Made by a program: the position numbers and the translations under genes. From Burkholderia sp. BCC0506 (lineage in GTDB: Bacteria; Pseudomonadota; Gammaproteobacteria; Burkholderiales; Burkholderiaceae), in the NCBI RefSeq assembly GCF_902833145.1, contig NZ_CADFEN010000001.1, positions 621,994 to 685,993 on the forward strand: a stretch of DNA of 64,000 nucleotides. Direction: 5' to 3'. Positions 1-64,000 of this stretch are shown piece by piece; positions within the stretch are counted from its first letter, which is position 1; every line of letters starts with the position of its first letter. The notes under the pieces are model-generated. The model was not told the origin of the DNA and ran no database searches. It saw nothing but the letters and a program-made list of their open reading frames with translations.

Positions 1-721
1 TCTCGGCGCCTTCGAAGCCGCCGAGCGTCGCGTATTCGCCGAGCGGCATGCCGGCCAGGCGCTCGGGATCGCGCTCGAGCAGATCGAGAAAACGCGCATC
101 CCATTCGGGATTGTTGAAGCCCGAGCGCTCGCCGTGCACCTGATGCGACAACCCGCCGGTCGCGACGATCGCGACGCGCAGGTCCTCCGGATAGCTTTCG
201 ATCGCGCGGCGCAGCGCCTGGCCGAGCCGGTAGAAGCGGCGCGCGGACGGCACCGGCAGTTGCAGCACGCCCATCTGCAGCGGCACCAGTTGCACCGGCC
301 AGTCGGGCCGGTGCGGACACAGCACCGACAGCGGCGAGAAGCAGCCATGGTCGAGCGGCTTGCTCTGGAAGAACGACATGTCGAACTCGTCGGCCATCAG
401 CGACCGGCCGATATGCGCGGCCAGCGCCGGGTGGCCGGCGATCGGCGGCAGGTCGCGCGCGCCGCCGCCTTCGTCCGCCGGATGCCACTGCGGTCCGACG
501 CCGAGCGAGAACGCCGAATAGTGATCAAAGAAGAACGACGTCACGTGGTCGTTGTAGATGAACAGCAGCACGTCGGGACGCTTGTCGGCGAGCCACCCGG
601 CCAACGGCGCGAAGTTTTCGAAGATCGGCGCCCAGACGGGATCGTCGCGCTTGTTCTTGTCGAACGCGAACCCGATCGTGGGCGTGTGGGAGGCCGCGAT
701 GCCTCCGATAATCCGTGCCAT
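1..721 (-). CDS. LigB-type class III extradiol ring-cleavage dioxygenase (protocatechuate 4,5-dioxygenase beta / gallate dioxygenase-like), 3' end outside window
   Basis: The first 240 residues are visible and the gene runs off the left edge. The N-terminus (MARIIGGIAASHTP) and the segments FIYNDH and ATGGLSHQ match LigB/GalA-type non-haem iron dioxygenases, which cleave protocatechuate or gallate meta to the hydroxyls. His12, His59 and, as the last codon in view, Glu240 sit where LigB has its Fe(II) ligands. His193 matches the catalytic base. The ATG has GGAG about 9 bases upstream. Gallate dioxygenases carry an extra LigA-like C-terminal domain, so the missing 3' part is needed to tell the two apart. 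It lies 75 bp downstream of a membrane-protein gene in the same direction, and a double-HTH LysR regulator is divergent; I infer aromatic-acid catabolism. Confidence 0.85.
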   Translation of the reverse strand, partial: MARIIGGIAASHTPTIGFAFDKNKRDDPVWAPIFENFAPLAGWLADKRPDVLLFIYNDHVTSFFFDHYSAFSLGVGPQWHPADEGGGARDLPPIAGHPALAAHIGRSLMADEFDMSFFQSKPLDHGCFSPLSVLCPHRPDWPVQLVPLQMGVLQLPVPSARRFYRLGQALRRAIESYPEDLRVAIVATGGLSHQVHGERSGFNNPEWDARFLDLLERDPERLAGMPLGEYATLGGFEGAE

Positions 722-795
722 GCCAATGCTCCTTCGTGATGCTCTGATGCGGTCCGGCCACGCCGGCCATTGCGGATTGAATGCGTGCGCGTTCG

Positions 796-1335
796 CTACG
801 CGCGCCCGTGCGGCTGCGGCGCAAGGCTGCGCTTGACGACCAGCGCGAGCGGAACGGCGAACACGAAATGCGACATGAACCCGCCGATGATCACGTTCGG
901 GTCGAAATAGTTCGGATGATTGCTCGACGCGATCATGATCAGCGCGTGCATCACGATCCATGCGACGATCGCGAAGAACAGCGCGACGAACGTCGCCTCG
1001 AAGCCGCGCCGGCAGAACCACGGCCAGATCGCCGCGAACACGATGCCCCACGACAGCGCGAACGCGAAATGGATCGCGGTGCCGATGAAGTATGCGCCGA
1101 TGCCGAGCGCGTCCTGTGCGGCCCTGCCGAACACGAGTCCCGTCGCGTTGCGCGGGATGCCGGCGAGCGGCATCAGATGCTGGGTGCCAACCCACACGAG
1201 CGCCTCGTAGACCCAGATCAGCACCGCGCCCGCGAACCCGCCGCGAATACCGGCGCGTACCGTGTAGGAAAGCGGCGTGCTGCCCGCCGATGCGTCCGCC
1301 AGTTCGCGTGCTCCGATGATGTGCTGCCGTCCCAT
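796..1335 (-). CDS. small multi-pass membrane protein, YagU/DUF1440-like layout
   Basis: About 179 residues with four hydrophobic segments, roughly residues 35-50, 80-105, 110-135 and 155-170. I chose the ATG at 1335 because GAGG lies just upstream; a longer reading to 1404 has a basic, low-quality N-terminus. Size and layout (short N-tail, a first helix rich in Gly and Ala, two central helices, a basic C-terminus) resemble YagU/DUF1440 inner-membrane proteins, but I recognise no diagnostic motif, so the family call is tentative. It lies directly upstream of the extradiol dioxygenase in the same direction and could be co-transcribed with it. Function unknown; a transport or stress role would be speculation. 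Confidence 0.6.
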   Translation of the reverse strand: MGRQHIIGARELADASAGSTPLSYTVRAGIRGGFAGAVLIWVYEALVWVGTQHLMPLAGIPRNATGLVFGRAAQDALGIGAYFIGTAIHFAFALSWGIVFAAIWPWFCRRGFEATFVALFFAIVAWIVMHALIMIASSNHPNYFDPNVIIGGFMSHFVFAVPLALVVKRSLAPQPHGRA

Positions 1336-1494
1336 TACGCTGCCTCGCTCGTAGTTGGAGGTGCCGCGCCACGCGCCAGCCCCTTTTCGTGATCGGACGA
1401 ACAATGAATCAGATGGCGGCCCGATGCGCCGGCAACCGCGTGCTTGCGGCTCCCGGGATTGAAATTACTCAGTCGCGGCCGGGGCAATATATTT

Positions 1495-1523
1495 AGGGTA
1501 AACCCTTATAACCCGACGTAACC
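1495..1523. promoter_or_regulatory. operator-like TA(A)ACC direct repeats in the divergent promoter region
   Basis: The 473 bp between the membrane-protein gene and the LysR gene contain no gene. An AT-rich core at about 1480-1530 holds TAAACC at 1499, TAACC at 1509 and TAACC at 1519, exactly ten bases apart, so one face of the helix carries three half-sites. The first lies inside the interrupted palindrome AGGGT-AA-ACCCT (1495-1506). LysR regulators of protocatechuate genes such as PcaQ recognise ATAACC-type half-sites. I infer that this is the binding region of the neighbouring LysR protein controlling the leftward dioxygenase genes. Confidence 0.4.
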
Positions 1524-1808
1524 GCATATCCGGCAAGCGCTCAACCGGCACGCGCACCGCGTCGCCGATGGCCCGGAAGCCCGCCGGATATGGCGCTCGC
1601 GCGGCCGCGTCCGGCGGCGAGCGAGCCGCAGCCGGTCGCTCGGCGATTCACATCCGATAAATAAAACAGATGGGCCGATAAGCACGACGCAAGCTCCGCG
1701 ACCGCCGTTCCGGTAAAGTCGTTCAACCCGCTGCGCCGCCGGCGCAGGCCGCACGGATGCACGTATGCCGTATGCTCGGCCGCCGCGACGCACACCGCCC
1801 GAACACCC

Positions 1809-3059
1809 ATGGACAACACCGACCTTCCGAATCTCGCCTGCCTGTACGCGGTGCAGCGCGTTGCCGAAACGGGCAGCGTGAGCCGCGCCGCCGCGACGCT
1901 GTTTCGCGCGCAGTCGGCCGTCACGCGCGCGGTGCAGGAACTCGAAGCGGCCGTCGGCGAAGCGCTGTTCGACCGCAAGCCGACCGGCATGCTGGCGACG
2001 CCGGTCGGCCGTGCGGTGCTCAAGCGCGCAGAGCGTGTGATCGCCGAACTCGGCGCGCTCGCGAACTGGTGTGCGCTGCGCCAGTCGCGCCGCCGCGCAT
2101 CGACCGACGGCGGCCTGCCGGCTTACCTGCTCAACACGCGGCGGCTCCTGCTGTTCTCGACGCTCGCGCGGCACCGTCACATGCCGAGCGCCGCGCGTGC
2201 GCTCGGCGTCACGCAGCCGGCCGTCAGCAGCGCGATCCGGATTCTCGAGAGCGGCGCGGGTTTCGCGCTGTTCCATCGGCATCCGCGCGGCCTGCTGCTG
2301 ACGGCCGACGGCGAGACGTTCCTGCTGCACGTGCGGCGCGCGCTGAACGAACTGCGGCACGTCGCCGACGACGTCGCGGCGCTGCACGGCAGCATCCAGG
2401 GTGTCGTGACCGTCGGTGCGCTGCCGCTCGGCCGCACGCTGATGCTGCCCGAAGCGGTCGCGCGCGTCGTCACGCGGTTTCCGAAGGTGCACGTGATCAC
2501 CGACGAAAGCGCGTACGAGGCGCTCGTCGCCGGCGTGCGCGCGGGTGACATCGACTTCATCCTCGGCGCGCTGCGCGCGAGCGATCCGGCGAACGACCTC
2601 GAGAACGAACGATTGATGTCCGAGAACCTCGTCGTGCTCGCGCGCCACAATCACCCGCTCGCCGGCGTGCGCAACCTCACGCTCGCGAGCCTCGCCGGTG
2701 CGCAATGGATCCTGCCGCGCAGCCACTCGCCTGCGCTCGGGCTGTTCGAGTCGCTGTTCCGGCGCATGAAACTCAAGCCGCCGATGCCGACGGTCGAGAG
2801 CGCCGACCTTGCGATAATACGCGGCCTGCTGCTGCACACAGACATGCTCGCGGTGCTGTCCGCGCAGCAGTTGCACTACGAATGCGAAGCGGGGCTGCTG
2901 GTCGTGCTCGATGTGCCGCTGCGCGAAACGACTCGGGACATCGGGCTGATGACGCGCGCCGGCAGCCCGCCGTCGCCGGCCGCGCGCGCGTTGATCGACG
3001 CGATTCGCGTGGTGGCGACCGAGGTCGCACGCACGCCGCACGCTAAACGTGGACGGTGA
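1809..3059 (+). CDS. LysR-family transcriptional regulator with two N-terminal HTH domains
   Basis: 416 residues, about 110 longer than a normal LysR protein. A first winged HTH occupies roughly residues 9-72 (SVSRAAATLFRAQSAVTRAV). A second complete one follows at about 112-176 (MPSAARALGVTQPAVSSAIR), before an ordinary substrate-binding domain from about 195 to 405. Tandem-HTH LysR proteins are known among regulators of protocatechuate and gallate ring-cleavage pathways in the GbpR/PcaQ-like subfamily. That fits the extradiol dioxygenase transcribed away from it. The likely effector is the aromatic substrate or a ring-cleavage product (inference). The gene starts at an ATG close to the alignment start of LysR proteins; no strong ribosome-binding site is visible. 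Confidence 0.85.
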   Translation: MDNTDLPNLACLYAVQRVAETGSVSRAAATLFRAQSAVTRAVQELEAAVGEALFDRKPTGMLATPVGRAVLKRAERVIAELGALANWCALRQSRRRASTDGGLPAYLLNTRRLLLFSTLARHRHMPSAARALGVTQPAVSSAIRILESGAGFALFHRHPRGLLLTADGETFLLHVRRALNELRHVADDVAALHGSIQGVVTVGALPLGRTLMLPEAVARVVTRFPKVHVITDESAYEALVAGVRAGDIDFILGALRASDPANDLENERLMSENLVVLARHNHPLAGVRNLTLASLAGAQWILPRSHSPALGLFESLFRRMKLKPPMPTVESADLAIIRGLLLHTDMLAVLSAQQLHYECEAGLLVVLDVPLRETTRDIGLMTRAGSPPSPAARALIDAIRVVATEVARTPHAKRGR

Positions 3060-3195
3060 ACGTGTCTCCGCGCTCGCCGTAAAGTACGCCGGCATCGCAC
3101 ATGAACGGTTTCAGGAACGGGAGATCGCAGGCAAATTGTTGGACGGGGGAGATATCTCTACTGCGGTGATTCGCTTCGCCGACGTAGGCCAAAAT

Positions 3196-3340
3196 AAAGT
3201 TGTCACCGTTTGCGAAGTAAAGATGTCACTTCGCCATTTCGCAGTCACCCAAGAGCTGCGAACCCTTGTGAATTCAAGGATTTGCGCGCCGCGAATTAAA
3301 GTTGTCACCGAGCGCGGCGTTGCGAAGAGCGATGTCAACT
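3196..3340. repeat. imperfect direct repeats resembling a decayed insertion-sequence end
   Basis: In the 521-bp gene-free stretch 3060-3580 the base composition drops visibly. AAAGTTGTCACC occurs at 3196-3207 and 3298-3309, with a variant AAAGATGTCACT at 3219-3230 and a decayed GCGATGTCAACT at 3329-3340. TTGCGAAG lies between the members of each pair, at 3210-3217 and 3320-3327, so the unit AAAGTTGTCACC-N-TTGCGAAG-N-GATGTCA is present twice about 100 bp apart. Arrays of short subterminal transposase sites are typical of several insertion-sequence families, including IS21. No transposase gene is present, so this is at most a remnant. A 109-codon reading frame here (3049-3378) has no recognisable protein features and I do not call it. 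Confidence 0.4.
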
Positions 3341-3421
3341 CCCTCGCGACGTCGTTGCAGCGCCGTCGGTCGCGGTAACACGTTGTTCAAAACCTGAGTT
3401 TGAGCACGCTATCGTGCCGTC

Positions 3422-3441
3422 GTGATAAGTATTCTTATCAC
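3422..3441. promoter_or_regulatory. 20-bp operator-like inverted repeat
   Basis: GTGATAAG-TATT-CTTATCAC is a perfect palindrome with 8-bp arms and a 4-bp spacer. It sits in AT-richer non-coding DNA, 140 bp beyond the end of the LD-carboxypeptidase gene. No T-run follows, so a terminator is less likely than a protein-binding site. The protein that binds is unknown. Confidence 0.35.
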
Positions 3442-3580
3442 AATACTCCGATTTCCATTCAAAACTCGTTCGTGCATTACTGCGCCACGGGGGTATGCCG
3501 CAACGCCCTTACTTTAACGAACCTTGATCGCTCGGGACAGCCGCCTTTGAATACGTGTGCCTGCCCTTCCAGATTCGACG

Positions 3581-4450
3581 CTACGCGACGAACCGGATCG
3601 CGCTGTTCTCGATGGCAGCCTCGTTGCCGTATTGCCAGGTGATGTTGCGCTGTTCATGTCCGATCGGCAGACCCGAGTAGATCGGCAGGCCGAAGCCGCC
3701 CAGCACGTCGACAAGCATCTGCTCGAGCGTGAAATCCGCGCCGTCCGGGATCGGGCAGCGCGTGAATTGCCCGAGCACGAACGCGCGGGCCCCGTCGAAC
3801 GCGCCGCTCAGACGCAGTTGCGTCAGGCTGCGGTCGAGCCGGTAACCGAATTCCGTCACGTCCTCCAGCAGTACGATCGCATCGCGTGAGCGAAGCGACC
3901 AGCGTGTACCCGCGACGCTCGCGAGCACCGTCACGTTGCCGCCGCACAAACGCCCCCGCACCGCACCAGGGGCGCCGGACAAATGCCGCAGGCTCAGCGG
4001 GGCGCGTTCGCCACCGGTCAGCACGGTGCGCATGTCGGCGCGCGTCGTGTCGTCGACCTTGGTCGCCAGGCTGTGGAATGTCGGACCATGCAACAAGCGC
4101 ACGCCGGGCCGGTCTGCGAGCGCGCAGAATAGCGACGTCGCGTCGGAAAAACCGATGATCGTCTTCGGCGTCGCGATCTCGTCGGGCAGGTGCTCGAGCA
4201 GATGCGCGCAACCGAATCCCCCTCGCGCGAGCCAGACGATATCGATTGACGGATCCATCAAGGCGCGCCGCAGATCGTCCGCGCGCTCCTCGGCGGTACC
4301 GGCGAAATAGCGGTACCGGCTGCCGAGATGTGCGCTCGTCGTGACCTTGAAGCCCCAGCTTTCGACGAGCACGATGCCGCGCTCGATGCCTTGCGGATCG
4401 GGCACACCTGCGGGCGCGACGACGCCCACTGTCTTGCGTCTTGATTCCAT
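3581..4450 (-). CDS. LD-carboxypeptidase family protein (peptidase S66, LdcA/MccF-like)
   Basis: 289 residues, normal for S66 serine peptidases. These remove the terminal D-Ala from murein tetrapeptides (LdcA) or cleave related amide bonds (MccF). The nucleophile elbow IIGFSDAT places Ser102. LLEDV gives Glu196 and PIGHE gives His265, so the Ser-Glu-His triad is complete. The RGGFG motif near residue 76 is also family-typical. No signal peptide is seen, consistent with a cytoplasmic enzyme. It is the last gene of a leftward row, 67 bp after a sugar-type binding protein. Whether it recycles murein or detoxifies a peptide-like compound cannot be told from sequence. Confidence 0.85.
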   Translation of the reverse strand: MESRRKTVGVVAPAGVPDPQGIERGIVLVESWGFKVTTSAHLGSRYRYFAGTAEERADDLRRALMDPSIDIVWLARGGFGCAHLLEHLPDEIATPKTIIGFSDATSLFCALADRPGVRLLHGPTFHSLATKVDDTTRADMRTVLTGGERAPLSLRHLSGAPGAVRGRLCGGNVTVLASVAGTRWSLRSRDAIVLLEDVTEFGYRLDRSLTQLRLSGAFDGARAFVLGQFTRCPIPDGADFTLEQMLVDVLGGFGLPIYSGLPIGHEQRNITWQYGNEAAIENSAIRFVA

Positions 4451-4517
4451 CGAACGGATACCGTGAGGATAAGAACCCGCCGAATATACCTGATGCCACC
4501 CGCGAGCCGCTCACACA

Positions 4518-5588
4518 TCAGTCGATCGCCGGAATCCACGCGGCCGTCGCCGCGTCGCTCGCGCGGAACGCCGGAAATTTCGCGCCGAGTTCGGCCACGG
4601 TATGGATGTCGTTCTTCACGAGATCGTCGCGCGTGATCAGCGTCGGCTTGACCGCGATGCGTGCGCCCGGGTTTTGCCCGGCGACCAGCAGCGCCGCGGC
4701 CCGCACCGACACGGCGCCGACGACCGCCGGATTGGTCGCGGCCGTCGCGACCCACGCACTGTTCGGTGCACGGATGGCCTCGATGTCGGCCGTCGACACG
4801 TCCGCGCTGTAGATGCGCAGCTTCGACGACAGCCGCGCCTCGTCGGCCGCGAGCTTCGCGCCGCGCGCGAATTCGTCGTACGGCGCGAATACGACACGAA
4901 TGTCCGGATTCGCGCGATACGCGGCGGCCGCCTGGTTCGCGACCGACTGCGCGATCGGATTGTCGACGGTGCCCCAGCGCGCCTTTTCCTGCACCTTCGG
5001 ATGCGCGCGCTTGAAATCGCGCCACGCGGCATCGCGCCGGTCGAGCGGCGCGAATCCGGCCACGTACACGTACCCTGCCGCGAACGCGTCGCCGTTGTCC
5101 TTCAGGGCCTGATCCAGCAGCAGGTTCGCCAGGTCGCGGTCGTTCTGCTCGATCTGCGGCACCTTCGGATTGGCGAGATCGACATCGAACGCGACGACCT
5201 TGATGCCTTTGTCCAGCGCACGCTGAACGACGTCCTTCAGCGATTCCGGCAGGCCGTGATTGACGATGATCGCGGACACGCCGATGCTGATCGCCTGCTG
5301 GATCTGCTCGCGCTGCTCGGCCGCGTCCTGCCGGCCTTCGTAGATGCGCAGATCGACGCCGAGCGCACGCGCCTGCTTCTGCGCGCCGGCTTCGTAGGCC
5401 TGGAAGAAATCGCCGGTCGACAGGTAGTTGACGAGCGCGATCTTCACGCCGCCCTTGTCGAACGGCGCCGGCGCGCCCTTGAGCGGGCCGGCCTGTGCCG
5501 CAGGCATACCGAGCACGAGCGCGGCGCCCAGCACGAGTGCACCGAGTTTCGGTTCGAGGCGCGATTTTCGGCGAAGCAACGAGCGCAT
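4518..5588 (-). CDS. periplasmic substrate-binding protein of a ribose-type ABC importer
   Basis: 356 residues. A basic N-terminus, a hydrophobic stretch (LGALVLGAALVLGMPAA) and a likely cleavage near residue 33 mark a secreted protein. The mature part has the periplasmic-binding-protein type I fold signature: KIALVNYL at the first strand, AISIGVSAIIVN near the middle, then KVVAFDVDL. This is as in RbsB-like proteins of CUT2 importers for ribose, xylose or inositol. It follows the permease and ATPase genes of the same direction after a 168-bp gap, so the importer is complete. The ligand cannot be read from sequence; no sugar kinase or isomerase is adjacent, so a non-sugar ligand is possible. 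Confidence 0.85.
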   Translation of the reverse strand: MRSLLRRKSRLEPKLGALVLGAALVLGMPAAQAGPLKGAPAPFDKGGVKIALVNYLSTGDFFQAYEAGAQKQARALGVDLRIYEGRQDAAEQREQIQQAISIGVSAIIVNHGLPESLKDVVQRALDKGIKVVAFDVDLANPKVPQIEQNDRDLANLLLDQALKDNGDAFAAGYVYVAGFAPLDRRDAAWRDFKRAHPKVQEKARWGTVDNPIAQSVANQAAAAYRANPDIRVVFAPYDEFARGAKLAADEARLSSKLRIYSADVSTADIEAIRAPNSAWVATAATNPAVVGAVSVRAAALLVAGQNPGARIAVKPTLITRDDLVKNDIHTVAELGAKFPAFRASDAATAAWIPAID

Positions 5589-5756
5589 GGCGTGTCTGTC
5601 TCCGTATAAGGACGATATCGGCTCAATCTATCAGCGCCCCGCGCGAATTCAAACCGACCGATTCGGCAATCGATATTACTTTGGATGACAAACGATCCAG
5701 GCTGATGATTCCCGGACCCTGTGCGTGCCTGTGCCAACGCCCGGCGACCTCACCCA

Positions 5757-6815
5757 TCACGCCCGGGCGTCCGCGCGGCGACCGATGCCGAACGTAAACG
5801 CCAACGCCAGCACGAGCAGCACGCCCTTGATGAAATCCTGCATATAGTACGGTGCGTTGAGCATCGTGAGCCCGTTGAGCAGCACGCCGACGAACACCGC
5901 GCCGACGACCGTGCCGAACACGTTGGGCCGCTTCGCGCCCCACACCGCGTAACCGATCAGCGCGGCGGCCACCGCGTCGAGCAGCAGCGAGTGGCCCGCG
6001 CTCACGTCGCCGCGGCCGACCCGCGCGGCGATCAGCACGCCGCCGAGCGACGCGATCGCCCCCGACACGACATACGCGGCGACACGGTAGCGCGCGGCCG
6101 GCGCACCGGCCAGCCGCGCGGCCGTTTCGTTGCCGCCGATCGCATAAATCACGCGGCCCCAGCGCGTCGCTTCCATCGTCACGCACGCCACCACCGTCAC
6201 GGCCGCGAGCAGCAGCACCGGCAACGGTACGACATCGAACACGCGCAGCCGGCCGAGCGCGAGAAACGCGTCGGGAAACACCCCCGTCGCATCCGTGCCG
6301 TCGGGCAGCACGGAACCGGTCGCGAGCGAACGGCCGCCGGTCGGGATCAGCTGCAGGCCGGCCAGCAGGAACAGCGTGCCGAGCGTCGCGAGCTGGTCGG
6401 GCACGCGCAGCCGCGTGATCAGCAAGCCGTTGAACGCCCCGGCGGCCACGCCGAGCACGACGCACGCGATCACGGCCGCCCACGCGCTGCCGTGCCAGAC
6501 GACCAGCACGTAGCTCGCGGCCATCTGCGCGGTCGCGGCCACGCTGCCGACCGACAGGTCGAAGCCACCAGCCGCGAGCGTGACCGTCACGCCGATGCCG
6601 AGCAACGCGACGATCGACACCGCCTGCAGGATGCTGAACAGATTGTCGAGGTTCAGGAACGCGGGCTCCCTGAGCGCGAACACGACCACGAGGGCGGCCA
6701 GCACGAGCAGGATGCCTGTCCGTTCGAGCAGGTCGCGCACACGCGCCAACCCGGGGCGCGACGATCGTTCGACGGGAGCAGCATGACGCACTGCGGAGGA
6801 AGTGACGGGCTTCAT
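5757..6815 (-). CDS. ribose-type (CUT2) ABC transporter permease
   Basis: 352 residues from the ATG at 6815, which overlaps the ATPase stop codon in an ATGA arrangement and so implies translational coupling. About ten hydrophobic segments are visible. The family motif region around GIGVTVTLAAGGFDLSVGSV matches RbsC/XylH permeases, where this segment follows the third helix. The second half carries the GRVIYAIGGNETAARLAG loop that contacts the ATPase. It forms the membrane channel for the importer with the upstream ATPase and the downstream binding protein. The permease appears intact; substrate unknown. Confidence 0.88.
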   Translation of the reverse strand: MKPVTSSAVRHAAPVERSSRPGLARVRDLLERTGILLVLAALVVVFALREPAFLNLDNLFSILQAVSIVALLGIGVTVTLAAGGFDLSVGSVAATAQMAASYVLVVWHGSAWAAVIACVVLGVAAGAFNGLLITRLRVPDQLATLGTLFLLAGLQLIPTGGRSLATGSVLPDGTDATGVFPDAFLALGRLRVFDVVPLPVLLLAAVTVVACVTMEATRWGRVIYAIGGNETAARLAGAPAARYRVAAYVVSGAIASLGGVLIAARVGRGDVSAGHSLLLDAVAAALIGYAVWGAKRPNVFGTVVGAVFVGVLLNGLTMLNAPYYMQDFIKGVLLVLALAFTFGIGRRADARA

Positions 6816-8392
6816 GAGCAGGCATCCTCGATGGAAGAAGTCGGAGGCAGGAAATCGAGCGTCGCGCGATCGAACCGCACGATCCGGTCGGCGATCTCGG
6901 CGGCTTCCTCGAGATCGCTGACGAACACGATCGTCGCGCGTTCGTGCGCATGACGCCGCAGCGTATCGACGATATCGGCGCGCGCACCCGCATCGATGCC
7001 CTGGAACGGCTCGTCGAGCAGCAACAGGCGCGCCGGCTCGGCATGCCAGCGCGCGAGCACGACCTTCTGCTGGTTGCCGCCGGACAGGTGCGCGACGCGA
7101 TCGTCCGGCCCGTCGCAGCGAATGCCGAATCGCGCGATCGCCGCCGCGGCCGCCGTGCGCTCGCGCGTTCGCCGCACCGCCCCGCTCGCGAACCAGCGCG
7201 ACAGGAACGGGAAGCCGATCGTGCCGGCGATCGACGCGAACGGGACGCTGTCGGGAAACAACGACGTGCGCCAGCGATCCTCGCCGGCCAGGAATACGCC
7301 GGCGCGAATCGCGTCGGCGGGCGTTCGCGGCCGCCACGGCCGGCCGTCGAGCGTCATCTCGCCGGCCGCCGCCCGCACCGCGCCGAAGATCGTCCGCGCG
7401 AGGCGCGACTTGCCGCCGCCGACCGGGCCCGCGATCGCGACGATCTCGCCGCGCCGGACCTCGAGGTCGAACGGCGTACTGGTCGGTGTCAGCCGGATCT
7501 GCCGTGCGCTGAAGCCGAAGCCGAAGCCGGAACCGGAACCGGAGTCGGCCAGCCGGGCACGTTCCAGCGCCGGGGCCGGCGCACGCGTACGCGGCAACGG
7601 CCGGCCGATCATCGTTTCCACCGCGGCGTCGAAATCGATCGGCGCGGCCAGGTCGGCGACGATCCGGCCATCGCGGACGATCGCCGCGCGATCGGCGATG
7701 CGGCGCAAATCGCCGAGCCGATGCGACACCAGCAGGATGGCGACGCCGTCGCGGCGCAACGCGTCCACCAGCACGAACAGCCGCTCGGCCTCCGCTGCCG
7801 ACAGGCTGGCAGTCGGTTCATCGAGGATCAGCAACGACGGCTGCCCGGCCAGCGCACGGGCCAAGGTCACGCGCTGCTGGTCGGCCAGCGACAGCGATGC
7901 GAGCGGCGCCGCCAAGTCGACGTCGAGCCCGACCCGCGCGGCGAGCGTGCGCGCCGCGGCACGCCGGGCGGCCGGCGGCACGTGCCACGGCGAGGCCGGG
8001 TCGCACAGCCGGTCGAGCAGCAGGTTGTCGGCGATCGACAGCGTCGGCACGACGGCGTCGGCCACCGACTGGTGCACGGTCGCGACGCCGAGCCGCTTGG
8101 CCGCGTGCGGCGACGCCGGCCGATAGGGTTCGCCGCGTAGCGTCAGCGTGCCGCTGTCCGCTTGCAGCGCGCCGCTCAGGATCTTGACGAAGGTCGACTT
8201 GCCCGCGCCGTTCGCGCCCATCAGCGCGACGACTTCGCCGGCGCCGATCGACAGGTCGAGCGCCGACAGCGCGACGGTCGCGTCGAAACGCTTCGCGATG
8301 CCCGTGGCGCTCAGGACCGGCGGCGACGCCGATCGAGGGGCTCGATCTTCGCGCCGCATCGCGCCCATGGTTTCGTTCGTCGCGCTATTCAT
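6812..8392 (-). CDS. ribose-type (CUT2) ABC transporter ATP-binding protein, two fused ATPase domains
   Basis: 526 residues with two nucleotide-binding domains, as in RbsA. Domain one has Walker A GANGAGKST, a signature LSLADQQ (degenerate relative to LSGGQ) and Walker B LLILDEPTA. Domain two has a degenerate Walker A GPVGGGKS, signature LSGGNQQ and Walker B LLLLDEPF. One degenerate site is usual in this family. The linker near residues 288-297 is a short Ser/Gly/Phe repeat (SGSGSGFGFGF), encoded by near-tandem six-base units. It precedes the permease with a 4-bp overlap. The start has further in-frame ATGs at codons 9 and 12, so the exact N-terminus is uncertain by a dozen residues. Confidence 0.88.
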   Translation of the reverse strand: MNSATNETMGAMRREDRAPRSASPPVLSATGIAKRFDATVALSALDLSIGAGEVVALMGANGAGKSTFVKILSGALQADSGTLTLRGEPYRPASPHAAKRLGVATVHQSVADAVVPTLSIADNLLLDRLCDPASPWHVPPAARRAAARTLAARVGLDVDLAAPLASLSLADQQRVTLARALAGQPSLLILDEPTASLSAAEAERLFVLVDALRRDGVAILLVSHRLGDLRRIADRAAIVRDGRIVADLAAPIDFDAAVETMIGRPLPRTRAPAPALERARLADSGSGSGFGFGFSARQIRLTPTSTPFDLEVRRGEIVAIAGPVGGGKSRLARTIFGAVRAAAGEMTLDGRPWRPRTPADAIRAGVFLAGEDRWRTSLFPDSVPFASIAGTIGFPFLSRWFASGAVRRTRERTAAAAAIARFGIRCDGPDDRVAHLSGGNQQKVVLARWHAEPARLLLLDEPFQGIDAGARADIVDTLRRHAHERATIVFVSDLEEAAEIADRIVRFDRATLDFLPPTSSIEDACS

Positions 8393-8494
8393 GCCGGAAG
8401 ATGCCGGTCGGCACGATGCGGTTGCGGCAGGAACAGTACGTCATCGATCATGTCACGCCACTCCGATGAAAGTCGTCCGGGATCGATCGGCTGG

Positions 8495-9877
8495 TCAGCC
8501 CGCTTCACGCACGGGAAACCGGAACGACGCGCCATACGCGGTGTCCGGCAGGCGGTCGCGGCCGCCCAGCCGTGAACGGAACGTGCCGCTCGGCGGCGTC
8601 GTCCGGTACAGGCCACGTTTTTTCAGTTCCGGCACGATCAGTTCGGCGAAATCGTCGAGCGTGCCCGGGCTGACCAGCGGATTGAGCATGTAGCCGCTCG
8701 TCGTCGACTGCCGCGCATGCTCGGCGAGCTGGTCCGCGACTTCGTCGGGCGAGCCGACGAGGATCAGGTCGGTGCCGCGCGTGACGCTCGCGAACTTGCG
8801 CCGCACGTCGCCGGCGGTGAGCGGCTTGCCGCTGCCATCGGGCCGCACCACGTAGGACGTGAGCCCTTCCGTCTGCGTCGTCAGCGGTTCGTCGTCCGCA
8901 TAGCGGTCGATGTCGATGCCGGTGTCGCCCGCATAGCTGACGAGCTGCGCGTGCTGGTGATAATGCTGCTGCAGCGTGTGGTATTTCTCCTTCGCGTCGC
9001 TCGACGCGCGCGCGGTCACGATCCGCAGCACCGTCAGCGACTTCACGTCGTCCGCTGCCCGGCCGCGTTCGGCCGCGAGCCGGCGAATCTCGTCAAGGCC
9101 CGCGCGAATCTCGTGCGGATTCGACTTCGCGACGAATACCACCTCCGCATGCTTCGCCGCGAACTCGCGCCCGCGCCCCGACCAGCCGGCCTGGATCAGC
9201 ACGGGCGAGCGCTGCGGCGACGGCGCGCACACGTGCGGCCCCTGCACGCGATAATGCGTGCCTTCGTGCGCGATCGGCCGCACGCGGTCGCCACGCGCAT
9301 AGCGCGGCGCGTGCTTGTCGGCGACGACCGCGTCGTCCGCCCAGCTCCCTTCCCACAGTTTGTATACGACGTCGAGAAATTCCTCCGCGCGCGCGTAGCG
9401 CTCGTCGTGACCGATCATCCGGTCGAGCCCGAAGTTGCGAGCCGCACTCGTCAGGTAGGACGTCACGATGTTCCAGCCGATCCGGCCGTTGCTCAGATGA
9501 TCGAGCGTGCTGAAGCGACGCGCGAGCGCGAACGGATGCTCGTACGTCGTGCTCGCCGTCACGCCGAACGCAAGCCGCTCGGTCTGCGCGACGAGCGCCG
9601 GAATCAGCATCATCGGATCGTTCGCGGGCGCCTCGACCGCCCACTGCAGCGAGGCATCGGCCGACCCGCCATAGACGTCGTACAGGCCGAGCACATCCGC
9701 GAAGAACAGCATGTCGAGATCGGCCTGCTCGGCCGTGCGCGCGAGGTTCGACCAGAACGCGAGCGTATTCGCGCGCAGCCGCTCGTCGGCGGGATGGGTC
9801 CACAGGCTCGGCGCGCCGCCGCAGCCGACGCTGGCTTGTTCGTACAGGGAAAACAACAACGGGCGAGGATCGGACAT
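8495..9877 (-). CDS. flavin-dependent monooxygenase of the NtaA/SnaA/DszA (LLM class) family
   Basis: 460 residues from the ATG at 9877. Family features include LDMLFFADV near residue 55, EHPFALARRFSTLDHLSNGRIGWN (visible as two adjoining motifs near 110-135), NFGLD and the VLIQAGWSGRG segment. These enzymes use FMNH2 from a separate reductase to oxidise substrates such as nitrilotriacetate, EDTA, dibenzothiophene sulfone or S-acyl-cysteine compounds. The gene follows an amino-acid-type permease by 25 bp. This resembles the Bacillus ytm arrangement, where an LLM monooxygenase is linked to a cystine-type importer. I infer use of an organosulfur or N-substituted amino acid. No flavin reductase gene is nearby. 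Confidence 0.85.
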   Translation of the reverse strand: MSDPRPLLFSLYEQASVGCGGAPSLWTHPADERLRANTLAFWSNLARTAEQADLDMLFFADVLGLYDVYGGSADASLQWAVEAPANDPMMLIPALVAQTERLAFGVTASTTYEHPFALARRFSTLDHLSNGRIGWNIVTSYLTSAARNFGLDRMIGHDERYARAEEFLDVVYKLWEGSWADDAVVADKHAPRYARGDRVRPIAHEGTHYRVQGPHVCAPSPQRSPVLIQAGWSGRGREFAAKHAEVVFVAKSNPHEIRAGLDEIRRLAAERGRAADDVKSLTVLRIVTARASSDAKEKYHTLQQHYHQHAQLVSYAGDTGIDIDRYADDEPLTTQTEGLTSYVVRPDGSGKPLTAGDVRRKFASVTRGTDLILVGSPDEVADQLAEHARQSTTSGYMLNPLVSPGTLDDFAELIVPELKKRGLYRTTPPSGTFRSRLGGRDRLPDTAYGASFRFPVREAG

Positions 9878-9903
9878 CGTGGAATGCGTTACCAGGGCAG
9901 GAA

Positions 9904-10671
9904 TCAGTTGGGCGCCGCCCATGCGCCCGACGATGCGCGGCGGTGCCGGGCACGGGGGCGAGCGTCGGGCACGCGCGTCAGGTAGCGATTGACGCGCTGC
10001 TCGAGACGGGCGGCGGGAATGGTCAGCAGCGCAACCAGCACGACATAGACGATTGCCGCACCGGCCAGCGGTTCGTACACGCGCAACGTCTCGAAGCGCA
10101 GCGTATTGGCCGTGCCCATCACGTCGAACACGGTCACGGTCGATGCGAGGACGGTCGATTTCAGCAGCAGGATCGCCTCGCCGGTGAGCGCGGGCAGCGC
10201 GAGCCGCCATGCACGCGGGCCGACGATGCGGCGCAGCACCTGCACGCGCGTCATCCCGTATGCATGGCCGGCCTCGATCTCGCCGGCCGGCACGCCGGCG
10301 ATCGCGCCGCGCAGGATCGTCGCGACATATGCGCTCTCGTTCACGCTCAAAGCGACGATCGCGTACCAGAACGCGTCGCGCAGCAGCGGCGACGCCCAGC
10401 TGTCGCGCATCCATTCGCGCGGAACGATCTGCCCGAATCCGTAGTACAGCAAATAGAGCTGAACGAGCAGCGGCGTGCCTCGGATCAGCATGAGCCAGCC
10501 GCGCGCGGACCAGCGCAGCGGCGTATGGCGCGCACCGGCGGCGAGCGCGAGCGGCACGCCCAGCAGCACGCTGGCCGCGCCCGACACAAGCGTCAGCGCG
10601 AGCGTCGTCGGCACCGCGGCGAGCAGCTTCGGCATCACCGTGTCGAGCAGGAAAGGCAGCGAGAAGATCAT
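9904..10671 (-). CDS. polar amino acid ABC transporter permease (HisM-like)
   Basis: 255 residues from the ATG at 10671, which overlaps the previous stop (ATGA). Five hydrophobic segments are seen. The EAGHAYGMTRVQVLRRIVGP loop near residue 155 is the EAA motif that docks the ATPase in HisQ/HisM permeases. RGTPLLVQLYLLYYG near residue 65 is also family-typical. The arginine-rich C-terminal tail (about residues 232-255) is an extension without clear homologous features. It pairs with the upstream HisQ-like protein. No polar-amino-acid-type ATPase is encoded anywhere in the row, so the importer must borrow one. Confidence 0.87.
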   Translation of the reverse strand: MIFSLPFLLDTVMPKLLAAVPTTLALTLVSGAASVLLGVPLALAAGARHTPLRWSARGWLMLIRGTPLLVQLYLLYYGFGQIVPREWMRDSWASPLLRDAFWYAIVALSVNESAYVATILRGAIAGVPAGEIEAGHAYGMTRVQVLRRIVGPRAWRLALPALTGEAILLLKSTVLASTVTVFDVMGTANTLRFETLRVYEPLAGAAIVYVVLVALLTIPAARLEQRVNRYLTRVPDARPRARHRRASSGAWAAPN

Positions 10672-11402
10672 GTCGTCGCGCGCCTCGTGCCGCGATTCGC
10701 ATGCCGTTCGAGCGCCGCGAAGAGGCCCGCCGACGTGACGCTCAGCAGCAGGAACAGCGCGGCCGTGACCAGATAGAAGAATACGTGGTGCCGCGTCGCG
10801 CCGGCCGCGAGCTGGCTCGCCTTCAGCAGATCCGTGAACGAACCGAGCACGCTGATGAACGACGCGTCCTTGGTCGCGTTCAGCCACACGTTGCCGACGC
10901 CCGGCAGCGCGAGCCGCGCGGCGGCCGGGAGCCGGATGCGCGTCAATGTCTGCCATGGCGTCATTCCGTATGCGTACGCGGCTTCGATCTGGCCGGCCGG
11001 GACGTTGACGAGCGCCGCGCGGAAGATGTCGGTCAGATACGCGCCCTGGATGAAACCGAGCGAAAGAGCGGCCACGACGAACGGATCGAACGAGAAGTCG
11101 CCGGACACGATGCCGCTGCCGCGCAGCGCGTGTTCGACGGCGGGCGCAACCGCATAGAACGCCAGCAGCAGGCACAACAGCTCGGGCAGCGCGCGCACGA
11201 GCATCGTATAGAGCCGTGCGAGCCATGCAAGCGCCGCGTATCGCGACAGCTTGCCGAGCGCGCCGGCGAGGCCGAGCAGCACGCCGGTGCAGAACGACGC
11301 TGCCGCGACGCCGAACGTCAGCGCGAACGCGCTCGCGAACACGCGGCCATACCCGCCGTCGCCGAATGCGAGCAACGCGAGCAGCGAATCGTCCGCAGCC
11401 AT
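10668..11402 (-). CDS. polar amino acid ABC transporter permease (HisQ-like)
   Basis: 244 residues with about five membrane segments. The EAAYAYGMTPWQTLTRIRLP loop (residues ~143-162) is the ATPase-docking EAA motif of this family, and RALPELLCLLLAFY matches the RGTPxLxQL position of other members. It lies 4 bp after the binding-protein gene and overlaps the next permease by 4 bp, so three genes are tightly coupled. Acts as one half of the translocation channel in the inner membrane. The substrate is probably a cystine- or opine-like amino acid, inferred only from the family and the neighbouring monooxygenase. Confidence 0.87.
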   Translation of the reverse strand: MAADDSLLALLAFGDGGYGRVFASAFALTFGVAAASFCTGVLLGLAGALGKLSRYAALAWLARLYTMLVRALPELLCLLLAFYAVAPAVEHALRGSGIVSGDFSFDPFVVAALSLGFIQGAYLTDIFRAALVNVPAGQIEAAYAYGMTPWQTLTRIRLPAAARLALPGVGNVWLNATKDASFISVLGSFTDLLKASQLAAGATRHHVFFYLVTAALFLLLSVTSAGLFAALERHANRGTRRATT

Positions 11403-11406
11403 CGCG

Positions 11407-12219
11407 TCAGCGGCCCTTCTCGATCGTGCCCTTCAGGTTCGGATAGCGGGCGGTGATCGCATCCCACGTGCCGTCCTGCTGCAGTTGCGCGATCGCGGTC
11501 GACAGCTTGCCGCGCAGCCCATCGCCGTGCCGCACGCCCGCGCCGACGCCGAGCCCCAGCACCGGATCGTCCGCGCACGTGGCCTTGACCTCGAAGTCCT
11601 TGCCGTCGCGCGACGACAGAAACGCCGTGAACAGCCCCTTGCCTTCCTGCACGTAGTCGACGCGACCGGACACCAGGTCCGCGAGCGCATTGTCGAACTT
11701 GTCGAACGACTTGATCTGCGCGTCCTGCTTGAAGCGCGCATCGAGGAACGCCGAGAAGTTGGTGCCGGCCTCGACGCCGATCACGCGGCCCTTGAAGGTC
11801 GCGGGCACCGCGCAGTCGACGCGGCGCCGGTCGCTTTTCGCACCGACGAACACCGTCGGCGATTCGTAATACGCGCGGCTGAAATCGATCGCTTTCTGCC
11901 GCTCCCCGGTGATCGTCATCGACGACCAGATCACGTCGATCTTGCGGTTCTGCAACGCCGGAATCAGGCCGTCCCATGCAATGTCGGTGAGTTCGCACCG
12001 CACGTTCAGCTTGCCGCACGCGGCATCGAGCACGTCGACTTCCCAGCCCTTCCACTTGCCCGAGGCGTCCTTCGAAAAGAACGGCGGATACGATTCGGCG
12101 TCGATGCCGACGCGCAACGTCGGCTGGGCCGCATGGGAAACCGGCGCGAGGCCGAGCACGAACAGCGCGGCCGCGGCACGGCGGACCCTGGAACGCATCA
12201 AACGATTCATGTGGCACAT
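11407..12219 (-). CDS. periplasmic amino-acid-type substrate-binding protein
   Basis: About 270 residues. The N-terminus has arginines, a hydrophobic core (AAAALFVLGLAPVSHA) and a plausible cleavage after SHA. The mature protein begins with LRVGIDAESYPPFFSKDASG and contains GWEVDVLDAAC, DVIWSSMTIT and ERQKAIDFSRAYY, the standard path of SBP-bac-3 proteins that bind polar amino acids. Two cysteines near the Asp/Ala-rich first lobe may form a disulfide. Start is ambiguous: ATGs at 12219 and 12210 are both in frame and neither has a clear ribosome-binding site. It heads the leftward row of importer and monooxygenase genes, so its promoter region is probably the operon's. Confidence 0.85.
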   Translation of the reverse strand: MCHMNRLMRSRVRRAAAALFVLGLAPVSHAAQPTLRVGIDAESYPPFFSKDASGKWKGWEVDVLDAACGKLNVRCELTDIAWDGLIPALQNRKIDVIWSSMTITGERQKAIDFSRAYYESPTVFVGAKSDRRRVDCAVPATFKGRVIGVEAGTNFSAFLDARFKQDAQIKSFDKFDNALADLVSGRVDYVQEGKGLFTAFLSSRDGKDFEVKATCADDPVLGLGVGAGVRHGDGLRGKLSTAIAQLQQDGTWDAITARYPNLKGTIEKGR

Positions 12220-12521
12220 GTCTGGAATAACGTCGGAACGACCGGCGTCGCAGCCGGCAGGAGGCGAGACTGTAATGCGCGCCGACGCATGTACCAAATG
12301 GTTATTTTTGCGATGGATATCTGATCGCGCGATATGCGCGAAACCGCGCACCGTCCCGCGCCCGGACGCGGTGCACGGGTCATCCGCTCATGCCGGCGCG
12401 GCGTCGCGCCGCCACGCCGGCAGTCCGGATGCGTGCGGAAATCGCCGCCTGCACAGGCGGTGTCGCAGTTCGCGCCGACGCGCCCGATCGAACCGAGCGG
12501 CGCCCGCGCAAAAACGCGGCC
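12220..12521. other. intergenic region, probable promoter of the leftward importer operon
   Basis: No gene is supported here. A short AT-rich patch (about 12285-12325) lies about 70-110 bp upstream of the binding-protein start. It includes the small palindrome ACCA-AA-TGGT at 12293-12302 next to a run of Ts. I infer promoter or operator function but can identify no specific regulator. Confidence 0.3.
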
Positions 12522-12734
12522 TTACCGCCCGATCGGCAACCCGGTCGGCTCGATCCAGCCGAGCTTGTACGCGATCAGCAGCGACAGGAACAGCGTGACC
12601 GACAGCCCGACGCGCGCGGCGAGCGACCACGCCATCCGCTTGGACTTGCCGCGATCGTGATTCATGAAGTACAGCGCGAAGATCAGGCTCGCGATGATCA
12701 TCGCGAATGCCACAGAAACCAGCAGGGTTTTCAT
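12522..12734 (-). CDS. twin-transmembrane protein of the DUF2909 type
   Basis: 70 residues with two hydrophobic helices (about 3-23 and 42-60) joined by a basic loop, MNHDRGKSKRMAW, and ending WIEPTGLPIGR. This pattern of a basic RGKSKRM loop and a Gly/Pro-rich end matches the DUF2909 small inner-membrane proteins common near cytochrome oxidase genes in beta- and gammaproteobacteria. Function is unknown. The start overlaps the stop of the upstream gene (ATGA), so the two are co-translated. Confidence 0.7.
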   Translation of the reverse strand: MKTLLVSVAFAMIIASLIFALYFMNHDRGKSKRMAWSLAARVGLSVTLFLSLLIAYKLGWIEPTGLPIGR

Positions 12735-13081
12735 TGCCGTTGCCTTTGAAGATCCGAATCGGCCTGAATCAGTTCGGCCAGCTTTTGCCGCTCGTCGGCG
12801 ACGCCGCCGACGCCCGACGCCGGCCAGTCCAGCGCGACGCCGTTGCCCAGCGAATCGCGCACGAGCGTCTGGTAGCGCCGGTCGTTGATCGTGCCGCGCG
12901 CCATCGTGTCCGCGATCTCGCGCCGGAACGGCAGCGGGAAGCTCGCGTATGCACGCGACAGCGCCGCATATTGTCTCGCATCGATCTCTTTCGACGACGG
13001 GATGACGGTCCAGATCACCACGGCGACGATGGCCGTGAACGGGATCGCCGTGTAGCGAAGGATGAACTTGATCGGGGTCAT
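12731..13081 (-). CDS. conserved membrane-anchored protein of unknown function
   Basis: 116 residues from the ATG at 13081. One N-terminal hydrophobic helix (about residues 8-28) is followed by a charged domain with alternating short helices and a Gln-rich C-terminus (LQRQRQ). It looks like a protein anchored in the inner membrane with its bulk in the periplasm, or an uncleaved signal anchor. I chose this start because the longer reading to 13183 adds a basic segment unlike a protein N-terminus. It overlaps the DUF2909-like gene by 4 bp. I do not recognise the family. Confidence 0.6.
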   Translation of the reverse strand: MTPIKFILRYTAIPFTAIVAVVIWTVIPSSKEIDARQYAALSRAYASFPLPFRREIADTMARGTINDRRYQTLVRDSLGNGVALDWPASGVGGVADERQKLAELIQADSDLQRQRQ

Positions 13082-13189
13082 GAAGCGGTGGGCAGAAGGG
13101 AATCGCACGCGCGCGCCGGGCAGCAGCGAAACAGCCAGCCGGCGGCGCCTTTCATCATTGTACTGAAAGCACCATCCGGCCAACAGGGT

Positions 13190-13208
13190 ATGATAATGAC
13201 ATTATCAT
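13190..13208. promoter_or_regulatory. 19-bp palindromic operator-like site
   Basis: ATGATAATG-A-CATTATCAT is a perfect inverted repeat with 9-bp arms and a single-base centre. It lies between two divergently transcribed genes, 109 bp from the leftward start and 117 bp from the rightward start. The TGATAAT/ATTATCA halves recall Fur-family boxes, but the halves are separated by three bases rather than the one base of the classical 7-1-7 Fur box, so the binding protein is uncertain. Confidence 0.5.
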
Positions 13209-13324
13209 GTTCATCACATGATTCGACAGCCCCGGTGTCCGGTGCAAACGGCGTGCCCGTCACGCCGCTTGCACCGCTTGTCCGGCCCGTGCCCGCGAAT
13301 CCGCGACGATCGAGCGAAGCCCTC

Positions 13325-14083
13325 ATGCCAGCGCAGTACTTTCGAAACCTGACGGGAAAACACCGCAGCGCGGCGGCGAACCGCCAGCTCGGGTTTTCGC
13401 TCGCGTTCGTCGCCGGCGCGGCCAATGCCGGCGGCTTTCTCGCGGTCAGGCAATACACGTCGCACATGAGCGGCATCGTGTCGGCGATCGCCGACCAGAC
13501 GGCGCTCGGCGACGTGCGGCTCGCGCTCGCCGGCATCAGCTCGCTGGGGTCGTTCCTGATCGGCGCCGGCTGCTCGGCGATCCTCGTCAACTGGGGGCGC
13601 CGCCGCGGCCTGCACAGCCAGTTCATGCTGCCGCTGCTGGTCGAAGCCGCGCTGCTGTTGCTGTTCGGGCTGCTCGGCAGCCACCTCGCGCTGTGGGAAA
13701 CGTTCTTCGTGCCGGTGACCGTGACGCTGCTGTGTTTCATCATGGGGCTGCAGAACGCGACGATCACGAAGCTGTCGGGCGCGGAGATCCGCACGACGCA
13801 CATGACGGGCATCGTGACCGATCTCGGCATCGAGCTCGGGAAACTGTTCTACTGGAACCGCTCGGCCATCGACGTCGACGCGCACGCGGTGATCGCCAAC
13901 CGGTCGAAACTGAGGATTCACGCGACGATGCTCGCGTCGTTCTTCGTCGGCGGCCTCGCCGGCGCGATCGGCTTCAAGCGCGTGGGCTATGTGTCGACCG
14001 TGCCGCTCGCCGCGGTGCTCGTCACGCTCGCCATCGTGCCGGTGATCGACGACCTGCTCGCGCTGCTGCGCAGCAAACGCTGA
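13325..14083 (+). CDS. DUF1275 (YoaK-type) membrane protein
   Basis: 252 residues with about six hydrophobic segments. LGFSLAFVAGAANAGGFLAV at the first helix, YTSHMSGIVS and ALGDVRLALAG just after, and MGLQNATITKLSGAEIRTTH in the second half are the repeated signature segments of DUF1275. The family is widespread but its function is not established. A transport role is often guessed. The start at 13325 gives a basic N-tail ahead of helix one. The 19-bp palindrome upstream suggests repressor control. Confidence 0.85.
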   Translation: MPAQYFRNLTGKHRSAAANRQLGFSLAFVAGAANAGGFLAVRQYTSHMSGIVSAIADQTALGDVRLALAGISSLGSFLIGAGCSAILVNWGRRRGLHSQFMLPLLVEAALLLLFGLLGSHLALWETFFVPVTVTLLCFIMGLQNATITKLSGAEIRTTHMTGIVTDLGIELGKLFYWNRSAIDVDAHAVIANRSKLRIHATMLASFFVGGLAGAIGFKRVGYVSTVPLAAVLVTLAIVPVIDDLLALLRSKR

Positions 14084-14168
14084 CCGTGCGCCACGGGGCG
14101 CTTGCGGCGATCGAGCCGAAAGCGGATCGATTATAATTTGATTAACATATCGACCACCCTCGCCCGTC

Positions 14169-14354
14169 ATGGAAACGAAAACCGCCCGCCTGACCGTCCT
14201 GATCGATCCCGCGAAGAAGGAAGCCTTCGAGATGCTCTGCGCGGAGCAGGATCTTACGCCGTCGCAAGTCGTGCGGCAGTTGATCCGCGACTATCTCGAC
14301 CGGCACGGCGTCACGTACAAGACCCGGAGCGCGATCGGCAAGCGCGTGAAGTAA
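14169..14354 (+). CDS. small ribbon-helix-helix-like protein
   Basis: 61 residues. TARLTVLIDPAKKEAFEMLC would form the strand and first helix, and TPSQVVRQLIRDYLDRHG the second helix, of a CopG/MetJ-type ribbon-helix-helix DNA-binding fold. Such proteins act as dimeric repressors, often of themselves or of a toxin. No toxin gene is adjacent: the next gene is convergent. A consensus TATAAT lies at 14132-14137, 31 bp before the ATG, so the gene probably has its own promoter with a short leader. No good ribosome-binding site is visible. Target unknown. Confidence 0.7.
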   Translation: METKTARLTVLIDPAKKEAFEMLCAEQDLTPSQVVRQLIRDYLDRHGVTYKTRSAIGKRVK

Positions 14355-14411
14355 GCACGGCGGCAAAAGCCGCGCGATACGCAGGCCCGGCCCCCGGCAC
14401 CCGCACTACCG

Positions 14412-15248
14412 TTACGCGCCGATCTCCCAACGTTCGTGCGACTGCGCACGCCAGACCAGCCGCCGCGGATCGATTGCCTCGCCGTGCTTCATGCGCCTCG
14501 CGGTGGCGGCGAGCTTCAGTTCACCGGCCTGCGGGCAGGCGAGCGCCCGCTCCAGCAGGATGCGCAACGACGGCAGCCGGCTGCCGTCCTTCCATGCGAA
14601 TGCAACGAAATTGTTGTCGTCGCCGCACGGCACCAGCGCATACGACGAACCGAATACCGACCGCAATTGCTCGAGGTGCTGCGGCAATGCCGGATCGTCG
14701 TCCATGAAGTTGATCGCGAGCACGCCGGATTCGCTCAGGCGCGCGCGGCACGCATCGAGGAACGCCGCGCCCGTGCAGCGGCCGCGCATGCCGTCGGCGA
14801 CGAACGCATCGTGCAGGATCACGTCGGTCCGGACATCCGCCCGCGCCAGATGATCCGCGCCGTCGGCGCATACCACGCGAAAGCGTGCGTCGTCAGCAGG
14901 AATCCTGAACACGTCGCGCAGCGCGATCACGTCCGGATCGATCTCGACCGCGTCGATCGTCGTGCCGGGCAGGTGGCGGTAGCAGTACTTCGCGAGCGAA
15001 CCGCCGCCGAGGCCGAGCATGCAGATATGCGCCGGCTCGGCCCGCAGCAGCAGGAAGCCCATCATCACGCGCGTATAACCCAGTTCCAGACGCAACGGAT
15101 CGCGCAGCGACATGAAGCTCTGCGTGCCGAAATGATCGAAGTGCAGCGACAGCGCGTGCTGCGTCTCCAGCACGAACGGCCGGCCGTCGTTCAGCGGCGT
15201 CGCCAGGAACCTGACGAATGCGTCGTAGGAAGTGCGATCCTCGGCCAT
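14412..15248 (-). CDS. spermidine-synthase-like (SpeE fold) methyltransferase-type protein
   Basis: 278 residues. A Rossmann-type nucleotide-binding motif LGLGGGSLAKYC spans about 78-89, followed by the acidic AVEIDPDVI at 100-107 and TDVILHDAFVADG in place of the catalytic Asp loop of spermidine synthases. Ahead of the fold, HALSLHFDHFGTQSFM resembles the SpeE N-terminal strand region. Many such proteins are not polyamine synthases, because they lack the full substrate pocket, and no SpeD gene is adjacent. I therefore call it spermidine-synthase-like without assigning the reaction. It is convergent with the small ribbon-helix-helix gene. Confidence 0.75.
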   Translation of the reverse strand: MAEDRTSYDAFVRFLATPLNDGRPFVLETQHALSLHFDHFGTQSFMSLRDPLRLELGYTRVMMGFLLLRAEPAHICMLGLGGGSLAKYCYRHLPGTTIDAVEIDPDVIALRDVFRIPADDARFRVVCADGADHLARADVRTDVILHDAFVADGMRGRCTGAAFLDACRARLSESGVLAINFMDDDPALPQHLEQLRSVFGSSYALVPCGDDNNFVAFAWKDGSRLPSLRILLERALACPQAGELKLAATARRMKHGEAIDPRRLVWRAQSHERWEIGA

Positions 15249-15315
15249 GTACGGGTAGTGAGCTGAAAACGCAAGCGAATGAACCGCGGATGCAACGGTC
15301 GCCCGGACCGTGCGC

Positions 15316-15657
15316 TCAGACCTTCTTCAGATAGCACGCCTTCAGCATGAAGCCGCCCATGTCGGTCTTGCAGTCGACTTCGTGATCGCCGCCGACGAGC
15401 CGGATGCTCTTGACCTTGGTGCCCATCTTCAGCGTGATCGACGAACCCTTCACGCGCAGGTCCTTGATCAGCACGACCGAATCGCCGTCCGACAGCACGT
15501 TGCCGTTCGCGTCCTTGACGACGTCGCCCGCCGGTTCGTCACCGGCCTCGGCGCCGGCGTCGGCCGACCATTCGTGGCCGCAGTCCGCGCACACGGTCAG
15601 CGCGCCGTCCGGGTAAGTGTTTTCCATCGCGCATTGCGGGCAGGCGGGGACGTTCAT
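15316..15657 (-). CDS. yjdM: PhnA/YjdM family protein with N-terminal zinc ribbon
   Basis: 113 residues. An N-terminal zinc ribbon has Cys pairs in CPQCAMENTYPDG and CADCGHEW. The conserved core follows: VVKDANGNVLSDGDSVVLIK, then LKMGTKVKSIRLV and the C-terminal MLKACYLKKV. This is the PhnA (YjdM) family, once linked to phosphonate use but now considered of unclear function. No phn genes are nearby. The ATG at 15657 has GGAAG five bases upstream, better than the in-frame ATG at 15669. The gene is divergent from the HPr-like gene across a 316-bp region with TATAAT motifs. Confidence 0.88.
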   Translation of the reverse strand: MNVPACPQCAMENTYPDGALTVCADCGHEWSADAGAEAGDEPAGDVVKDANGNVLSDGDSVVLIKDLRVKGSSITLKMGTKVKSIRLVGGDHEVDCKTDMGGFMLKACYLKKV

Positions 15658-15775
15658 TGCAGCTTCCATTCGGAGAGGAGTTCGGGTCGATCGACGATGC
15701 CGGGCGAGCAGGTTACGCGCCCGAACGCGCCGCGACGCCCGGCGGCAGTGCCGCGGGCCGGCATCGGCGCACACG

Positions 15776-15818
15776 GCATTATAATGCAATTCACATGAAC
15801 TGGCCGATGCATTATAAT
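15776..15818 (+). promoter_or_regulatory. promoter region with duplicated GCATTATAAT element
   Basis: Within the 316-bp gene-free region 15658-15973 the ten-mer GCATTATAAT occurs at 15776-15785, where it is part of the palindrome GCATTATAATGC, and again at 15809-15818. The 33-bp interval equals about three helical turns. On the rightward strand TTCACA (15790-15795), a 17-bp spacer and TATAAT (15813-15818) form a near-consensus sigma-70 promoter for the HPr-like gene, with a leader of about 150 nt. The upstream copy could be an operator or a second -10. Confidence 0.55.
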
Positions 15819-15973
15819 CACCCACTTCGCGATGATGTGCGAACTTGAATGCACCTTCGCCACGGAAGTCGGCATGTTGGCGCCGAATGGCGCGCACGAT
15901 CCGCCCGGCCGGCGCCCCGCGACCGTGTATGTCGTATCCGCTCCGTCAACCTGTCCGGAGGCTTTCCAGCATC

Positions 15974-16237
15974 GTGGCAACCGTTGTGTACGTTGAAATC
16001 GGCCCCGCCTGGAACCGCAATCGCGGCCGCGCCGCGCGCGATGCGACGGTCGATGCGGCGCGCCGTTTCGACAGCGACATCCAGCTGATCGCGAACGGGC
16101 AAAGCAGCAACGCAAAAGACGGCGGCGCGATCGCGTCGCTGCAGGTTCACGGCGGCACGTCGGCCCAGGTGCTCGCCACCGGCCCCGACGAGGAAGCGGC
16201 GCTGCAGGCGCTGTTGCCGTTGCTGCAAGCACGCTGA
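15974..16237 (+). CDS. HPr-fold protein lacking the phosphorylatable His15 and Ser46
   Basis: With a GTG start preceded by GGAGG (15957-15961) the product has 87 residues, the standard HPr length. VYVEIG opens the fold. RRFDSDIQLIANGQSSNAKD and GGTSAQVLATGPDEEAAL match HPr-type segments RFDADVQL, NAKS and GPDEAEAL. Aligned on RFDxD, the active-site His15 of LHARPA falls on Gly18 (RGRAAR), and regulatory Ser46 falls on Asp49 (NAKD). So it cannot carry the PTS phosphoryl group at the usual site, and Asp49 may mimic phospho-Ser. No PTS enzyme I or II gene is nearby. It may be a regulatory HPr paralogue (inference). Confidence 0.7.
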   Translation: MATVVYVEIGPAWNRNRGRAARDATVDAARRFDSDIQLIANGQSSNAKDGGAIASLQVHGGTSAQVLATGPDEEAALQALLPLLQAR

Positions 16238-16305
16238 CGCATGCGCCACCGTCCCGGGCGCAGCCGTGCGCCACCCATCCCGCAACGCCATTTCCCGAGG
16301 AAGCG

Positions 16306-16527
16306 ATGAACGACTCTCTTACGTCCAACACCCCCAACCTGTCGGCCTCCGCGATCTGGGCGCTCGAACGCCTCGCCGATGTCCGCTACGGCCGCGATGC
16401 GCCGGCGCTCGGCTGGTCGATCGAGCAGGAACTCGTCGGCGCGGGCTTCGTCAGCCATGCGGCGAACGGCCGCTCCGGTGCGTCGATCACCGCGCGCGGC
16501 CGCAATTTCCTGAAGAGCCGCAAGTAA
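16306..16527 (+). CDS. small hypothetical protein
   Basis: 73 residues with a good ribosome-binding site (GAGGAAGCG before the ATG). The sequence LSASAIWALERLADVRYG, then IEQELVGAGFVSHAANGRSG and ITARGRNFLKSRK, reads like a compact winged-helix-sized fold: two helices, then ITARG as strand and wing. The phrase ITARGRNFL resembles the end of MarR/PadR-like wings, but the protein is too short for a full regulator. Function unknown. It follows the HPr-like gene by 68 bp in the same direction and may share its transcript. Confidence 0.6.
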   Translation: MNDSLTSNTPNLSASAIWALERLADVRYGRDAPALGWSIEQELVGAGFVSHAANGRSGASITARGRNFLKSRK

Positions 16528-16651
16528 CGACCGGCCGGCCGCGCGATGCGCTCGCCTGCCCCGATGCCGGCGGGCAATTGCGCTCACGTCGCCATTTACG
16601 CGGTATCGTACGGGACCCGAGCGCGGCGCCCTGCGTCGTCGCCTCGTCCTC

Positions 16652-17218
16652 ATGGAACGCCCGATGACATCCAGCCCACTGCCGCCCGTCTCGTCCCCGC
16701 CCGTTCTCGACACGCCACGCCTGATTCTCGAAGGCCATCCGCTCGGCGACTTCGACGCACTCGCCGCGATGTGGGCGGAACCGGGCGTCGTCGCGCACAT
16801 CTTCAACGGCACGCCGTCCACGCCGCGCGACGCGTGGATGCGCATGCTCGCGTATCGCGGGCTGTGGCCGCTGCTCGGCTATGGGTACTGGGCGATTCGC
16901 GAAAAAGCGTCGGGCCGCTATGTCGGCGATCTCGGCTTCGCGGATTTCCACCGCAACATCGAGCCGCCGATTCGCGGCGTGCCGGAAGCCGGCTGGGCGC
17001 TTGCGACGTGGGCGCAAGGCAAAGGCTATGCGACCGAGGCGCTCGCGGCCGCGCTCGCGTGGCTCGACGCGCAGCAACGGTTCGAGCGCAGCGTGTGCCT
17101 GATCGCGCCGACCAATGTCGCATCGATCCGGGTCGCGGAGAAAGCCGGTTACGGCGAGCCGCGGCGCATCCGCTTCAACGACGCCGACTCGTTGATGTTT
17201 TCGCGCAAGCGCCGGTAG
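16652..17218 (+). CDS. GNAT-family N-acetyltransferase (RimJ/RimL-like)
   Basis: 188 residues. LDTPRLILEGHPLGDFDALA is the N-terminal strand and helix typical of RimJ/RimL acetyltransferases. WALATWAQGKGYATEALAAA holds the acetyl-CoA pyrophosphate loop (Q-G-x-G-Y/A), and NVASIRVAEKAGY is the conserved C-terminal helix. These enzymes transfer acetyl groups to N-termini or small amines; the acceptor is unknown. A second ATG four codons in (16664) is an equal start candidate. Stands alone between small hypothetical genes. Confidence 0.85.
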   Translation: MERPMTSSPLPPVSSPPVLDTPRLILEGHPLGDFDALAAMWAEPGVVAHIFNGTPSTPRDAWMRMLAYRGLWPLLGYGYWAIREKASGRYVGDLGFADFHRNIEPPIRGVPEAGWALATWAQGKGYATEALAAALAWLDAQQRFERSVCLIAPTNVASIRVAEKAGYGEPRRIRFNDADSLMFSRKRR

Positions 17219-17239
17219 CGCGGCAAACCGGCGGTCGAA

Positions 17240-17461
17240 TCAGTCGAATACCGGTTCGTAGCAATGCATGAAGAGGCCGTCCTCCATCGGCCAACAGTTG
17301 CCGGTTTCGTCGCGCACGATCCAGTCGCCCGGCTTCACCGAGCGCCAGCCTTCCGGCGTCGCGACCGCCCACGTCCCGTGACGGCGCTCGACCCGTTCAT
17401 GGTCGCCGTCGGCGAACCATCGTGTCGCATCGACCTGACTGGTGCGTTTTCTGAATTTCAT
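17240..17461 (-). CDS. small protein resembling phage-type PGDWI proteins
   Basis: 73 residues from the ATG at 17461 (an alternative ATG lies three codons upstream). It begins MKFRKRTSQVDATRWF and later has VKPGDWIVRDETGNCWPMED and FMHCYEPVF. The pattern MK[YF]RK...A-x-[RQ]W...PGDWI...YEP is common in short proteins encoded by phages and prophages, whose function is unknown. No other phage genes are nearby, so it may be a domesticated relic or a chromosomal member. It ends 22 bp beyond the GNAT gene, tail to tail. Confidence 0.6.
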   Translation of the reverse strand: MKFRKRTSQVDATRWFADGDHERVERRHGTWAVATPEGWRSVKPGDWIVRDETGNCWPMEDGLFMHCYEPVFD

Positions 17462-17485
17462 GCCAACCATCGAAGGAAACGAATC

Positions 17486-17818
17486 TCAGTGCCGCGGGGC
17501 CGCGGCGCCGGGGTCGAACGACCGCTGCTGCGCCCTGCGTGCGTTCGTTGCCGCGCGGGTCGCATCCAGCGCCGCCCAGTCCCGCGCGACGAGCGCCTCC
17601 AGCGCGTCGCGCGCGGCGGTGGAGATCCTGACGTCGATCTCCTGCACTTTCATCAGCGCCGACACGACCTCGTCCGGCTGATCGGGTGCAAGCGCAACGA
17701 TGAACGCCGAACGCATCTCGGCGGCCCGGACGGCTTCGCTCCAGTGGCCGCCTGCGACCGCGGCTTCGATCGCATGCGTGAGTGCGTCGAGACGCTGGAC
17801 GACTTGCAAGGGTGTCAT
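17486..17818 (-). CDS. small helical protein, possibly FliT-like
   Basis: 110 residues from the ATG at 17818, which has GGAGG four bases upstream. The protein is almost wholly alpha-helical with heptad-like spacing: VVQRLDALTHAIEAAVAGGHW, a second helix to about 45, then EVVSALMKVQEIDVRISTAA and a third helix rich in Ala and Arg. Length and the E-x-D/N-x-[KR]-[IV] segment recall FliT-type flagellar chaperones, but no flagellar genes are near and sequence identity looks low. An unrelated helical protein is equally possible. Confidence 0.5.
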   Translation of the reverse strand: MTPLQVVQRLDALTHAIEAAVAGGHWSEAVRAAEMRSAFIVALAPDQPDEVVSALMKVQEIDVRISTAARDALEALVARDWAALDATRAATNARRAQQRSFDPGAAAPRH

Positions 17819-18366
17819 TTCGCCTCCGCGTGAATCCCCGTCAGTCATTCGTGCTGTCCGCTCGCCAGCCCGTCGAGCACCGGCGCGACGCGTCGTCGAA
17901 GCAGGCAGTCGATACGGCCGGAAAACAGGCGCCCTCGCAGTATGCGATGCGCGCAAGTCAGGTTCGGGAATTGTAGGGAGCAGGACCCGGCAGCGTCGGT
18001 AATATTTTGTAATGATATGTCGACTATCCTTGCCTGGCCTGGGTTCGGGCGGGGGCGAGCGGGACGCGCGACGCCGGATTGACGCAAACGTTTCAGTCTG
18101 ACGAATGCCCGATCGCGCATCGTCGCGCAAGCCGCGCCGGATCTCGCATCGAACCGTTTCGACCCACGCGCGCCGGGTGCCGCCGACCCACCGCACCGTC
18201 TGCCCGGCCGCAGCGATTGGCCCGTAGATAAGCTCACCGAACGATCCAGATTTCGTCACATTCCACCGGAATGTTGCGCAGTATCATCCACGTCGCTTCG
18301 GCCACGACGCGCTCGGACCGGGCCCGACCGCTCGCCACCTTCCCGTTTTGCCCCCTTCGTTTACCG
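17819..18366. other. gene-free stretch
   Basis: About 550 bp without a supported gene on either strand. An AT-rich patch at about 17995-18025 (TAATATTTTGTAATGATATG) could hold a promoter for the leftward FliT-like gene or the rightward response regulator. I see no clear operator, RNA gene or terminator. Confidence 0.4.
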
Positions 18367-19077
18367 ATGCCCATCCGAATCCTGCTCGTCGAAGACGATG
18401 TGCCGCTGTCCGCGCTGATCGCCGACTATCTGCGCAAGCATCATTACCGGGTGGACACGTTGTTCGACGGCGCCGGCGCGGTGCCGGCGATCGTCGCGAA
18501 CCGCCCCGACCTGGTGCTGCTCGACATCGACCTGCCCGGCAAGGACGGTTTCGAGATCTGCCGCGAGGCGCGCATGCACTACGACGGCATCGTGATCATG
18601 GTGACGGGCCGCGACGAACCGTTCGACGAATTGCTCGGCCTGGAACTCGGTGCGGACGACTTCCTGCGCAAGCCGGTCGAGCCGCGCCTGCTGCTCGCGC
18701 GGATCAAGGCGCAGTTGCGGCGCACGCGCGTGCCGGCGGGCGACGCCGTGCCGGATTCGCCGCAGCGATACGTGTTCGGCAAGTTCTCGATCGACCGGGC
18801 CGATCGCCGCGTGCATCTTCCCGACGGCAGCATGCCGCGCCTGACGTCGACCGAATTCGACCTGCTGTGGGCGCTCGTGTGCCGCGCGGGCGAGGTGGTC
18901 AGCCGGGAAGACCTGACGCTGCTGCTGCGCGGCATCGCGTTCGACGGCCTCGATCGGTCGATCGACGGCCGCATCTCGAAGCTGCGCCGCAAGCTGCGCG
19001 ACGATGCGAACGAACCGAAACGGATCAAGACGATCCGCTCCAAGGGCTATCAGTTCAGCAAGCACGCGTGGGATTGA
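18367..19077 (+). CDS. OmpR/RstA-type response regulator (orphan)
   Basis: 236 residues. The receiver domain (1-120) has the acidic pair Glu9-Asp10, phospho-acceptor Asp53 in LVLLDIDLPG, Thr80 and Lys102, so it should be phosphorylated. The C-terminal winged helix (about 140-235) contains LTSTEFDLLWALVCRAGEVV, RSIDGRISKLRRKL and RSKGYQF, as in OmpR, RstA and KdpE. No histidine kinase gene is adjacent on either side, so the partner kinase is elsewhere or lost. The gene faces the efflux operon tail to tail and may regulate it, but that is only positional inference. Confidence 0.9.
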   Translation: MPIRILLVEDDVPLSALIADYLRKHHYRVDTLFDGAGAVPAIVANRPDLVLLDIDLPGKDGFEICREARMHYDGIVIMVTGRDEPFDELLGLELGADDFLRKPVEPRLLLARIKAQLRRTRVPAGDAVPDSPQRYVFGKFSIDRADRRVHLPDGSMPRLTSTEFDLLWALVCRAGEVVSREDLTLLLRGIAFDGLDRSIDGRISKLRRKLRDDANEPKRIKTIRSKGYQFSKHAWD

Positions 19078-19119
19078 GGCCGCGCACGGTCAAACGCGCT
19101 GCGTTGCCCGCGCGCGGCC
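19078..19119. terminator. possible bidirectional terminator
   Basis: GGCCGCGC (19078-19085) pairs perfectly with GCGCGGCC (19112-19119) around a 26-nt loop, exactly between the convergent response regulator and outer-membrane factor genes. No T-tract follows, so termination would have to be weak or factor-assisted. Confidence 0.3.
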
Positions 19120-19141
19120 CGCGAAGTGCGGCTGCTCGCGG

Positions 19142-20785
19142 CTATTGCACGCGTGCCGTACCGGTGTCCGGATTCGTATCCGGGCCGGCCTGCCATCCGC
19201 CGCCGAGCGCCTTGTACAGCGCGACGAGATCGGTCGTCGTCTGCAACGCGCCCTGCTCGGCCTGCTGCCGCCCCTCCGACCATTGCCGCTCGGCATCCAG
19301 CACGTCGAGGAACGGCGACAAGCCTTTCCGGTAGCGATCGCGCGCGAGGTCCAGCGCACCCTGTTCGGCCTTCACCGCATCGTCGAGCGCGGCCGCGCGC
19401 GCCTGGTCGGTGCGATACACGGCCAGCGCATTGTCGACGTCGCGCAGCGCGACGAGCACGGCTTGCCGGTAGGCGAGCGCGGCTTCAGCCTGGCGCGCCT
19501 GCGACAACCGCAGGTTCGACACGAGCTGCCCGCCGGAGAAGATCGGCAGCGAGACGGCCGGCCCGAACGCATAGAACAGATGCGACCAGTGCGCGAGCTC
19601 ACGCACATGAGATGCACGCAGCCCGACCTGCCCGGTCAGCGAGATGTCCGGATAGAACTGCGCGACCGCGACGCCGACGTCGGCGGTGGCCGCATGCAGC
19701 TCGGCCTCCGCGCGGCGGATGTCGGGGCGCCGGCGCGCGAGCGTCGACGGCAGGCCGACGGGCACGGCCGGCGGCACGTCGGGCAACGCGCGCGGGGCAG
19801 CCAGCCAGTCGTCGAGCGCGCCCGGCGCGCCGCCGACCAGATACGCGAGACCGTTGCGCAGCAGCACGATCTGCTGGTCGAACTGCGGCAGTTGCGCGCG
19901 GATCTGCGCGAGCCGGGCCTCGGCGCTGCGCACGTCGAGATCGCTCGCGAGACCGTGCGCGGACTGCTCGCGTGTCAGGTCGAGCAGGTCGCGCTGCGCG
20001 CGTTGCAGGTCGTCGGCCAGCGCGCGCTGCGCTTGCGCGCCGCGCAGTTGCAGATAGGTCTGCGCGACTTCCGCCTCGAGCGACAGCAGCGCATCGTCGC
20101 GGCTCGCGATCGCCGCGCGCGTCTGCGCGCCGGCCGCTTCGACCGAGCGGCGCACGCGCCCGAACAGGTCCAGCTCCCACGATGCGTCGAACCCGGCCTG
20201 CCACAGGTTGACCGGCGCTTCCAGCGCGTCGAGCGCGCCACGCGCCCCTTGCCGGACGCTCGCGCCGGTGCCCGGCCCGAACCGGTCGAGCGGCGAGCCC
20301 GGCGCGCCGAGACGATCGACGCGCTGGTCGATGCCCTGCTCCTCGACGATCCCTTTCAGGCCGAGCTGTTCGCGCTGGTAGCTCGCGCTCGCGCGCACGT
20401 CCGGCAAACCCTGTGCGGCAGCGGCCCGAACCTGTGCGCGTGCCTGCGCGATGCGCAGCACGGCCGCCTGCACGTCGAGGTTGTCGTGCGCGGCGCGCTC
20501 GACGAGCCGGTCGAGCAGCGGATCGCCGAACGCGCGCCACCAGCGTGGATCGGGATCGGCGTCGATCGTCGGCGACGACCGGGCGGCCACGCCGGATGCG
20601 GGAGCCGCCGCCTGCGCGTTCGCCTGCATCGCATGCCAGGTGTCCGGGACGTCCGCTTGCGGCGGCTTGTAGTCGGGACCGACCGTGCAGCCTGCGACGA
20701 GCGCGCCTGCGGTGAACATCGTCACCGCGCGGCACACGAGGCGGCGGATCCGGCGGCGGTTCCGGTTGTGCGGTTGCATGCGCAT
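19142..20785 (-). CDS. outer-membrane efflux factor, OprM/NodT family lipoprotein
   Basis: 547 residues. A basic N-terminus leads to the lipobox ALVAGC with Cys33 as the acylated residue, followed by TVGPDYKPP, which is typical of NodT-family channels. Two similar halves of long amphipathic helices follow (for example RIAQARAQVRAAAAQGLPDV and the later YRKGLSPFLDVLDAERQW), as expected for TolC/OprM-type trimers spanning the periplasm and outer membrane. The gene starts 1 bp after the MFS exporter gene, so it completes a three-gene efflux operon. Insert residues ~160-190 (GAPGSPLDRFGPGTGAS) are a family-variable loop. Confidence 0.92.
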   Translation of the reverse strand: MRMQPHNRNRRRIRRLVCRAVTMFTAGALVAGCTVGPDYKPPQADVPDTWHAMQANAQAAAPASGVAARSSPTIDADPDPRWWRAFGDPLLDRLVERAAHDNLDVQAAVLRIAQARAQVRAAAAQGLPDVRASASYQREQLGLKGIVEEQGIDQRVDRLGAPGSPLDRFGPGTGASVRQGARGALDALEAPVNLWQAGFDASWELDLFGRVRRSVEAAGAQTRAAIASRDDALLSLEAEVAQTYLQLRGAQAQRALADDLQRAQRDLLDLTREQSAHGLASDLDVRSAEARLAQIRAQLPQFDQQIVLLRNGLAYLVGGAPGALDDWLAAPRALPDVPPAVPVGLPSTLARRRPDIRRAEAELHAATADVGVAVAQFYPDISLTGQVGLRASHVRELAHWSHLFYAFGPAVSLPIFSGGQLVSNLRLSQARQAEAALAYRQAVLVALRDVDNALAVYRTDQARAAALDDAVKAEQGALDLARDRYRKGLSPFLDVLDAERQWSEGRQQAEQGALQTTTDLVALYKALGGGWQAGPDTNPDTGTARVQ

Positions 20786-20786
20786 G

Positions 20787-22379
20787 TCAGTGCCCTCCGG
20801 CGCCGCCCGCGGCCTTCGCCGGCGAGAACAGGAACGTCAGCGGAATGCTGAACGCGCAGAACACCGCGAGGATCGCGAACACGTCGATATACGCGAGGAT
20901 CGTCGCCTGCGAGACGAACGTTTCGTAGAGCCGGCCCGTCGCGGTCTGCAGCGCGGCCGGCGGCGGCCCGCCCGTCAACGCGCCGATCGCGCGCGCGTTC
21001 TCCTGCAACGCCTCCTGGAAGTTCTGCGACAGCGTCGACATGTGCGTGGACAGATGCGCCATGCGCGCCTGCGTGCGCTCGCGGATCAGCGCGGTCGATA
21101 CCGAGATGCCGATCGAGCCCGCGACGTTGCGGAACATCGTGAACAGCGCGGATGCGTCGTCGTTGAGCCGCTGCGGCACGGTGAGGTACGCGAGCGTCGT
21201 GATCGGCACGAACATGAAGCCGATCGCGAGCGACTGCGCGCAGCGGATCATCGTCAGGTGCGTGTAGTCGATGTCCGGCACCAGCGTGCGCGAATAGATC
21301 AGCGAAACGCACAGCAGCACGAAGCCGAACCCGACCAGATAGCGCGTCTGCACGTGCGGCATCAGCCGGCTCACGAGCGGAATTTCCATCGTGATCAGCA
21401 GCGCGCCGGGCGACAGCACGAGCCCCGCGAGCGTCGCCGTGTAGCCGAGATGCTGCTGCGCGAGTTGCGGCACGATCACCGCGCTGCCGTACAGCACGGA
21501 CGCGAACGTCGCGATCGTCACGCAGCCGAGCGCGAAATTGCGGTCGCGCAGGCACGACAGGTCGACCACCGGTTTCTTCGTGCGCAGCAGCCACAGCGTC
21601 GCGCCGATCAGCCCGAGCGCGGACAGCACGGCGAAGACGCGGATGAAGTTCGAGCCGAACCAGTCCTCGTCCTCGCCGCGATCGAGCATCACCTGCAGGC
21701 AGCCGAGCCCGATCGCGATCAGCCCGATGCCGATGTAGTCGATCGAGATCCCGCGTTCGGCGCCGCGCCGCCACGGCGGATCCTCGACGAGCTGCATCAC
21801 CGCGAGCACGGTCAGCGCGCCGATCGGCACGTTGAGCAGGAACACCCAGCGCCACGAGAAATGGTCGGTGATCCAGCCGCCGAGCGTCGGCCCGAGCACC
21901 GGCGCGACGACGATCGCGATCGCCGAGATCGAGAACGCGCGGTTGCGCTGCTCGGGCGGGAACGTATCGAGGATGATCGACTGCTGGTTCGGCTGCAGCC
22001 CGCCGCCGAACAGCCCCTGCAGCACGCGGAACACGATCAGTTCGCCGAGATTGGTCGCGACGCCGCACAGGAACGAGCACACGGTAAACGCGGCGATGCA
22101 CAGCAGGAAGTAACGCTTGCGGCCGAGCAGGCGCCCGAGGAACCCCGAGATCGGCAGCACGATGCCGTTCGCGACGAGATACGACGTGAGCGTCCAGGTC
22201 GCCTCGTCGTAGCTCGCCGACATCGTGCCGGCGATGTGCGGCAGCGCGACGTTGACGATTGTCGTGTCGAGCACCTCCATGAACGCCGCGAGCGTGACGA
22301 CGATCGCGATGAGCCACGGGTTCGCGGCGGGGCGCCACGCGCCGCCGGACGCGCCGTTGCGTTCGGGCGGCCGGTTCAT
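20787..22379 (-). CDS. DHA2-family MFS drug exporter (EmrB-like)
   Basis: 530 residues with about 14 hydrophobic segments. The motif FMEVLDTTIVNVALPHIAG in helix one is the DHA2 signature. GFLGRLLGRKRYF is the motif A loop, and VLGPTLGGWITDHFSWRWVF is motif C of antiporters. It uses the proton gradient to expel amphipathic toxins, and with the membrane-fusion and outer-membrane partners passes them out of the cell. The gene lies between the adaptor (85 bp upstream) and the outer-membrane factor (1 bp downstream). Substrates cannot be deduced. Confidence 0.93.
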   Translation of the reverse strand: MNRPPERNGASGGAWRPAANPWLIAIVVTLAAFMEVLDTTIVNVALPHIAGTMSASYDEATWTLTSYLVANGIVLPISGFLGRLLGRKRYFLLCIAAFTVCSFLCGVATNLGELIVFRVLQGLFGGGLQPNQQSIILDTFPPEQRNRAFSISAIAIVVAPVLGPTLGGWITDHFSWRWVFLLNVPIGALTVLAVMQLVEDPPWRRGAERGISIDYIGIGLIAIGLGCLQVMLDRGEDEDWFGSNFIRVFAVLSALGLIGATLWLLRTKKPVVDLSCLRDRNFALGCVTIATFASVLYGSAVIVPQLAQQHLGYTATLAGLVLSPGALLITMEIPLVSRLMPHVQTRYLVGFGFVLLCVSLIYSRTLVPDIDYTHLTMIRCAQSLAIGFMFVPITTLAYLTVPQRLNDDASALFTMFRNVAGSIGISVSTALIRERTQARMAHLSTHMSTLSQNFQEALQENARAIGALTGGPPPAALQTATGRLYETFVSQATILAYIDVFAILAVFCAFSIPLTFLFSPAKAAGGAGGH

Positions 22380-22464
22380 CGGCGGGCCTCGCGAAGCGGG
22401 AACGGCATGCGGGTATCGGGCATCGGATCGCTCCGGTCGAAACCGGCCGCGGTGCGGCGGCCGG

Positions 22465-23856
22465 TCATTTCAGGTGGACGGTCGGCTCGACCGACAGGCC
22501 GAGACCGAGCGGCGGACGGCTCGGCAGCGGGCCGTCGAGCACGATCTTCACCGGCACGCGCTGCACGATCTTCACGAAGTTGCCGGTCGCGTTCTCGGCC
22601 GGAAACGCGGAGAAGCGCGAGCCGCTGCCGAGCTGGATGCTGTCGACGTGGCCGTGCAGGTCGAGATCGGGATACGCGTCGACCGACACGTCGACGCGAT
22701 CGCCGATACGCATCCGTTCGAGCTGCGACTCCTTGAAATTCGCGGTGATCCACACGCGCGGCGTGACGATCGAGAAGATCGACGTGCCCGGTTGCAGGAA
22801 CGAGCCCAGTTGCACGTTGCGCCGCGTGACCCAGCCGTCGGACGGCGCGCGCATCTCGCAGTACGACAGGTTCAGGTTGGCCGTCTCGAGCTGCGCACGC
22901 GCCTGCAGCACCTGCTGGCGGCGTTCCTCGACGGTCGTCTCGGCCTGCCGGATCTGCTGCGGCACGAGGCTCGCGGTGCGCGCCTGCGCCTGGGCCATCG
23001 CGACGTTCGCATCGGCGCTCGCGCGCTGCGCGTCGGCCGCGTCGATCGCCTGCTGGGACGTTGCGCGCGCATCGACCGCCCGCTGGCGCGACTGCGCGGC
23101 AAGCGCCTGCCGGTACGCGGCTTCCGCCGATTCGATCTGCGCGCGCGCCTGCCGGTACTGGGCCGGATACTGCACGCGGGCGATATCGAGCTGCACGCGC
23201 GCCGCGTCGAGCTGCGCCTGCGCGAGACCGAGCTGGGCCTGCGCCGCGTCGACCTGCGCGCGGTAGTCGCGCGGATCGATCTCGACGAGCACGTCGCCGC
23301 GCCGCACGAAGGTGTTGTCGTCGACCGCCAGCCGCGTCACGTAGCCGGACACGTGCGGCGCAACCGCGATCGCGTTGCCGTCGGTATACGCATCGTCGGT
23401 GCTTTCCTGGTTGCGCGTCATGAGCCACCACACGAGCCCCGCGATCACCAGCACGAACACGACCGCGCCGATGACGATCAACGGCTTCTTGCCCGGCCGC
23501 TTGCGCTCGCCTGCGCCGTTGCCGCCGTCTCCGTCTCCGTCGCCGCCGGTGCGGCCGCCGCGATCGTCGTGCGGACGATCGTCGCCGCCACCGCCGCCCG
23601 GCGCGTCGGTCGGATGCTCGCCGTTGCGGCCCGGTGCGGCCCCCGAGCCGCTGCTGCCGCCGGATTGGCCGTCGCCGGCACGCGCAACCGCGGTCGGCCA
23701 GCGGGCATGCAGCGGCGTCGACAGGGCGGCACCGGTCACGGCCGGCGCGAACGCGTCCGGCACACCGGCGCCGCGCCGTCCGGGCATCGACGCGCGCCAC
23801 ACCGCGACGCAAAATCGCTCACGAACGGACAACGGGCACAGGATCGCATCGGGCAT
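22465..23856 (-). CDS. membrane-fusion (adaptor) protein of an EmrAB-type efflux system
   Basis: 463 residues from the ATG at 23856, chosen for GGAG nine bases upstream. Residues ~60-110 are a low-complexity Gly/Asp/Arg linker, followed by one membrane helix (LIVIGAVVFVLVIAGLVWWL). Then comes the EmrA pattern STDDAYTDGNAIAVAPHVSG, with a biotinyl-lipoyl half, a long coiled-coil hairpin rich in Ala and Gln (about 190-300), and a beta-barrel domain ending in PxRPPLGLGLSV. The extended cytoplasmic tail is unusual; a start nearer the helix would be normal for EmrA, so the N-terminus is uncertain. First gene of the efflux operon. Confidence 0.88.
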   Translation of the reverse strand: MPDAILCPLSVRERFCVAVWRASMPGRRGAGVPDAFAPAVTGAALSTPLHARWPTAVARAGDGQSGGSSGSGAAPGRNGEHPTDAPGGGGGDDRPHDDRGGRTGGDGDGDGGNGAGERKRPGKKPLIVIGAVVFVLVIAGLVWWLMTRNQESTDDAYTDGNAIAVAPHVSGYVTRLAVDDNTFVRRGDVLVEIDPRDYRAQVDAAQAQLGLAQAQLDAARVQLDIARVQYPAQYRQARAQIESAEAAYRQALAAQSRQRAVDARATSQQAIDAADAQRASADANVAMAQAQARTASLVPQQIRQAETTVEERRQQVLQARAQLETANLNLSYCEMRAPSDGWVTRRNVQLGSFLQPGTSIFSIVTPRVWITANFKESQLERMRIGDRVDVSVDAYPDLDLHGHVDSIQLGSGSRFSAFPAENATGNFVKIVQRVPVKIVLDGPLPSRPPLGLGLSVEPTVHLK

Positions 23857-24010
23857 GAAACGGGGCTCCAGGCGGCGGCCGCGGGCGTCATTGCACGCGT
23901 CGGCCTCAAGCGCGCGATCAAGCAAGCAACGGGCCCGGCAACGAACCCGGTCCGCGGCACGCCCGATGCGCGACGCGTGCGCTCCGATCGCCCGACAGGA
24001 CCCGCGAACC

Positions 24011-24214
24011 ATGACACGCTCGACCTCACTCGACACCGGCACGCGCGACGAAGATCGCGGCGACAGCACGCCCGGCCCCGAAGGCAAACGCCGCGGCACG
24101 GCCACGCCGCCGCCGCGCAGCGCCCGCGATCCCGCCGAGGGCAAGCCGGCCGGAGCGGAAAACGGGACGCCGCAGGACCGCGCACCCGCCAGCCCACGCG
24201 ACGCTCCCCGATAA
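24011..24214 (+). CDS. possible small disordered protein
   Basis: A 67-codon reading frame beginning MTRSTSLDTGTRDEDRG and rich in Arg, Pro, Asp and Gly, predicted to be unstructured. It sits in the 519-bp stretch 23857-24375 between the divergent efflux adaptor and NUDIX genes, which otherwise shows no gene. An AGGA-type ribosome-binding site is present but distant. Such frames also arise by chance in DNA this GC-rich. Confidence 0.25.
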   Translation: MTRSTSLDTGTRDEDRGDSTPGPEGKRRGTATPPPRSARDPAEGKPAGAENGTPQDRAPASPRDAPR

Positions 24215-24261
24215 CCGCATCGCGCCGTACCGCTCGCGGGCCGGCGGCACCAGACGGCGGC

Positions 24262-24287
24262 AGAAATGACAAGCCGTTGAAAAATCG
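24262..24287. repeat. 26-bp intergenic repeat, copy 1
   Basis: CAGAAATGACAAGCCG followed by TTGAAAAATC. It matches the copy at 26043-26068 with three mismatches. It lies in the divergent promoter region between the efflux adaptor and NUDIX genes. Its AT-rich TTGAAAAATC end stands out from the surrounding GC-rich DNA and could be a -35 or a regulator site. Confidence 0.45.
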
Positions 24288-24375
24288 CGGACGGGCCGCT
24301 CGCGGCCACGCGTGAAACGTTCAAGGGGCGGCCGGCGCGGCTGCGAAGCAGGCACGCGCGTTGCGCCACAGGGAG

Positions 24376-24882
24376 ATGGACCCGACAATCGCCCGCCGCC
24401 TGCCTTGCATGACGCTACCCGACCCATCCGATTTCCCCGTTCGCGCGGTGCCGCTCGCGCCGCTGGCGAAGGAGCGCGCGACGATCATCTGCCATCGCAA
24501 CCGGCGCGTGCTGCTGGTCGCGCGCGGGCGGTCGTCGCGCTGGACGCTGCCGGGCGGCGTGATTCGGCGCGGCGAATCGGCGCTCGACGCCGCGCATCGC
24601 GAGCTTCGGGAGGAAACGGGGCTCGTCGATCTCGAACTCGCGTATTTCTTCTACGTGGACGGCAGCGTGAAACGCCACCACGTATTCGTCGCGAGCCTGC
24701 CACGCGGCGCGCATGCGTGCCCCGGCCGGGAAATCGCGCTGTGCCGCTGGGTCGGCATCGACGCGGTGCCGCACTGGCCGGCGAGCGCGCCGACGCAGCG
24801 CATCATCCGTCAGTTCGCGGGCCTGTGCGCCGCGTCCGGCCTGCAGCCGGACGCGCTCACGCGTCTTTCGTCGTCTCGCTGA
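24376..24882 (+). CDS. NUDIX hydrolase
   Basis: 168 residues from the ATG at 24376; an ATG at 24409 is an alternative because the ribosome-binding site is poor for both. The NUDIX box GGVIRRGESALDAAHRELRE followed by ETGL is complete, with the REL-x-EE metal-binding glutamates in place. WTLPGG before it and the short C-terminal part are typical of small MutT-like enzymes that hydrolyse nucleoside diphosphate derivatives. The substrate is unknown. Its 3' end overlaps the convergent DUF1641 gene by 26 bp. Confidence 0.82.
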   Translation: MDPTIARRLPCMTLPDPSDFPVRAVPLAPLAKERATIICHRNRRVLLVARGRSSRWTLPGGVIRRGESALDAAHRELREETGLVDLELAYFFYVDGSVKRHHVFVASLPRGAHACPGREIALCRWVGIDAVPHWPASAPTQRIIRQFAGLCAASGLQPDALTRLSSSR

Positions 24883-25339
24883 GCCCGGCGACCGGCGGCT
24901 GCGGACCGCGTGCGAGCCCTTGCGCGAAGACCTTCAGTCCTTCGAGCAGCGGCGTCAACGCATCCCACAGCGCCTCGTCGTGCAGCAGCCGATAGACGCC
25001 GCGCACGCCGGGCGCGACATGCGGGTGCTGCGCCGGCTGCCACGCGCCCACGTGATGCAGCGCGTCGGCCGCCGCGAATGCGGCGCGGCCGAATTGTTCA
25101 GGCGGAATGCGCGACAGCGCCGTCACGAGCATCGCGAGATTCTGCATGCCGCTCTGCATGCCCGGCTTGTCGAGCGCATCGACGAACGTGTCGGCCAGCC
25201 GTGCATTCGCGCTGACGACCTCGTTCGCGAAACGCAGGAAACCGTGCCGATGCAGGCTGCCGAGCAGGTGTTCGAGCGCGTCGTGCGCGCCGGGCTCCGG
25301 ATGCGGAGGCGTCGTGTCGGGGGGCTGGCGGTCGGTCAT
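24857..25339 (-). CDS. DUF1641 family protein
   Basis: 160 residues, no membrane helix. The core, from HDALEHLLGSLHRHGFLRFA through LVTALSRIPPEQFGRAAFAA to VRGVYRLLHDEALWDALTPL, matches DUF1641. This domain is found beside formate dehydrogenase or sulfide:quinone oxidoreductase genes in many bacteria and has no proven role. Here neither enzyme is adjacent. The gene ends inside the NUDIX reading frame, 26 bp of true antisense overlap. Possibly it modulates a redox enzyme encoded elsewhere (inference from the family). Confidence 0.7.
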   Translation of the reverse strand: MTDRQPPDTTPPHPEPGAHDALEHLLGSLHRHGFLRFANEVVSANARLADTFVDALDKPGMQSGMQNLAMLVTALSRIPPEQFGRAAFAAADALHHVGAWQPAQHPHVAPGVRGVYRLLHDEALWDALTPLLEGLKVFAQGLARGPQPPVAGLSETTKDA

Positions 25340-25452
25340 GGGCTTGCTCCGGTTGGGGCGCCAGGCTGCCGCCGTTGCGGCAGCCGTGCGTGCGCCGAAT
25401 GCGTGTCGTACGCGTTCGCCGGCCCCCGCCGGGGCGGGCAGCCGCGGCCGCG

Positions 25453-25932
25453 TCAGTGCGAATGGCCGCCGGGCGGCGCCTTGTATTCACTACGCGCGCC
25501 CATCGCGTCCTCGACGCGATGCACGCCATGCAGCGCGGCGACGCCGTCGATCAGCGCCTGCCGTTCGGCCTCCTCGACCTGTCCGGTCAGGCACACGTTG
25601 CCGCGCTCGACGCTCACGTCGATGTCGCGCGGGCGGGCGACGAGCCGGCCGAGCGCCGCACGCACGCGCTCGGCGACCTGCGCGTCGTTCGCGTCGCCCG
25701 CGAGCCAGTCGGCCCGCAGGCCGGCGATCGCGCCGCGCGCGTGATCGGCCGCCCGCTTCACCTGCGTGTTCGCATAATCGGCCACGTCGTGCCGGCCCGC
25801 AACCGCCTTGTCGCGCAGATACGCGCGTCGCCGCCGGCCGGACGACGGGTCGAGGAAGTACATCGCGGCCGCCCCGCAGGCAACGGCCACCGCAAGATTC
25901 AACAGCGGATTCGAAGGCGTTCTGGAGTTCAT
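25453..25932 (-). CDS. BON-domain protein with N-terminal membrane anchor
   Basis: 159 residues. The N-terminus is hydrophobic (LLNLAVAVACGAAAMYFLDPSSGRRRR), a pattern seen in YtxH-like and BON stress proteins. The BON domain follows at about 85-145, with RVRAALGRLVARPRDIDVSV, GNVCLTGQVEEAE and GVHRVEDAM. BON domains bind phospholipid or maintain envelope integrity, as in OsmY. One copy of the repeat is present instead of two. A 26-bp repeat lies 111 bp upstream. I infer a general-stress envelope role. Confidence 0.8.
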   Translation of the reverse strand: MNSRTPSNPLLNLAVAVACGAAAMYFLDPSSGRRRRAYLRDKAVAGRHDVADYANTQVKRAADHARGAIAGLRADWLAGDANDAQVAERVRAALGRLVARPRDIDVSVERGNVCLTGQVEEAERQALIDGVAALHGVHRVEDAMGARSEYKAPPGGHSH

Positions 25933-26042
25933 GGAAGCACCGTAGGCAATACCCGGAACGACCGGGCTTCGTTTCGACGTGCAGCACGTGCCGTTCCCCG
26001 GTGCGCGCGTCGCATGCAAGCCGTCGCGCCGGGATGGGCCGA

Positions 26043-26068
26043 CAGAAACGACAAGCGTTTGAAAAATC
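26043..26068. repeat. 26-bp intergenic repeat, copy 2
   Basis: CAGAAACGACAAGCGT followed by TTGAAAAATC, three mismatches from the copy at 24262-24287. It lies upstream of the leftward BON gene and just beyond the end of the Fet4-like gene. Confidence 0.45.
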
Positions 26069-26098
26069 ATCGGGCCGCGCACCGCCCGATCAGGGCGC

Positions 26099-26620
26099 TC
26101 AGGATTCGGGCGGCGTGTCGGCCGTTTCCGCGCGCTTGCCGCCCGGCTCGTCGTCGCCGCGCTCGGCCGCGCGCTGCGCCATCTCGACGTAGGTCTGCGC
26201 CAGCGCGCGCAACTCTTCCTCCGACGCATCCTCGATCCCGATCAACCGGTCGCTCGCCGCGCGCGTGACGGCGAGCAGCTCGTCGAGCTTCAGGTGCAAC
26301 GCCACGCTGTCGCGATTCTGGTTGCGCTGCAGCAGGAACACCATCAGGAACGTGACGATCGTGGTGCCGGTATTGATGACGAGTTGCCACGCGTCGGAGT
26401 AATGAAACACCGGGCCGCTGACGAGCCACAGCACGGTGATGGCGACCGCGCTGCCGAACGCCACCGGCGAGCCGGCCCAGGTCGTCACGCCCGACGCGAA
26501 TCGTTCGAACGCGCGGGTGACGGCATGCCCGGCCGGCCGCGGACCGGCGCCGGGCGCGCGCGCCGCGTCAGGACAGTCGCTCGATGGTTCGTCGGGTTCG
26601 CGCAGGTCGGGTTCGCGCAT
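26099..26620 (-). CDS. low-affinity iron permease (Fet4-like) family membrane protein
   Basis: 173 residues from the ATG at 26620, with GGAGG five bases upstream. Residues ~45-110 carry two membrane helices with FERFASGVTTWAGSPVAFGS and then HYSDAWQLVINTGTTIVTFL, the conserved pattern of the small bacterial members of the Fet4 family. FLLQRNQNRDSVALHLKLDE follows, which is also family-typical. The C-terminal part is a charged helical tail. Despite the family name, iron transport by these short bacterial members is not proven. The gene precedes the BON gene in the same direction with a gap holding the 26-bp repeat. Confidence 0.8.
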   Translation of the reverse strand: MREPDLREPDEPSSDCPDAARAPGAGPRPAGHAVTRAFERFASGVTTWAGSPVAFGSAVAITVLWLVSGPVFHYSDAWQLVINTGTTIVTFLMVFLLQRNQNRDSVALHLKLDELLAVTRAASDRLIGIEDASEEELRALAQTYVEMAQRAAERGDDEPGGKRAETADTPPES

Positions 26621-26740
26621 GGAAGCCTCCGGAATCGGTGATGGTCTGAATGCGCGCATGAACCGTGTCGCCGCCCGCCGCGAACCGGACGCAAGCGAGG
26701 CCGCTCGGGGTTCGGTCCCGCGTGCGCGCCGTCGAGACGA

Positions 26741-26764
26741 GCACCGCGCGTGCCCGGCCGGCAC
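26741..26764 (-). promoter_or_regulatory. GG-N10-GC (sigma-54-like) element next to a GTGCCCGGCCGGCAC palindrome
   Basis: Read leftward, GGGCAC-GCGCG-GTGC (26755 down to 26741) keeps the GG-N10-GC spacing of sigma-54 promoters, about 120 bp upstream of the Fet4-like gene. It overlaps the 15-mer GTGCCCGGCCGGCAC (26750-26764), which recurs exactly at 63249-63263. The -12 part, GTGC instead of TTGC, is a weaker match. Confidence 0.3.
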
Positions 26765-26782
26765 ACTCGTGCGGCTGCGGCT

Positions 26783-27523
26783 TTACCGTGGCGCGTGCGT
26801 GTCCTCGTCGTCCGGGAAATAGCGCGTGTCGGTCAACTGCGCGATGCCGTCGAGATCCGGAAAGATCGTCGCGACGCTCACGCCGACGCCGGCGAGCTCC
26901 TGCCGGATCGTCGCGAACCGGTCGCCCGGCACGACGATGCGCACGAGGCGCCCGGCGAGATCCGCGTCCTCGTCGAGCGGCACGAAGCGCTCGGCGCCGG
27001 CGTCGTAGCGGTGAATCGTGAACCAGCCGTCCTGCGCGGTGATCCTCGGCATCACGTGGCGCGGCCGGAACACCTTGGTGCGCGTCACCTGCAGCGGCGC
27101 GCGCCGCTCGGCGGCGGTCGCGATGTCGTCGGCATCGTGCGACAGGCACCACACCACGCCGTCTCCGCCCGCTTCGCCCGCGCGCCTGACCGCGAACCAC
27201 AGCGCGGCCAGCGCGTTGCCGGACCAGTCGAGCAGCCGCGTGCGCATCCCGTGCTGCTGCGCGAGCGCGAGCCAGTCGCACGCGTCGAGGTTCTGCCCGG
27301 GTTCGAGATGCGGCAACGCGCGCCGCGTGAATTCGTCGAGCATCCGCGCTTCGACGTCGGGCGACGCGTGCTGCCGTGCGATACCCGGCACGAGCGGCCA
27401 GCCGGCATTGCACTGACCGCGAAAGAGGCGCAGTGCCATCGTCTGCCGCTGCGCGCCGATCATGGCCATGTAGTCGGCCACGCTGTCGATCGACCGGTCT
27501 TGCGCCGCGCGTTCACCGTTCAT
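26783..27523 (-). CDS. FRG-domain protein
   Basis: 246 residues. The FRG triad is in LRLFRGQCNAGWPLVPGIAR (Phe34-Arg35-Gly36), followed by QHGMRTRLLDWSGNALAALW and later VFRPRHVMPRITAQDGWFTI, both conserved in FRG proteins. FRG domains are of uncertain activity. They occur as single proteins, in prophages and in some defence or toxin-related contexts, and the fold has been compared with ADP-ribosyltransferases. Here the neighbours are stress-type genes, so no defence role can be argued. Ribosome-binding site AGGAG is present. Stands in the same direction as the Fet4-like and BON genes. Confidence 0.8.
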   Translation of the reverse strand: MNGERAAQDRSIDSVADYMAMIGAQRQTMALRLFRGQCNAGWPLVPGIARQHASPDVEARMLDEFTRRALPHLEPGQNLDACDWLALAQQHGMRTRLLDWSGNALAALWFAVRRAGEAGGDGVVWCLSHDADDIATAAERRAPLQVTRTKVFRPRHVMPRITAQDGWFTIHRYDAGAERFVPLDEDADLAGRLVRIVVPGDRFATIRQELAGVGVSVATIFPDLDGIAQLTDTRYFPDDEDTHAPR

Positions 27524-27650
27524 GCATCGCGTCTCCTGTCGCGCCCGCCCGCACTCGCGGCACGGGTATCGTTGCGTGTCCGCCGTTGCCGCGTGCCGGA
27601 TGCGGAACCGCCGGCGCGGCCGGCTGCGTGTTGCCGTCTCGCATCGCGGG

Positions 27651-28034
27651 TCACGGCGTCTTGCCGTGCTCCTTCTGCCAGCGCTCCATCAGCGCGATCT
27701 CGTCGCGCTGCGCGGCGACGATCCGGCTCGCGAGCTGACGCAGCGTCGGGTCCTTGCCGTATTTCAGCTCGACCTGCGCCATGTCGATCGCGCCCTGGTG
27801 ATGCGGCGCCATGTGCGCGACGAAATCGCGATCGGCGTCGCCCGTGTACGGCGCGCTTTCCATCGCTTCCATCATTTTTCGGTCGGCACGCTTGAACGCC
27901 TGCGTGGACGTGTCGGGCACGCTGGCCGGATTGGGCGGGCGCAACTGTGCCGCCGCGGGCAGTGCCGATGCGCACGCCGCCAGCAGTGCGCCGGCTGCAT
28001 GGCGGCGCAGGGATGAACGATTGAATGCAGACAT
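27651..28034 (-). CDS. DUF305 secreted protein
   Basis: 127 residues from the ATG at 28034, with GAGG nine bases upstream. A signal peptide is evident (basic start, AAGALLAACASALPAAAQ). The DUF305 core has RDFVAHMAPHHQGAIDMAQV with the conserved His-Met-x-Pro-His-His cluster, and the closing helix QRDEIALMERWQKEHG. DUF305 proteins fold as ferritin-like four-helix bundles, and several bind copper through the His/Met cluster. A periplasmic metal-handling role is likely, but no copper resistance genes are adjacent. Confidence 0.85.
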   Translation of the reverse strand: MSAFNRSSLRRHAAGALLAACASALPAAAQLRPPNPASVPDTSTQAFKRADRKMMEAMESAPYTGDADRDFVAHMAPHHQGAIDMAQVELKYGKDPTLRQLASRIVAAQRDEIALMERWQKEHGKTP

Positions 28035-28127
28035 GAGACGATTCCTCGACAAGAGATTGAACGGTTCGCGTACGGCAGTGCCCTCTCGATCGCACGCGTT
28101 GAAACGGCGGAGGCGGCGCGAGATGCT

Positions 28128-29798
28128 TTATCGCCATCGCGCCCGCGCATGCGCGTCGCCGCGTGCGACGAGCGCGCGGATGCGGTCGGCGGTACGGCAT
28201 GCGATCGCCTGGATCGTCAGCGACGGATTCACGCCGCCCACCGTCGGAAACACCGAGCCGTCGCACACCCACAGGTTCGGGATGTCCCAGCAGCGGCAAT
28301 CGGCATCGACGACGCTCGTCGCCGGGTCGTCGCCCATCCGCGCGGTGCCGGCGAGATGGCACGTGTCGTCCTCCTCGTGCCAGATGTCGCGCGCGCCGGC
28401 CGCTTCCAGCGAACGACCCATCTGCGCGAGCGCGTGGCGGATCATCCGGCGGTCGTTGTCGTCGTACGAATAGGTGACGCGCGCGACCGGCAGCCCGAAC
28501 GCGTCGCGTTCGTCGGCGAGCGTCACGCGGTTCTCCGCGCGCGGCAGCGTCTCGCCGACGATCTTCAGGCCGGCCTGGAAGTTGTAGCGCGCCATCTCGC
28601 GCTTGAGCGCATCGCCCCACAGCCCGCGCGCGGCGACCTTGCGCGCCCATTCGATCGGCAGCGGCCCCTGGCTCATCCAGCAGTAGCCGCCGAAGAAATC
28701 CTTGCCCTCGTCCGCGTAGTTCCAGTGCTCGGTGATCGACAGCGACGGCGGCCCCTTGTACCAGCGCACTTCGTCGTCCATCGTCCCCCACGACGCCTGG
28801 TTGAGCTGCGCCATCAGGTAGCGGCCGACGAGGCCGGCGCTGTTCGCGAGCCCCTGCGGATGCCGCCCGTTCGCGGACAGCAGCAACAGGCGCGGCGTCT
28901 CGATCGCATACCCGGCGACGACGACGTTGCGCGCGCGCTGGAACCGGGTGCGGCCGTCGCGCACGTAGTGCACGCCGGTCACGCGGTCGCCCTCGGCCTC
29001 GATGCGCAGCGCCATCGCGAGATCGCGCACTTCGGCACCGGCCGCGACCGCCCGCGGAATCCACGTGACGAGCGCGCTCTGTTTCGCGTTGGTCGCGCAG
29101 CCGGCGATGCAGAAGCCGCGATACACGCACGGATGCGCGCGGCCGCGCGGCGCCGACAGTGTCGCGAGCGGCGTCGGCGTCCAGTCGATGCCCATCGCGT
29201 CGGCGCCGCGCGCGAGCACGAGCGCGGCCGCGTTCAGTTCGTGCGCGCGATACGGATAGCGCGGACGCGGCGGGCCCCACGGGTAGTTCACCGGCCCGCT
29301 GATCTTCAGCGCCTGTTCGACCTCGCGGTAGTAGCGCCACATCTCGCGCCAGTCGAGCGGCCAGTCGACGCCGTAGCCGAGCGCGCTGCGCGAGCGGAAC
29401 CACTCGGGCCGGAACCGCAGCGACACCATCGCGAAGTGAACCGTGCTGCCGCCGATCGCGCGGCCGCTGTTGTTGGTGCCGAGCGTGAGCGGATCGGCGC
29501 CGTCGCAGATCCGCTCGTCGGTCCAGAACAGCTTGTGCTGATGCGTCTCGTCCGACGCGAATTCCTCGAGCGGCCGCCACCATGCGCCCGCGTCGAGCGC
29601 GACGACGGAGAAACCGTATTCGGCGAGCTTGCACGCGAGCGTGCCGCCGCCCGCGCCGGTGCCGACGATCACGAAATCGACCGCGTCGTCGTCGCGGAAC
29701 ATCCGCATCGGCGACCAGCCGCCAACCCGCAACGGATCGGGCGCACGGCCGTCGCGGCCGCGCGGCGTCATGGCGGACAGCGGTTCAGCGGCGGTCAT
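28128..29798 (-). CDS. GMC-family FAD-dependent oxidoreductase (gluconate/alcohol dehydrogenase large-subunit-like)
   Basis: 556 residues. The FAD-binding motif VDFVIVGTGAGGGTLACKLA lies near residue 40. NNSGRAIGGSTVHFAMVSLR marks the GMC signature region. CVYRGFCIAGCATNAKQS holds a Cys-rich segment typical of the membrane-bound dehydrogenase branch. The C-terminal LWVCDGSVFPTVGGVNPSLT carries the active-site Asn. Such subunits oxidise sugars, sugar acids or alcohols and pass electrons to a cytochrome c. No signal peptide is present. The start overlaps the end of the subunit-3-like gene by 14 bp. Electron acceptor could be the triheme cytochrome 12 kb away (inference). Confidence 0.88.
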   Translation of the reverse strand: MTAAEPLSAMTPRGRDGRAPDPLRVGGWSPMRMFRDDDAVDFVIVGTGAGGGTLACKLAEYGFSVVALDAGAWWRPLEEFASDETHQHKLFWTDERICDGADPLTLGTNNSGRAIGGSTVHFAMVSLRFRPEWFRSRSALGYGVDWPLDWREMWRYYREVEQALKISGPVNYPWGPPRPRYPYRAHELNAAALVLARGADAMGIDWTPTPLATLSAPRGRAHPCVYRGFCIAGCATNAKQSALVTWIPRAVAAGAEVRDLAMALRIEAEGDRVTGVHYVRDGRTRFQRARNVVVAGYAIETPRLLLLSANGRHPQGLANSAGLVGRYLMAQLNQASWGTMDDEVRWYKGPPSLSITEHWNYADEGKDFFGGYCWMSQGPLPIEWARKVAARGLWGDALKREMARYNFQAGLKIVGETLPRAENRVTLADERDAFGLPVARVTYSYDDNDRRMIRHALAQMGRSLEAAGARDIWHEEDDTCHLAGTARMGDDPATSVVDADCRCWDIPNLWVCDGSVFPTVGGVNPSLTIQAIACRTADRIRALVARGDAHARARWR

Positions 29799-30450
29799 CG
29801 CGATCGCCCTCCTCCATGCGGACGTCCGCTTCCCACGGGTCGCGCCGATTGAAGTCCATCCGCACGTAGCCGCGCGGGCTCGCGGGGCCGCCGAAGCCGA
29901 TCTCGTTCCACGCGAACGGATGGCCGTAGTAGGCGCCGCAGATATCCATCAGCACGCGCTTCGTGAAGAACGTGTGCGGGTCCATGCCGGCCCAGGCCGG
30001 CGCTATCTGCGGATCGACGCGGCCTTTCCGAACCGCGTGCAGCAACGCGTCGGCGTCGGTCTCGCCGAGCGCCGCGAACGGGCAGCCATGCGCATGCCGC
30101 GCCATCGCGTCGAGCGCGGCGAGACCCGTCTGCCACGCGATGCGCAGCGGCGGCAGGCGCGCATCGCGATAGCCGTCGCCGTCGTCGGCCGCGAGGCGCG
30201 CGTCGACCAATGCAGCGGTCGGAATCGCGCCCGCGCCGCCCGGCTGTTGCGGCACGATGCGCGCGCACAGCGCACCGAGCGTCGCGAATCGCTCGGGATC
30301 CAGATGACGCGGCGCATTGGCCGCCACGCGCAGGCGCGCGTCGATCGCACGCCGCGTCGCGTCGTTCCACGACGGCGTATCGCGCTTGGCGAGCACGTCG
30401 TAACCCGGATAGCGCGGCAGCACGGCGGGCTTGCGGTTCGCGTCGCTCAT
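29785..30450 (-). CDS. gluconate 2-dehydrogenase subunit 3-like protein
   Basis: 221 residues with GGAGG before the ATG. LRVAANAPRHLDPERFATLG, then RIVPQQPGGAGAIPTAALVD and FFTKRVLMDICGAYYGHPFA followed by WNEIGFGGPASPRGYV are the conserved parts of the subunit-3 family, which accompanies GMC dehydrogenases. Family members normally carry a twin-arginine signal that exports the folded complex. This one begins MSDANRKPAVLPRYPGYDVL and has none, so the pair may work in the cytoplasm or rely on another partner. It lies between the duplicated membrane protein (4-bp overlap) and the GMC gene (14-bp overlap). Confidence 0.82.
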   Translation of the reverse strand: MSDANRKPAVLPRYPGYDVLAKRDTPSWNDATRRAIDARLRVAANAPRHLDPERFATLGALCARIVPQQPGGAGAIPTAALVDARLAADDGDGYRDARLPPLRIAWQTGLAALDAMARHAHGCPFAALGETDADALLHAVRKGRVDPQIAPAWAGMDPHTFFTKRVLMDICGAYYGHPFAWNEIGFGGPASPRGYVRMDFNRRDPWEADVRMEEGDRDDRR

Positions 30451-31298
30451 GGCGCCTCCCGTTCGGCGAGCGCGGTCGCGGCGAGCCCCGCGATCGCGAG
30501 CGCGGTAAAGCTCGGCGGCGCCGGCAGCGGCGGGCCCGACAGCAGGTTCTGCGACCAGTTGCGCCAGCCTCCCATCTGCCGCGCGATGCCGCGCGCATGG
30601 AACGCGACGCCGACGAACCCGAGCACGGCCGTCGCGCGCAGCCACCCGCGGCAGAAGCGCCGGTCGGCGCGCGGGCGCGACAGCGCGAGTTGCGCGGTCG
30701 CCAAGGCGGCCACCGGCGGCACGACGACCGGCGCGTACATCGCGCGGTGCTGGAACGCGCCGCGAAAATGCAGCAGACCGACTTCGCCGAGCGTGCCGAC
30801 GAGCCCTGCCGTCACCAGCCCGGCCAGCGCGCGACCGGCCGGCATTCCGGCGAGCCGCGGCGCGTCGGCCGGGCTCTCGCGCAGCCGCTCGCCGGCCGCG
30901 CCCAGCGCGCCCGACAGCAACAGCGCGAACGGCGCGCCGAGCGGCGCGCCATAGAACAGGTTGTGCCAGCTGAACCCGCCCGGCCGCTTCGTCACGTTGT
31001 ACAGGTGGAACACGGAGCCGGCGACGCCGACCGCGGCGGATGCGACGTGCACCGCGTCGCGCAACCGGTGGCGCGCGGGCGTGTCGTCCGCATGGCCGTG
31101 CACGCTCGCGATCACCGACAGCGTCGACATCGCGAGCGGCGCGAGCATCGCGCGATTGTGAAACGTGCCGCGATAGTGCTCGACGCCGCTGTCGGCGAGC
31201 ACCGAGCCGGCCAGCAGCAGCGCGCTGCGGTTCAGCAGCCGCGCGGCGTCGGCCAGCAACCGGTCGCGCTCGGCGGCGCGATGTCGGGGGTGTCGCAT
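30447..31298 (-). CDS. multi-pass membrane protein with an internal duplication
   Basis: 283 residues; strong ribosome-binding site AGGAGG. The two halves repeat. HYRGTFHNRAMLAP (41-54) matches HFRGAFQHRAMYAP (177-190), and FHLYNVTKRPGGFSWHN, ending LFYGAPL (97-120), matches FHARGIARQMGGWRNWSQN, ending LLSGPPL (233-258). Each half has about three hydrophobic helices. His41/His177 and His98/His234 are conserved between repeats and could bind haem or a metal. It is encoded between an enolase-superfamily enzyme and the subunit-3/GMC pair with overlaps, so it may anchor or accept electrons from that dehydrogenase. I do not recognise a named family. Confidence 0.75.
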   Translation of the reverse strand: MRHPRHRAAERDRLLADAARLLNRSALLLAGSVLADSGVEHYRGTFHNRAMLAPLAMSTLSVIASVHGHADDTPARHRLRDAVHVASAAVGVAGSVFHLYNVTKRPGGFSWHNLFYGAPLGAPFALLLSGALGAAGERLRESPADAPRLAGMPAGRALAGLVTAGLVGTLGEVGLLHFRGAFQHRAMYAPVVVPPVAALATAQLALSRPRADRRFCRGWLRATAVLGFVGVAFHARGIARQMGGWRNWSQNLLSGPPLPAPPSFTALAIAGLAATALAEREAP

Positions 31299-31317
31299 CG
31301 TTCCTCCTCGTCGGGAT

Positions 31318-32418
31318 TCAAGGCGCGAGATCCAGCAGATCGGCGGCGCGCAATTCGAGGCCGAGCCCGGCGCGCGTCGCGTCGATCTCGAGCGCGCCGT
31401 CGACGAGCCGCGGCGCGCCGTCGAACAGCATCCGCTCGATGCGCACGTGATCGTGAAACCATTCGACGTGGCGCAGGCGCGGCGCCGCGCAACCGACGTG
31501 CCGGTGCAGCGCGGGCGCGCAATGCGCGGACAGGTCGACGTGGTGCGCGTCGGCCAGCGCCGCGGCCGCGAGAAAACCGCTGACGCCGCCGCAGCGCGTC
31601 GCGTCGGCCTGCAGCACGTCGACCGCGCGGCTTTCGAGCAAGCGGCGGAAATCGTCGGGCGTATACGCGTACTCGCCGGCCGCGACGTCGACGCGCGCGC
31701 CGACATGCTCGCGCACGAACCGCAAGCCCGTGACGTCGTCGCTGCTGACGGGCTCCTCGAACCAGCGGATGTCGTAATCGGCGGCGGCCTGCGCGAACGC
31801 GAGCGCGGTGCGCGGCGCATACGCACCGTTCGCATCGACGAACAGGTCCACGCCGGGCCCGAGCGCGTCGCGCGCCGCGCGCACGCGCGACGGATCGCGC
31901 GCATCCTCCACGCCGATCTTGATCTTGCACGCGCGCACGTTTTCGGCCCGCCAGCCGTCGAGCTGCGCGGCGAGCGTCGGCGCATCGTAAGTCGTGAAGC
32001 CGCCGCTGCCGTACACCGGCACGTGCTCGCGCAGGCGGCCCAGCAGCAACGCGAGCGGCACGTCGGCGAGCTTCGCCTTCGCGTCCCACAACGCGACGTC
32101 GAGCGCCGAAATCGCGGTCGCGGCGATCCCGCCTCGGCCGACGTTGCGCACCGCGCGCCACAGCGCGTCGACGGCGGCCGGGATGTCCACCACCGGCCGG
32201 TTGCGCAGCACGCCGGCCAGCAGCGACGCCACGAGCGGCACGGCGCTCGCGTCGGTGTACGTATAGCCGAGCCCCGTCACGGGCCCCGCGTCGATCTCGA
32301 CGACGACGACCGTCGTTGCCGTCCATGCGTAGGTGCCGTCGGCTTCGGCCCGGTCGGTCGGCACGCGGTACGCGCGAGCGCGCACGTCGTCGATCGCCGG
32401 TGCGGCGGAAAGTGCCAT
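31318..32418 (-). CDS. enolase-superfamily dehydratase/racemase (mandelate racemase type)
   Basis: 366 residues, GGAG eight bases before the ATG. In the barrel, Lys165 and Lys167 form the K-x-K motif (VRACKIKIGV). Asp195, Glu221 and Glu249 are the Mg ligands (FVDANG, FEEPV, AAGEY), and Asp272 with His299 makes the general-acid/base dyad of the mandelate racemase subgroup. Such enzymes dehydrate or epimerise sugar acids or 2-hydroxy acids. Substrate is unknown. First gene of a four-gene leftward operon with the membrane protein, the subunit-3-like protein and the GMC flavoprotein, suggesting that the pathway handles an oxidised sugar or hydroxy acid. Confidence 0.87.
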   Translation of the reverse strand: MALSAAPAIDDVRARAYRVPTDRAEADGTYAWTATTVVVVEIDAGPVTGLGYTYTDASAVPLVASLLAGVLRNRPVVDIPAAVDALWRAVRNVGRGGIAATAISALDVALWDAKAKLADVPLALLLGRLREHVPVYGSGGFTTYDAPTLAAQLDGWRAENVRACKIKIGVEDARDPSRVRAARDALGPGVDLFVDANGAYAPRTALAFAQAAADYDIRWFEEPVSSDDVTGLRFVREHVGARVDVAAGEYAYTPDDFRRLLESRAVDVLQADATRCGGVSGFLAAAALADAHHVDLSAHCAPALHRHVGCAAPRLRHVEWFHDHVRIERMLFDGAPRLVDGALEIDATRAGLGLELRAADLLDLAP

Positions 32419-32461
32419 CGTTGCGCTCCGGTCAGTTGGCATGTTGCCTGCCCCTGCCGCG

Positions 32462-32477
32462 TGCAACCGCTGTGCCC
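32462..32477 (-). promoter_or_regulatory. sigma-54-like promoter of the dehydratase-GMC operon
   Basis: Reading leftward, GGGCAC-AGCGG-TTGCA matches the sigma-54 consensus TGGCAC-N5-TTGCW at all but the first base, with exact GG-N10-GC spacing. The -12 box lies about 44 bp before the ATG at 32418. Confidence 0.45.
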
Positions 32478-32490
32478 GGCGCATGCGGCG

Positions 32491-32505
32491 CGGCACGTGC
32501 CTTGC
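32491..32505 (+). promoter_or_regulatory. sigma-54-like promoter of the thiamine-diphosphate enzyme gene
   Basis: CGGCAC-GTGCC-TTGC matches the sigma-54 consensus except at the first base, with exact GG-N10-GC spacing. The -12 box lies about 45 bp before the ATG at 32550. It is back to back with the leftward element 14 bp away. Confidence 0.45.
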
Positions 32506-32549
32506 GCGGCTGCGTCGCATCGGCTCATTCCGAACCAAGGAGAAACGGC

Positions 32550-34385
32550 ATGGCGACAGTGGCGGATTTCATCGTCGAGCGGCTGTACGACTGGGGCGTG
32601 CGCCGCATCTACGGCTACCCGGGCGACGGCATCAACGGCTTTTTCGGCGCGCTGAACCGCGCGGACGGCAAGATCGAATTCATCCAGGCGCGCCACGAGG
32701 AGATGGCGGCCTTCATGGCGTCCGCGCATGCAAAATTTACAGGCGAGCTGGGCGTCTGCGTCGCGACGTCGGGCCCCGGCGCCGCGCATCTCGTGACGGG
32801 CCTGTACGACGCGCGGCTCGACCACATGCCGGTGCTCGCGATCGTCGGCCAGCAGGCGCGCGCGGCGCTCGGCGGCCACTACCAGCAGGAAGTGGATCTG
32901 CCGGCGCTTTACAAGGACGTTGCGGGCGCATTCGTTCAGCTTGCGACGGTGCCCGGCCAGGTGCGCCACCTGGTCGACCGCGCGGTGCGCACCGCGCTCG
33001 GTGCGCGCACGGTCACCGCGCTCGTGCTGCCGAACGACCTGCAGGAGCTCGACTACGCGCCGCCGAAGCGCGCGCACGGCACCGTGCATTCGGGGGTCGG
33101 CTACACGGCGCCGAAAGTCGTGCCGTATGCGGACGACCTGCGGCGCGCGGCCGACGTGCTGAACGCGGGGTCGAAAGTCGCCATGCTGGTCGGCGCCGGC
33201 GCGCTGAAGGCGACCGACGAGGTGATCGCGGTGGCCGACCGGCTCGGCGCGGGCGCCGCGAAAGCGTTGCTGGGCAAGGCCGCGCTGCCGGACGACCTGC
33301 CGTGGGTCACCGGCTCGATCGGGCTGCTCGGCACCAAGCCGAGCTACGAGCTGATGACCGAATGCGACACGCTGCTGGTCGTCGGCTCCGGTTTTCCGTA
33401 TTCGGAATTCCTGCCGAAGGAAGGCCAGGCGCGCGGCGTGCAGATCGACCTGAAGGCCGACATGCTGAGCCTGCGCTACCCGATGGAAGTGAACCTCGTC
33501 GGCGACAGCGCCGAGACGCTGCGCGCGCTGCTGCCGCTGCTGAACGAACGTCGCGATACCGCGTGGCGCGACCGGATCGCGACATGGAACCGTGACTGGC
33601 ACGAGACGCTCGCGGCCCGCGCGGCCGCGAAGGCCAGCGCCGGGCGCGGCGTGAATCCGCAGCGCGCGTTTACCGAGCTGTCGCCGCGCCTGCCCGACGA
33701 CGTGATCCTGACGAGCGATTCGGGCTCCTGCGCGAACTGGTACGCACGCGACCTGATGATGCGGCGCGGGATGATGGGGTCGCTGTCCGGCGGGCTCGCG
33801 TCGATGGGCGCCGCGGTGCCTTACGCGATCGCCGCGAAATTCGCGCATCCGGTGCGCCCGGTGATCGCGATGGTCGGCGACGGCGCGATGCAGATGAACA
33901 ACATGGCCGAGCTGATCACGGTCGCCAAATACTGGCGCCAGTGGCCCGACCCGCGCTGGATCTGCATGGTGCTGAACAACGAGGACCTGAACCAGGTCAC
34001 GTGGGAGCAGCGCGTGATGGAAGGCGACCCGAAGTTCGACGCGTCGCAGCAGATCCCGAACGTGCCGTACTACCGCTTCGCGACGCTGCTCGGCCTCAAG
34101 GGCATCTACGTCGACGATCCGGAACAGCTCGGCGCCGCGTGGGACGAAGCGCTCGCGTCCGACCGGCCGGTCGTGCTCGAAGTGAAGAGCGACCCCGAGG
34201 TGCCGCCGCTGCCGCCGCACGTGACGCTGCAGCAGGCGAAGCATTTCGCCGAAACGCTGGTGAAAGGCGACGCGCGCGAAGCCAACGTGATCGTCGAGAC
34301 CGCGCGGCAGGTGCTGTCGGCCGTGCTGCCGGGCAGCGGCGAACACGGCGACAAGCGCGGCAACGGAGGGAAAAACGAATCGTGA
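32550..34385 (+). CDS. thiamine-diphosphate-dependent enzyme (pyruvate oxidase / acetolactate synthase-like)
   Basis: 611 residues, AAGGAG seven bases before the ATG. Three domains are visible. The N-terminal pyrimidine-binding part has the catalytic glutamate in QARHEEM (Glu50) and GVCVATSGPGAAHLVTGLYD. The middle domain (about 195-330) is of the FAD/NAD-like type. The C-terminal domain has the diphosphate motif GDGAMQMNNMAELITVAKYW, ending in LNN. It resembles PoxB and YdaP rather than biosynthetic acetolactate synthase, because no small subunit gene is present. PoxB binds the membrane and feeds quinones. Here a role in overflow or stress pyruvate oxidation is plausible but unproven. Confidence 0.88.
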   Translation: MATVADFIVERLYDWGVRRIYGYPGDGINGFFGALNRADGKIEFIQARHEEMAAFMASAHAKFTGELGVCVATSGPGAAHLVTGLYDARLDHMPVLAIVGQQARAALGGHYQQEVDLPALYKDVAGAFVQLATVPGQVRHLVDRAVRTALGARTVTALVLPNDLQELDYAPPKRAHGTVHSGVGYTAPKVVPYADDLRRAADVLNAGSKVAMLVGAGALKATDEVIAVADRLGAGAAKALLGKAALPDDLPWVTGSIGLLGTKPSYELMTECDTLLVVGSGFPYSEFLPKEGQARGVQIDLKADMLSLRYPMEVNLVGDSAETLRALLPLLNERRDTAWRDRIATWNRDWHETLAARAAAKASAGRGVNPQRAFTELSPRLPDDVILTSDSGSCANWYARDLMMRRGMMGSLSGGLASMGAAVPYAIAAKFAHPVRPVIAMVGDGAMQMNNMAELITVAKYWRQWPDPRWICMVLNNEDLNQVTWEQRVMEGDPKFDASQQIPNVPYYRFATLLGLKGIYVDDPEQLGAAWDEALASDRPVVLEVKSDPEVPPLPPHVTLQQAKHFAETLVKGDAREANVIVETARQVLSAVLPGSGEHGDKRGNGGKNES

Positions 34386-34415
34386 GGCAAGCGTCGTGCG
34401 GGACACGCTCGACAC

Positions 34416-36194
34416 CTAGCCGATGTCGACATCGTCCCGCCCGTCGCCCTGCAGCGCGAGCGCCGCATTCACGAGCCCGACCTGCGCGAGCGTGAACGGG
34501 AAATTCCCGCACAGGCGCCGCGCCTTCACGTCGTATTCCTCGGACAGCAGCCCGACGTCGTTACGCAAGCCGAGCAACCGGTCGAACAGCGCGTGGGCGT
34601 CGGCGTCGCGCCCCTGCATCCGGTACACCTGCACGAGCCAGAAGCCGGCTGCCAGAAACGCGCCTTCGTCGCCTTCGCAGCCGTCGGCGAAGCGCGGCGG
34701 GCGATAGCGGAACGGCAAGCCGTCGTCCATCAGCTCGCGCTCGATCGCGGCGACCGTCGCGACGACGCGCGGGTCGGACGCATCGAGCATCCCCGTCAGC
34801 GGAATCAGCAACAGGCTGATGTCGATGCCGTCGCCGTCGAAGCGGTCGACGAAGCGGCCGAGCCGCGCATGGTAGCCGCGCTCCAGCACCTCCGCGCGCA
34901 CCGCGTCGGCCCAGCGCCGCCACACGTCGAGCGGCGCATGGTGGCCGAATGCGCGCGCGGAACGGTACGCGCTTTCGACCGCAGCCCATACCATCACCTT
35001 CGACGACGTGAACGGATGCCGGCCGCTGCGCACCTCCCAGATGCCTTCGTCCGGTGCCTGCCAGATCGTCGCGAGATGTTCGAGCAGGCGCCGCTCGAGC
35101 ATCCACGCGTCGTCGTCGGGCGGCAGCCCGTGCCGGCGCGCCTGGTACAGCGCGCCGAGCACCTCGCCGTACACGTCGAGCTGCAACTGGTCGGCGGCCG
35201 CGTTGCCGAAGCGCACCGGCCGCGCGCCTTCATAGCCGGCCAGATGCGCGGCCTGCCACTCGGCCGCGCGCCGGCCGCCGTCGGCCGCATACAGCACCTG
35301 CAGTTGCGACGGATGATCGGCGATCGCACGCACGAGCCAGTCGCGCCAGCGCGCGGCTTCGTCGCGATAGCCGCAGCGCACCAGCGCGCGCAGCGTAAAG
35401 CTCGCATCGCGCAACCAGCAGAACCGGTAGTCCCAGTTGCGCTTGCCGCCGAAGCGCTCGGGCAGCGAACTGGTCGGCGCCGCGACGATCCCGCCGGTGC
35501 GCAGGCTCGACAGCAGCTTCACCGTGATCAGCGCGCGTTCGATCGCATCGCGATGCGGGCCCTGCGCGGCGTTGCACTTCGACCAGACGCGCCAGAACGC
35601 GTGCGTGTCGTGCAGCGACGCGTACGCATCGGGCACGGCCGGCGCCGGGTCGAACGAGCGCGCGTAGCTGATGCAGAATTCCACCCGCTCGCCCGCCGCG
35701 ATCCGCCGCGTGCCGACCAGCCGGTCGCTCTGCACGTCGAGCCGCGCATCCGTGTCGAGCCACATCGCGTCGCCGCCCGTCATCATCCGCCAGCGCCGGC
35801 CGAAACGCCGGCACCACGGCAGCGCGCTGCCGTAGTCGAAGCGCACGCCGAGATCGACGTCGATGTCGACCGTCCCGCGTTCGCCCTTCACGCTGCGGAT
35901 CAGGCACGGATCGGGCGCGTTCCAGCTCATCCAGTCGGTGATCGAGACGCCACCCGACGAGGTTTCGAACGTCGTTTCGAGGATCGCGGTGCCCGGCAGG
36001 TAGCGGCGCGTGACGCGGGTATCGCGCTCGCGCGGCGCGATCCGGAACCGGCCGTTGTCCGGCGTGCCGACGAGCGCGGCGAAGCACGGCGGCGAATCGA
36101 AGTCCGGCCAGCACAGCCAGTCGATGCTGCCGTCGCGCGCGACGAGCGCCGCGCCGCGGCCGTCGCCGACGAGCGCGTAGTCCTCGATCCGCAT
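34416..36194 (-). CDS. GH15 glucoamylase-like glycoside hydrolase
   Basis: 592 residues from the ATG at 36194; an ATG at 36212 would overlap the upstream gene. The N-terminal IEDYALVGDGRGAALVARDG and IDWLCWPDFDSP open the bacterial GH15 beta-sandwich. The (alpha/alpha)6 barrel has WDYRFCWLRDASFTLRALVR. The likely general acid is in EGIWEVRSGRHPFTSSKVM and the general base in LLSEEYDVKARRLCGNFPF. The enzymes cleave glucose from alpha-glucans or trehalose. No signal peptide, so it acts inside the cell. It follows the SDR gene by five bases. Confidence 0.9.
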   Translation of the reverse strand: MRIEDYALVGDGRGAALVARDGSIDWLCWPDFDSPPCFAALVGTPDNGRFRIAPRERDTRVTRRYLPGTAILETTFETSSGGVSITDWMSWNAPDPCLIRSVKGERGTVDIDVDLGVRFDYGSALPWCRRFGRRWRMMTGGDAMWLDTDARLDVQSDRLVGTRRIAAGERVEFCISYARSFDPAPAVPDAYASLHDTHAFWRVWSKCNAAQGPHRDAIERALITVKLLSSLRTGGIVAAPTSSLPERFGGKRNWDYRFCWLRDASFTLRALVRCGYRDEAARWRDWLVRAIADHPSQLQVLYAADGGRRAAEWQAAHLAGYEGARPVRFGNAAADQLQLDVYGEVLGALYQARRHGLPPDDDAWMLERRLLEHLATIWQAPDEGIWEVRSGRHPFTSSKVMVWAAVESAYRSARAFGHHAPLDVWRRWADAVRAEVLERGYHARLGRFVDRFDGDGIDISLLLIPLTGMLDASDPRVVATVAAIERELMDDGLPFRYRPPRFADGCEGDEGAFLAAGFWLVQVYRMQGRDADAHALFDRLLGLRNDVGLLSEEYDVKARRLCGNFPFTLAQVGLVNAALALQGDGRDDVDIG

Positions 36195-36199
36195 CGCGC

Positions 36200-37195
36200 T
36201 CACCGGTTCCATTTGCGCGCGGCGGCAAACACGGCGGCACACGTGGCCGCGAGCACCGCGACGGCCGCGCCGAACGCGAGCGCGCGCGACGCGCCGAGCC
36301 CGGCCGCCACGCCGGTGCGACGCGCTTCGTCGCTGAATGCGCCGCGGGTCGCATGCCGGCCCGGCACGGTCGCCCACAGGTTCGACGGGCGCGGGCCGGC
36401 CGGCGCCGCGCGCTGCTGGCCGCGCACGGCGGTACGCGCGAGATACCGGTCGAAGCAGCCCGGCGCGATGCCGTTCGCGACGATCGCCGCGAGCGACGAC
36501 CAGCCGACCCACCGCTCGCGGCACGGATGCCGGGCGGCGTGCACGATCGCGTCGGCCGCCACCTCCGGCGCATAGACCGGCGCGACCGGACGCGGCGCAT
36601 GCGGCAGCGTCGATTCGGCCCAGTCGAACTGCGGCGTGTCGATCGCGGGCAGTTGGACCATCGTCACGCGCACGCGGCTGCGTGCATGCAGCAGCTCGCA
36701 GCGCAGCGCGTCGGTGAAACCGCGGATCGCGTGCTTCGCGCCGCAGTACGGCGTCTGCAGCGGAATCGACCGGTACGCGAGCGCCGAGCCGACCTGCACG
36801 ATCGTGCCGCGGTCGCGCGCGGCCATCCGCGCGAGCGCGGCCCGCGTGCCGTAGACGCAGCCGAGATAGGTGACGTTCGTCACGCGCGCGTAGTCTTCGG
36901 GCGCAATCGCGCCGAACGGCGCGAACACTGTGACCATCGCATTGTTGACCCATACGTCGAGCGGCCCGAGTTCGTGTTCGATCCGCTCGGCTGCCGCGTC
37001 GAGCGCGGCCGCATCGCTGACGTCGACGGCGATCGGCAACGCGCGGACGCCGTACGCGCGCACCTCGCGCGCCGTGTCGTGCAGCGCACGCGGATCGCGC
37101 GCGAGCAGCGCGACGTCCGCGCCGCGCCGCGCGAACGCGTGGGCGGTCGCGCGGCCGACGCCGGCACTCGCGCCCGTGATCGCGACGGTCTTCAC
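36200..37195 (-). CDS. short-chain dehydrogenase/reductase with C-terminal membrane segment
   Basis: 331 residues from a GTG start that has GGAGG eight bases upstream. KTVAITGASAGVGRATAHAF is the cofactor-binding motif, VNNAM the NNAG-type motif and YCGAKHA the catalytic Tyr-x3-Lys; the catalytic Ser lies in QVGSALAYRS. A 90-residue C-terminal extension ends in a hydrophobic helix (LAFGAAVAVLAATCAAVFAA), so the enzyme is probably tethered to the inner membrane. This arrangement is common in an SDR subgroup of Burkholderia and rhizobia. It precedes the GH15 gene and the two are probably co-transcribed. Confidence 0.85.
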   Translation of the reverse strand: MKTVAITGASAGVGRATAHAFARRGADVALLARDPRALHDTAREVRAYGVRALPIAVDVSDAAALDAAAERIEHELGPLDVWVNNAMVTVFAPFGAIAPEDYARVTNVTYLGCVYGTRAALARMAARDRGTIVQVGSALAYRSIPLQTPYCGAKHAIRGFTDALRCELLHARSRVRVTMVQLPAIDTPQFDWAESTLPHAPRPVAPVYAPEVAADAIVHAARHPCRERWVGWSSLAAIVANGIAPGCFDRYLARTAVRGQQRAAPAGPRPSNLWATVPGRHATRGAFSDEARRTGVAAGLGASRALAFGAAVAVLAATCAAVFAAARKWNR

Positions 37196-37276
37196 GGTCG
37201 GTTCCTCCCGTTTCGATGAGAGCCGGCGCGCCGCCGACGCTTTCGCGCCGCATCGGGCCGGAACGCGATCGGCTCA

Positions 37277-37290
37277 GCAAACGGCATGCC
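37277..37290 (-). promoter_or_regulatory. sigma-54-like element upstream of the SDR-glucoamylase pair
   Basis: Read leftward, CGGCAT-GCCGT-TTGCT has GG-N10-GC spacing and a good TTGCT -12 box; the -24 box ends in T instead of C. It is about 82 bp before the GTG start, within the 290-bp divergent region shared with the cytochrome oxidase genes. No matching rightward element is seen. Confidence 0.33.
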
Positions 37291-37485
37291 GCCGGCCACG
37301 CGGTCCGGCGTGCTCCGGCGTGTGCCGCGAACGGTCGCCCAATTTACAAGCCCGCTGTAACGCACCGGCCATCGAAGCGCGCCATTGCGCCGCGTCGCGG
37401 CCGCCCCGCGCAAATCGCGCGCGCACGAAGATTGCTCTGCCGCGAACGGTTGTCGTCATGCCGGCGAAGCCGGCAAGGAGCCGCA

Positions 37486-38547
37486 TTGCTCGTCCCGCCG
37501 TCCAGGAAATCGCGTCGTATCGCACGCCTCGCGCCGTTCGCGTGGGCGATCGTGCCGATCGCACCGTGCGCGGCCAGCGAGCTTGCGGCGCCCGGCAATC
37601 CGGCCGCGCCGCTGCCGCTCGCCTACGTGGCGCAAGCGGCCGGCCCCGCCGCGCAGCCGGTTTTCGTGCTCGGCTGGGCGCTGCTCGCGCTGTGCACGTT
37701 CGTCTGCGTCGCGATCGCCGTGCTGCTGCTGATCGCGCTGTTTCGTCGTCGTTCACAGGCGGGCGGCGGCCACGGCAGCGGCCTGACGATCGTGACGATG
37801 GGCACCGCGATCTCGATCCTGCTGCTGTTCGGCGCGCTCGTGTACATGCTGCGCGTGCTGGGCGCGGTCGCGGCACCGCCGCGACCGCCCGCGCTGACGA
37901 TCGTGGTGACCGCGCAAGACTGGTGGTGGGCCGTTCGTTATCCGGACGATGCGGACGGCCCGGGCTTCGTCACGGCGAACGAGATCCACATTCCGGTGGG
38001 CGAGCCCGTCGCGATCGAACTGAAGAGCGCCGACGTGATCCACGCGTTCTGGGTGCCGCAACTCGCCGGCAAGACGCAGACGATACCCGGCCAGACGAAC
38101 CGGCAATGGCTGCAGGCCGACCGGCCGGGCGTCTATCGCGGGCAGTGTTCGCAATACTGCGGCGCGCAGCATGCGCACATGGCGTTCGAGGTGGTGGCCG
38201 AACCGCCGGCCGCGTTTCGTGCGTGGCGCGCCGCGCAGCGGCAGCCGGCCCGCGCACCCGCGGCGGCCGCCGGCTCCGAGCGTCGCGGCCAGCGCGTGTT
38301 CGCCGCGCGCTGCGCGGGCTGCCACGCGGTGCGCGGCACCGACGCGGCGGGCGACGCCGGCCCCGATCTCACGCACGTCGGCACGCGCCGGCTGCTCGCG
38401 GCCGGCACGCTCGACAACACGCCCGACAACCTGCGCCGCTGGATCGCGCATGCGCAGCAGATCAAGCCGCAGTCGCTGATGCCGTCGATCGCGCTCGCGC
38501 CGCGCGACGCCGACGATCTCGCCGCGTATCTCGCGACGCTGCACTGA
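37486..38547 (+). CDS. cytochrome c oxidase subunit II fused to a cytochrome c domain (caa3 type)
   Basis: 353 residues from a TTG start at 37486, chosen because AAGGAG lies six bases upstream and no better start precedes the hydrophobic leader. After the leader come two membrane helices (about 50-75 and 90-120). The CuA domain follows, with the first ligand in ADVIHAFWVPQL and the cluster CSQYCGAQHAHM. A C-terminal cytochrome c with CAGCH and a likely distal ligand in SLMPS completes the protein. This is the electron entry subunit of a caa3-type oxidase, in the inner membrane facing the periplasm. It heads a rightward four-gene cluster. Confidence 0.9.
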   Translation: MLVPPSRKSRRIARLAPFAWAIVPIAPCAASELAAPGNPAAPLPLAYVAQAAGPAAQPVFVLGWALLALCTFVCVAIAVLLLIALFRRRSQAGGGHGSGLTIVTMGTAISILLLFGALVYMLRVLGAVAAPPRPPALTIVVTAQDWWWAVRYPDDADGPGFVTANEIHIPVGEPVAIELKSADVIHAFWVPQLAGKTQTIPGQTNRQWLQADRPGVYRGQCSQYCGAQHAHMAFEVVAEPPAAFRAWRAAQRQPARAPAAAAGSERRGQRVFAARCAGCHAVRGTDAAGDAGPDLTHVGTRRLLAAGTLDNTPDNLRRWIAHAQQIKPQSLMPSIALAPRDADDLAAYLATLH

Positions 38548-38560
38548 ACCGAGGATGCCG

Positions 38561-41200
38561 ATGGCCATTGCCCGCGACACGCCCACCCCGCTCAGCCGCG
38601 TACCCGATCTCGGCGAAGCGCCGCCCGGTTCCGCGCACGAGCACGCGCTGGCCGAGCTGTGGGAATCGGAACCCGGCTGGCGCGGCTGGCTCGGCACCGT
38701 CGATCACAAGCGCATCGGGCTGCGCTACATCGTCACCGCGTTCGCGTTCCTGCTGCTCGGCGGCGTCGAGGCGCTCGTGATGCGCATCCAGCTCGCGCGC
38801 CCGAACGCAACGGTGCTCACGCCCGCGCAATACGACTCGCTGTTCACGATGCACGGCGTCACGATGATCTTCCTGTACGCGCTGCCGGTGCTGTCCGGCT
38901 TCGCGAACTACCTGTGGCCGCTGATGCTCGGCTCGCGCGACATGGCGTTTCCGCGCCTGAACGCGTTCTCGTACTGGGCGTTCCTGTTCGCCGGGCTGTT
39001 CCTGTACGCGAGCTTTCCGCTCGGCGCGGTGCCGGACGGCGGCTGGTTCAACTACGTGCCGCTCACGTCGCTCGACTACAGCGCCGGCGCGAACATCGAC
39101 ATCTATGCGCTCGGGATGATCCTGCTCGGCATCTCGACGACGGGCGGCGCCGCGAACTTCGTCGTCACGCTGCTGCGCATGCGCGCGCACGGCATGTCGA
39201 TCGACCGGCTGCCGATCATCGTGTGGGGCACGCTCACCGCGTCGGTCGCGAACCTCGTCGCGGTGCCGTCGGTGAGCCTCGCGTTCCTGCTGCTGTGGCT
39301 CGACCGCAATGCCGGCACGCACTTCTTCGACGTCGCGCACGGCGGCCGGCCGCTGTTGTGGCAGCACCTGTTCTGGATGTTCGCGCATCCGTGGGTGTAC
39401 GTGGTCGTGCTGCCGGCGATGGGGATCGTGTCCGACGCGCTGCCGACCTTCTGCCGGCGGCCGCTCGTCGCGTACGAGGCCGTCGCGGTGTCGACGGTCG
39501 CGACGATGCTGATCGGCTTCGAGGTGTGGGTCCACCACATGTTCGCGACGGGCATCGCGCCGCTCGCGCTCGCGTTCTTCGGCGCCGCGAGCATGCTGAT
39601 CTCGATTCCGAGCGCGGTGGCGGTGTTCGCGTGGATCGCGACGATCTGGACCGGCCGCCCGGTATTCCGCACGCCGTTCCTGTATTTCGCGGGCTTCGTG
39701 CTGATGTTCGTGATCGGCGGCGTGTCAGGCGTGATGACTGCCGCCGTGCCGCTCGACTGGCAGTTGACCGATACGTACTTCGTCGTCGCGCACCTGCATT
39801 ACGTGCTGCTCGGCATCAACGTATTTCCGGTGCTCGGCGGCGTCGCGTACTGGTTCCCGAAGTTCACCGGGCGGATGATGAACGAGCGGTTCGGCCGCTG
39901 GACCTTCTGGGTCGTGCTGGTCGGCTTCAACCTCGGCTTCTTCCCGATGCACGTCTCCGGGCTGCTCGGGATGCCGCGCCGCATCTATACCTATCCGTCG
40001 GGGATGGGCTGGGATACGTCGAACCTGCTGACGACGATCGGCTCGTTCGTGTTCGGGATCGGCATCGCGATGTTCGTCGTCAACGCACTGGTGAGCGCGC
40101 GGCGCGGCGTGCGCGCCGGCGAGAACCCGTGGGGTGCGGCCGGCCTCGAATGGTCGGTCGCGTCGCCCACGCCCGTGTACAACTTCGCGGTGCTGCCGCT
40201 CGTCGCGTCGCGGCATCCGCTATGGGAAACCCGCGACGATCCGCAACGCACCAGCCTGCGGGTCGGCTACCGGCTCGCGCACGGGCGCGAGGCGCTCGCG
40301 GTCACGCCGCTCGCCGCCGCGCCCAGCGCGATCCTGAAGATGCCCGAGGACAGCTGCGTGCCGTTCGTGCTCGCGCTGCTCGCGACCGCCGTGTTCGCGG
40401 CGATGCTCGCGCGCTCGCCTGCGCTCGTCTGCGTGGCCGCAGCCGGTTGCGCGATCGCCACCGCGGCGTGGCTGTGGCCGCGCCGCGAACTCGGCCAACG
40501 CGCGCGCCTGCCGGCCCGCGTCGACACGCCGGCGCCCGCCGCGGCCGCCGGGCTTCATCCGGACGAACCGCCGTCGGCGGCGGTGCCGGCCGGCGCGCCG
40601 GCTGCGTGCATCGAGCCGCTGCCGGTCGGCAGTTGCGGCGAGCGCGCGGGCGGCTGGTGGGGCGTGCTCACGCTGATCGTGACCGAGGCCGGGCTGTTCG
40701 GCTACCTGCTGTTCTGCTATTTCTACCTGCAGTCGCAGTGGTCCGCGCCGTGGCCGCCCGAAGGGCTGCCGAAGATCGGGCTCGCGGCCGCCAACACCGC
40801 CGTGCTGCTGTCGAGCAGCGTGTTCGTGTGGCTTGCGGAGCGCGCGGTGCGGGCCGACCGGCACGCGCGCGCGGTCGCGATGCTCGTCGTCGCGCTGGTG
40901 CTCGGCACCGCGTTCGCGCTGGTCCAGTTGCACGAATGGCGCGACCATCCGTACGGCCCGACCGCGCATCTGTACGGCAGCCTCTACTTCACGATCACCG
41001 GGTTCCACCTCGCGCACGTCGTCGCCGGTCTCGCGATCCTCGCGCTGCTCGCCGGGTGGACGGCCGCCGGCTTCTTCGGCCGCGACCGGCGCGTCGCGCT
41101 GACGGTCGGCGGGCTCTACTGGCACTTCGTCGACATCGTGTGGCTGTTCATCTTCACCGCGCTGTACGTCTCGCCGTTCTGGCTGAGGAGCACGGGATGA
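38561..41200 (+). CDS. cytochrome c oxidase subunit I-III fusion lacking the canonical Glu and Lys of the proton pathways
   Basis: 879 residues; the ATG at 38561 has GAGG six bases upstream. Residues 1-580 are COX1, with TMHGVTMIF and VAHLHYVLLG holding haem ligands, CuB His325-His326 in VHHMF, and active-site His276-Tyr280. Residues from about 690 are COX3 (VTEAGLFGYLLFCYFYLQ). In the classical HPEVY motif Glu is Trp278 (AHPWVYV). The K-pathway lysine position reads Ala354 (IPSAVAVFAW). Neither the Glu of A1 oxidases nor the Tyr-Ser of A2 oxidases is present, while D-pathway Asp127 and Asn134 remain. The proton route is therefore unusual or impaired. Confidence 0.9.
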   Translation: MAIARDTPTPLSRVPDLGEAPPGSAHEHALAELWESEPGWRGWLGTVDHKRIGLRYIVTAFAFLLLGGVEALVMRIQLARPNATVLTPAQYDSLFTMHGVTMIFLYALPVLSGFANYLWPLMLGSRDMAFPRLNAFSYWAFLFAGLFLYASFPLGAVPDGGWFNYVPLTSLDYSAGANIDIYALGMILLGISTTGGAANFVVTLLRMRAHGMSIDRLPIIVWGTLTASVANLVAVPSVSLAFLLLWLDRNAGTHFFDVAHGGRPLLWQHLFWMFAHPWVYVVVLPAMGIVSDALPTFCRRPLVAYEAVAVSTVATMLIGFEVWVHHMFATGIAPLALAFFGAASMLISIPSAVAVFAWIATIWTGRPVFRTPFLYFAGFVLMFVIGGVSGVMTAAVPLDWQLTDTYFVVAHLHYVLLGINVFPVLGGVAYWFPKFTGRMMNERFGRWTFWVVLVGFNLGFFPMHVSGLLGMPRRIYTYPSGMGWDTSNLLTTIGSFVFGIGIAMFVVNALVSARRGVRAGENPWGAAGLEWSVASPTPVYNFAVLPLVASRHPLWETRDDPQRTSLRVGYRLAHGREALAVTPLAAAPSAILKMPEDSCVPFVLALLATAVFAAMLARSPALVCVAAAGCAIATAAWLWPRRELGQRARLPARVDTPAPAAAAGLHPDEPPSAAVPAGAPAACIEPLPVGSCGERAGGWWGVLTLIVTEAGLFGYLLFCYFYLQSQWSAPWPPEGLPKIGLAAANTAVLLSSSVFVWLAERAVRADRHARAVAMLVVALVLGTAFALVQLHEWRDHPYGPTAHLYGSLYFTITGFHLAHVVAGLAILALLAGWTAAGFFGRDRRVALTVGGLYWHFVDIVWLFIFTALYVSPFWLRSTG

Positions 41201-41598
41201 ACGACGCCCGACGCGCATGGACACCGCTGCTCGCGATCGCCGCCGGCCTCGTCGGCGCGCCCGCGCTGTGGTTCGCGCAGATGCTCGTGTCCGAAACGCT
41301 CGCGTCCACCGCATGCTATCCGCTCGGTGTCGCGCAGGCCGTGCCGCGCTGGGCCCACGTCGGCGTGTGGCTCGCGCTGATCGCCGCGGGCGCGTTCGCG
41401 CTGGCCGCGGCCTGTGCGACATGGCTCGCGCGCGCGTGGCGGCGCCGGCACGATGCCGATGCGCCGGTCGTGACCCGCGACGACAGTACGCGCTTTCTCG
41501 CGCGCTGCGGGATGCTCGCCGCGCTCGGCTTCGTGATCGGTCTGGTGTTTACGGGGATCGTCACCGCTTTCGTGGGGCCTTGCAGTCCATGGCGCTGA
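41197..41598 (+). CDS. small membrane protein of the oxidase cluster
   Basis: 133 residues, with the ATG overlapping the COX1-III stop (ATGA) and GAGGAG upstream. Three hydrophobic helices (about 10-30, 53-75 and 103-125) are separated by short loops. Two Cys residues near 39 and 130 (STACYPLG and FVGPCSPWR) are a possible pair on the periplasmic side. It is not subunit IV or CtaG by any motif I know. Its tight coupling to the oxidase genes suggests an accessory or assembly subunit. Confidence 0.65.
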   Translation: MNDARRAWTPLLAIAAGLVGAPALWFAQMLVSETLASTACYPLGVAQAVPRWAHVGVWLALIAAGAFALAAACATWLARAWRRRHDADAPVVTRDDSTRFLARCGMLAALGFVIGLVFTGIVTAFVGPCSPWR

Positions 41599-43172
41599 TC
41601 TCGCTCGCTTCGTTGCCGTTCCAGGTTCCGGGCCGCCGCGCGCGCGTCGCGTTCGCCGTGTGCGTCGCGCTCTGCGGATGCGACATGCAGCGCGACGACA
41701 ACGCGGCCGCACCCGGCGATGCGGCAGACGCCGCGTCGGCGGCGGAAGCGCCCGAGCCCGCGTCGGGCTGGCGGTTCGTGCGGATCCGTGCGTCGGCGGC
41801 CGATGCAGCGGCGTCGATGTCCGCGCGCGCGAAGGACGACCGGCGGCTGTCACGCGACCGGGACGCGTCGGTGGCCGATGCGCCAACGTCCGCGGCGTCC
41901 ACCCCGCCGCCGGATGCGGCTTCCGCCTCGACCGCCCGCCGCCCGGTCATCGCCGCGGCGGCCGCGAGCGCCGACGCCGCGACGCTCGCGCGCGGCCGCT
42001 ATCTCGCGCTCGCCGGCGATTGCGCCGCGTGCCACGACGCGGCCGACCATACGCCGTACGCGGGCGGCCAGCCGGTGAATTCGCCGTTCGGGCCGATCTA
42101 TGCGCCGAACATCACGCCGGACCCGACGCACGGGATCGGCCACTACACACTGCGTCAGTTCGACGATGCGTTGCGGCGCGGCGTGCGCGCCGACGGCAGC
42201 CGGCTGTATCCGGCGATGCCGTACCCGTCGCTCGCGCACCTGACCGACGACGACGTGCGCGCACTGTATGCGTACTTCATGCGCGGCGTCGCGCCCTCCG
42301 CGAACGCGGCCAAACTCACGCAACTGCCGTTTCCGTTCAATCAGCGTTGGGCACTCGGGCTCTGGAGCCTCGCGTTCGCGAACCGCGACCGGTTCGTGCC
42401 GCAGCCGTCGCGATCGGCACAATGGAATCGCGGTGCGTATCTCGTGCAGGGGCTCGGCCATTGCGGCGCCTGCCATACGCCGCGCGGGCCGGCCTACAAC
42501 GAACGCGGCTACGACGAGCGCAGCCCCGCGTTCCTGACCGGCGGCATCAACGATCACTGGTTCGCGCCGAACCTGACCGGCGCGGACCCGGACGGCCTCG
42601 GCCGCTGGTCGGCCGACGACATCGCCGCGTTCCTGCGCAGCGGCCATGCGGCGCACGGCGCGGTGTTCGGCGCGATGGCGCCGGTCGTCGGCGAAAGCAC
42701 CGCGTTGCTGACGGATGCCGACCGCCAGGCGATCGCCGTGTACCTGAAGTCGTTGCCCGCGCAACCGACTGCGGCGACGAATCCGCTGGGCGTGGGCGTG
42801 CCGCGGCTCACGGCCGCCGGCCCGCGGCCGGAAAGCGGCCAGCAGGCGCCGGGGGCCGGCGTGTATGCGGGGTTCTGTGCGCGTTGCCATGGCGCCGAAG
42901 GTCAAGGCGTCCGCGATCGCGGGCCGGCGCTCGCCGGCAGCTCGATCGTGCTGGCGGCCGATCCGACCAGCACGATCCGGATCGTGGTCGAAGGCGCGCG
43001 GCCCACACCCGGCAAGCCGGGGCCGGTGCAGCGGATGCCCGCGATGCGCGGTGCGCTGACGAGCAACGAAATCGCCGCGGTGGTCAGCTACGTGCGCGGC
43101 GCGTGGGGGAATCGCGCCGCGCCGGTGTCGGAGCGGGAGGTGCGGCGGTTGCGGGGGGCGATACACAGGTAG
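41589..43172 (+). CDS. triheme cytochrome c lipoprotein (dehydrogenase cytochrome-subunit type)
   Basis: 527 residues. A lipobox ALCGC puts the acylated cysteine at 31, followed by a ~100-residue Ala/Asp/Arg-rich linker. Three cytochrome c domains have haem motifs CAACH (145-149), CGACH and CARCH. The domain layout (YLALAGDCAACH, NITPDPTHGIGHY, GHCGACHTPRG, FCARCHGAEGQG) is that of the cytochrome subunits of gluconate, alcohol or aldehyde dehydrogenases, which pass electrons to quinone or an oxidase. It overlaps the previous gene by 10 bp. I infer that it links a periplasmic dehydrogenase to the caa3 oxidase encoded upstream. Confidence 0.88.
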   Translation: MALISLASLPFQVPGRRARVAFAVCVALCGCDMQRDDNAAAPGDAADAASAAEAPEPASGWRFVRIRASAADAAASMSARAKDDRRLSRDRDASVADAPTSAASTPPPDAASASTARRPVIAAAAASADAATLARGRYLALAGDCAACHDAADHTPYAGGQPVNSPFGPIYAPNITPDPTHGIGHYTLRQFDDALRRGVRADGSRLYPAMPYPSLAHLTDDDVRALYAYFMRGVAPSANAAKLTQLPFPFNQRWALGLWSLAFANRDRFVPQPSRSAQWNRGAYLVQGLGHCGACHTPRGPAYNERGYDERSPAFLTGGINDHWFAPNLTGADPDGLGRWSADDIAAFLRSGHAAHGAVFGAMAPVVGESTALLTDADRQAIAVYLKSLPAQPTAATNPLGVGVPRLTAAGPRPESGQQAPGAGVYAGFCARCHGAEGQGVRDRGPALAGSSIVLAADPTSTIRIVVEGARPTPGKPGPVQRMPAMRGALTSNEIAAVVSYVRGAWGNRAAPVSEREVRRLRGAIHR

Positions 43173-43254
43173 CGCGTCGAAACCGTTCGGCGATTGCCGA
43201 TGATTCGATATCGGTTGTCCCGCTACGCGAGCTTGACTTCATCGACGAACCGGA

Positions 43255-43653
43255 TCAGCGCGCCAGCACCGCCACCGCCTTGATCTCGACGATATAGCCC
43301 GGCGCGCCGCCGAGCATGTGCGCGCCGACGGCCGTCCACGCCGGCAGCGGATGTGCGTGGAAATAGCGGTCGCGCACCTGCATGAACAGCGGCAGGTCGC
43401 GCATGTCGGTGTGAAACGTCGTGAGGTCGACCACGTCGTCGAACGATGCGCCGGCCGCGGCCAGCACGAGCCTCAGGTTCTCGAACGCCTGCACGATCTG
43501 CGCTTCGCGATCCGCGACCAGTTGCATCGCCGCGTCGCGGCCGATCTGGCCGGATACGTATAGCGTATCGCCGACCTTCAGCCCCGGCGCATAGCCGATC
43601 TTTTCGTACACCGCTTCCATTCCCGCCGGAACGATGGCTTTGCGTTCACGCAT
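43255..43653 (-). CDS. RidA/YjgF family protein
   Basis: 132 residues from the ATG at 43653, with GGAG six bases before it. VGDTLYVSGQIGRD, FENLRLVLAAAGASFDDVVD and PAWTAVGAHMLGGAPGYIVE are conserved RidA segments. The canonical arginine of RidA (in the RTT motif) is replaced in AWTAVGAH, so it belongs to a related Rid subgroup that may not hydrolyse 2-aminoacrylate. Rid relatives often accompany aromatic catabolic operons and may deaminate or clear reactive imine or enamine products. It follows benD by 85 bp in the same direction. Confidence 0.85.
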   Translation of the reverse strand: MRERKAIVPAGMEAVYEKIGYAPGLKVGDTLYVSGQIGRDAAMQLVADREAQIVQAFENLRLVLAAAGASFDDVVDLTTFHTDMRDLPLFMQVRDRYFHAHPLPAWTAVGAHMLGGAPGYIVEIKAVAVLAR

Positions 43654-43738
43654 GGATGTCTCCGTGGCCGGCGGCGTCGCGCCGGCCGTCTGGTTGTCGA
43701 TCAACGCTGTCGATGAATAGCGGCAAGCAGTACGCCGT

Positions 43739-44515
43739 TCAACCCGTATCGCCACCCGCCACCGGCAGCACCGTGCCGGTGATGTAGCTCGCCTCGTCCG
43801 ACGCGAGGAACAGGATCGGCGCGATCTGCTCGTCGAGGCTCCCGTAGCGCTTGAAGTACGTCGATTCGGTCACCTGCCGCACGGCCTCGCCCATCCATGC
43901 CTGTTCCTGCTCGGTGTCGCCGGCCGCATTGCGCGGCACGCGGCGCGGCGGCGCGCTGGTGCCGCCCGGGGCGGCGGCGACGACACGGATGTTGCGTTCC
44001 GCATATTCCATCGCGAGCGCCGACGTCAACGCATTCACGCCGCCTTTCGCCGCCGAATACGGCACGCGGCGAATGCCGCGCGTCGCGTTCGACGAGATGT
44101 TGACGATCGTGCCGCCGCCGCGCGCGATCAGGTGCGGCAGTACCGCATGGCACGCGTAGAGCGTCGGCATCAGCGAGCGGCGGATTTCCGCGTCGATCTG
44201 CGCCGGTTCGAACTCGGCGAACGGCCGCATGCGAATCGCGCCGCCGACGCCGTTGATCAGGACATCGATGCCGCCGAACGTCTGCACCGCGTGCGCCATC
44301 GCCGCATGCGCGCCTTCGTACGTTTCGAGATCGGCGACGAAGCCGGCCGCGTCGCCACCCCTCGCTTCGGCCGCCACCTCGGCGACGAAATCCGCACGAT
44401 CGACGAACAGCACCCTGCCGCCCTCGGCCGCCGCGCGCAGCGCGACGCCGCGACCGATGCCCTGCGCCGCGCCGGTGACGACGACCACCTTGTCGGAGAA
44501 TCGTTGCATGGTCAT
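43739..44515 (-). CDS. benD: cis-dihydroxycyclohexadiene carboxylate (benzoate diol) dehydrogenase BenD
   Basis: 258 residues; the start at 44515 overlaps the benC stop (ATGA). SDR features: VVVVTGAAQGIGRGVALRAA at the N-terminus, INGVGG in the NNAG position, ISSNATRGIRRVPYSAAKGG with the catalytic Ser and Tyr-x3-Lys. BenD/XylL oxidises the 1,6-dihydroxy-2,4-cyclohexadiene-1-carboxylate made by benzoate dioxygenase to catechol with loss of CO2. The position directly after benABC fixes the assignment. Product goes to CatA encoded upstream in the same row. Confidence 0.92.
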   Translation of the reverse strand: MTMQRFSDKVVVVTGAAQGIGRGVALRAAAEGGRVLFVDRADFVAEVAAEARGGDAAGFVADLETYEGAHAAMAHAVQTFGGIDVLINGVGGAIRMRPFAEFEPAQIDAEIRRSLMPTLYACHAVLPHLIARGGGTIVNISSNATRGIRRVPYSAAKGGVNALTSALAMEYAERNIRVVAAAPGGTSAPPRRVPRNAAGDTEQEQAWMGEAVRQVTESTYFKRYGSLDEQIAPILFLASDEASYITGTVLPVAGGDTG

Positions 44516-45534
44516 GCCGCCTTTGCCGTGACGTTCGGGGTGAACTTCTCGTAGTGGAAGCTGTTCGGCTTCACGCCTGCGTCGTCGAAATACTGGCGCA
44601 CCGCGTCGACCATCGGCGGTGGCCCGCACAGATACACGTCGACGTCGCCGTCGTTCAGCGCGTCGGCCGGGATGTGCTGCGTGACCCAGCCCTTGCGCGC
44701 GTGGTTCGACGCCGCGTCGGCAACGACCGTCGCGAAGCTGAAGTTCGGCAGCTTCGCGGCCAGCGCCTCGATCGCGTCGACCAGCACGAGATCGAGATCG
44801 CGCGTCACGCCGTAGACCAGGTGCACCTTCTGCTGCGACCCGTTGCGCGCAAGCACCTCGAGCATCGACAGGAACGGCGCGAGGCCCGTGCCGCCGGCGA
44901 GGAACAGCAGCGGCCGCTGCACGTCGCGCAGGTAGAAGCTGCCGAGCGGACCGTGCAGTTCGAGCGTGTCGCCGGGCTCGGCCGATTCGAGCCACGTGCT
45001 CATCACGCCGCCTGGAATCTTCTTGATCAGGAAGCCGACCTTCGTGTCGCCCGGCGCGGACGAGAACGAATACGAGCGATGCTGGCCGCTGCCCGGCACG
45101 CCGATGTTCACGTACTGGCCCGGCAAGAACGCCGGTGCACTCGCCCCGACGTCGAGTTCGAGCACGACGGCCGCATCGTTGTGCTGCTCGACCTTCGTGA
45201 CCGTCGCGGCGAAAGCGCTCTGCCCGGTCTTGCACGCGACCGACGACGTCGGCACCGCGATCACGCAATCGCCGTGCGGCACCATCTGGCACGTCAGCAC
45301 GAGGCCGCCGTCCTTCTCGTCCTCGGTGAGCGCATCGTCGATGTAGTCGTCGCCGAGGTCGTAGCGGCCGCTTTCGGCGCGGCACTTGCAGGTGCCGCAC
45401 ACGCCGTCGGAGCAATCCATCGGCAGGTTGATCTTCGCGCGAAAGGCCGCGTCGAGCACCTTCTCGCCGGCCTTGCAGTCGATGAAGCGGGTTACCCCGT
45501 CCTCGAAATTCAATGCAATCTTGTAGCTGGACAT
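44512..45534 (-). CDS. benC: benzoate 1,2-dioxygenase electron-transfer component BenC
   Basis: 340 residues, start at 45534 with GGAGG just upstream. The N-terminal plant-type [2Fe-2S] ferredoxin has CSDGVCGTCKC with the fourth Cys further on (VLTC). The FAD domain follows with QYVNIGVPGSGQHRSYSFSS, and the NAD domain with LFLAGGTGLAPFLSMLEVLA and YLCGPPPM near the end. It passes electrons from NADH through FAD and the ferredoxin to the Rieske centre of BenA. Genes overlap benD by 4 bp. Confidence 0.94.
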   Translation of the reverse strand: MSSYKIALNFEDGVTRFIDCKAGEKVLDAAFRAKINLPMDCSDGVCGTCKCRAESGRYDLGDDYIDDALTEDEKDGGLVLTCQMVPHGDCVIAVPTSSVACKTGQSAFAATVTKVEQHNDAAVVLELDVGASAPAFLPGQYVNIGVPGSGQHRSYSFSSAPGDTKVGFLIKKIPGGVMSTWLESAEPGDTLELHGPLGSFYLRDVQRPLLFLAGGTGLAPFLSMLEVLARNGSQQKVHLVYGVTRDLDLVLVDAIEALAAKLPNFSFATVVADAASNHARKGWVTQHIPADALNDGDVDVYLCGPPPMVDAVRQYFDDAGVKPNSFHYEKFTPNVTAKAA

Positions 45535-45573
45535 CGCGTCACCTCCACTTCCTTTCATGACAAACCAACGGTG

Positions 45574-46062
45574 TCAGACGTGATAGACGTCGAGCACCTG
45601 CCGGATGTAGTCGTTCTTCAGCACGATTTTCTTGCGTGAGATCAGCAGCGCGTCGCCCGCGCGGCGCAGCGTGACGAACATCGTGCCGAAGAAGTGGTCG
45701 GTCACGCGGTAGCGGTGGTTCAGCGTGTGGAAGTTGTAGCGCACGTCGACCGCGTCGTCGCGTTCGGCCAGCACCTCGACGTTCGTCACGTTGTGGCTGG
45801 TGCGCGGCTCGGGCGTCGATGCGCCGCTGCGCTCGGTCTTGATCCGGAACACGCGATCCTCGAGGCCGCCGCGATCCGCGTAGTACATCAGCGAGATCTG
45901 GCTGTGCGGATCGTCGGTCGGCCGGTCGTCGTCGTCCCACGCGGGCATCCAGTACGTGACGTCCTCCGTGTAGCAGGTCAGCCATTCGTCCCACTCGCGA
46001 TCGTCGAGCAGGCGTGCCTCGCGATACAGCGCCGCGCAAATCGTCCGGTAATCGAAGCTCAT
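45574..46062 (-). CDS. benB: benzoate 1,2-dioxygenase small subunit BenB
   Basis: 162 residues; the start overlaps the benA stop (ATGA). [53 protein letters not shown] and the C-terminal [12 protein letters not shown] are the conserved parts of ring-hydroxylating dioxygenase beta subunits of the benzoate/toluate group. It forms the alpha3beta3 oxygenase with BenA and has mainly a structural role. A 39-bp gap separates it from benC. Confidence 0.94.
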
Positions 46063-47417
46063 GCCGCCACCTCCGCGCGTTCCTTCTTCAGCGCATCGCG
46101 CATCACGTTCACCCAGTGTTCGTGCTGGCACACGAACAGCCCTTCGTCCTCGCTGCGCTCGCCCGATATCCTCGGGTTCAGCCCCATCTTCTTCGCGTTC
46201 TCGTCCGGACCGTGAATCCACAGCGGCGCGCCGCGCGACAGGTCGTTCCACATCGCCGTGATACCCGCGTAGCCGGCCTGGCACGCACGAAACTCCTCGA
46301 GATCGTCGGCCGTGCCCATGCCGGTCACGTTGAAGAAATCCTCGTACTGGCGAATCCGCGTCGTGCGGTCGGCGTCGCTCTCGCCCTTCGGCGCGAAGCA
46401 GAAGATGCTGACTTCGGTCCTGTCGACCGCGAGCGGCCGCACCACGCGAATCTGCGTGCTGAACTGGTCCATCAGGAACACGTTCGGGTACACGCACAGG
46501 TTGCGCGTCTGGTTCACGATGAAGTCGGCCTGCACGTCGCCCACGCGCGCCTCGATCTCGTCACGATGCCGGTACACGGGCCGCACTTCCGGGTTCATCG
46601 TCTTGGTCCACAGCAGGATGTGCCCGTGTTCGAAGCCGTACACGCCCGCGACCGACTTGCTCCAGCTGTTCGCGTCGACGGCCTTCGTGCCGTCTTCCTT
46701 GCGGCGGCCCATCGTCGCCGCATAGTTCCAGTGCACGGTGCTCACGTGATAGCCGTCGCAGCCGTTCTCCATCTGCATCTTCCAGTTGCCTTCGTAGATG
46801 TAGGACGAATTGCCGCGCAGCACCTCGAGCCCGTTCGGCGCCTGGTCGACGATCTGGTCGATGATCACGCGCGCCTCGCCAAGATAATCCTCGAGCGGCA
46901 GCACGTCCGCATTGAGGCTGCCGAACAGGAAGCCGCGATAGTTCGCGAAGCGCGCGACCTTCTTCAGGTCGTGCGAGCCGTGCGTGTTGAACTGCACCGG
47001 GTACTCGGTCGTCTTCTCGTCCTTCACCTTCAGCAGCTTGCCCGTGTTCGAGAACGTCCAGCCGTGGAACGGGCACGTGAAGCTGCCCTTGTTGCCGTGC
47101 TTGCGGCGGCACAGCATCGCGCCCTTGTGTGCGCATGCATTGATGACCGCATGCAGCTCGCCCGTCTTGTCGCGCGTGATGACGATCGGCTGGCGGCCGA
47201 TCCAGGTCGTGTAGTAGTCGTTGTTCTCCGGGATCTGGCTTTCGTGCGCCAGGTACACCCAGTTGCCCTCGAAGATGTGCTTCATCTCGAGCTCGTACAG
47301 TCGCGCATTCGTGAAGATGTCGCGGCGGCAGCGGAAGATGCCGGCCTCCTTGTCATCCTGCACGGCGGTGTCCAGCAGGTGATCCAGTTCGTTCGCAGGG
47401 TCGATGGTGACGGACAT
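46059..47417 (-). CDS. benA: benzoate 1,2-dioxygenase large subunit BenA
   Basis: 452 residues from the ATG at 47417 (AGGAG upstream). The Rieske cluster uses Cys95, His97, Cys115 and His118 ([15 protein letters not shown]). The mononuclear iron site is in [13 protein letters not shown] with Asp221 bridging and His224/His229 as ligands. It dihydroxylates benzoate at carbons 1 and 2. The sequence follows BenA rather than AntA (anthranilate) in general pattern, and the benD neighbour supports benzoate. It lies 115 bp after catA in the same direction; no obvious separate promoter is seen in that gap. Confidence 0.93.
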
Positions 47418-47532
47418 GATGGCTCCTTCCATGCGCGTGCCGCGTCCTGCAAGCACGCTCGCATCGTTATCGGTTGAATCTCGGGGACCGGCCGGCAGCG
47501 GTGACGCACACGCGCCGCCGTGCCGCCGGCGG

Positions 47533-48492
47533 TTATGCGGTGGCGGACGCGCGCAGGCGTTCGACGATCTGGTTGTCCTTGCCGTGCACGAGCGGCGTCA
47601 GCACGAAGTCGAACTCGATGTCCTGGTACGCGTCGGCCTTCATGCCGAGCGCCGTGCCGCCGGTCTTTTCGGTCACGGGCGGGATCAACGCCTCGCGCGT
47701 CGCATATGCGAAGTCGTCCCAGATCAGCGGATCGCCGTCGATGTTGAACTGCGTCGTCAGCTTGCGGTGATCGTCGCTCGTCACGAAGAAGTGCACGTGC
47801 GCCGGACGATTGCCGTGGCGGCCGAGGCGGTTCAGCAATTGCTGCGTCGCGCCCTGCGGCGGGCAGCCGTAGCCGACCGGCATCAACGTGCGGAATTCGT
47901 ACTGGCCGTCGGCGCCCGTTTTCACCGCGCCGCGCAGGTTGAAGTCGCTCTGCTTGCCGGTCGGGTCGAAGTGCGAATAGAAGCCGTGCGAATTCGCGTG
48001 CCAGCATTCGACCCGCGCGCCGGCCACCGGCTTGCCGTCGAGATCCTTCACCGTGCCGTGGATCACGAGCGGGCCCGCGCCGTCGTCCGCGTCGAGATCG
48101 ATCTTCGCGACGCCGTCGCGCACCGGCGCACCCGCCACGTACAGCGGCCCTTCGATCGTGCGCGGCGTGCCGCCATCGAGGCCGAGCGCCTCATCCTCGG
48201 CGTCCATCCGGATGTCGAGATACTTCTCGAGACCGAGGCCGGCCGCGAGCAGCGCCGCTTCGCCATCCTGACCAAGCTTGTTCAGGTAGTTCACGCCGGC
48301 CCACACTTCGTCGGGCGTGATGTCGAGATCGTCGATCGCCTTGAACAGGTCGCCGAGCAGGCGCAGCACGATCTGCTGCGTCCGTGCGTCGCCCTGCGTG
48401 CCCTGTCCGCCACGCCCGCCACTGCCGCCCGCGTTCGAGGCGGCCTGCAGCAGATCCTGCACTTCCTTCGTGTCGAAAACTTTGACGCTCAT
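47533..48492 (-). CDS. catA: catechol 1,2-dioxygenase CatA
   Basis: 319 residues. An N-terminal helical linker domain precedes the intradiol catalytic domain. Fe(III) ligands Tyr172 (SHGFYSHFD), Tyr208 (PVGYGCPP) and His232/His234 (PAHVHFF) are all present. The enzyme opens catechol to cis,cis-muconate. Residues 21-35 carry a Gly-rich insert ([13 protein letters not shown]) in the linker domain, absent from the Acinetobacter enzyme as I recall it. It is preceded by catB with a 51-bp gap and followed by benA, so catechol made by BenD is cleaved by a co-transcribed enzyme. Confidence 0.95.
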
Positions 48493-48543
48493 GATGGTGT
48501 CTCCGTGTGTATTTGGGGGGATGACGGTGTTTGCCCGACTCGA

Positions 48544-49680
48544 TTACCGCACGACTTTCGTCAACCCGTCGCGGGTGAAGCGCCTGACCTTCTCCTCGTC
48601 GAGCGCGATGCCGAGACCGGGGCCGTCCGGCACGGTCAGCTCGAAGTCGCTGTAGTCCAGCGGCTGCGTCAGGATGTCCTCGGTGATCAGCAGCGGCCCG
48701 AACAGCTCGGTGCCCCACTGCAGGTTCGCGACACTCGCGAACAGGTGCGCGGACGCCACCGTGCCGAACGCGCCTTCGAGCATCGTGCCGCCGTACAGCT
48801 CGATGCCGGCCGCATCCGCGATCGCGGCCACGCGCTGCGCGGCGAAGAGGCCGCCGCTCTGTTCGATCTTGATCGCGAACACGTCGGCGCCGTGCTGCTT
48901 CGCAATCTCGAACGCGCTGTCGGGGCCTTGCAGGATTTCATCGGCCATCAGCGCGACCGGAAAGCGGCGCATCAGGCGCGCGAGCGCAGCGGCGGACGCG
49001 ACCGGCTGTTCGACCAGCTCGCAGCCCGCCTCGGCGAGCGCCGGAATCGCGCGCGCGGCCTGCGTTTCGCTCCACGCCATGTTCACGTCGACGCGCACCG
49101 ATGCGCGATCGCCGAGCGCCTGCTTGATCTCGGCCACGTGGCGGATGTCGGTTTCCGGTGCTTTCGCGCCGATCTTCAGCTTGAATACGTTGTGGCGGCG
49201 TGCGTCCAGCATGCGCTCGGCTTCGGCGATGTCGGCGGCCGTGTCGCCCGACGCGAGCGTCCACGCGACCGGCAGGCGATCGCGACGGCGGCCGCCGAGC
49301 AGTTCGCTGACCGGCACGCCGAGCCGCTTGCCGTGCGCGTCGAGCAGCGCGGTTTCGAGCGCGCTCTTCGCGAAGTGATTGACCTTCGCGAGCTTGCCGA
49401 CGAACGCCATCAGCGCCTGGATGCGCGTCGCGTCCTTGCCGACGATCGCCGGCGCGAGGTATGCGTCGATCGCGAGCTTCATCGCTTCCGGGCTTTCGGC
49501 ACCGTAGGCCATCCCGGCGATCGTCGTGCCTTCGCCGATACCGGTCACGCCGTCGCTGCAGAACACCTTCACCAGCATCAGCGTCTGGCCGTGCATCGTG
49601 GCCACCGACAGCTTGTGCGGGCGGATCGTCGGCAGGTCAACGAGACGGGTTTCGATGCGTTCGATGGTGGCGGAGGACAT
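48544..49680 (-). CDS. catB: muconate cycloisomerase CatB
   Basis: 378 residues from the ATG at 49680. That start is preferred over 49707 because a TATAAA -10 box sits only 9 bp before 49707 and because SSATIERIETRLVDLPTIRP matches the known CatB N-terminus. The barrel has Lys167 and Lys169 (FKLKIG), Asp198, Glu224 and Asp247 for Mg, and Lys271 as second acid/base. It converts cis,cis-muconate to muconolactone. First gene of the catB-catA-benABCD row; catC, the next pathway enzyme, is not in the window. Confidence 0.95.
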   Translation of the reverse strand: MSSATIERIETRLVDLPTIRPHKLSVATMHGQTLMLVKVFCSDGVTGIGEGTTIAGMAYGAESPEAMKLAIDAYLAPAIVGKDATRIQALMAFVGKLAKVNHFAKSALETALLDAHGKRLGVPVSELLGGRRRDRLPVAWTLASGDTAADIAEAERMLDARRHNVFKLKIGAKAPETDIRHVAEIKQALGDRASVRVDVNMAWSETQAARAIPALAEAGCELVEQPVASAAALARLMRRFPVALMADEILQGPDSAFEIAKQHGADVFAIKIEQSGGLFAAQRVAAIADAAGIELYGGTMLEGAFGTVASAHLFASVANLQWGTELFGPLLITEDILTQPLDYSDFELTVPDGPGLGIALDEEKVRRFTRDGLTKVVR

Positions 49681-49715
49681 GGGGTGCGCTGCGTGGGGGC
49701 GGTTCATGGAACGGA

Positions 49716-49782
49716 TTTATACGCGGCGGGGAAAGGGGGCGTCCAATACTTTTGGGCGGGATTTTTGATACCTAATGGGTAT
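49716..49782 (-). promoter_or_regulatory. catB promoter with CatR/BenM-type operator
   Basis: ATACC-TAATG-GGTAT at 49768-49782 contains ATAC-N7-GTAT, the established recognition sequence of BenM/CatM-type LysR regulators that respond to muconate. A half-matching second site, with a conserved GTAT half in the leftward sense, spans 49746-49760, centred 22 bp closer to the gene. That reproduces the site 1/site 2 layout of these promoters. A leftward TATAAA at 49721-49716 is the likely -10, giving transcription from near 49709. Confidence 0.65.
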
Positions 49783-50181
49783 TGAAATACGGTTTTTACG
49801 CCGGATACTGCGCCGCACCATACCTGATTTGGCTGAATAGGCGGACCGAAAGGCTTGCTGGAGCGCGGTCGCGCAGGTGCGGCATATCGCTTGGGTGGGC
49901 GTGCGGCGCAGCTGGTTTCGGCAGGAGGAAAAACAGGCTTCAATCGACGGACGGTCGAGTCGCTCAGGGTTTTCCTGACGGAAAAAAGCGATGAATTGGC
50001 CATCCTGCCCCAAGCTTCCGGGTCGATTCTGTGAACGACCGTAACCAAGCCAGTATGCGGGTATCGACGTTCGTCGCCGATGCATCGCGTCCATCAGAAA
50101 CTGATGGCTATCGCCATATTGAGACGTTCGACAGTGCGGCTTGAATCGCTGACAATTGACGCGTTGACGCCTGAAGGCGCG
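49783..50181. other. gene-free lower-GC stretch where catR would be expected
   Basis: About 400 bp without a convincing gene. In related clusters a divergent LysR gene starts here, but no LysR-type N-terminus is readable in the rightward frames. Base composition becomes visibly more AT-rich than in the catabolic genes. A short hairpin CCATCAG-AAA-CTGATGG is at 50091-50107. This looks like the left part of an inserted segment. Confidence 0.4.
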
Positions 50182-50604
50182 ATGCCCGGACGTGATATGC
50201 CAAACAATCTGAACCAGGCGGCCTATTGGGTGACGTTTATCGTCGAGCACTGTCCATTCCCAAATCGAGACGCGCTTGCCGCGCAGTTCTCGAATGCAGA
50301 GATAGTCAGACTCTGTGAATGTGGATGTAACACTTTTGGCCTGTCGCTGGCCGCGCCCGCTCAAGTTCCTCCCATAGCCATCGCTTCGAACGGACAGCCT
50401 CGTCGCATGGTGTTCGAGGCGGACTTCCGGGATCGGAGGGAGCCGGAAGGTTGGGGGTCGATTGAGATTCTGCTCTTTGCCGACGAGTCAGGTCATCTAG
50501 CCGATGTCGAAATCAACTATTGCGGAAACGGCCTGCCCATCCCCGAAAGCCTGGATCTGGAACTCACGCCTTATAACGTCTTCGTCAGCGAATCGCTCAT
50601 TTAG
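50182..50604 (+). CDS. hypothetical protein in a lower-GC segment
   Basis: 140 residues from the ATG at 50182, which has GAAGG just upstream; the frame extends to 50080 but that part looks unlike protein. It contains LNQAAYWVTFIVEHCPFPNR, IVRLCECGCNTFGLSLAAP, VFEADFRDR and SIEILLFADESGHLADVEIN, then YCGNGLPIPESL. The Cys-rich CECGCN could bind metal. The pattern of small, acidic, beta-rich protein recalls immunity-type proteins, but I recognise no family. Codon use is less GC-biased than in the flanking genes, suggesting recent acquisition. Confidence 0.6.
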   Translation: MPGRDMPNNLNQAAYWVTFIVEHCPFPNRDALAAQFSNAEIVRLCECGCNTFGLSLAAPAQVPPIAIASNGQPRRMVFEADFRDRREPEGWGSIEILLFADESGHLADVEINYCGNGLPIPESLDLELTPYNVFVSESLI

Positions 50605-50803
50605 AATGGGTCGGAAATAGGACATACCAGTCTGAACGGCGAACGACCGCTATTGAGCAGATCGAGCGGCTGCAACCCGTCGATCCGCGCCGGTCGCACG
50701 TCACAGGGCGGCGGGCGGCCGCGTTCGGCCATTTTGAGACATTCGACAAAGTTGCTGGGATCCCAGACAATCGGACCGGCCCAATCTCGTTGTGGGGGGG
50801 AAG

Positions 50804-51265
50804 GTGTCACTGCAGATCGATAACGAAAGCTACATGAGTCGGCTGAGAAAGAAGGTTGGAAGCGATCTGATTTTGAGTCCGTCCGTTGCAGCTGTGATTC
50901 ACGACCATGAAGGCAAATTGCTGCTTCAGGAGAAGTCGTCTGGAGAGGCGTGGAGTCTTCCCGCTGGTGGAGTTGAACTGGGCGAAAGCCCGCAAGAGGC
51001 CATCTTCCGTGAGGTCATGGAGGAAACCGGATATGCAATCCGCATTCACGGCATTCTCGGCGTGTTTGGCGGACGACTGTTTCGATACACGTATCCAAGT
51101 GGCGACCGCGTCGAATACGTAGTGACTCTGTTCCAATGCAAAATCATTGATGGCTCAGGGATACCAAGCGATCCTGAGACCAAGTCAACTCGATATTTTG
51201 GAAGGCATGACATGCCGGAACTGGCGCTCCCGTATCCGAAGGACGACTTGTTTCTCCCTTTCTAA
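50804..51265 (+). CDS. NUDIX hydrolase in a lower-GC segment
   Basis: 153 residues from a GTG start at 50804, behind a purine-rich GGGGGGAA; an ATG at 50834 is possible but would cut SYMSRLRKKVG, which is usual at the start of this subgroup. The NUDIX box GGVELGESPQEAIFREVMEE, followed by TGY, is intact, as is WSLPAG before it. AAVIHDHEGKLLLQEKSSGE is the typical first strand pair. Substrate unknown. Codon bias is weaker than in neighbouring catabolic genes, as for the preceding hypothetical gene. Confidence 0.8.
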   Translation: MSLQIDNESYMSRLRKKVGSDLILSPSVAAVIHDHEGKLLLQEKSSGEAWSLPAGGVELGESPQEAIFREVMEETGYAIRIHGILGVFGGRLFRYTYPSGDRVEYVVTLFQCKIIDGSGIPSDPETKSTRYFGRHDMPELALPYPKDDLFLPF

Positions 51266-51411
51266 GATCACAGCGGATGCCGTTGCGGTTTCACATGCGG
51301 CCAGATTCGGCCAGAAACGGTCAATCGACACGCCTACCTAAATCGTCAACAATCTCGCCTGCCCTCCCACCCTCCAGACCCGGTTACGGCTCAACGCCAC
51401 TACACGAACTC

Positions 51412-52233
51412 ATGCTCAACGCAATCGCGCCAATCGGGATTTTCGACTCAGGTCTGGGGGGTGTATCGGTCGTCGAGGCGATTCGCCATCGACTACCGTC
51501 GGAAGCGATCGTCTATATCGCGGATTCCCGTTACGCGCCATACGGCGAGAAGCCCGACGCATTCATCCGAGCGCGGAGCCTGGCGCTCGCGCAATGGCTG
51601 GTACAACGAGGCGCGAAGCTGCTCGTGATCGCGTGCAACACGGCGACGACTCACGCGATCTCGTCTCTCCGCGGTCAACTCGCGATTCCCGTCATCGGCG
51701 TTGAACCCGGGATCAAACCGGCCGTACAGGTTTCGGTCTCGAAGGTAGTTGGCGTGCTCGCGACAGCCGCGACCCTACGCAGCCCGAGACTGCAAACGCT
51801 CTTGTCGGAACACCGCCATGCGTGTCGCTTCATATGTCAGGCCGGACACGGTCTGGTGGAACGCATCGAACAAGGCGACGCGGCGGGACCGTCGATCGAG
51901 GCGCTACTCGATCAGTATCTGACGCCGTTGATCGCGGCCGGCGCCGATACGCTCGTGCTCGGCTCGACGCATTACGCGCTGCTCATCCCCACCATCAAGC
52001 GAATTTTCGGCGACCGGTTGAACCTGATCGAAACGGCGGCCGCCATCGCCCGACGCGTCGACGATCAACTCACGGATCACGAGCTACACAACGAAGTGAA
52101 TCCCGCCGACGCAGTCCTTCAATTGTGCTCGACAGCGATATCGGAGGAGAAACGGGCGCCTCTGGCGACGCTTGCACGGATGCTTGCGCTGGACGCGCAT
52201 CGCGTGAGCGCCATCGATGTCGAAACGTGCTGA
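51412..52233 (+). CDS. glutamate racemase-like (MurI family) protein lacking the second catalytic Cys
   Basis: 273 residues. IGIFDSGLGGVSVVEAI, IVYIADSRYAPYGEK and VIACNTATTHAI are MurI signatures, with Cys75 as the first catalytic cysteine. The second motif, normally GCTHYPLL, reads LGSTHYALL, so the catalytic Cys is Ser185 and the following Pro is Ala. A two-base racemase needs both thiols. This protein may therefore be slow, stereospecific in exchange, or may do another reaction of the Asp/Glu racemase superfamily. It precedes a phospholipase-D-like gene by 75 bp. Probably a second, non-essential MurI paralogue. Confidence 0.85.
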   Translation: MLNAIAPIGIFDSGLGGVSVVEAIRHRLPSEAIVYIADSRYAPYGEKPDAFIRARSLALAQWLVQRGAKLLVIACNTATTHAISSLRGQLAIPVIGVEPGIKPAVQVSVSKVVGVLATAATLRSPRLQTLLSEHRHACRFICQAGHGLVERIEQGDAAGPSIEALLDQYLTPLIAAGADTLVLGSTHYALLIPTIKRIFGDRLNLIETAAAIARRVDDQLTDHELHNEVNPADAVLQLCSTAISEEKRAPLATLARMLALDAHRVSAIDVETC

Positions 52234-52308
52234 TGGCAGGCGCAGCCCGCGGATCACCCGGACTTTCAAGGACGTAGGCCCGACACGCATCGAACCGTTC
52301 GCCACATC

Positions 52309-53733
52309 ATGACCACGACGAGAAGCCTGGCGCTCATTCTGGCATGCATGCTTGCCTGGTCTCAGCCCGGCCACGCGCAATGTGTCGACCTGGTCGTCAG
52401 TCTCGACGACAGCCAGTTGATGGCGTCGCGGCTTGCGCTGATCGACCGCGCCACGCCTGCCGAGCCGATCCGCATCCTCGCCTACATCTTCGAAATCGAT
52501 CAGACCGGCGGCCTGCTGTTGCGTCATCTGGTCGAGGCTGCGCGCCGAGGGGTGCCGGTCAAGCTGCTGATCGACGGCATCGGCCCCGAGCCACGCTACC
52601 CGTTCGAGGACGAGTTCATCGTCGCCCTGCACGAGGTGGCGCCCGGCATCGAACTCCGAATCTTCCATCCACGATCCGATCTCGCCGAGTTGTCGCATCG
52701 CATGCACGACAAGCTGTTCCTGGTCGGCGACACGGCCGTGATCGGCAGTACCTCGATCTGGGATGCGAGTTTCCGCAATTGGCTCAGCGAGCGCGATCTG
52801 ATGGTGTCGGGCGATGCCGGTCAGGCGGCATCCGCCTTGCACGCCATGTACCGGCATTTCGCGTTGTTCTGGCATAGTCCGGAAGCGGTTCGCCCCGAGC
52901 CGGAAAAATTCCTCCCGGTCGCCAGTCCTTATCGCGTCTCCCAGGGTTATGCGACGCTGGACCCGGCGCGCATCCATTATTGGCGCGAATGGCTGCTGGC
53001 TCCGCCCGACGCTGCAGCCCGGGCGACAGACCCGGCCGCTGCCGATACACCAGCCGCCGCCGATACGCCTGATGATCCCGCCGCGCCGCCCGCTCCCGCG
53101 GCGTATGTCGATCCCGCCTGGATGCCGATCGCCTGCGAGCGCCTGCGCTATGTCCACGACCGCCCCGACAAGCGCCCGCCGGGCACGTTGCAGGACATGC
53201 TGCACACGCTCGATACGGCACGGCACGAGATCCTGATCATCAACCCCTACCTGATCCTGGTGCCGGAACTGCGCGAAACGCTCGAGCGCAAGCAGCGCGA
53301 AGGCGTCCACGTGATGCTGGTGAGCGCGTCGCTGGCGAGCATCACGCAGGAATTCCCCGCAGTCGGGCGCGCCTATGCCGACGATCTGCCCGGCCTGGTG
53401 AATGCCGGGATCGAGGTGCGCGAATATTCCGACCGCGAGAACCGCATGATGCACGCCAAGCTCGTTCGCATCGACGGCCATCGATATTATCTCGGCAGTT
53501 TCAATTTTGATTCGCTGTCGGCCCGGTGGAATACCGAAAACGGTCTGTGGATGGATATCCGCGACGACGGACTCGATCCCTTGCGAGACAGCGTGGCCTA
53601 CTTCCTGCGCAACTCTAGTCCGGTGAGCGACGCCCATGGCCGCCTTCTGGCGGACCCCGATGCGCGCTGCCGGGCCGCCGGATGCGGCGGCGCCTGGCGG
53701 TGGGTGACGATGCTGATCAGGAACCTTCTCTGA
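52309..53733 (+). CDS. secreted phospholipase-D-like protein
   Basis: 474 residues with a signal peptide (LALILACMLAWSQPGHA, cleavage near 23). Two HKD regions are present. The second, MMHAKLVRIDGHRYYLGSFN, is canonical H-x-K-x4-D. The first, MHDKLFLVGDTAVIGSTS, has His and Lys but Gly where the Asp belongs, with an Asp one residue later. A Pro/Ala/Asp-rich linker (about residues 238-270) joins the halves. Bacterial PLD-like proteins hydrolyse or transfer phosphatidyl groups; periplasmic location fits phospholipid or cardiolipin-type chemistry. Same direction as the MurI-like gene. Confidence 0.87.
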   Translation: MTTTRSLALILACMLAWSQPGHAQCVDLVVSLDDSQLMASRLALIDRATPAEPIRILAYIFEIDQTGGLLLRHLVEAARRGVPVKLLIDGIGPEPRYPFEDEFIVALHEVAPGIELRIFHPRSDLAELSHRMHDKLFLVGDTAVIGSTSIWDASFRNWLSERDLMVSGDAGQAASALHAMYRHFALFWHSPEAVRPEPEKFLPVASPYRVSQGYATLDPARIHYWREWLLAPPDAAARATDPAAADTPAAADTPDDPAAPPAPAAYVDPAWMPIACERLRYVHDRPDKRPPGTLQDMLHTLDTARHEILIINPYLILVPELRETLERKQREGVHVMLVSASLASITQEFPAVGRAYADDLPGLVNAGIEVREYSDRENRMMHAKLVRIDGHRYYLGSFNFDSLSARWNTENGLWMDIRDDGLDPLRDSVAYFLRNSSPVSDAHGRLLADPDARCRAAGCGGAWRWVTMLIRNLL

Positions 53734-54010
53734 GCGCGGCGTGCCCTGTGGTTGAACTACGTGGCCGGTTCAGGGTGCTATCCGCATCGGCAACGCCCGC
53801 AGCGCCACAGCCCAGCGGGGCAAAATCCGCCCGGCAACTGTTCAATTTCCGCACACTGACTCGCGGACGCCCCCCTGTCCACGCGGCCTCCGCGCGTGGG
53901 AACAAACCCGGATACCCCCATTCCGCCGCCCCCGCCTACCCTCGCGCCCATGCCGGTCGACTCCCAAGCACCGCCGATCCGGCCCGATCCGAATTTCCCC
54001 TGGAGCGCAC

Positions 54011-55483
54011 ATGGATAGCAGCAGCAAGCCCGCACTGTTCGACACCGACATCTGGCGCGGCAAGACCTTCACCGGACGCTGGCACGCCAGCCCGCACGCC
54101 GCCGACGTGATCGAACCCGCAACCGGCAACACGCTCGGCCGCATCGGCCTCGCCGACAGCGCGGCCATCGCCGAAGCATCGGCCGCCGCCCACCGCGCAC
54201 AGCCCGCCTGGTTCGCCCTGCCCTACGACGAGCGCGCGGCAGTCCTGCGCCGCGCGGCGGCCGTCGCCGAAACGCACTTCGACGCGATCGTCGACTGGCT
54301 CGTGCGCGAAAGCGGCTCCACGCGTGCGAAGGCGTCGTTCGAAACGTCCGTCACGATCAAGGCGCTGCACGAAGCGGCGGGGCTCCCCTCGCGCGCGGCC
54401 GGCGAAGTGCTCCCGTCCGCAGCCGGCCGGCTGTCGCTCGCGCGCCGCCGCCCGCGCGGCGTGGTCGGCGTGATCTCGCCGTTCAATTTCCCGCTGTACC
54501 TCGCGATACGCGCGGTCGCGCCGGCGCTCGCGCTCGGCAACGCGGTCGTGCTGAAGCCCGACCCGCGCACCGCCGTGTGCGGCGGCGTCGCGATCGCCCG
54601 CGTGTTCGAGCTCGCCGGCTTGCCCGAAGGCGTGCTGCACATGCTGCCGGGCGACGGCGCGGCCGGCGCGGCGCTGGCCGCCGATCCGCATGTCGCGATG
54701 ATCCAGTTCACCGGCTCCACCGCGGCCGGGCGCAAGGTCGGCGAAGCGGCGGGCCGCCATCTGAAAAAGGTATCGCTCGAACTCGGCGGCAAGAATTCGC
54801 TGATCGTGCTCGACGATGCGGACCTCGACCGCGCGGTCGCCAACACCGCGTGGGGCGCGTACCTGCATCAAGGCCAGATCTGCATGGCGACCGGCCGCGT
54901 GCTCGTGCAGCGCGCGATTCACGACCGCTTCGTCGCGAAGCTCGTCGAAAAGGCGCGCAGCCTGCGCGTCGGCGACCCGGCCACCGGCGACGTCGGCCTC
55001 GGCCCGCTGATCAACGCCGCGCAACGCGACCATGCGGCGAACGTGGTCGACGCGGCCCGCCGCGCGGGTGCCCGCGTCGAGACGGGCGGCAGCCATCGCG
55101 ATTTGTTCTTCGAGCCGACCGTGCTGAGCGGCGTCGCGCCGGGCAATCCGGCGTTCGACGAGGAAATCTTCGGGCCGGTCGCGATCGTCGTGCCGTTCGA
55201 GACCGACGAGGACGCGATCGCGCTCGCGAACCGGACCGAATACGGGTTGTCGATGGCGATCCTGTCCGCCGACGTCGGCCGCGCGCTGAGGATCGGCGAG
55301 CGGCTGAACACAGGGCTGCTGCACATCAACGACCAGACGGTCAACGACGAAGTGATCAACCCGTTCGGCGGTGTCGGCGCATCGGGCAATGGCTCGAGCA
55401 TCGGCGGTGCGGCAAACTGGGAGGAATTCACGCAGTGGCAGTGGCTGACGATCAAGGGCGAAGCGCCGCCATATCCGATTTGA
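54011..55483 (+). CDS. benzaldehyde dehydrogenase (AreC/XylC-like)
   Basis: 490 residues of the aldehyde dehydrogenase superfamily. Asn159 (SPFNFP), Lys182 (VVLKP), Glu257 (LELGGKN) and catalytic Cys291 (HQGQICMATGR) are all present. The N-terminus (ALFDTDIWRGKTFTGRW) and the HINDQTVNDEVINPFGGVGA segment near the C-terminus are typical of benzaldehyde and vanillin-type dehydrogenases. It oxidises benzaldehyde to benzoate with NAD(P). The alcohol dehydrogenase gene follows after 14 bp, and the benzoate operon lies 4 kb away, so the pair feeds BenABC. Confidence 0.87.
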   Translation: MDSSSKPALFDTDIWRGKTFTGRWHASPHAADVIEPATGNTLGRIGLADSAAIAEASAAAHRAQPAWFALPYDERAAVLRRAAAVAETHFDAIVDWLVRESGSTRAKASFETSVTIKALHEAAGLPSRAAGEVLPSAAGRLSLARRRPRGVVGVISPFNFPLYLAIRAVAPALALGNAVVLKPDPRTAVCGGVAIARVFELAGLPEGVLHMLPGDGAAGAALAADPHVAMIQFTGSTAAGRKVGEAAGRHLKKVSLELGGKNSLIVLDDADLDRAVANTAWGAYLHQGQICMATGRVLVQRAIHDRFVAKLVEKARSLRVGDPATGDVGLGPLINAAQRDHAANVVDAARRAGARVETGGSHRDLFFEPTVLSGVAPGNPAFDEEIFGPVAIVVPFETDEDAIALANRTEYGLSMAILSADVGRALRIGERLNTGLLHINDQTVNDEVINPFGGVGASGNGSSIGGAANWEEFTQWQWLTIKGEAPPYPI

Positions 55484-55497
55484 CGAGGAGACCGATC

Positions 55498-56625
55498 ATG
55501 TACACCGAACACGATACCCGCGCCGTCACCGCGGCCGTCGCGCGCGCGGCCGGCGCACCCTTCTCGATCGAGGCGGCCCGCATCCGCGCGCCGCGCGGCG
55601 ACGAGGTGCGGGTGCGCGTCGTCGCGACCGGCTTGTGCCATACCGACCTGATCGTGCGCGACCAGTACTATCCGGTGCCGCTGCCGGCCGTGCTCGGTCA
55701 CGAAGGCGCCGGCGTGGTCGACGCGGTCGGCCCGAACGTGAAGACGCTCGCCGCCGGCGATCACGTCGTGCTCACCTACGGCGCGTGCGGCCACTGCGCG
55801 TCGTGCGTCGGCGGTCACGGCGCGTATTGCCGGCAGTTCTTCGCGCTGAATTTCGGCGGCGCCGACGCCGACGGGCAAACGGCCATCCGCGACGAAGCCG
55901 GACAACCGCTGCACGATCATTTCTTCGCGCAATCGTCGTTCGCGAGCTACGCACTCGCCCGCGAGAACAACGCGATCAAGGTGCCCAAGGAAGCGCCGCT
56001 CGAACTGCTCGGCCCGCTCGGCTGCGGAATCCAGACCGGCGCGGGCGCGGTGATCAACTCGCTCGCGGTGCGCCCGGGCAGCAGCTTCGCGAGCTTCGGC
56101 GCGGGCGCGGTCGGCATGAGCGCGGTGATGGCCGCGCGCATCGCGGGCGCCACCACCATCATCGCCGTCGACATCGTGCCGTCGCGGCTCGCGCTGGCGC
56201 TCGAGCTCGGCGCGACGCATGCGATCGACAGCCGGGAAGTCGACGTGGTCGATGCGATCCGCGAGATCACCGGCGGCGGTGTCGACTACGCGCTCGAATC
56301 GACCGGGCTGCCGGCGGTGCTGTCGCAAGGGATCGACGCGCTCGGCTCGCGCGGCACGATGGGCGTGGTCGGCGCGCCGAAGCTCGGCACCAAGGCCGAA
56401 TTCGACGTGAACAGCCTGCTGCTCGGCGGCCATACGATCCGCGGCATCGTCGAAGGCGACAGCGTGCCGCAGACGTTCATTCCGCAGCTCGTGCAACTGT
56501 ATCTGCAAGGGCGATTCCCGTTCGACCGGCTGGTGAAGTTCTATCCGCTCGACCAGATCAACCAGGCGGCGGAAGACAGCGGCAAGGGGATCACGCTCAA
56601 GCCGATCCTGCGACTGCCGCATTGA
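55498..56625 (+). CDS. zinc-dependent aryl (benzyl) alcohol dehydrogenase (AreB/XylB-like)
   Basis: 375 residues, GAGGAG seven bases before the ATG. Catalytic zinc ligands are Cys47 and His68-Glu69 (TGLCHTD, LGHEGAG) with a later Cys. The structural zinc site uses Cys97, Cys100, Cys103 and Cys111 (GACGHCASCVGGHGAYC). The NAD motif is FASFGAGAVGMSAVMAARIA followed by Asp in IAVDIVPSR. This branch (class including XylB and AreB) oxidises benzyl alcohols. It is coupled to the aldehyde dehydrogenase. A hairpin terminator lies just downstream. Confidence 0.88.
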   Translation: MYTEHDTRAVTAAVARAAGAPFSIEAARIRAPRGDEVRVRVVATGLCHTDLIVRDQYYPVPLPAVLGHEGAGVVDAVGPNVKTLAAGDHVVLTYGACGHCASCVGGHGAYCRQFFALNFGGADADGQTAIRDEAGQPLHDHFFAQSSFASYALARENNAIKVPKEAPLELLGPLGCGIQTGAGAVINSLAVRPGSSFASFGAGAVGMSAVMAARIAGATTIIAVDIVPSRLALALELGATHAIDSREVDVVDAIREITGGGVDYALESTGLPAVLSQGIDALGSRGTMGVVGAPKLGTKAEFDVNSLLLGGHTIRGIVEGDSVPQTFIPQLVQLYLQGRFPFDRLVKFYPLDQINQAAEDSGKGITLKPILRLPH

Positions 56626-56632
56626 GCGCAAC

Positions 56633-56667
56633 AGGCGCCGCCGGCAGCACGCGGCGGCGCCTCTTCT
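56633..56667 (+). terminator. rho-independent-type hairpin after the alcohol dehydrogenase gene
   Basis: AGGCGCCGCC (56633-56642) and GGCGGCGCCT (56653-56662) form a perfect 10-bp stem around a 10-nt loop, eight bases after the stop codon. The following CTTCT is pyrimidine-rich but not a full T-run. Confidence 0.6.
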
Positions 56668-56769
56668 CGGGACAATACCCGGCTTCAGGCACCGGGCTAT
56701 ATTACGCATTCGCGCAACACGCCAGGCCGCCACAGCTGGCCCGGATATCGACCTTGAATGGAGCGCAGC

Positions 56770-57939
56770 GTGAACATGGCCCCTGAATCCCCTGCACGGC
56801 CGGTCGACCTCGACCGGCTCCGCGCCCGCTTCGCCGCGGGCGAGCCGCTGCCGGAAACGGCGTTGCCGGCCAGCGTCGCGCGCTCGTGGCTGCGCTCGCG
56901 CGACGCCGGGCTGCGGCCCTGGCAAACCGCCCGCTATGAAATGCAGCGCGAGCCCGACGAATCGCGCGCGGACCGGCGCCTCACCCGCTGCGTCGCGCAG
57001 GAGATCGAGCCGCTGTGGGCCGCATTCGGCGGCAGCGAATGGACGATCATGTGCGTCAATCGGCACGGCACGATCGTCCATGCGCGGCGCAGCCTGCAAT
57101 GCGACGACGCGCTGCTCACGCCGATCGTCGCCGGGCGCCGGATCGTCGAGCCGAACATCGGCACGACCGCGCCGAGTTGCGTGATTCACGATGGCACCGA
57201 GGCCGTCGTCGCGGGTGCGCAGCACTATCTCGACGAGTTGTCGCGGGTGTTCTGTCTCGCGGTGCCGCTGGTGGGCTTCGACGGCGAAGTGATCGGCGCG
57301 CTCGACATCACGGGGATCGGCCGGCGCAATGTCGTGCAGCTGCGCGAGCCGTTCCGGCACGCGTCGCTGTCCGCCGAGCAGCGGCTCTATGCGATGCTGC
57401 GCGACTGCCATCTGCTGCAGGTGCAGTTCGATCCGCGCTGGCTCGGCACGCCGCTCGCCGGCGTCATCGCGCTAGACGAAGCGGGCCGCGTGCGCGCGGT
57501 GAGCCGCCTGGCCCGCCAGATGCTCGACCTCGCGGCTAGCGGGCCGGTGGCGCCGGTCGATCTCCGGCAACTGTTTCCCCGCGCGACGCCCGCGCAGCAG
57601 CGCCGTTTGCTGACACCGGCACGCACGCCGCAGCGGATCGCGCGCGACGATGGTAGCCACGTATGGGTGCGCACCGTGCGGGCGCCGCTCGACCGGGCGA
57701 CGAGGGCGCGCCACGCCGATGTGCTCGAAGACGCCGCCGACGTGTGCCGCGCGGCGCCGGCCGCCCCCCCTCAGGCGAGCCTGCACGAACAGTCGCTCGA
57801 CGCGGTCCGCCGGGCGCTCGACGAGCACGACGGCAATGTGTCGGCAGCCGCGCGGCAACTCGGCATTTCACGCACGACGCTGTATGCGAAACTTCGGCAG
57901 CTCGATGCGGCGGGGATCAGGCACGGCGGGCCGCATTGA
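56770..57939 (+). CDS. GAF-Fis regulator (AcoR-like) without the AAA+ sigma-54 domain
   Basis: 389 residues from a GTG at 56770 with GGAG five bases before it. Residues ~20-190 match the AcoR-type N-terminus and GAF domain (ARSWLRSRDAGLRPW, EPNIGTTAPSCVIHDG, FCLAVPLVGFDGEVIGALDI). A PAS-like segment follows (GVIALDEAGRVRAVSRLARQ). The C-terminus is a Fis-type HTH (HDGNVSAAARQLGISRTTLY). AcoR-type proteins have a ~240-residue AAA+ domain between these parts; here no Walker A and no GAFTGA is present. It cannot drive sigma-54 by itself. It may be a sensor-repressor for the areBC-type genes just upstream (inference). Confidence 0.85.
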   Translation: MNMAPESPARPVDLDRLRARFAAGEPLPETALPASVARSWLRSRDAGLRPWQTARYEMQREPDESRADRRLTRCVAQEIEPLWAAFGGSEWTIMCVNRHGTIVHARRSLQCDDALLTPIVAGRRIVEPNIGTTAPSCVIHDGTEAVVAGAQHYLDELSRVFCLAVPLVGFDGEVIGALDITGIGRRNVVQLREPFRHASLSAEQRLYAMLRDCHLLQVQFDPRWLGTPLAGVIALDEAGRVRAVSRLARQMLDLAASGPVAPVDLRQLFPRATPAQQRRLLTPARTPQRIARDDGSHVWVRTVRAPLDRATRARHADVLEDAADVCRAAPAAPPQASLHEQSLDAVRRALDEHDGNVSAAARQLGISRTTLYAKLRQLDAAGIRHGGPH

Positions 57940-58164
57940 CGATTCCGGGCGAATCGCGCCGGGCGACGATGGCGCTAGGCCCCTGCCCGCCGCCGACACA
58001 GCCGCAACGCAAGCCGCGCGATCGCGGCCGAGAAGATCGCGACCGCGCCTCCGAAGGTATCGCCTCCACGGCGAGCCGAAGTCGCCCGCGCTCACCGAAT
58101 GCGCGTGCGTCGGCACGATGACGATGCGGCAATGTGTCGGCGGACCGCACCGCGGCGGCGATAC

Positions 58165-59067
58165 CTAGTCGCGCCACGTCGCCTCCGCGAGCTTCTCCAC
58201 CAGTTCGTCGTACACCACGCGGATACGCCGCGGCATCGGCCCGCGTCGCGGCCGATAGACGTGCAGCTTCCACGGCTCGGGTTCGAGTTTCGGCAGCAAG
58301 CGCACGAGGCGCCCCTTCCGGACGGACGGCCGGACCAGATATTCCGAACACTGACCTACCCCCACCCCCGCGCACACGGCCTCGATCTCCACTTCGGTGT
58401 CGTCCGTCAGGTAAGCCGGCGACGACGGCACGAACTGCTGCTCGCCGCGAAACGACCACGGCCACGGCCGCCCGCTGGCGCGATCGATCAGGCACGTCGC
58501 CGGCATCGCTTCGAGCGCCTTGCGGTTTTTCGGCTCGCCCAGCCGCCTGATCAGCGACGGCGCGGCCACCACCCACATCGGCAACGGCCCGACCATCCGC
58601 GCGACGAAGCGGTTGTCGCCGATCGCGCCGACGCGCACGCCGATGTCGATCTGCTCGTCGACCACCGGCGACGGCACGTCGGACAGCCGCAGATCGGGCA
58701 CGAGCCCCGGATACCGCTGCATGAGGCCGGTGAGAATCGGCTGCACGTAATGCCGCCCCATGCCTGACGGCGCGGTGATCCGGACGACACCGACCGGCTC
58801 GTCGCGCTGGCCGGTGGCGGCCCCGAACAGCCCGTCGACGGCGGCCAGCGCGCCCTGCGCGTCGCGCGCGAACGACTGGCCGAACGCGGTGATCCGGAGG
58901 CTGCGGGTCGTCCGGTGAAACAGCGTTTCGCCGAGCATCTCCTCCAGCTCGCGCACCGCGCGCGTGACGACCTGCGGCGACACGCCGAGCCGCGCGGCGG
59001 CCTCGCGAAACGTCGGCGCCGCGGCGGCCGCGGAAAAGATCTTCAGGAGGTCGAGACGGTTGAGCAT
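58165..59067 (-). CDS. LysR-family regulator (CrgA-type)
   Basis: 300 residues. N-terminal HTH (APTFREAAARLGVSPQVVTR, then AVRELEEMLGETLFHRTTRS) and a substrate-binding domain beginning GVVRITAPSGMGRHYVQPIL, the pattern of the large CrgA-like LysR branch. The gene is divergent from an SDR gene, and a 19-bp perfect palindrome lies in the 158-bp gap. It therefore probably controls that SDR. Not a CatR: the sequence around the effector domain lacks CatR features and its position is 8 kb away. Confidence 0.9.
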   Translation of the reverse strand: MLNRLDLLKIFSAAAAAPTFREAAARLGVSPQVVTRAVRELEEMLGETLFHRTTRSLRITAFGQSFARDAQGALAAVDGLFGAATGQRDEPVGVVRITAPSGMGRHYVQPILTGLMQRYPGLVPDLRLSDVPSPVVDEQIDIGVRVGAIGDNRFVARMVGPLPMWVVAAPSLIRRLGEPKNRKALEAMPATCLIDRASGRPWPWSFRGEQQFVPSSPAYLTDDTEVEIEAVCAGVGVGQCSEYLVRPSVRKGRLVRLLPKLEPEPWKLHVYRPRRGPMPRRIRVVYDELVEKLAEATWRD

Positions 59068-59103
59068 GGGAAGCCTCGATGACGCGCATGAAAAAGCGAT
59101 TTT

Positions 59104-59122
59104 AATTCCTCAGTGAGGAATT
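59104..59122. promoter_or_regulatory. 19-bp perfect palindrome between divergent LysR and SDR genes
   Basis: AATTCCTCA-G-TGAGGAATT has 9-bp arms and a single-base centre. It contains the LysR T-N11-A pattern and sits 37 bp from the LysR start and 104 bp from the SDR start, in an AT-rich patch. Probable binding site of the divergent LysR protein. Confidence 0.6.
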
Positions 59123-59225
59123 CTGAATGCGCCATTGTTCCATTTTCTTGTCGCCGCCGAGCGACCACAATGGGCATCAGACGTCGCTTCGACGCAACGG
59201 ATCAACCCTCACGGAGAAACGCATC

Positions 59226-60002
59226 ATGAACGCAAGCACGCATTCTGCCCCGCTCGAAGGCCGCATCGCGGTCGTCACGGGCGCCAGTTCCGGCATCGGT
59301 CGCGCATCGGCGATCGAACTCGCGCGCCGCGGCGCGAAGGTCGTCGTTTCCGCCCGACGCAAGGCCGAACTCGACCGGCTGGTCGACGAGATCGCGACCG
59401 TCGGCGGCGACGCAAAAGCCTTTGCCGCGGATGTCGCGAACGAAGCCGATCTGCGCAAGCTATTCGATTTCACGTTGTCGACCCACGGACGCCTCGACAT
59501 CGCGTTCAACAATGCGGGCACGGAAGGCGTGTTCGCGCCGCTGCTCGAGCAGGACGCGGCAAGCTTCGACCGCGTGTTCGAGCCGAACGTGCGCGGCGTA
59601 TTCAATTCGATGAAGTTCGCGGCCGACATCATGCTGCGCCAGGGCAAGGGCAGCATCATCAACAATGCGTCGATGGGCGGCGTGATCGGCTTCGAGAATG
59701 CGTCGGTGTATATCGCGAGCAAGCACGCGGTGATCGGGATGACGAAGACGGCTTCGATCGAATGGTTCAAACGCGGCGTGCGCGTCAACGCGCTGTGCCC
59801 GGGGCTGATCGATACGCCGTTCCATCAGCGCGGCATCTGGCCGTCGGAGGACGCACGGCTGGCCTTTGCCGCGTCGACGCCGGCCGGCCGCTGGGCGTCG
59901 GCCGACGAAATGGCGACGATCGTCGCGTTCCTCGCGTCGGACGATTCCAGCTATGTGTCGGGGCACGCGCTGGTAGCCGACGGCGGCTATTCGGTCGCGT
60001 GA
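59226..60002 (+). CDS. short-chain dehydrogenase/reductase
   Basis: 258 residues, GGAG nine bases before the ATG. RIAVVTGASSGIGRASAIEL is the cofactor motif, FNNAGTEG the NNAG motif, IINNASMGG carries the catalytic Ser and SVYIASKHAVIG the Tyr-x3-Lys. LCPGLIDTPFHQRG is the PG motif. A classical NAD(P) oxidoreductase; Arg in SARRKAEL after strand two suggests NADP preference. Substrate unknown. Regulated probably by the divergent LysR protein through the palindrome upstream. Confidence 0.87.
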   Translation: MNASTHSAPLEGRIAVVTGASSGIGRASAIELARRGAKVVVSARRKAELDRLVDEIATVGGDAKAFAADVANEADLRKLFDFTLSTHGRLDIAFNNAGTEGVFAPLLEQDAASFDRVFEPNVRGVFNSMKFAADIMLRQGKGSIINNASMGGVIGFENASVYIASKHAVIGMTKTASIEWFKRGVRVNALCPGLIDTPFHQRGIWPSEDARLAFAASTPAGRWASADEMATIVAFLASDDSSYVSGHALVADGGYSVA

Positions 60003-60030
60003 TCCACGGAGCGCGAGCCGGGCAGCGGCT

Positions 60031-61233
60031 TCAACGCGCGGGCGCCGCGACCGCCGCTTCCCGTTTCGCGTGCAGCCGCAACGCGAGCCACGCGATCCCG
60101 ACCGCGAACGCGCCGACCACGCCGCCGAAGGTGCCGATCCACGGCAGCCCGAAGTCGCCCGCGATATGGTTGCCGAGCAGCGCGCCGGCGCCGATGCCGA
60201 CGTTGTACAGCCCGGAGTAGATCGACACGGCCAGGTCGGTCGCCTCGGGCGCCAGCTTCAGCACCCATGCCTGCATCGCCAGACCGAAACAGACGATCGC
60301 GCCGCCCCACACCAGCGTGTGCACCGACAGCGTGACGATGTTCAGCGCGCACGGGAACAGGATCAGCAGGCAGCCCGACAGCGCGACGATCGACGCCAGC
60401 AGAAACCTGTCGGGCTCGCGCGGGTACACGCGGTTGAAGCAGACCGCGGCCGGCAGGCCGGCGATACCGAACAGGATCAGCACGTACGTGATCCGGTTGT
60501 TGCTCGCGTGGTTGATGCGCTGCACGAACGGCTCGATGTACGTGTACGACGTGAAGTGCGCGGACACGACGAGTACCGTGATCGCGTATAGCGCGACCAG
60601 CGCCGGCTTGCGCAGGAACACGCCGATGCTGCTCAGCGACCCGGCGCCCTGGCTCGGCAGCAATGGCAACGTGGCGCGCAGCAACAGCAGCGCGGCGCCC
60701 GCCGTGCCCGCGATGATCAGGAACGTGACGCGCCAGCCGAACGCCTCGCCGATCACGCGCCCGAGCGGAATGCCGGCGACCATCGCGATCGCCGAGCCCA
60801 TCGCGATCAGGCTGAGCGCGCGGCTTTTGCGGTCGCTCGGCGCGAGCCGCACTGCGAGCGGGATCGAAATCGACCAGAACACCGCATGCGCGCACGCGAT
60901 GCCGAGCCGGCCGATCATCAGCACCGTGAAATTCCACGCGATGCCGGTCACGACATGACTGCCGACGAACACCAGCAGTGCCACGCTCAATAGCTTGCGG
61001 CGCTCGACGTGGCGCGTGACGAACGTGAGCGGCAGCGACACGACGGCAACCGCCCACGCATAGATCGTCAGCATCAGGCCGACGGCAGTCGGCTGCATCT
61101 GCAGGCTGTCGCCGATCGCGCTCAGCAGCGCGACGGGCACGAATTCGGTGGTATTGAAGATGAAGGCGGTAAGTGCCAGGGCCAGAACGCCCCACCACGA
61201 TTGCTCGGAACTGACGGCGTCGGGGGTTGCCAT
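60031..61233 (-). CDS. sotB: SotB-type MFS sugar/arabinose efflux transporter
   Basis: 400 residues, 12 hydrophobic segments. LALTAFIFNTTEFVPVALLS at helix one and GLMLTIYAWAVAVVSLPLTF at helix two follow E. coli SotB closely. ERRKLLSVALLVFVGSHVVT and IPLGRVIGEAFGWRVTF are also matched. SotB exports arabinose and other sugars or IPTG by proton antiport. The start at 61233 was chosen because it begins with the usual short hydrophilic tail before helix one; no good ribosome-binding site is visible. The end lies 28 bp from the end of the SDR gene, convergent. Confidence 0.9.
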   Translation of the reverse strand: MATPDAVSSEQSWWGVLALALTAFIFNTTEFVPVALLSAIGDSLQMQPTAVGLMLTIYAWAVAVVSLPLTFVTRHVERRKLLSVALLVFVGSHVVTGIAWNFTVLMIGRLGIACAHAVFWSISIPLAVRLAPSDRKSRALSLIAMGSAIAMVAGIPLGRVIGEAFGWRVTFLIIAGTAGAALLLLRATLPLLPSQGAGSLSSIGVFLRKPALVALYAITVLVVSAHFTSYTYIEPFVQRINHASNNRITYVLILFGIAGLPAAVCFNRVYPREPDRFLLASIVALSGCLLILFPCALNIVTLSVHTLVWGGAIVCFGLAMQAWVLKLAPEATDLAVSIYSGLYNVGIGAGALLGNHIAGDFGLPWIGTFGGVVGAFAVGIAWLALRLHAKREAAVAAPAR

Positions 61234-61444
61234 ACGGGAATTCGACGAAGGTTGGGCGCACGCGGGCGGCCCGCCTGGCGCATCGGCGCGATTGTACCAG
61301 CGGTATTCGACACGCCGCCGCGTCGGGGGCCGGGGCGCCGCGCGTGCGGCGCGGGACATGGCGGTGACACGGCCGCACGCCGATAATGTGGAATATCCGG
61401 GTTTTGCCGACGATTTGCCCGCCCCATCGGGCCAGGAGAGTTAC

Positions 61445-62119
61445 ATGCGCATTGAAACGTCATTTCTGTTCGATCTCGACGGCACGCTCGTCGACAGCGT
61501 CTATCAGCACGTGCTCGCGTGGAAGGAAGCGCTCGATGCCGAAGGCATCGAACTGTCGGTGTGGCGCATCCACCGCAAGATCGGGATGAGCGGCGGCCTG
61601 TTCCTGAACCAGTTGCTGCGCGAGACGGCCGGCGACATCGACGCCGAGCGCGTCGAGCGGCTCGCACGGCTGCATGCGGCCGCGTACCAGCGGCTGCGCG
61701 CGCAGGTCCGGCCGCTGCCCGGCGCGCGCGAGCTGCTGGCCGCGCTGTCGAATGCCGGCATTCGCTGGGCGATCGCGACCAGCGGGCGGATGGAAACGGC
61801 GGCGATCAATCTGGAAGCGCTCGGCGTCGATCCGGCGAAGAACGTGGTCGTCACGCGCGATCAGGTGAAGTACGCAAAGCCGGACCCGGACCTGTTCCTG
61901 ACCGCCGCCGCGAAGCTGAACGTGCCGATCGAGCATACGGTGGTGGTCGGCGACAGCATCTGGGACATGCTCGCCGCGAGCCGCTGCCGCGCGCTGGGCG
62001 TCGGACTGCTGGCGGGCGGGTACGGCAGCGACGAGCTGGAACGGGCGGGGGCGCTGCGCGTGTACGACGATCCGGCGGATCTGCTGTGGCATCTGGACGA
62101 GGTGGCTGCGCGGCCGTGA
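61445..62119 (+). CDS. HAD-family phosphatase (phosphoglycolate phosphatase-like)
   Basis: 224 residues, CAGGAG before the ATG. Motif I FLFDLDGTLVDSVYQH has nucleophile Asp10 and acid Asp12. Motif II is AIATSGRM, motif III the Lys in VKYAKPDPDLF, and motif IV VVVGDSIWDMLAA. The alpha-helical cap lies between residues about 20 and 85, which places it in the beta-phosphoglucomutase/phosphoglycolate phosphatase subclass. The substrate is a small phosphate ester, not defined. Its 3' end stops three bases before the end of the convergent SdhB gene. Confidence 0.87.
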   Translation: MRIETSFLFDLDGTLVDSVYQHVLAWKEALDAEGIELSVWRIHRKIGMSGGLFLNQLLRETAGDIDAERVERLARLHAAAYQRLRAQVRPLPGARELLAALSNAGIRWAIATSGRMETAAINLEALGVDPAKNVVVTRDQVKYAKPDPDLFLTAAAKLNVPIEHTVVVGDSIWDMLAASRCRALGVGLLAGGYGSDELERAGALRVYDDPADLLWHLDEVAARP

Positions 62120-62122
62120 GCG

Positions 62123-62830
62123 CTACACCGTCCGCCTGACCAGCATCGTCCGGATCTCCGAAATCGCCTTCGTCGGATTCAGCCCCTTCGGGCACACGTC
62201 CGTGCAGTTCATGATCGTCCGGCAGCGGAACAGCCGGTACGGATCCTCCAGATCGTCGAGCCGCTCGGCCGTCGCGAGATCGCGCGAATCGGCGATGAAG
62301 CGGTACGCCTGCAGCAGCCCGGCCGGGCCGACGAATTTGTCCGGGTTCCACCAGTAGCTCGGGCACGACGTCGAACAGCACGCACACAGGATGCATTCGT
62401 ACAGCCCGTCGAGCTGGTCGCGCTCTTCCGGCGATTGCAGCCGCTCGCGCGCGGGCGGCGTCGTGTCGTTGATCAGGTATGGCCGGATCGAGTGGTACTG
62501 GTTGAAGAAGTCGGTCATGTCGACGATCAGGTCGCGCACCACCGGCAGCCCCGGCAACGGCCGCAGCACGATCTCGCGCGGCAGCGTCTGCATGTTGGTC
62601 AGGCACGCGAGGCCGTTCTTGCCGTTGATGTTCATCGCATCGGAACCGCAGATGCCTTCGCGGCACGAACGCCGGTACGCGAGCGTCTCGTCGTCGCGCT
62701 TCACGCGGCCGAGCACGTCGAGCAGCATGCGGTCGGCCGGGTCCACGTCGATCTCGTAACGTTGCAAGTATGGCTGCGCGTCGCGATCGGGGTCGTAGCG
62801 GTAGATATGCAGGGTGCGCGGGTCGCTCAT
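62123..62830 (-). CDS. succinate dehydrogenase/fumarate reductase iron-sulfur subunit (SdhB type), without its usual partners
   Basis: 235 residues, GGAGG before the ATG. The [2Fe-2S] site is in YRRSCREGICGSDAMNI and CLTNM. The [4Fe-4S] and [3Fe-4S] sites are in CILCACCSTSCPSYWW and CRTIMNCTDVCPKGLNP. It has the normal SdhB length. No sdhC, sdhD or sdhA gene is adjacent: upstream is an 80-residue hypothetical protein and downstream a convergent phosphatase. It may be a second copy used with SdhA encoded elsewhere or a stress-induced replacement. Confidence 0.9.
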   Translation of the reverse strand: MSDPRTLHIYRYDPDRDAQPYLQRYEIDVDPADRMLLDVLGRVKRDDETLAYRRSCREGICGSDAMNINGKNGLACLTNMQTLPREIVLRPLPGLPVVRDLIVDMTDFFNQYHSIRPYLINDTTPPARERLQSPEERDQLDGLYECILCACCSTSCPSYWWNPDKFVGPAGLLQAYRFIADSRDLATAERLDDLEDPYRLFRCRTIMNCTDVCPKGLNPTKAISEIRTMLVRRTV

Positions 62831-62916
62831 CGGTTCCTCCCGGCGTGGGCCGGCATCGGTTGACGGGGTACTGCGGGGCGCTGTCGCGGCACACGGCGCC
62901 GCAAGCGCCATGCCGG

Positions 62917-63159
62917 TCAGTCGTCGTCCACGCGCTTGTCGATCAGGTAGCGGCCGCGTTCGAGCCCTGCCCGCAACGCCTCGACCTCGGTCAGCCATTC
63001 GGGGCCGGCGGCCTCCGGAACAAACAATTCGATGCGCGCGCCGTTCACGTACACCTGCACCTCGTCGCGCCATGCGCCGCGCTCGTTGGGCCGCGCCCAC
63101 ACGAGAATCTCGTGGCCGCGATACGGGTCCCGAACCTGTGCGTCCTGTTGATGTGCCAC
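62917..63159 (-). CDS. small hypothetical protein
   Basis: 80 residues from a GTG at 63159 with GGAGG six bases upstream. It contains GHEILVWARPNERGAWRDEV, QVYVNGARIELFVPEAAGPE and LRAGLERGRYLIDKRVDDD, a compact acidic protein of mixed strands and one helix, no membrane segment. I do not recognise it. It precedes the SdhB gene (86-bp gap) and is divergent from the MgtC gene; a sigma-54-like element lies in the intervening region. Confidence 0.6.
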   Translation of the reverse strand: MAHQQDAQVRDPYRGHEILVWARPNERGAWRDEVQVYVNGARIELFVPEAAGPEWLTEVEALRAGLERGRYLIDKRVDDD

Positions 63160-63239
63160 GGTGGCCTCCTGTCTTATCTGCGATGGCGATGCAAAAAATG
63201 CGCGCCGCATGAGCGCCGCGCGCGCCGTCGGCCTCGCGC

Positions 63240-63272
63240 GCACGCGCCGTGCCCGGCCGGCACGCTGCTTGC
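63240..63272. promoter_or_regulatory. face-to-face sigma-54-like promoters around GTGCCCGGCCGGCAC
   Basis: Rightward, CGGCAC-GCTGC-TTGC (63258-63272) matches TGGCAC-N5-TTGC at all but the first base, 64 bp before the MgtC ATG. Leftward, GGGCAC-GGCGC-GTGC (63254 down to 63240) has GG-N10-GC spacing, 81 bp before the hypothetical gene. The two -24 halves overlap the 15-mer GTGCCCGGCCGGCAC (63249-63263), also found at 26750-26764. Confidence 0.42.
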
Positions 63273-63335
63273 GTCCCTTTTCCGCATCGAAGCACTAGCG
63301 GGCCCGCATCGCACCGGCCCGAAAGGATGCACATC

Positions 63336-64000
63336 ATGATCGGCCACCTCGAACTACTCGGACGCCTGCTGCTGGCCGCGCTGCTCGGCAGCGTGATCGG
63401 GCTCGAACGCGAACGCCTGAACTGGGCCGCCGGGCTGCGCACGCACATGCTCGTGTGCGTGGGCTCCGCGCTGGTGATGCTGGTATCGACGTTCGGCTTC
63501 GAGGACGTGCGCGGGCAAAACGGCGTCGTGCTCGATCCGTCGCGGGTCGCCGCGCAGGTGGTGTCCGGCATCGGCTTTCTCGGCGCCGGCTCGATCCTGC
63601 TGCGCGGCGAAGTGGTGCGCGGGCTGACGACGGCCGCGAGCCTGTGGGCGGTGGCCGGCGTCGGGCTCGCGGCGGGCGGCGGCATGGTGGTTGCGTCGGT
63701 CGGCGCGACGGCGATCGTGCTCGCGATCCTCGCGGGCGTGAAGCCGCTCGAGCGCCGCTTCATCGCGCAGCGCCAGCAGCGCACGCTGCTGCTCGTGGCC
63801 GAGCGCGGCGGCCTGACGCTCGGCACGCTGCACGAGGCGCTCGGCCCCGGCCGCGTGCGCGTGAAACGGTTCATCGTTCAGCAGTCGGACGACGATCCGG
63901 ACACCGACGACATCTCCGTCTCGTTCTCGCGCACGAGCGGGCCGGAATTCGCGGCGATCTGCGAGACGCTGCAAAACATCGCGTGCGTACGGACCTGTCA
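63336..64000 (+). CDS. MgtC/SapB-family membrane protein, 3' end outside window
   Basis: 221 residues are visible. Four to five hydrophobic helices occupy residues 1-150. ALLGSVIGLERERLNWAAGL, RTHMLVCVGSALVML, VSGIGFLGAGSILLRGEVVR and LTTAASLWAVAGVGLAAGGG are the conserved MgtC helices, including the acidic and arginine residues typical of the family. A cytoplasmic C-terminal domain follows and runs off the edge. MgtC proteins act in survival at low magnesium and inside macrophages, by inhibiting ATP synthase in some species. AAGGA precedes the ATG. Confidence 0.87.
   Translation, partial: MIGHLELLGRLLLAALLGSVIGLERERLNWAAGLRTHMLVCVGSALVMLVSTFGFEDVRGQNGVVLDPSRVAAQVVSGIGFLGAGSILLRGEVVRGLTTAASLWAVAGVGLAAGGGMVVASVGATAIVLAILAGVKPLERRFIAQRQQRTLLLVAERGGLTLGTLHEALGPGRVRVKRFIVQQSDDDPDTDDISVSFSRTSGPEFAAICETLQNIACVRTC

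What the first reader, a model, noticed from the sequence alone, without database searches (positions are those of the whole stretch)
38561..41200. Haem-copper oxidase fusion with neither the HPEVY Glu nor the K-pathway Lys
Seen: the HPEVY motif reads HPWVY (Trp278), the preceding residues are Phe-Ala rather than the Tyr-Ser of A2-type enzymes, and the K-pathway lysine is Ala354 (IPSAVAVFAW). Copper and haem ligands, the crosslinked-Tyr position and D-pathway Asp127/Asn134 are intact. Known: mutating either residue in A1 oxidases stops proton uptake or turnover. Inference: this branch uses another route for chemical protons, pumps little, or has a different function such as low-efficiency oxidation or NO reduction.
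Basis: partly seen in the sequence, partly recalled or inferred. Interest (0 to 1): 0.72.

Follow-up and report, generated by a model that had tools for sequence, protein, structure and literature searches.

The report
Respiratory oxidase missing both proton gates
A bacterial oxygen-consuming enzyme related to our own mitochondrial oxidase lacks the two amino acids thought necessary for feeding it protons, as do the close relatives examined, so it may burn oxygen while pumping few or no protons, serving as an outlet for electrons from sugar and alcohol oxidation outside the cell membrane.

Summary
ORF 38555-41200 is a COX1-COX3 fusion with HPWVY (no Glu) and IPSAVAVFAW (no K-pathway Lys); metal ligands, cross-link Tyr and D-pathway Asp/Asn are intact. 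It is no one-off: 49 of 49 sequences of its clade lack both residues, and the gene is under purifying selection. Two results go beyond the finding. First, order of loss: on a 146-row tree the Lys was lost once, together with the K-pathway entry Glu of subunit II (Glu in 32/32 Lys-bearing, 0/74 Lys-less loci). The HPEVY Glu then changed at least six times, only on the Lys-less side (64/136 sequences versus 0/39), Trp arising more than once. Second, setting: 15 of 16 clade loci carry a PQQ alcohol dehydrogenase or a tri-haem cytochrome c nearby (Lys-bearing controls 0/36); the window also holds a GMC/gluconate-dehydrogenase set. Best reading: a working cytochrome c:O2 oxidase draining periplasmic dehydrogenases, taking protons through a Glu-free D-pathway wire, with little or no pumping (inferred). 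NO reduction is unlikely. It meets neither the A1 nor the A2 definition: a new variant of a known kind. Activity and pumping are untested; no model coordinates were available.

The parts
37216..38547 (+). Subunit II (CuA) fused to a cytochrome c domain; true start uncertain (CoxB homology begins at residue 142 of the ORF). No K-pathway entry Glu. CuA motif CSQYCGAQHAHM has Gln where Glu is usual
   Evidence: Pfam COX2 and Cytochrom_C, NCBIfam TIGR02866 CoxB above cut-off, loop alignment
38555..41200 (+). Subunit I-III fusion (caaA/ctaD), 881 aa: W280 in HPWVY and A356 in IPSAVAVFAW
   Evidence: Pfam COX1 53-499 and COX3 701-872, TIGR02891 CtaD_CoxA 692.7 bits, cut-off 670.75, AlphaFold2 pLDDT 88.8, pTM 0.90, Foldseek best hit 2yev_A caa3
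39392..39394 (+). Codon TGG of W280, the HPEVY Glu position
39620..39622 (+). Codon GCG of A356, the K-pathway Lys position
38939..38941 (+). D129, D-pathway entrance Asp (kept)
39434..39436 (+). D294 beside S293 (the K-pathway Ser position); Asp in 49/49 of the clade, Glu in 34/39 Lys-bearing enzymes
41197..41598 (+). Small protein (133 aa; probably caaP of the H111 paper), overlapping the stop of the COX1-3 gene
   Evidence: DNA read, no Pfam match, homologues in most but not all clade loci
41589..43172 (+). Tri-haem cytochrome c (three CxxCH), 527 aa (probably caaC of the H111 paper)
   Evidence: Pfam Cytochrom_C, 3 stretches; three CxxCH
28128..29798 (-). GMC-family flavin oxidoreductase, probable dehydrogenase large subunit
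   Evidence: Pfam GMC_oxred_N/C; 77% identical to the GMC protein next to coxB-ctaD in Paraburkholderia sp. D15
29785..30438 (-). Gluconate 2-dehydrogenase subunit 3-like small subunit
   Evidence: Pfam PF13618; 58% identical to the D15 protein
30447..31334 (-). Protein without Pfam match, 66% identical to the D15 'hypothetical' in the same set
31318..32418 (-). Enolase-superfamily (MR/MLE) protein of the same conserved set, 60% identical to D15
   Evidence: Pfam MR_MLE_C/N
32550..34385 (+). Thiamine-diphosphate enzyme of the same conserved set, 77% identical over the 189 residues of the D15 protein that were held
   Evidence: Pfam TPP_enzyme_N/M/C

Best explanation
It is an active, membrane-bound cytochrome c:O2 oxidoreductase of caa3 layout. 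It drains electrons from periplasmic sugar or alcohol dehydrogenases (GMC/gluconate-dehydrogenase type here, PQQ type in relatives) through the tri-haem cytochrome c and the cytochrome c domain of subunit II to CuA, haem a and the haem a3-CuB site. Shown: both canonical proton residues and the subunit II entry Glu are absent, while the metal-site residues, the cross-link Tyr position and the D-pathway Asp-Asn-Asn-Asn ladder are conserved across the clade. Inferred: chemical protons enter from the cytoplasm by the D-pathway and cross a Glu-free stretch by water and hydroxyl groups (candidates S194, T195, T196, Y108 and S114 on helices II and IV), perhaps helped by what is left of the K ladder (D294, S293, S353, S346, Y282). 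Inferred: without the Glu that splits pumped from chemical protons the enzyme pumps few or no protons, but still gains charge separation because electrons and protons enter from opposite sides. The electron donors are inferred from neighbourhood.
For: Clade-wide loss with ligands intact and purifying selection. Lys and subunit II Glu lost together: Glu in 32/32 versus 0/74 loci. Glu changes only on the Lys-less side: 0/39 versus 64/136 sequences; Lys 1 change, Glu 6 changes on trees of 146 and 62 rows made without those columns; Trp rows as one clade rejected, p-AU 0.0004. D129, N136, N201 and S194 each 49/49, N118 47/49, so a D-pathway entry is under selection. No displaced acid by sequence. 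Dehydrogenase or tri-haem cytochrome nearby 15/16 versus 0/36, and the GMC + Gluconate_2-dh3 set in the window and in D15. Glu is described as the branching point of pumped and substrate protons (PMC8361435, passage).
Against: I found no activity, spectrum or H+/e- value for a clade member in the ten paper searches made. In A1 enzymes Glu-to-Gln and Lys-to-Met each block proton uptake or haem a3 reduction (PMC8361435, PMC12901375, passages), so a working enzyme needs compensation that I could not locate in space. Y108 is Phe in 2 of 49; S117, Ser in 18 of 20 relatives, is Ala in the window. A2 enzymes lack the Glu and are classed as family A oxidases, so Glu loss alone does not prove loss of pumping. 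The operon of B. cenocepacia H111 is unexpressed in most conditions tested (PMC11742914, passages). The dehydrogenase link is by neighbourhood only; L018 (and the Trp+Gln L019) lack it, and my neighbour queries came mostly from clade members themselves.
Confidence: 0.5

Rival explanations
1. A full pump with other wiring: water chains, an H-pathway, or Y108/hydroxyl relays replace Glu and Lys, as a Tyr-Ser pair replaces the Glu in A2 enzymes.
For: D-pathway ladder strictly kept in the clade but degraded in the Glu-bearing Lys-less sister group (all four D/N/N/N canonical in 47/49 versus 13/72; Lys-bearing 39/39). A2 precedent (PMC8361435). An H-pathway is argued to be conserved in all families (PMC12901375, passages).
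Against: No new conserved acid or His in the helices of subunit I. Trp, Asp, Ile, Leu and Val all occur at the site in Lys-less lineages, which looks like relaxed need rather than one new relay. H-pathway residues were not examined.
Confidence: 0.22
2. A non-electrogenic oxidase that takes its protons from the periplasmic side, as cNOR does.
For: Six of seven weakly matching haem-copper proteins fetched from clade members' genomes read HLWVE in helix VI; by His-anchored register the Trp falls on the W280 position. Two of the six were named as NORs by PDB hits. Sousa et al. report no cytoplasmic channel in cNOR (PMC3084760, passage).
Against: D129, N136 and N201 stay invariant, hard to explain if cytoplasmic uptake were dropped. 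MAFFT misaligned helix VI at 18-20% identity, so the register rests on the His motif alone.
Confidence: 0.15
3. A nitric oxide reductase or another non-O2 enzyme.
For: Trp after His-x as in the NORs.
Against: NOR motifs (as given in PMC3084760) not met: Tyr not Glu at 282, and HHMFA is not H-H-x-arom-arom; Y282 49/49; COX3 domain, CuA and cytochrome c subunit present; best fold match is the caa3 oxidase 2yev.
Confidence: 0.04
4. A decaying or inactive relic.
For: No expression in most conditions in H111 (PMC11742914).
Against: dN/dS 0.13-0.27; most listed matches in the 89 of 398 Burkholderiaceae genomes have no stop inside; all haem and copper ligands 49/49; 11-fold higher expression on minimal agar than in liquid in H111.
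Confidence: 0.03

Closest known systems
caa3 oxidase of Thermus thermophilus (PDB 2yev)
   Same: COX1-COX3 fusion; best Foldseek hit, TM-score 0.93 by target length, 36% identity; it too lacks the HPEVY Glu (YSHPTVY in the alignment); cytochrome c on subunit II is stated in PMC11742914 for the Thermus operon
   Different: 2yev has the A2 Tyr-Ser pair and keeps the K-pathway Lys (GVKLF); here Phe-Ala and Ala
caaBAC (caa3) of Burkholderia cenocepacia H111, PMC11742914
   Same: Same gene order: subunit II-cytochrome c, COX1-3 fusion, small membrane protein, cytochrome c (section 5 read); a B. cenocepacia record holds a 96.7% identical protein
   Different: In section 5 and the passages read, the paper treats it as a caa3 homologous to that of Thermus and does not mention the missing Glu or Lys; the rest of the paper was not read
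CoxMNOP-type oxidases of rhizobia and Pseudomonas (KF707 paper PMC5492768, passages read)
   Same: Probably the sister group here (Lys replaced by Gln, subunit II Glu absent, PQQ dehydrogenase nearby in some); that KF707 or B. japonicum CoxN itself belongs is inferred from organism and layout, not tested
   Different: That group keeps HPEVY and has a changed D-pathway (N201 to Glu 53/72, N118 to Ile/Val 49/72)
Family A oxidases without a canonical K-channel (Degli Esposti et al. 2021, PMC8239418, passages read)
   Different: Its K-channel variants are in a supplement I could not read; the passages shown do not mention the Glu-less, Lys-less combination
A1 aa3 oxidases (R. sphaeroides, P. denitrificans, bovine)
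   Same: Fold, ligands, Tyr and D-pathway entrance
   Different: Glu and Lys gone, subunit II entry Glu gone

Membership tests
Family A haem-copper oxidase (COX1) | Sequence family, six His ligands, helix VI Tyr | tested here: met
   Pfam COX1 484.7 bits, TIGR02891 above cut-off, ligands and Tyr 49/49
Family A haem-copper oxidase (COX1) | K-channel Lys, Thr, Ser, Tyr (Sousa et al. definition, PMC3084760) | tested here: not met
   Lys is Ala; Thr is Ser; Ser and Tyr kept; subunit II entry Glu absent
Subfamily A1 | xGHPEVY Glu (PMC8361435) | tested here: not met
   HPWVY; Trp 49/49
Subfamily A2 | YSHPxVY Tyr-Ser pair (PMC8361435) | tested here: not met
   Phe 49/49 and Ala 39/49 or Gly 10/49
Subfamily A1/A2 | D-channel entrance Asp and Asn ladder | tested here: met
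   D129, N136, N201 49/49; N118 47/49; the Tyr and the other Ser of the definition were not scored
Family A haem-copper oxidase (COX1) | Proton pumping, about 1 H+/e- | not testable with these tools
   No biochemical data found for a member in the searches made
Nitric oxide reductase | H-x-arom-x-E and H-H-x-arom-arom-x17-E (PMC3084760) | tested here: not met
   HPWVY has the aromatic but Tyr for Glu; HHMFA fails
Family B oxidase | Alternative K-channel: Thr, Ser, Tyr in place of Lys, Thr, Ser (PMC3084760) | tested here: not met
   One of three agrees (S353); A356 is not Thr and S293 is not Tyr; best family scores are family A
caa3 layout | Cytochrome c fused to subunit II | tested here: met
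   Pfam COX2 and Cytochrom_C in one ORF
Gluconate/alcohol dehydrogenase electron chain | Electron transfer from the neighbouring dehydrogenase to this oxidase | not testable with these tools
   Inferred from neighbourhood only

The most novel reading that the evidence does not exclude
A large natural clade of family A oxidases works without the K-pathway. Once it was gone the D-pathway Glu became dispensable and was changed at least six times, with Trp chosen repeatedly. The Trp branch is a natural 'all chemistry, no pump' oxidase that separates O2 reduction from proton pumping, using the D-pathway alone, as a valve for periplasmic sugar and alcohol oxidation.
Probability: 0.35. Interest if true: 0.86.

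Novelty: new variant of a known kind. Interest (0 to 1): 0.68.

Why it matters
Whether the HPEVY Glu and the K-pathway Lys are needed for O2 reduction itself or only for coupling has been argued mainly from mutants (recalled). Here are natural enzymes in which both, and the subunit II entry Glu, are missing across three proteobacterial classes, with intermediate states (Glu+Gln, Asp+Gln, Trp+Gln, Ile+Ala) still living. That gives ready-made proteins for separating catalysis from pumping, and suggests that in A1-like enzymes the Glu can go once the K-pathway is gone. It also warns that annotating such genes as ordinary proton-pumping caa3 oxidases may overstate the energy yield of the cells.

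Tried and rejected
Chance or sequencing error: rejected, since the motif holds in all 49 clade sequences read. NO reductase: rejected on motifs. Displaced Glu or Lys: none by sequence except a partial Lys at position 208 (Lys in 4 of 20, Arg in 16; end of helix IV); not tested in space. Loss of the Mg-site His (position 405) as a clade mark: dropped, because Lys-bearing enzymes vary there too (16 T, 12 Q, 9 H of 39). Subunit II CuA-loop Glu to Gln: real in 11 of 21 clade loci but also 2 of 32 Lys-bearing, so only noted. First motif table had a column-offset fault and was replaced. The model gave no coordinates, so no distances were measured. Paper searches: 'HPWVY' 0 papers; six phrases on a missing K-channel 0 papers; Degli Esposti 2020 by DOI not held. 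Supplements were not readable, so 'not in print' is claimed only for these searches of the held library. S117, first thought part of the wire, is Ala in the window and was taken out.

Rows dropped: of 177 COX1 rows in the alignment, L003 and L148 (copies of the window and of L019) were dropped, leaving 175 for counts; L090, another copy of the window, was never added. The 146-row tree also left out 25 of the 28 Burkholderiaceae loci, L091, L153 and the partial L159 and L173. The 62-row tree used a hand-picked subset; the AU tests there were run after earlier trees had been seen. Counts of sequences are not counts of events. Subunit II was examined only for loci held (up to L119) and only where a CuA motif was found (106 loci). 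Neighbours were listed for 89 loci; 18 of the 36 Lys-bearing ones had about 7 kb on both sides; queries came from clade loci and self-hits are included. In one search seven regions were fetched because their COX1-family match was weak; L182 had no HLWVE motif.
Full report
WHAT IS THERE. The window lies in a 7.29 Mb, 45-contig genome. By its closest named hit it is a Burkholderia cepacia-complex-like organism: a B. cenocepacia record encodes a 96.7% identical protein. ORF 38555-41200 encodes 881 aa with a COX1 domain (53-499) and a COX3 domain (701-872). Upstream is subunit II fused to cytochrome c (ORF 37216-38547). Downstream and overlapping are a 133-aa small protein (41197-41598) and a 527-aa tri-haem cytochrome c (41589-43172). 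The same order is reported as caaBAC in B. cenocepacia H111 (PMC11742914, section 5 read).

THE OBSERVATION. The protein reads MFAHPWVYVVV and IPSAVAVFAW. All six His ligands, the cross-link Tyr position Y282, R77, R475 and R476, and D129, N118, N136, N201 and S194 are present. The two other COX1 genes of the genome keep Glu and Lys.

HOW WIDE IT IS. In 398 Pseudomonadota genomes drawn evenly, 6 (own included) have a match at 61% identity or more, and the motif was read in all 6. In 398 Burkholderiaceae genomes, 89 have a match at E 1e-220 or better; the motif was read in the 28 newly fetched loci and was HPWVY with Ala in all 28. Named members include Burkholderia, Paraburkholderia, Caballeronia, Methylobacter, Rhodanobacter, Nitrosospira, Sphingomonas, Roseovarius, Methylocystis, Methylocella and Mesorhizobium. 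Some have COX1 and COX3 fused, others split. dN/dS is 0.16 and 0.13 against two Burkholderia copies and 0.27 against Paraburkholderia.

ORDER OF LOSS. In 175 COX1 sequences: 39 Glu+Lys, 72 Glu+Gln, 49 Trp+Ala/Ser/Thr, 3 Trp+Gln, and 12 other Glu-less (6 Asp, 4 Ile, 1 Leu, 1 Val; three of the Ile rows also have Ala at the Lys site). Trees were made after cutting out the two trait regions. On 146 rows the Lys state needs one change, and the Lys-bearing rows are one side of a branch with SH-aLRT 100; Glu presence needs at least six changes. A 62-row subset gives the same counts. Forcing all Trp rows together is rejected (p-AU 0.0004), and so is forcing all Glu-less rows together (p-AU 0.00002) (groups were defined by residue, but after earlier trees had been seen). 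So Lys was lost once in this sample and Glu changed repeatedly, always on the Lys-less side. Limits: the trees are quick ones, parsimony counts are minima, direction of change is read from the root side with Lys, and the Lys-bearing sample came mostly through a search aimed at this clade and holds no A2 enzyme. A2 enzymes such as 2yev lack Glu but keep Lys, so the rule holds within the sampled A1-like enzymes, not in all of family A.

A SECOND SIGN. The K-pathway starts at a Glu in subunit II (PMC8361435, passage). In 106 loci with a recognisable subunit II, that Glu is present in 32 of 32 Lys-bearing and 0 of 74 Lys-less loci. Thus the K-pathway was given up in both subunits.

WHAT HAPPENED TO THE D-PATHWAY. 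In the Trp clade D129, N136, N201 and S194 are each 49/49 and N118 is 47/49; all four D/N/N/N are canonical in 47/49, as in 39/39 Lys-bearing rows. In the Glu+Gln group only 13 of 72 are canonical: N201 is Glu in 53, N118 is Ile or Val in 49, N136 is Ser or Thr in 25, and D129 is Asn in 16. Asn-to-Ser, Thr or Asp changes at the N136 position decouple pumping while O2 reduction stays normal, and such changes restored one reaction step in a K-pathway mutant (PMC12901375, passages). The sister group may therefore be naturally decoupled by a different route, while the Trp clade keeps the entry ladder and drops the terminal Glu.

IS THERE A DISPLACED GROUP? In the 12 helices of subunit I (20 clade sequences, 80% threshold) no Asp, Glu or His is conserved in the clade and absent in Lys-bearing enzymes. 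R57 and R/K208 (16 Arg, 4 Lys) are new charges, and D294 keeps an acid next to S293 that is Glu in 34/39 Lys-bearing enzymes. New conserved polar residues are Y108 (Phe in 2 of 49), S114, S117 (Ala in the window), W121, T196, T228, N233, T314 and T317. Helices II and IV line the D-pathway (recalled), so several of these could support a hydroxyl and water wire.

SETTING. Of the 16 Trp+Ala/Ser loci listed, 15 carry a PQQ alcohol dehydrogenase with a cytochrome c, or a homologue of the window's tri-haem cytochrome c; in the window and the eight loci without a PQQ dehydrogenase that cytochrome has three CxxCH (L006, with a PQQ dehydrogenase, has two). L018 has neither; L022 (Trp+Gln) has a PQQ dehydrogenase, L019 has none, and neither of the two Asp+Gln loci has one. 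By my reading of the same output 11 of 33 Glu+Gln loci have one (PQQ at 40% identity or more, or the cytochrome), and 0 of 36 Lys-bearing loci do (18 of these 36 with about 7 kb on both sides). In Paraburkholderia sp. D15 the order is thiamine-diphosphate enzyme, enolase-type, hypothetical, gluconate 2-dehydrogenase subunit 3, GMC oxidoreductase, coxB, ctaD; homologues of the first five (58-77% identical) lie rearranged at 28128-34385 in the window. A three-part dehydrogenase (GMC, small subunit, tri-haem cytochrome c) feeding the oxidase is therefore likely but not shown.

MECHANISM. Electrons reach CuA from the periplasmic side. Protons for water most likely enter through the retained D-pathway and pass W280 by water and hydroxyls; the stripped K ladder (D294, S293, S353, S346, Y282) may add a path. 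With the branching Glu gone (PMC8361435), pumping is expected to be low or absent. H111 expressed caa only on minimal agar, 11-fold over liquid (PMC11742914, passages), which fits a specialised outlet. A NOR parallel is worth noting: six of seven weakly matching proteins fetched from clade members' genomes read HLWVE, with Trp at the same step after the His ligand. Two of them were named as NORs by PDB hits; the other four were not checked against the PDB, and NCBIfam gave no NOR model for any of the six. The register rests on the His motif, as the alignment failed there.

VERDICT. Observation confirmed, interpretation partly supported. The protein is a family A oxidase by sequence and fold but meets neither the A1 nor the A2 definition. 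I rate it a new variant of a known kind, with confidence 0.5 in a low- or non-pumping O2 reductase.

Noticed in passing
L008, L025, L027, L031, L035, L046 and others (72 Glu+Gln sequences): The Glu-bearing, Lys-less sister oxidases carry natural D-pathway changes (N136 to Ser/Thr in 25/72, N201 to Glu in 53/72, D129 to Asn in 16/72), the first at the site of known laboratory decoupling changes.
   Followed up: partly
L167, L172, L175; L166; L156; L157: Other Glu-less, Lys-less combinations in genomes sampled around an Actinomycetota locus: HPIVY with Ala, HPIVY with Gln, HPVVY with Val, HPLVY with Gln and Glu at the D129 position. The three HPIVY+Ala rows also have Tyr at the K-pathway Ser position, a family-B-like feature.
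   Followed up: partly
window 37216-38547, CuA loop: The Glu between the CuA cysteines is Gln (CSQYC), as in 11 of 21 clade loci (1 more has Val), against 0 of 49 in the Glu+Gln group and 2 of 32 (plus 1 Leu) in the Lys-bearing group.
   Followed up: partly
L178-L181, L183, L184: Six NOR-like proteins in clade members' genomes have HLWVE in helix VI; two were named as NORs by PDB hits. The Trp-Val after His-x matches HPWVY, possibly a shared mark of non-pumping enzymes.
   Followed up: partly
window 43255-47456 (-): ORFs that read like an aromatic-ring dioxygenase operon (alpha, beta, reductase, short-chain dehydrogenase); judged from the ORF list only.
   Followed up: no
window 34416-36203 (-): A GH15 glucoamylase/trehalase-like gene between the dehydrogenase set and the oxidase.
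   Followed up: no
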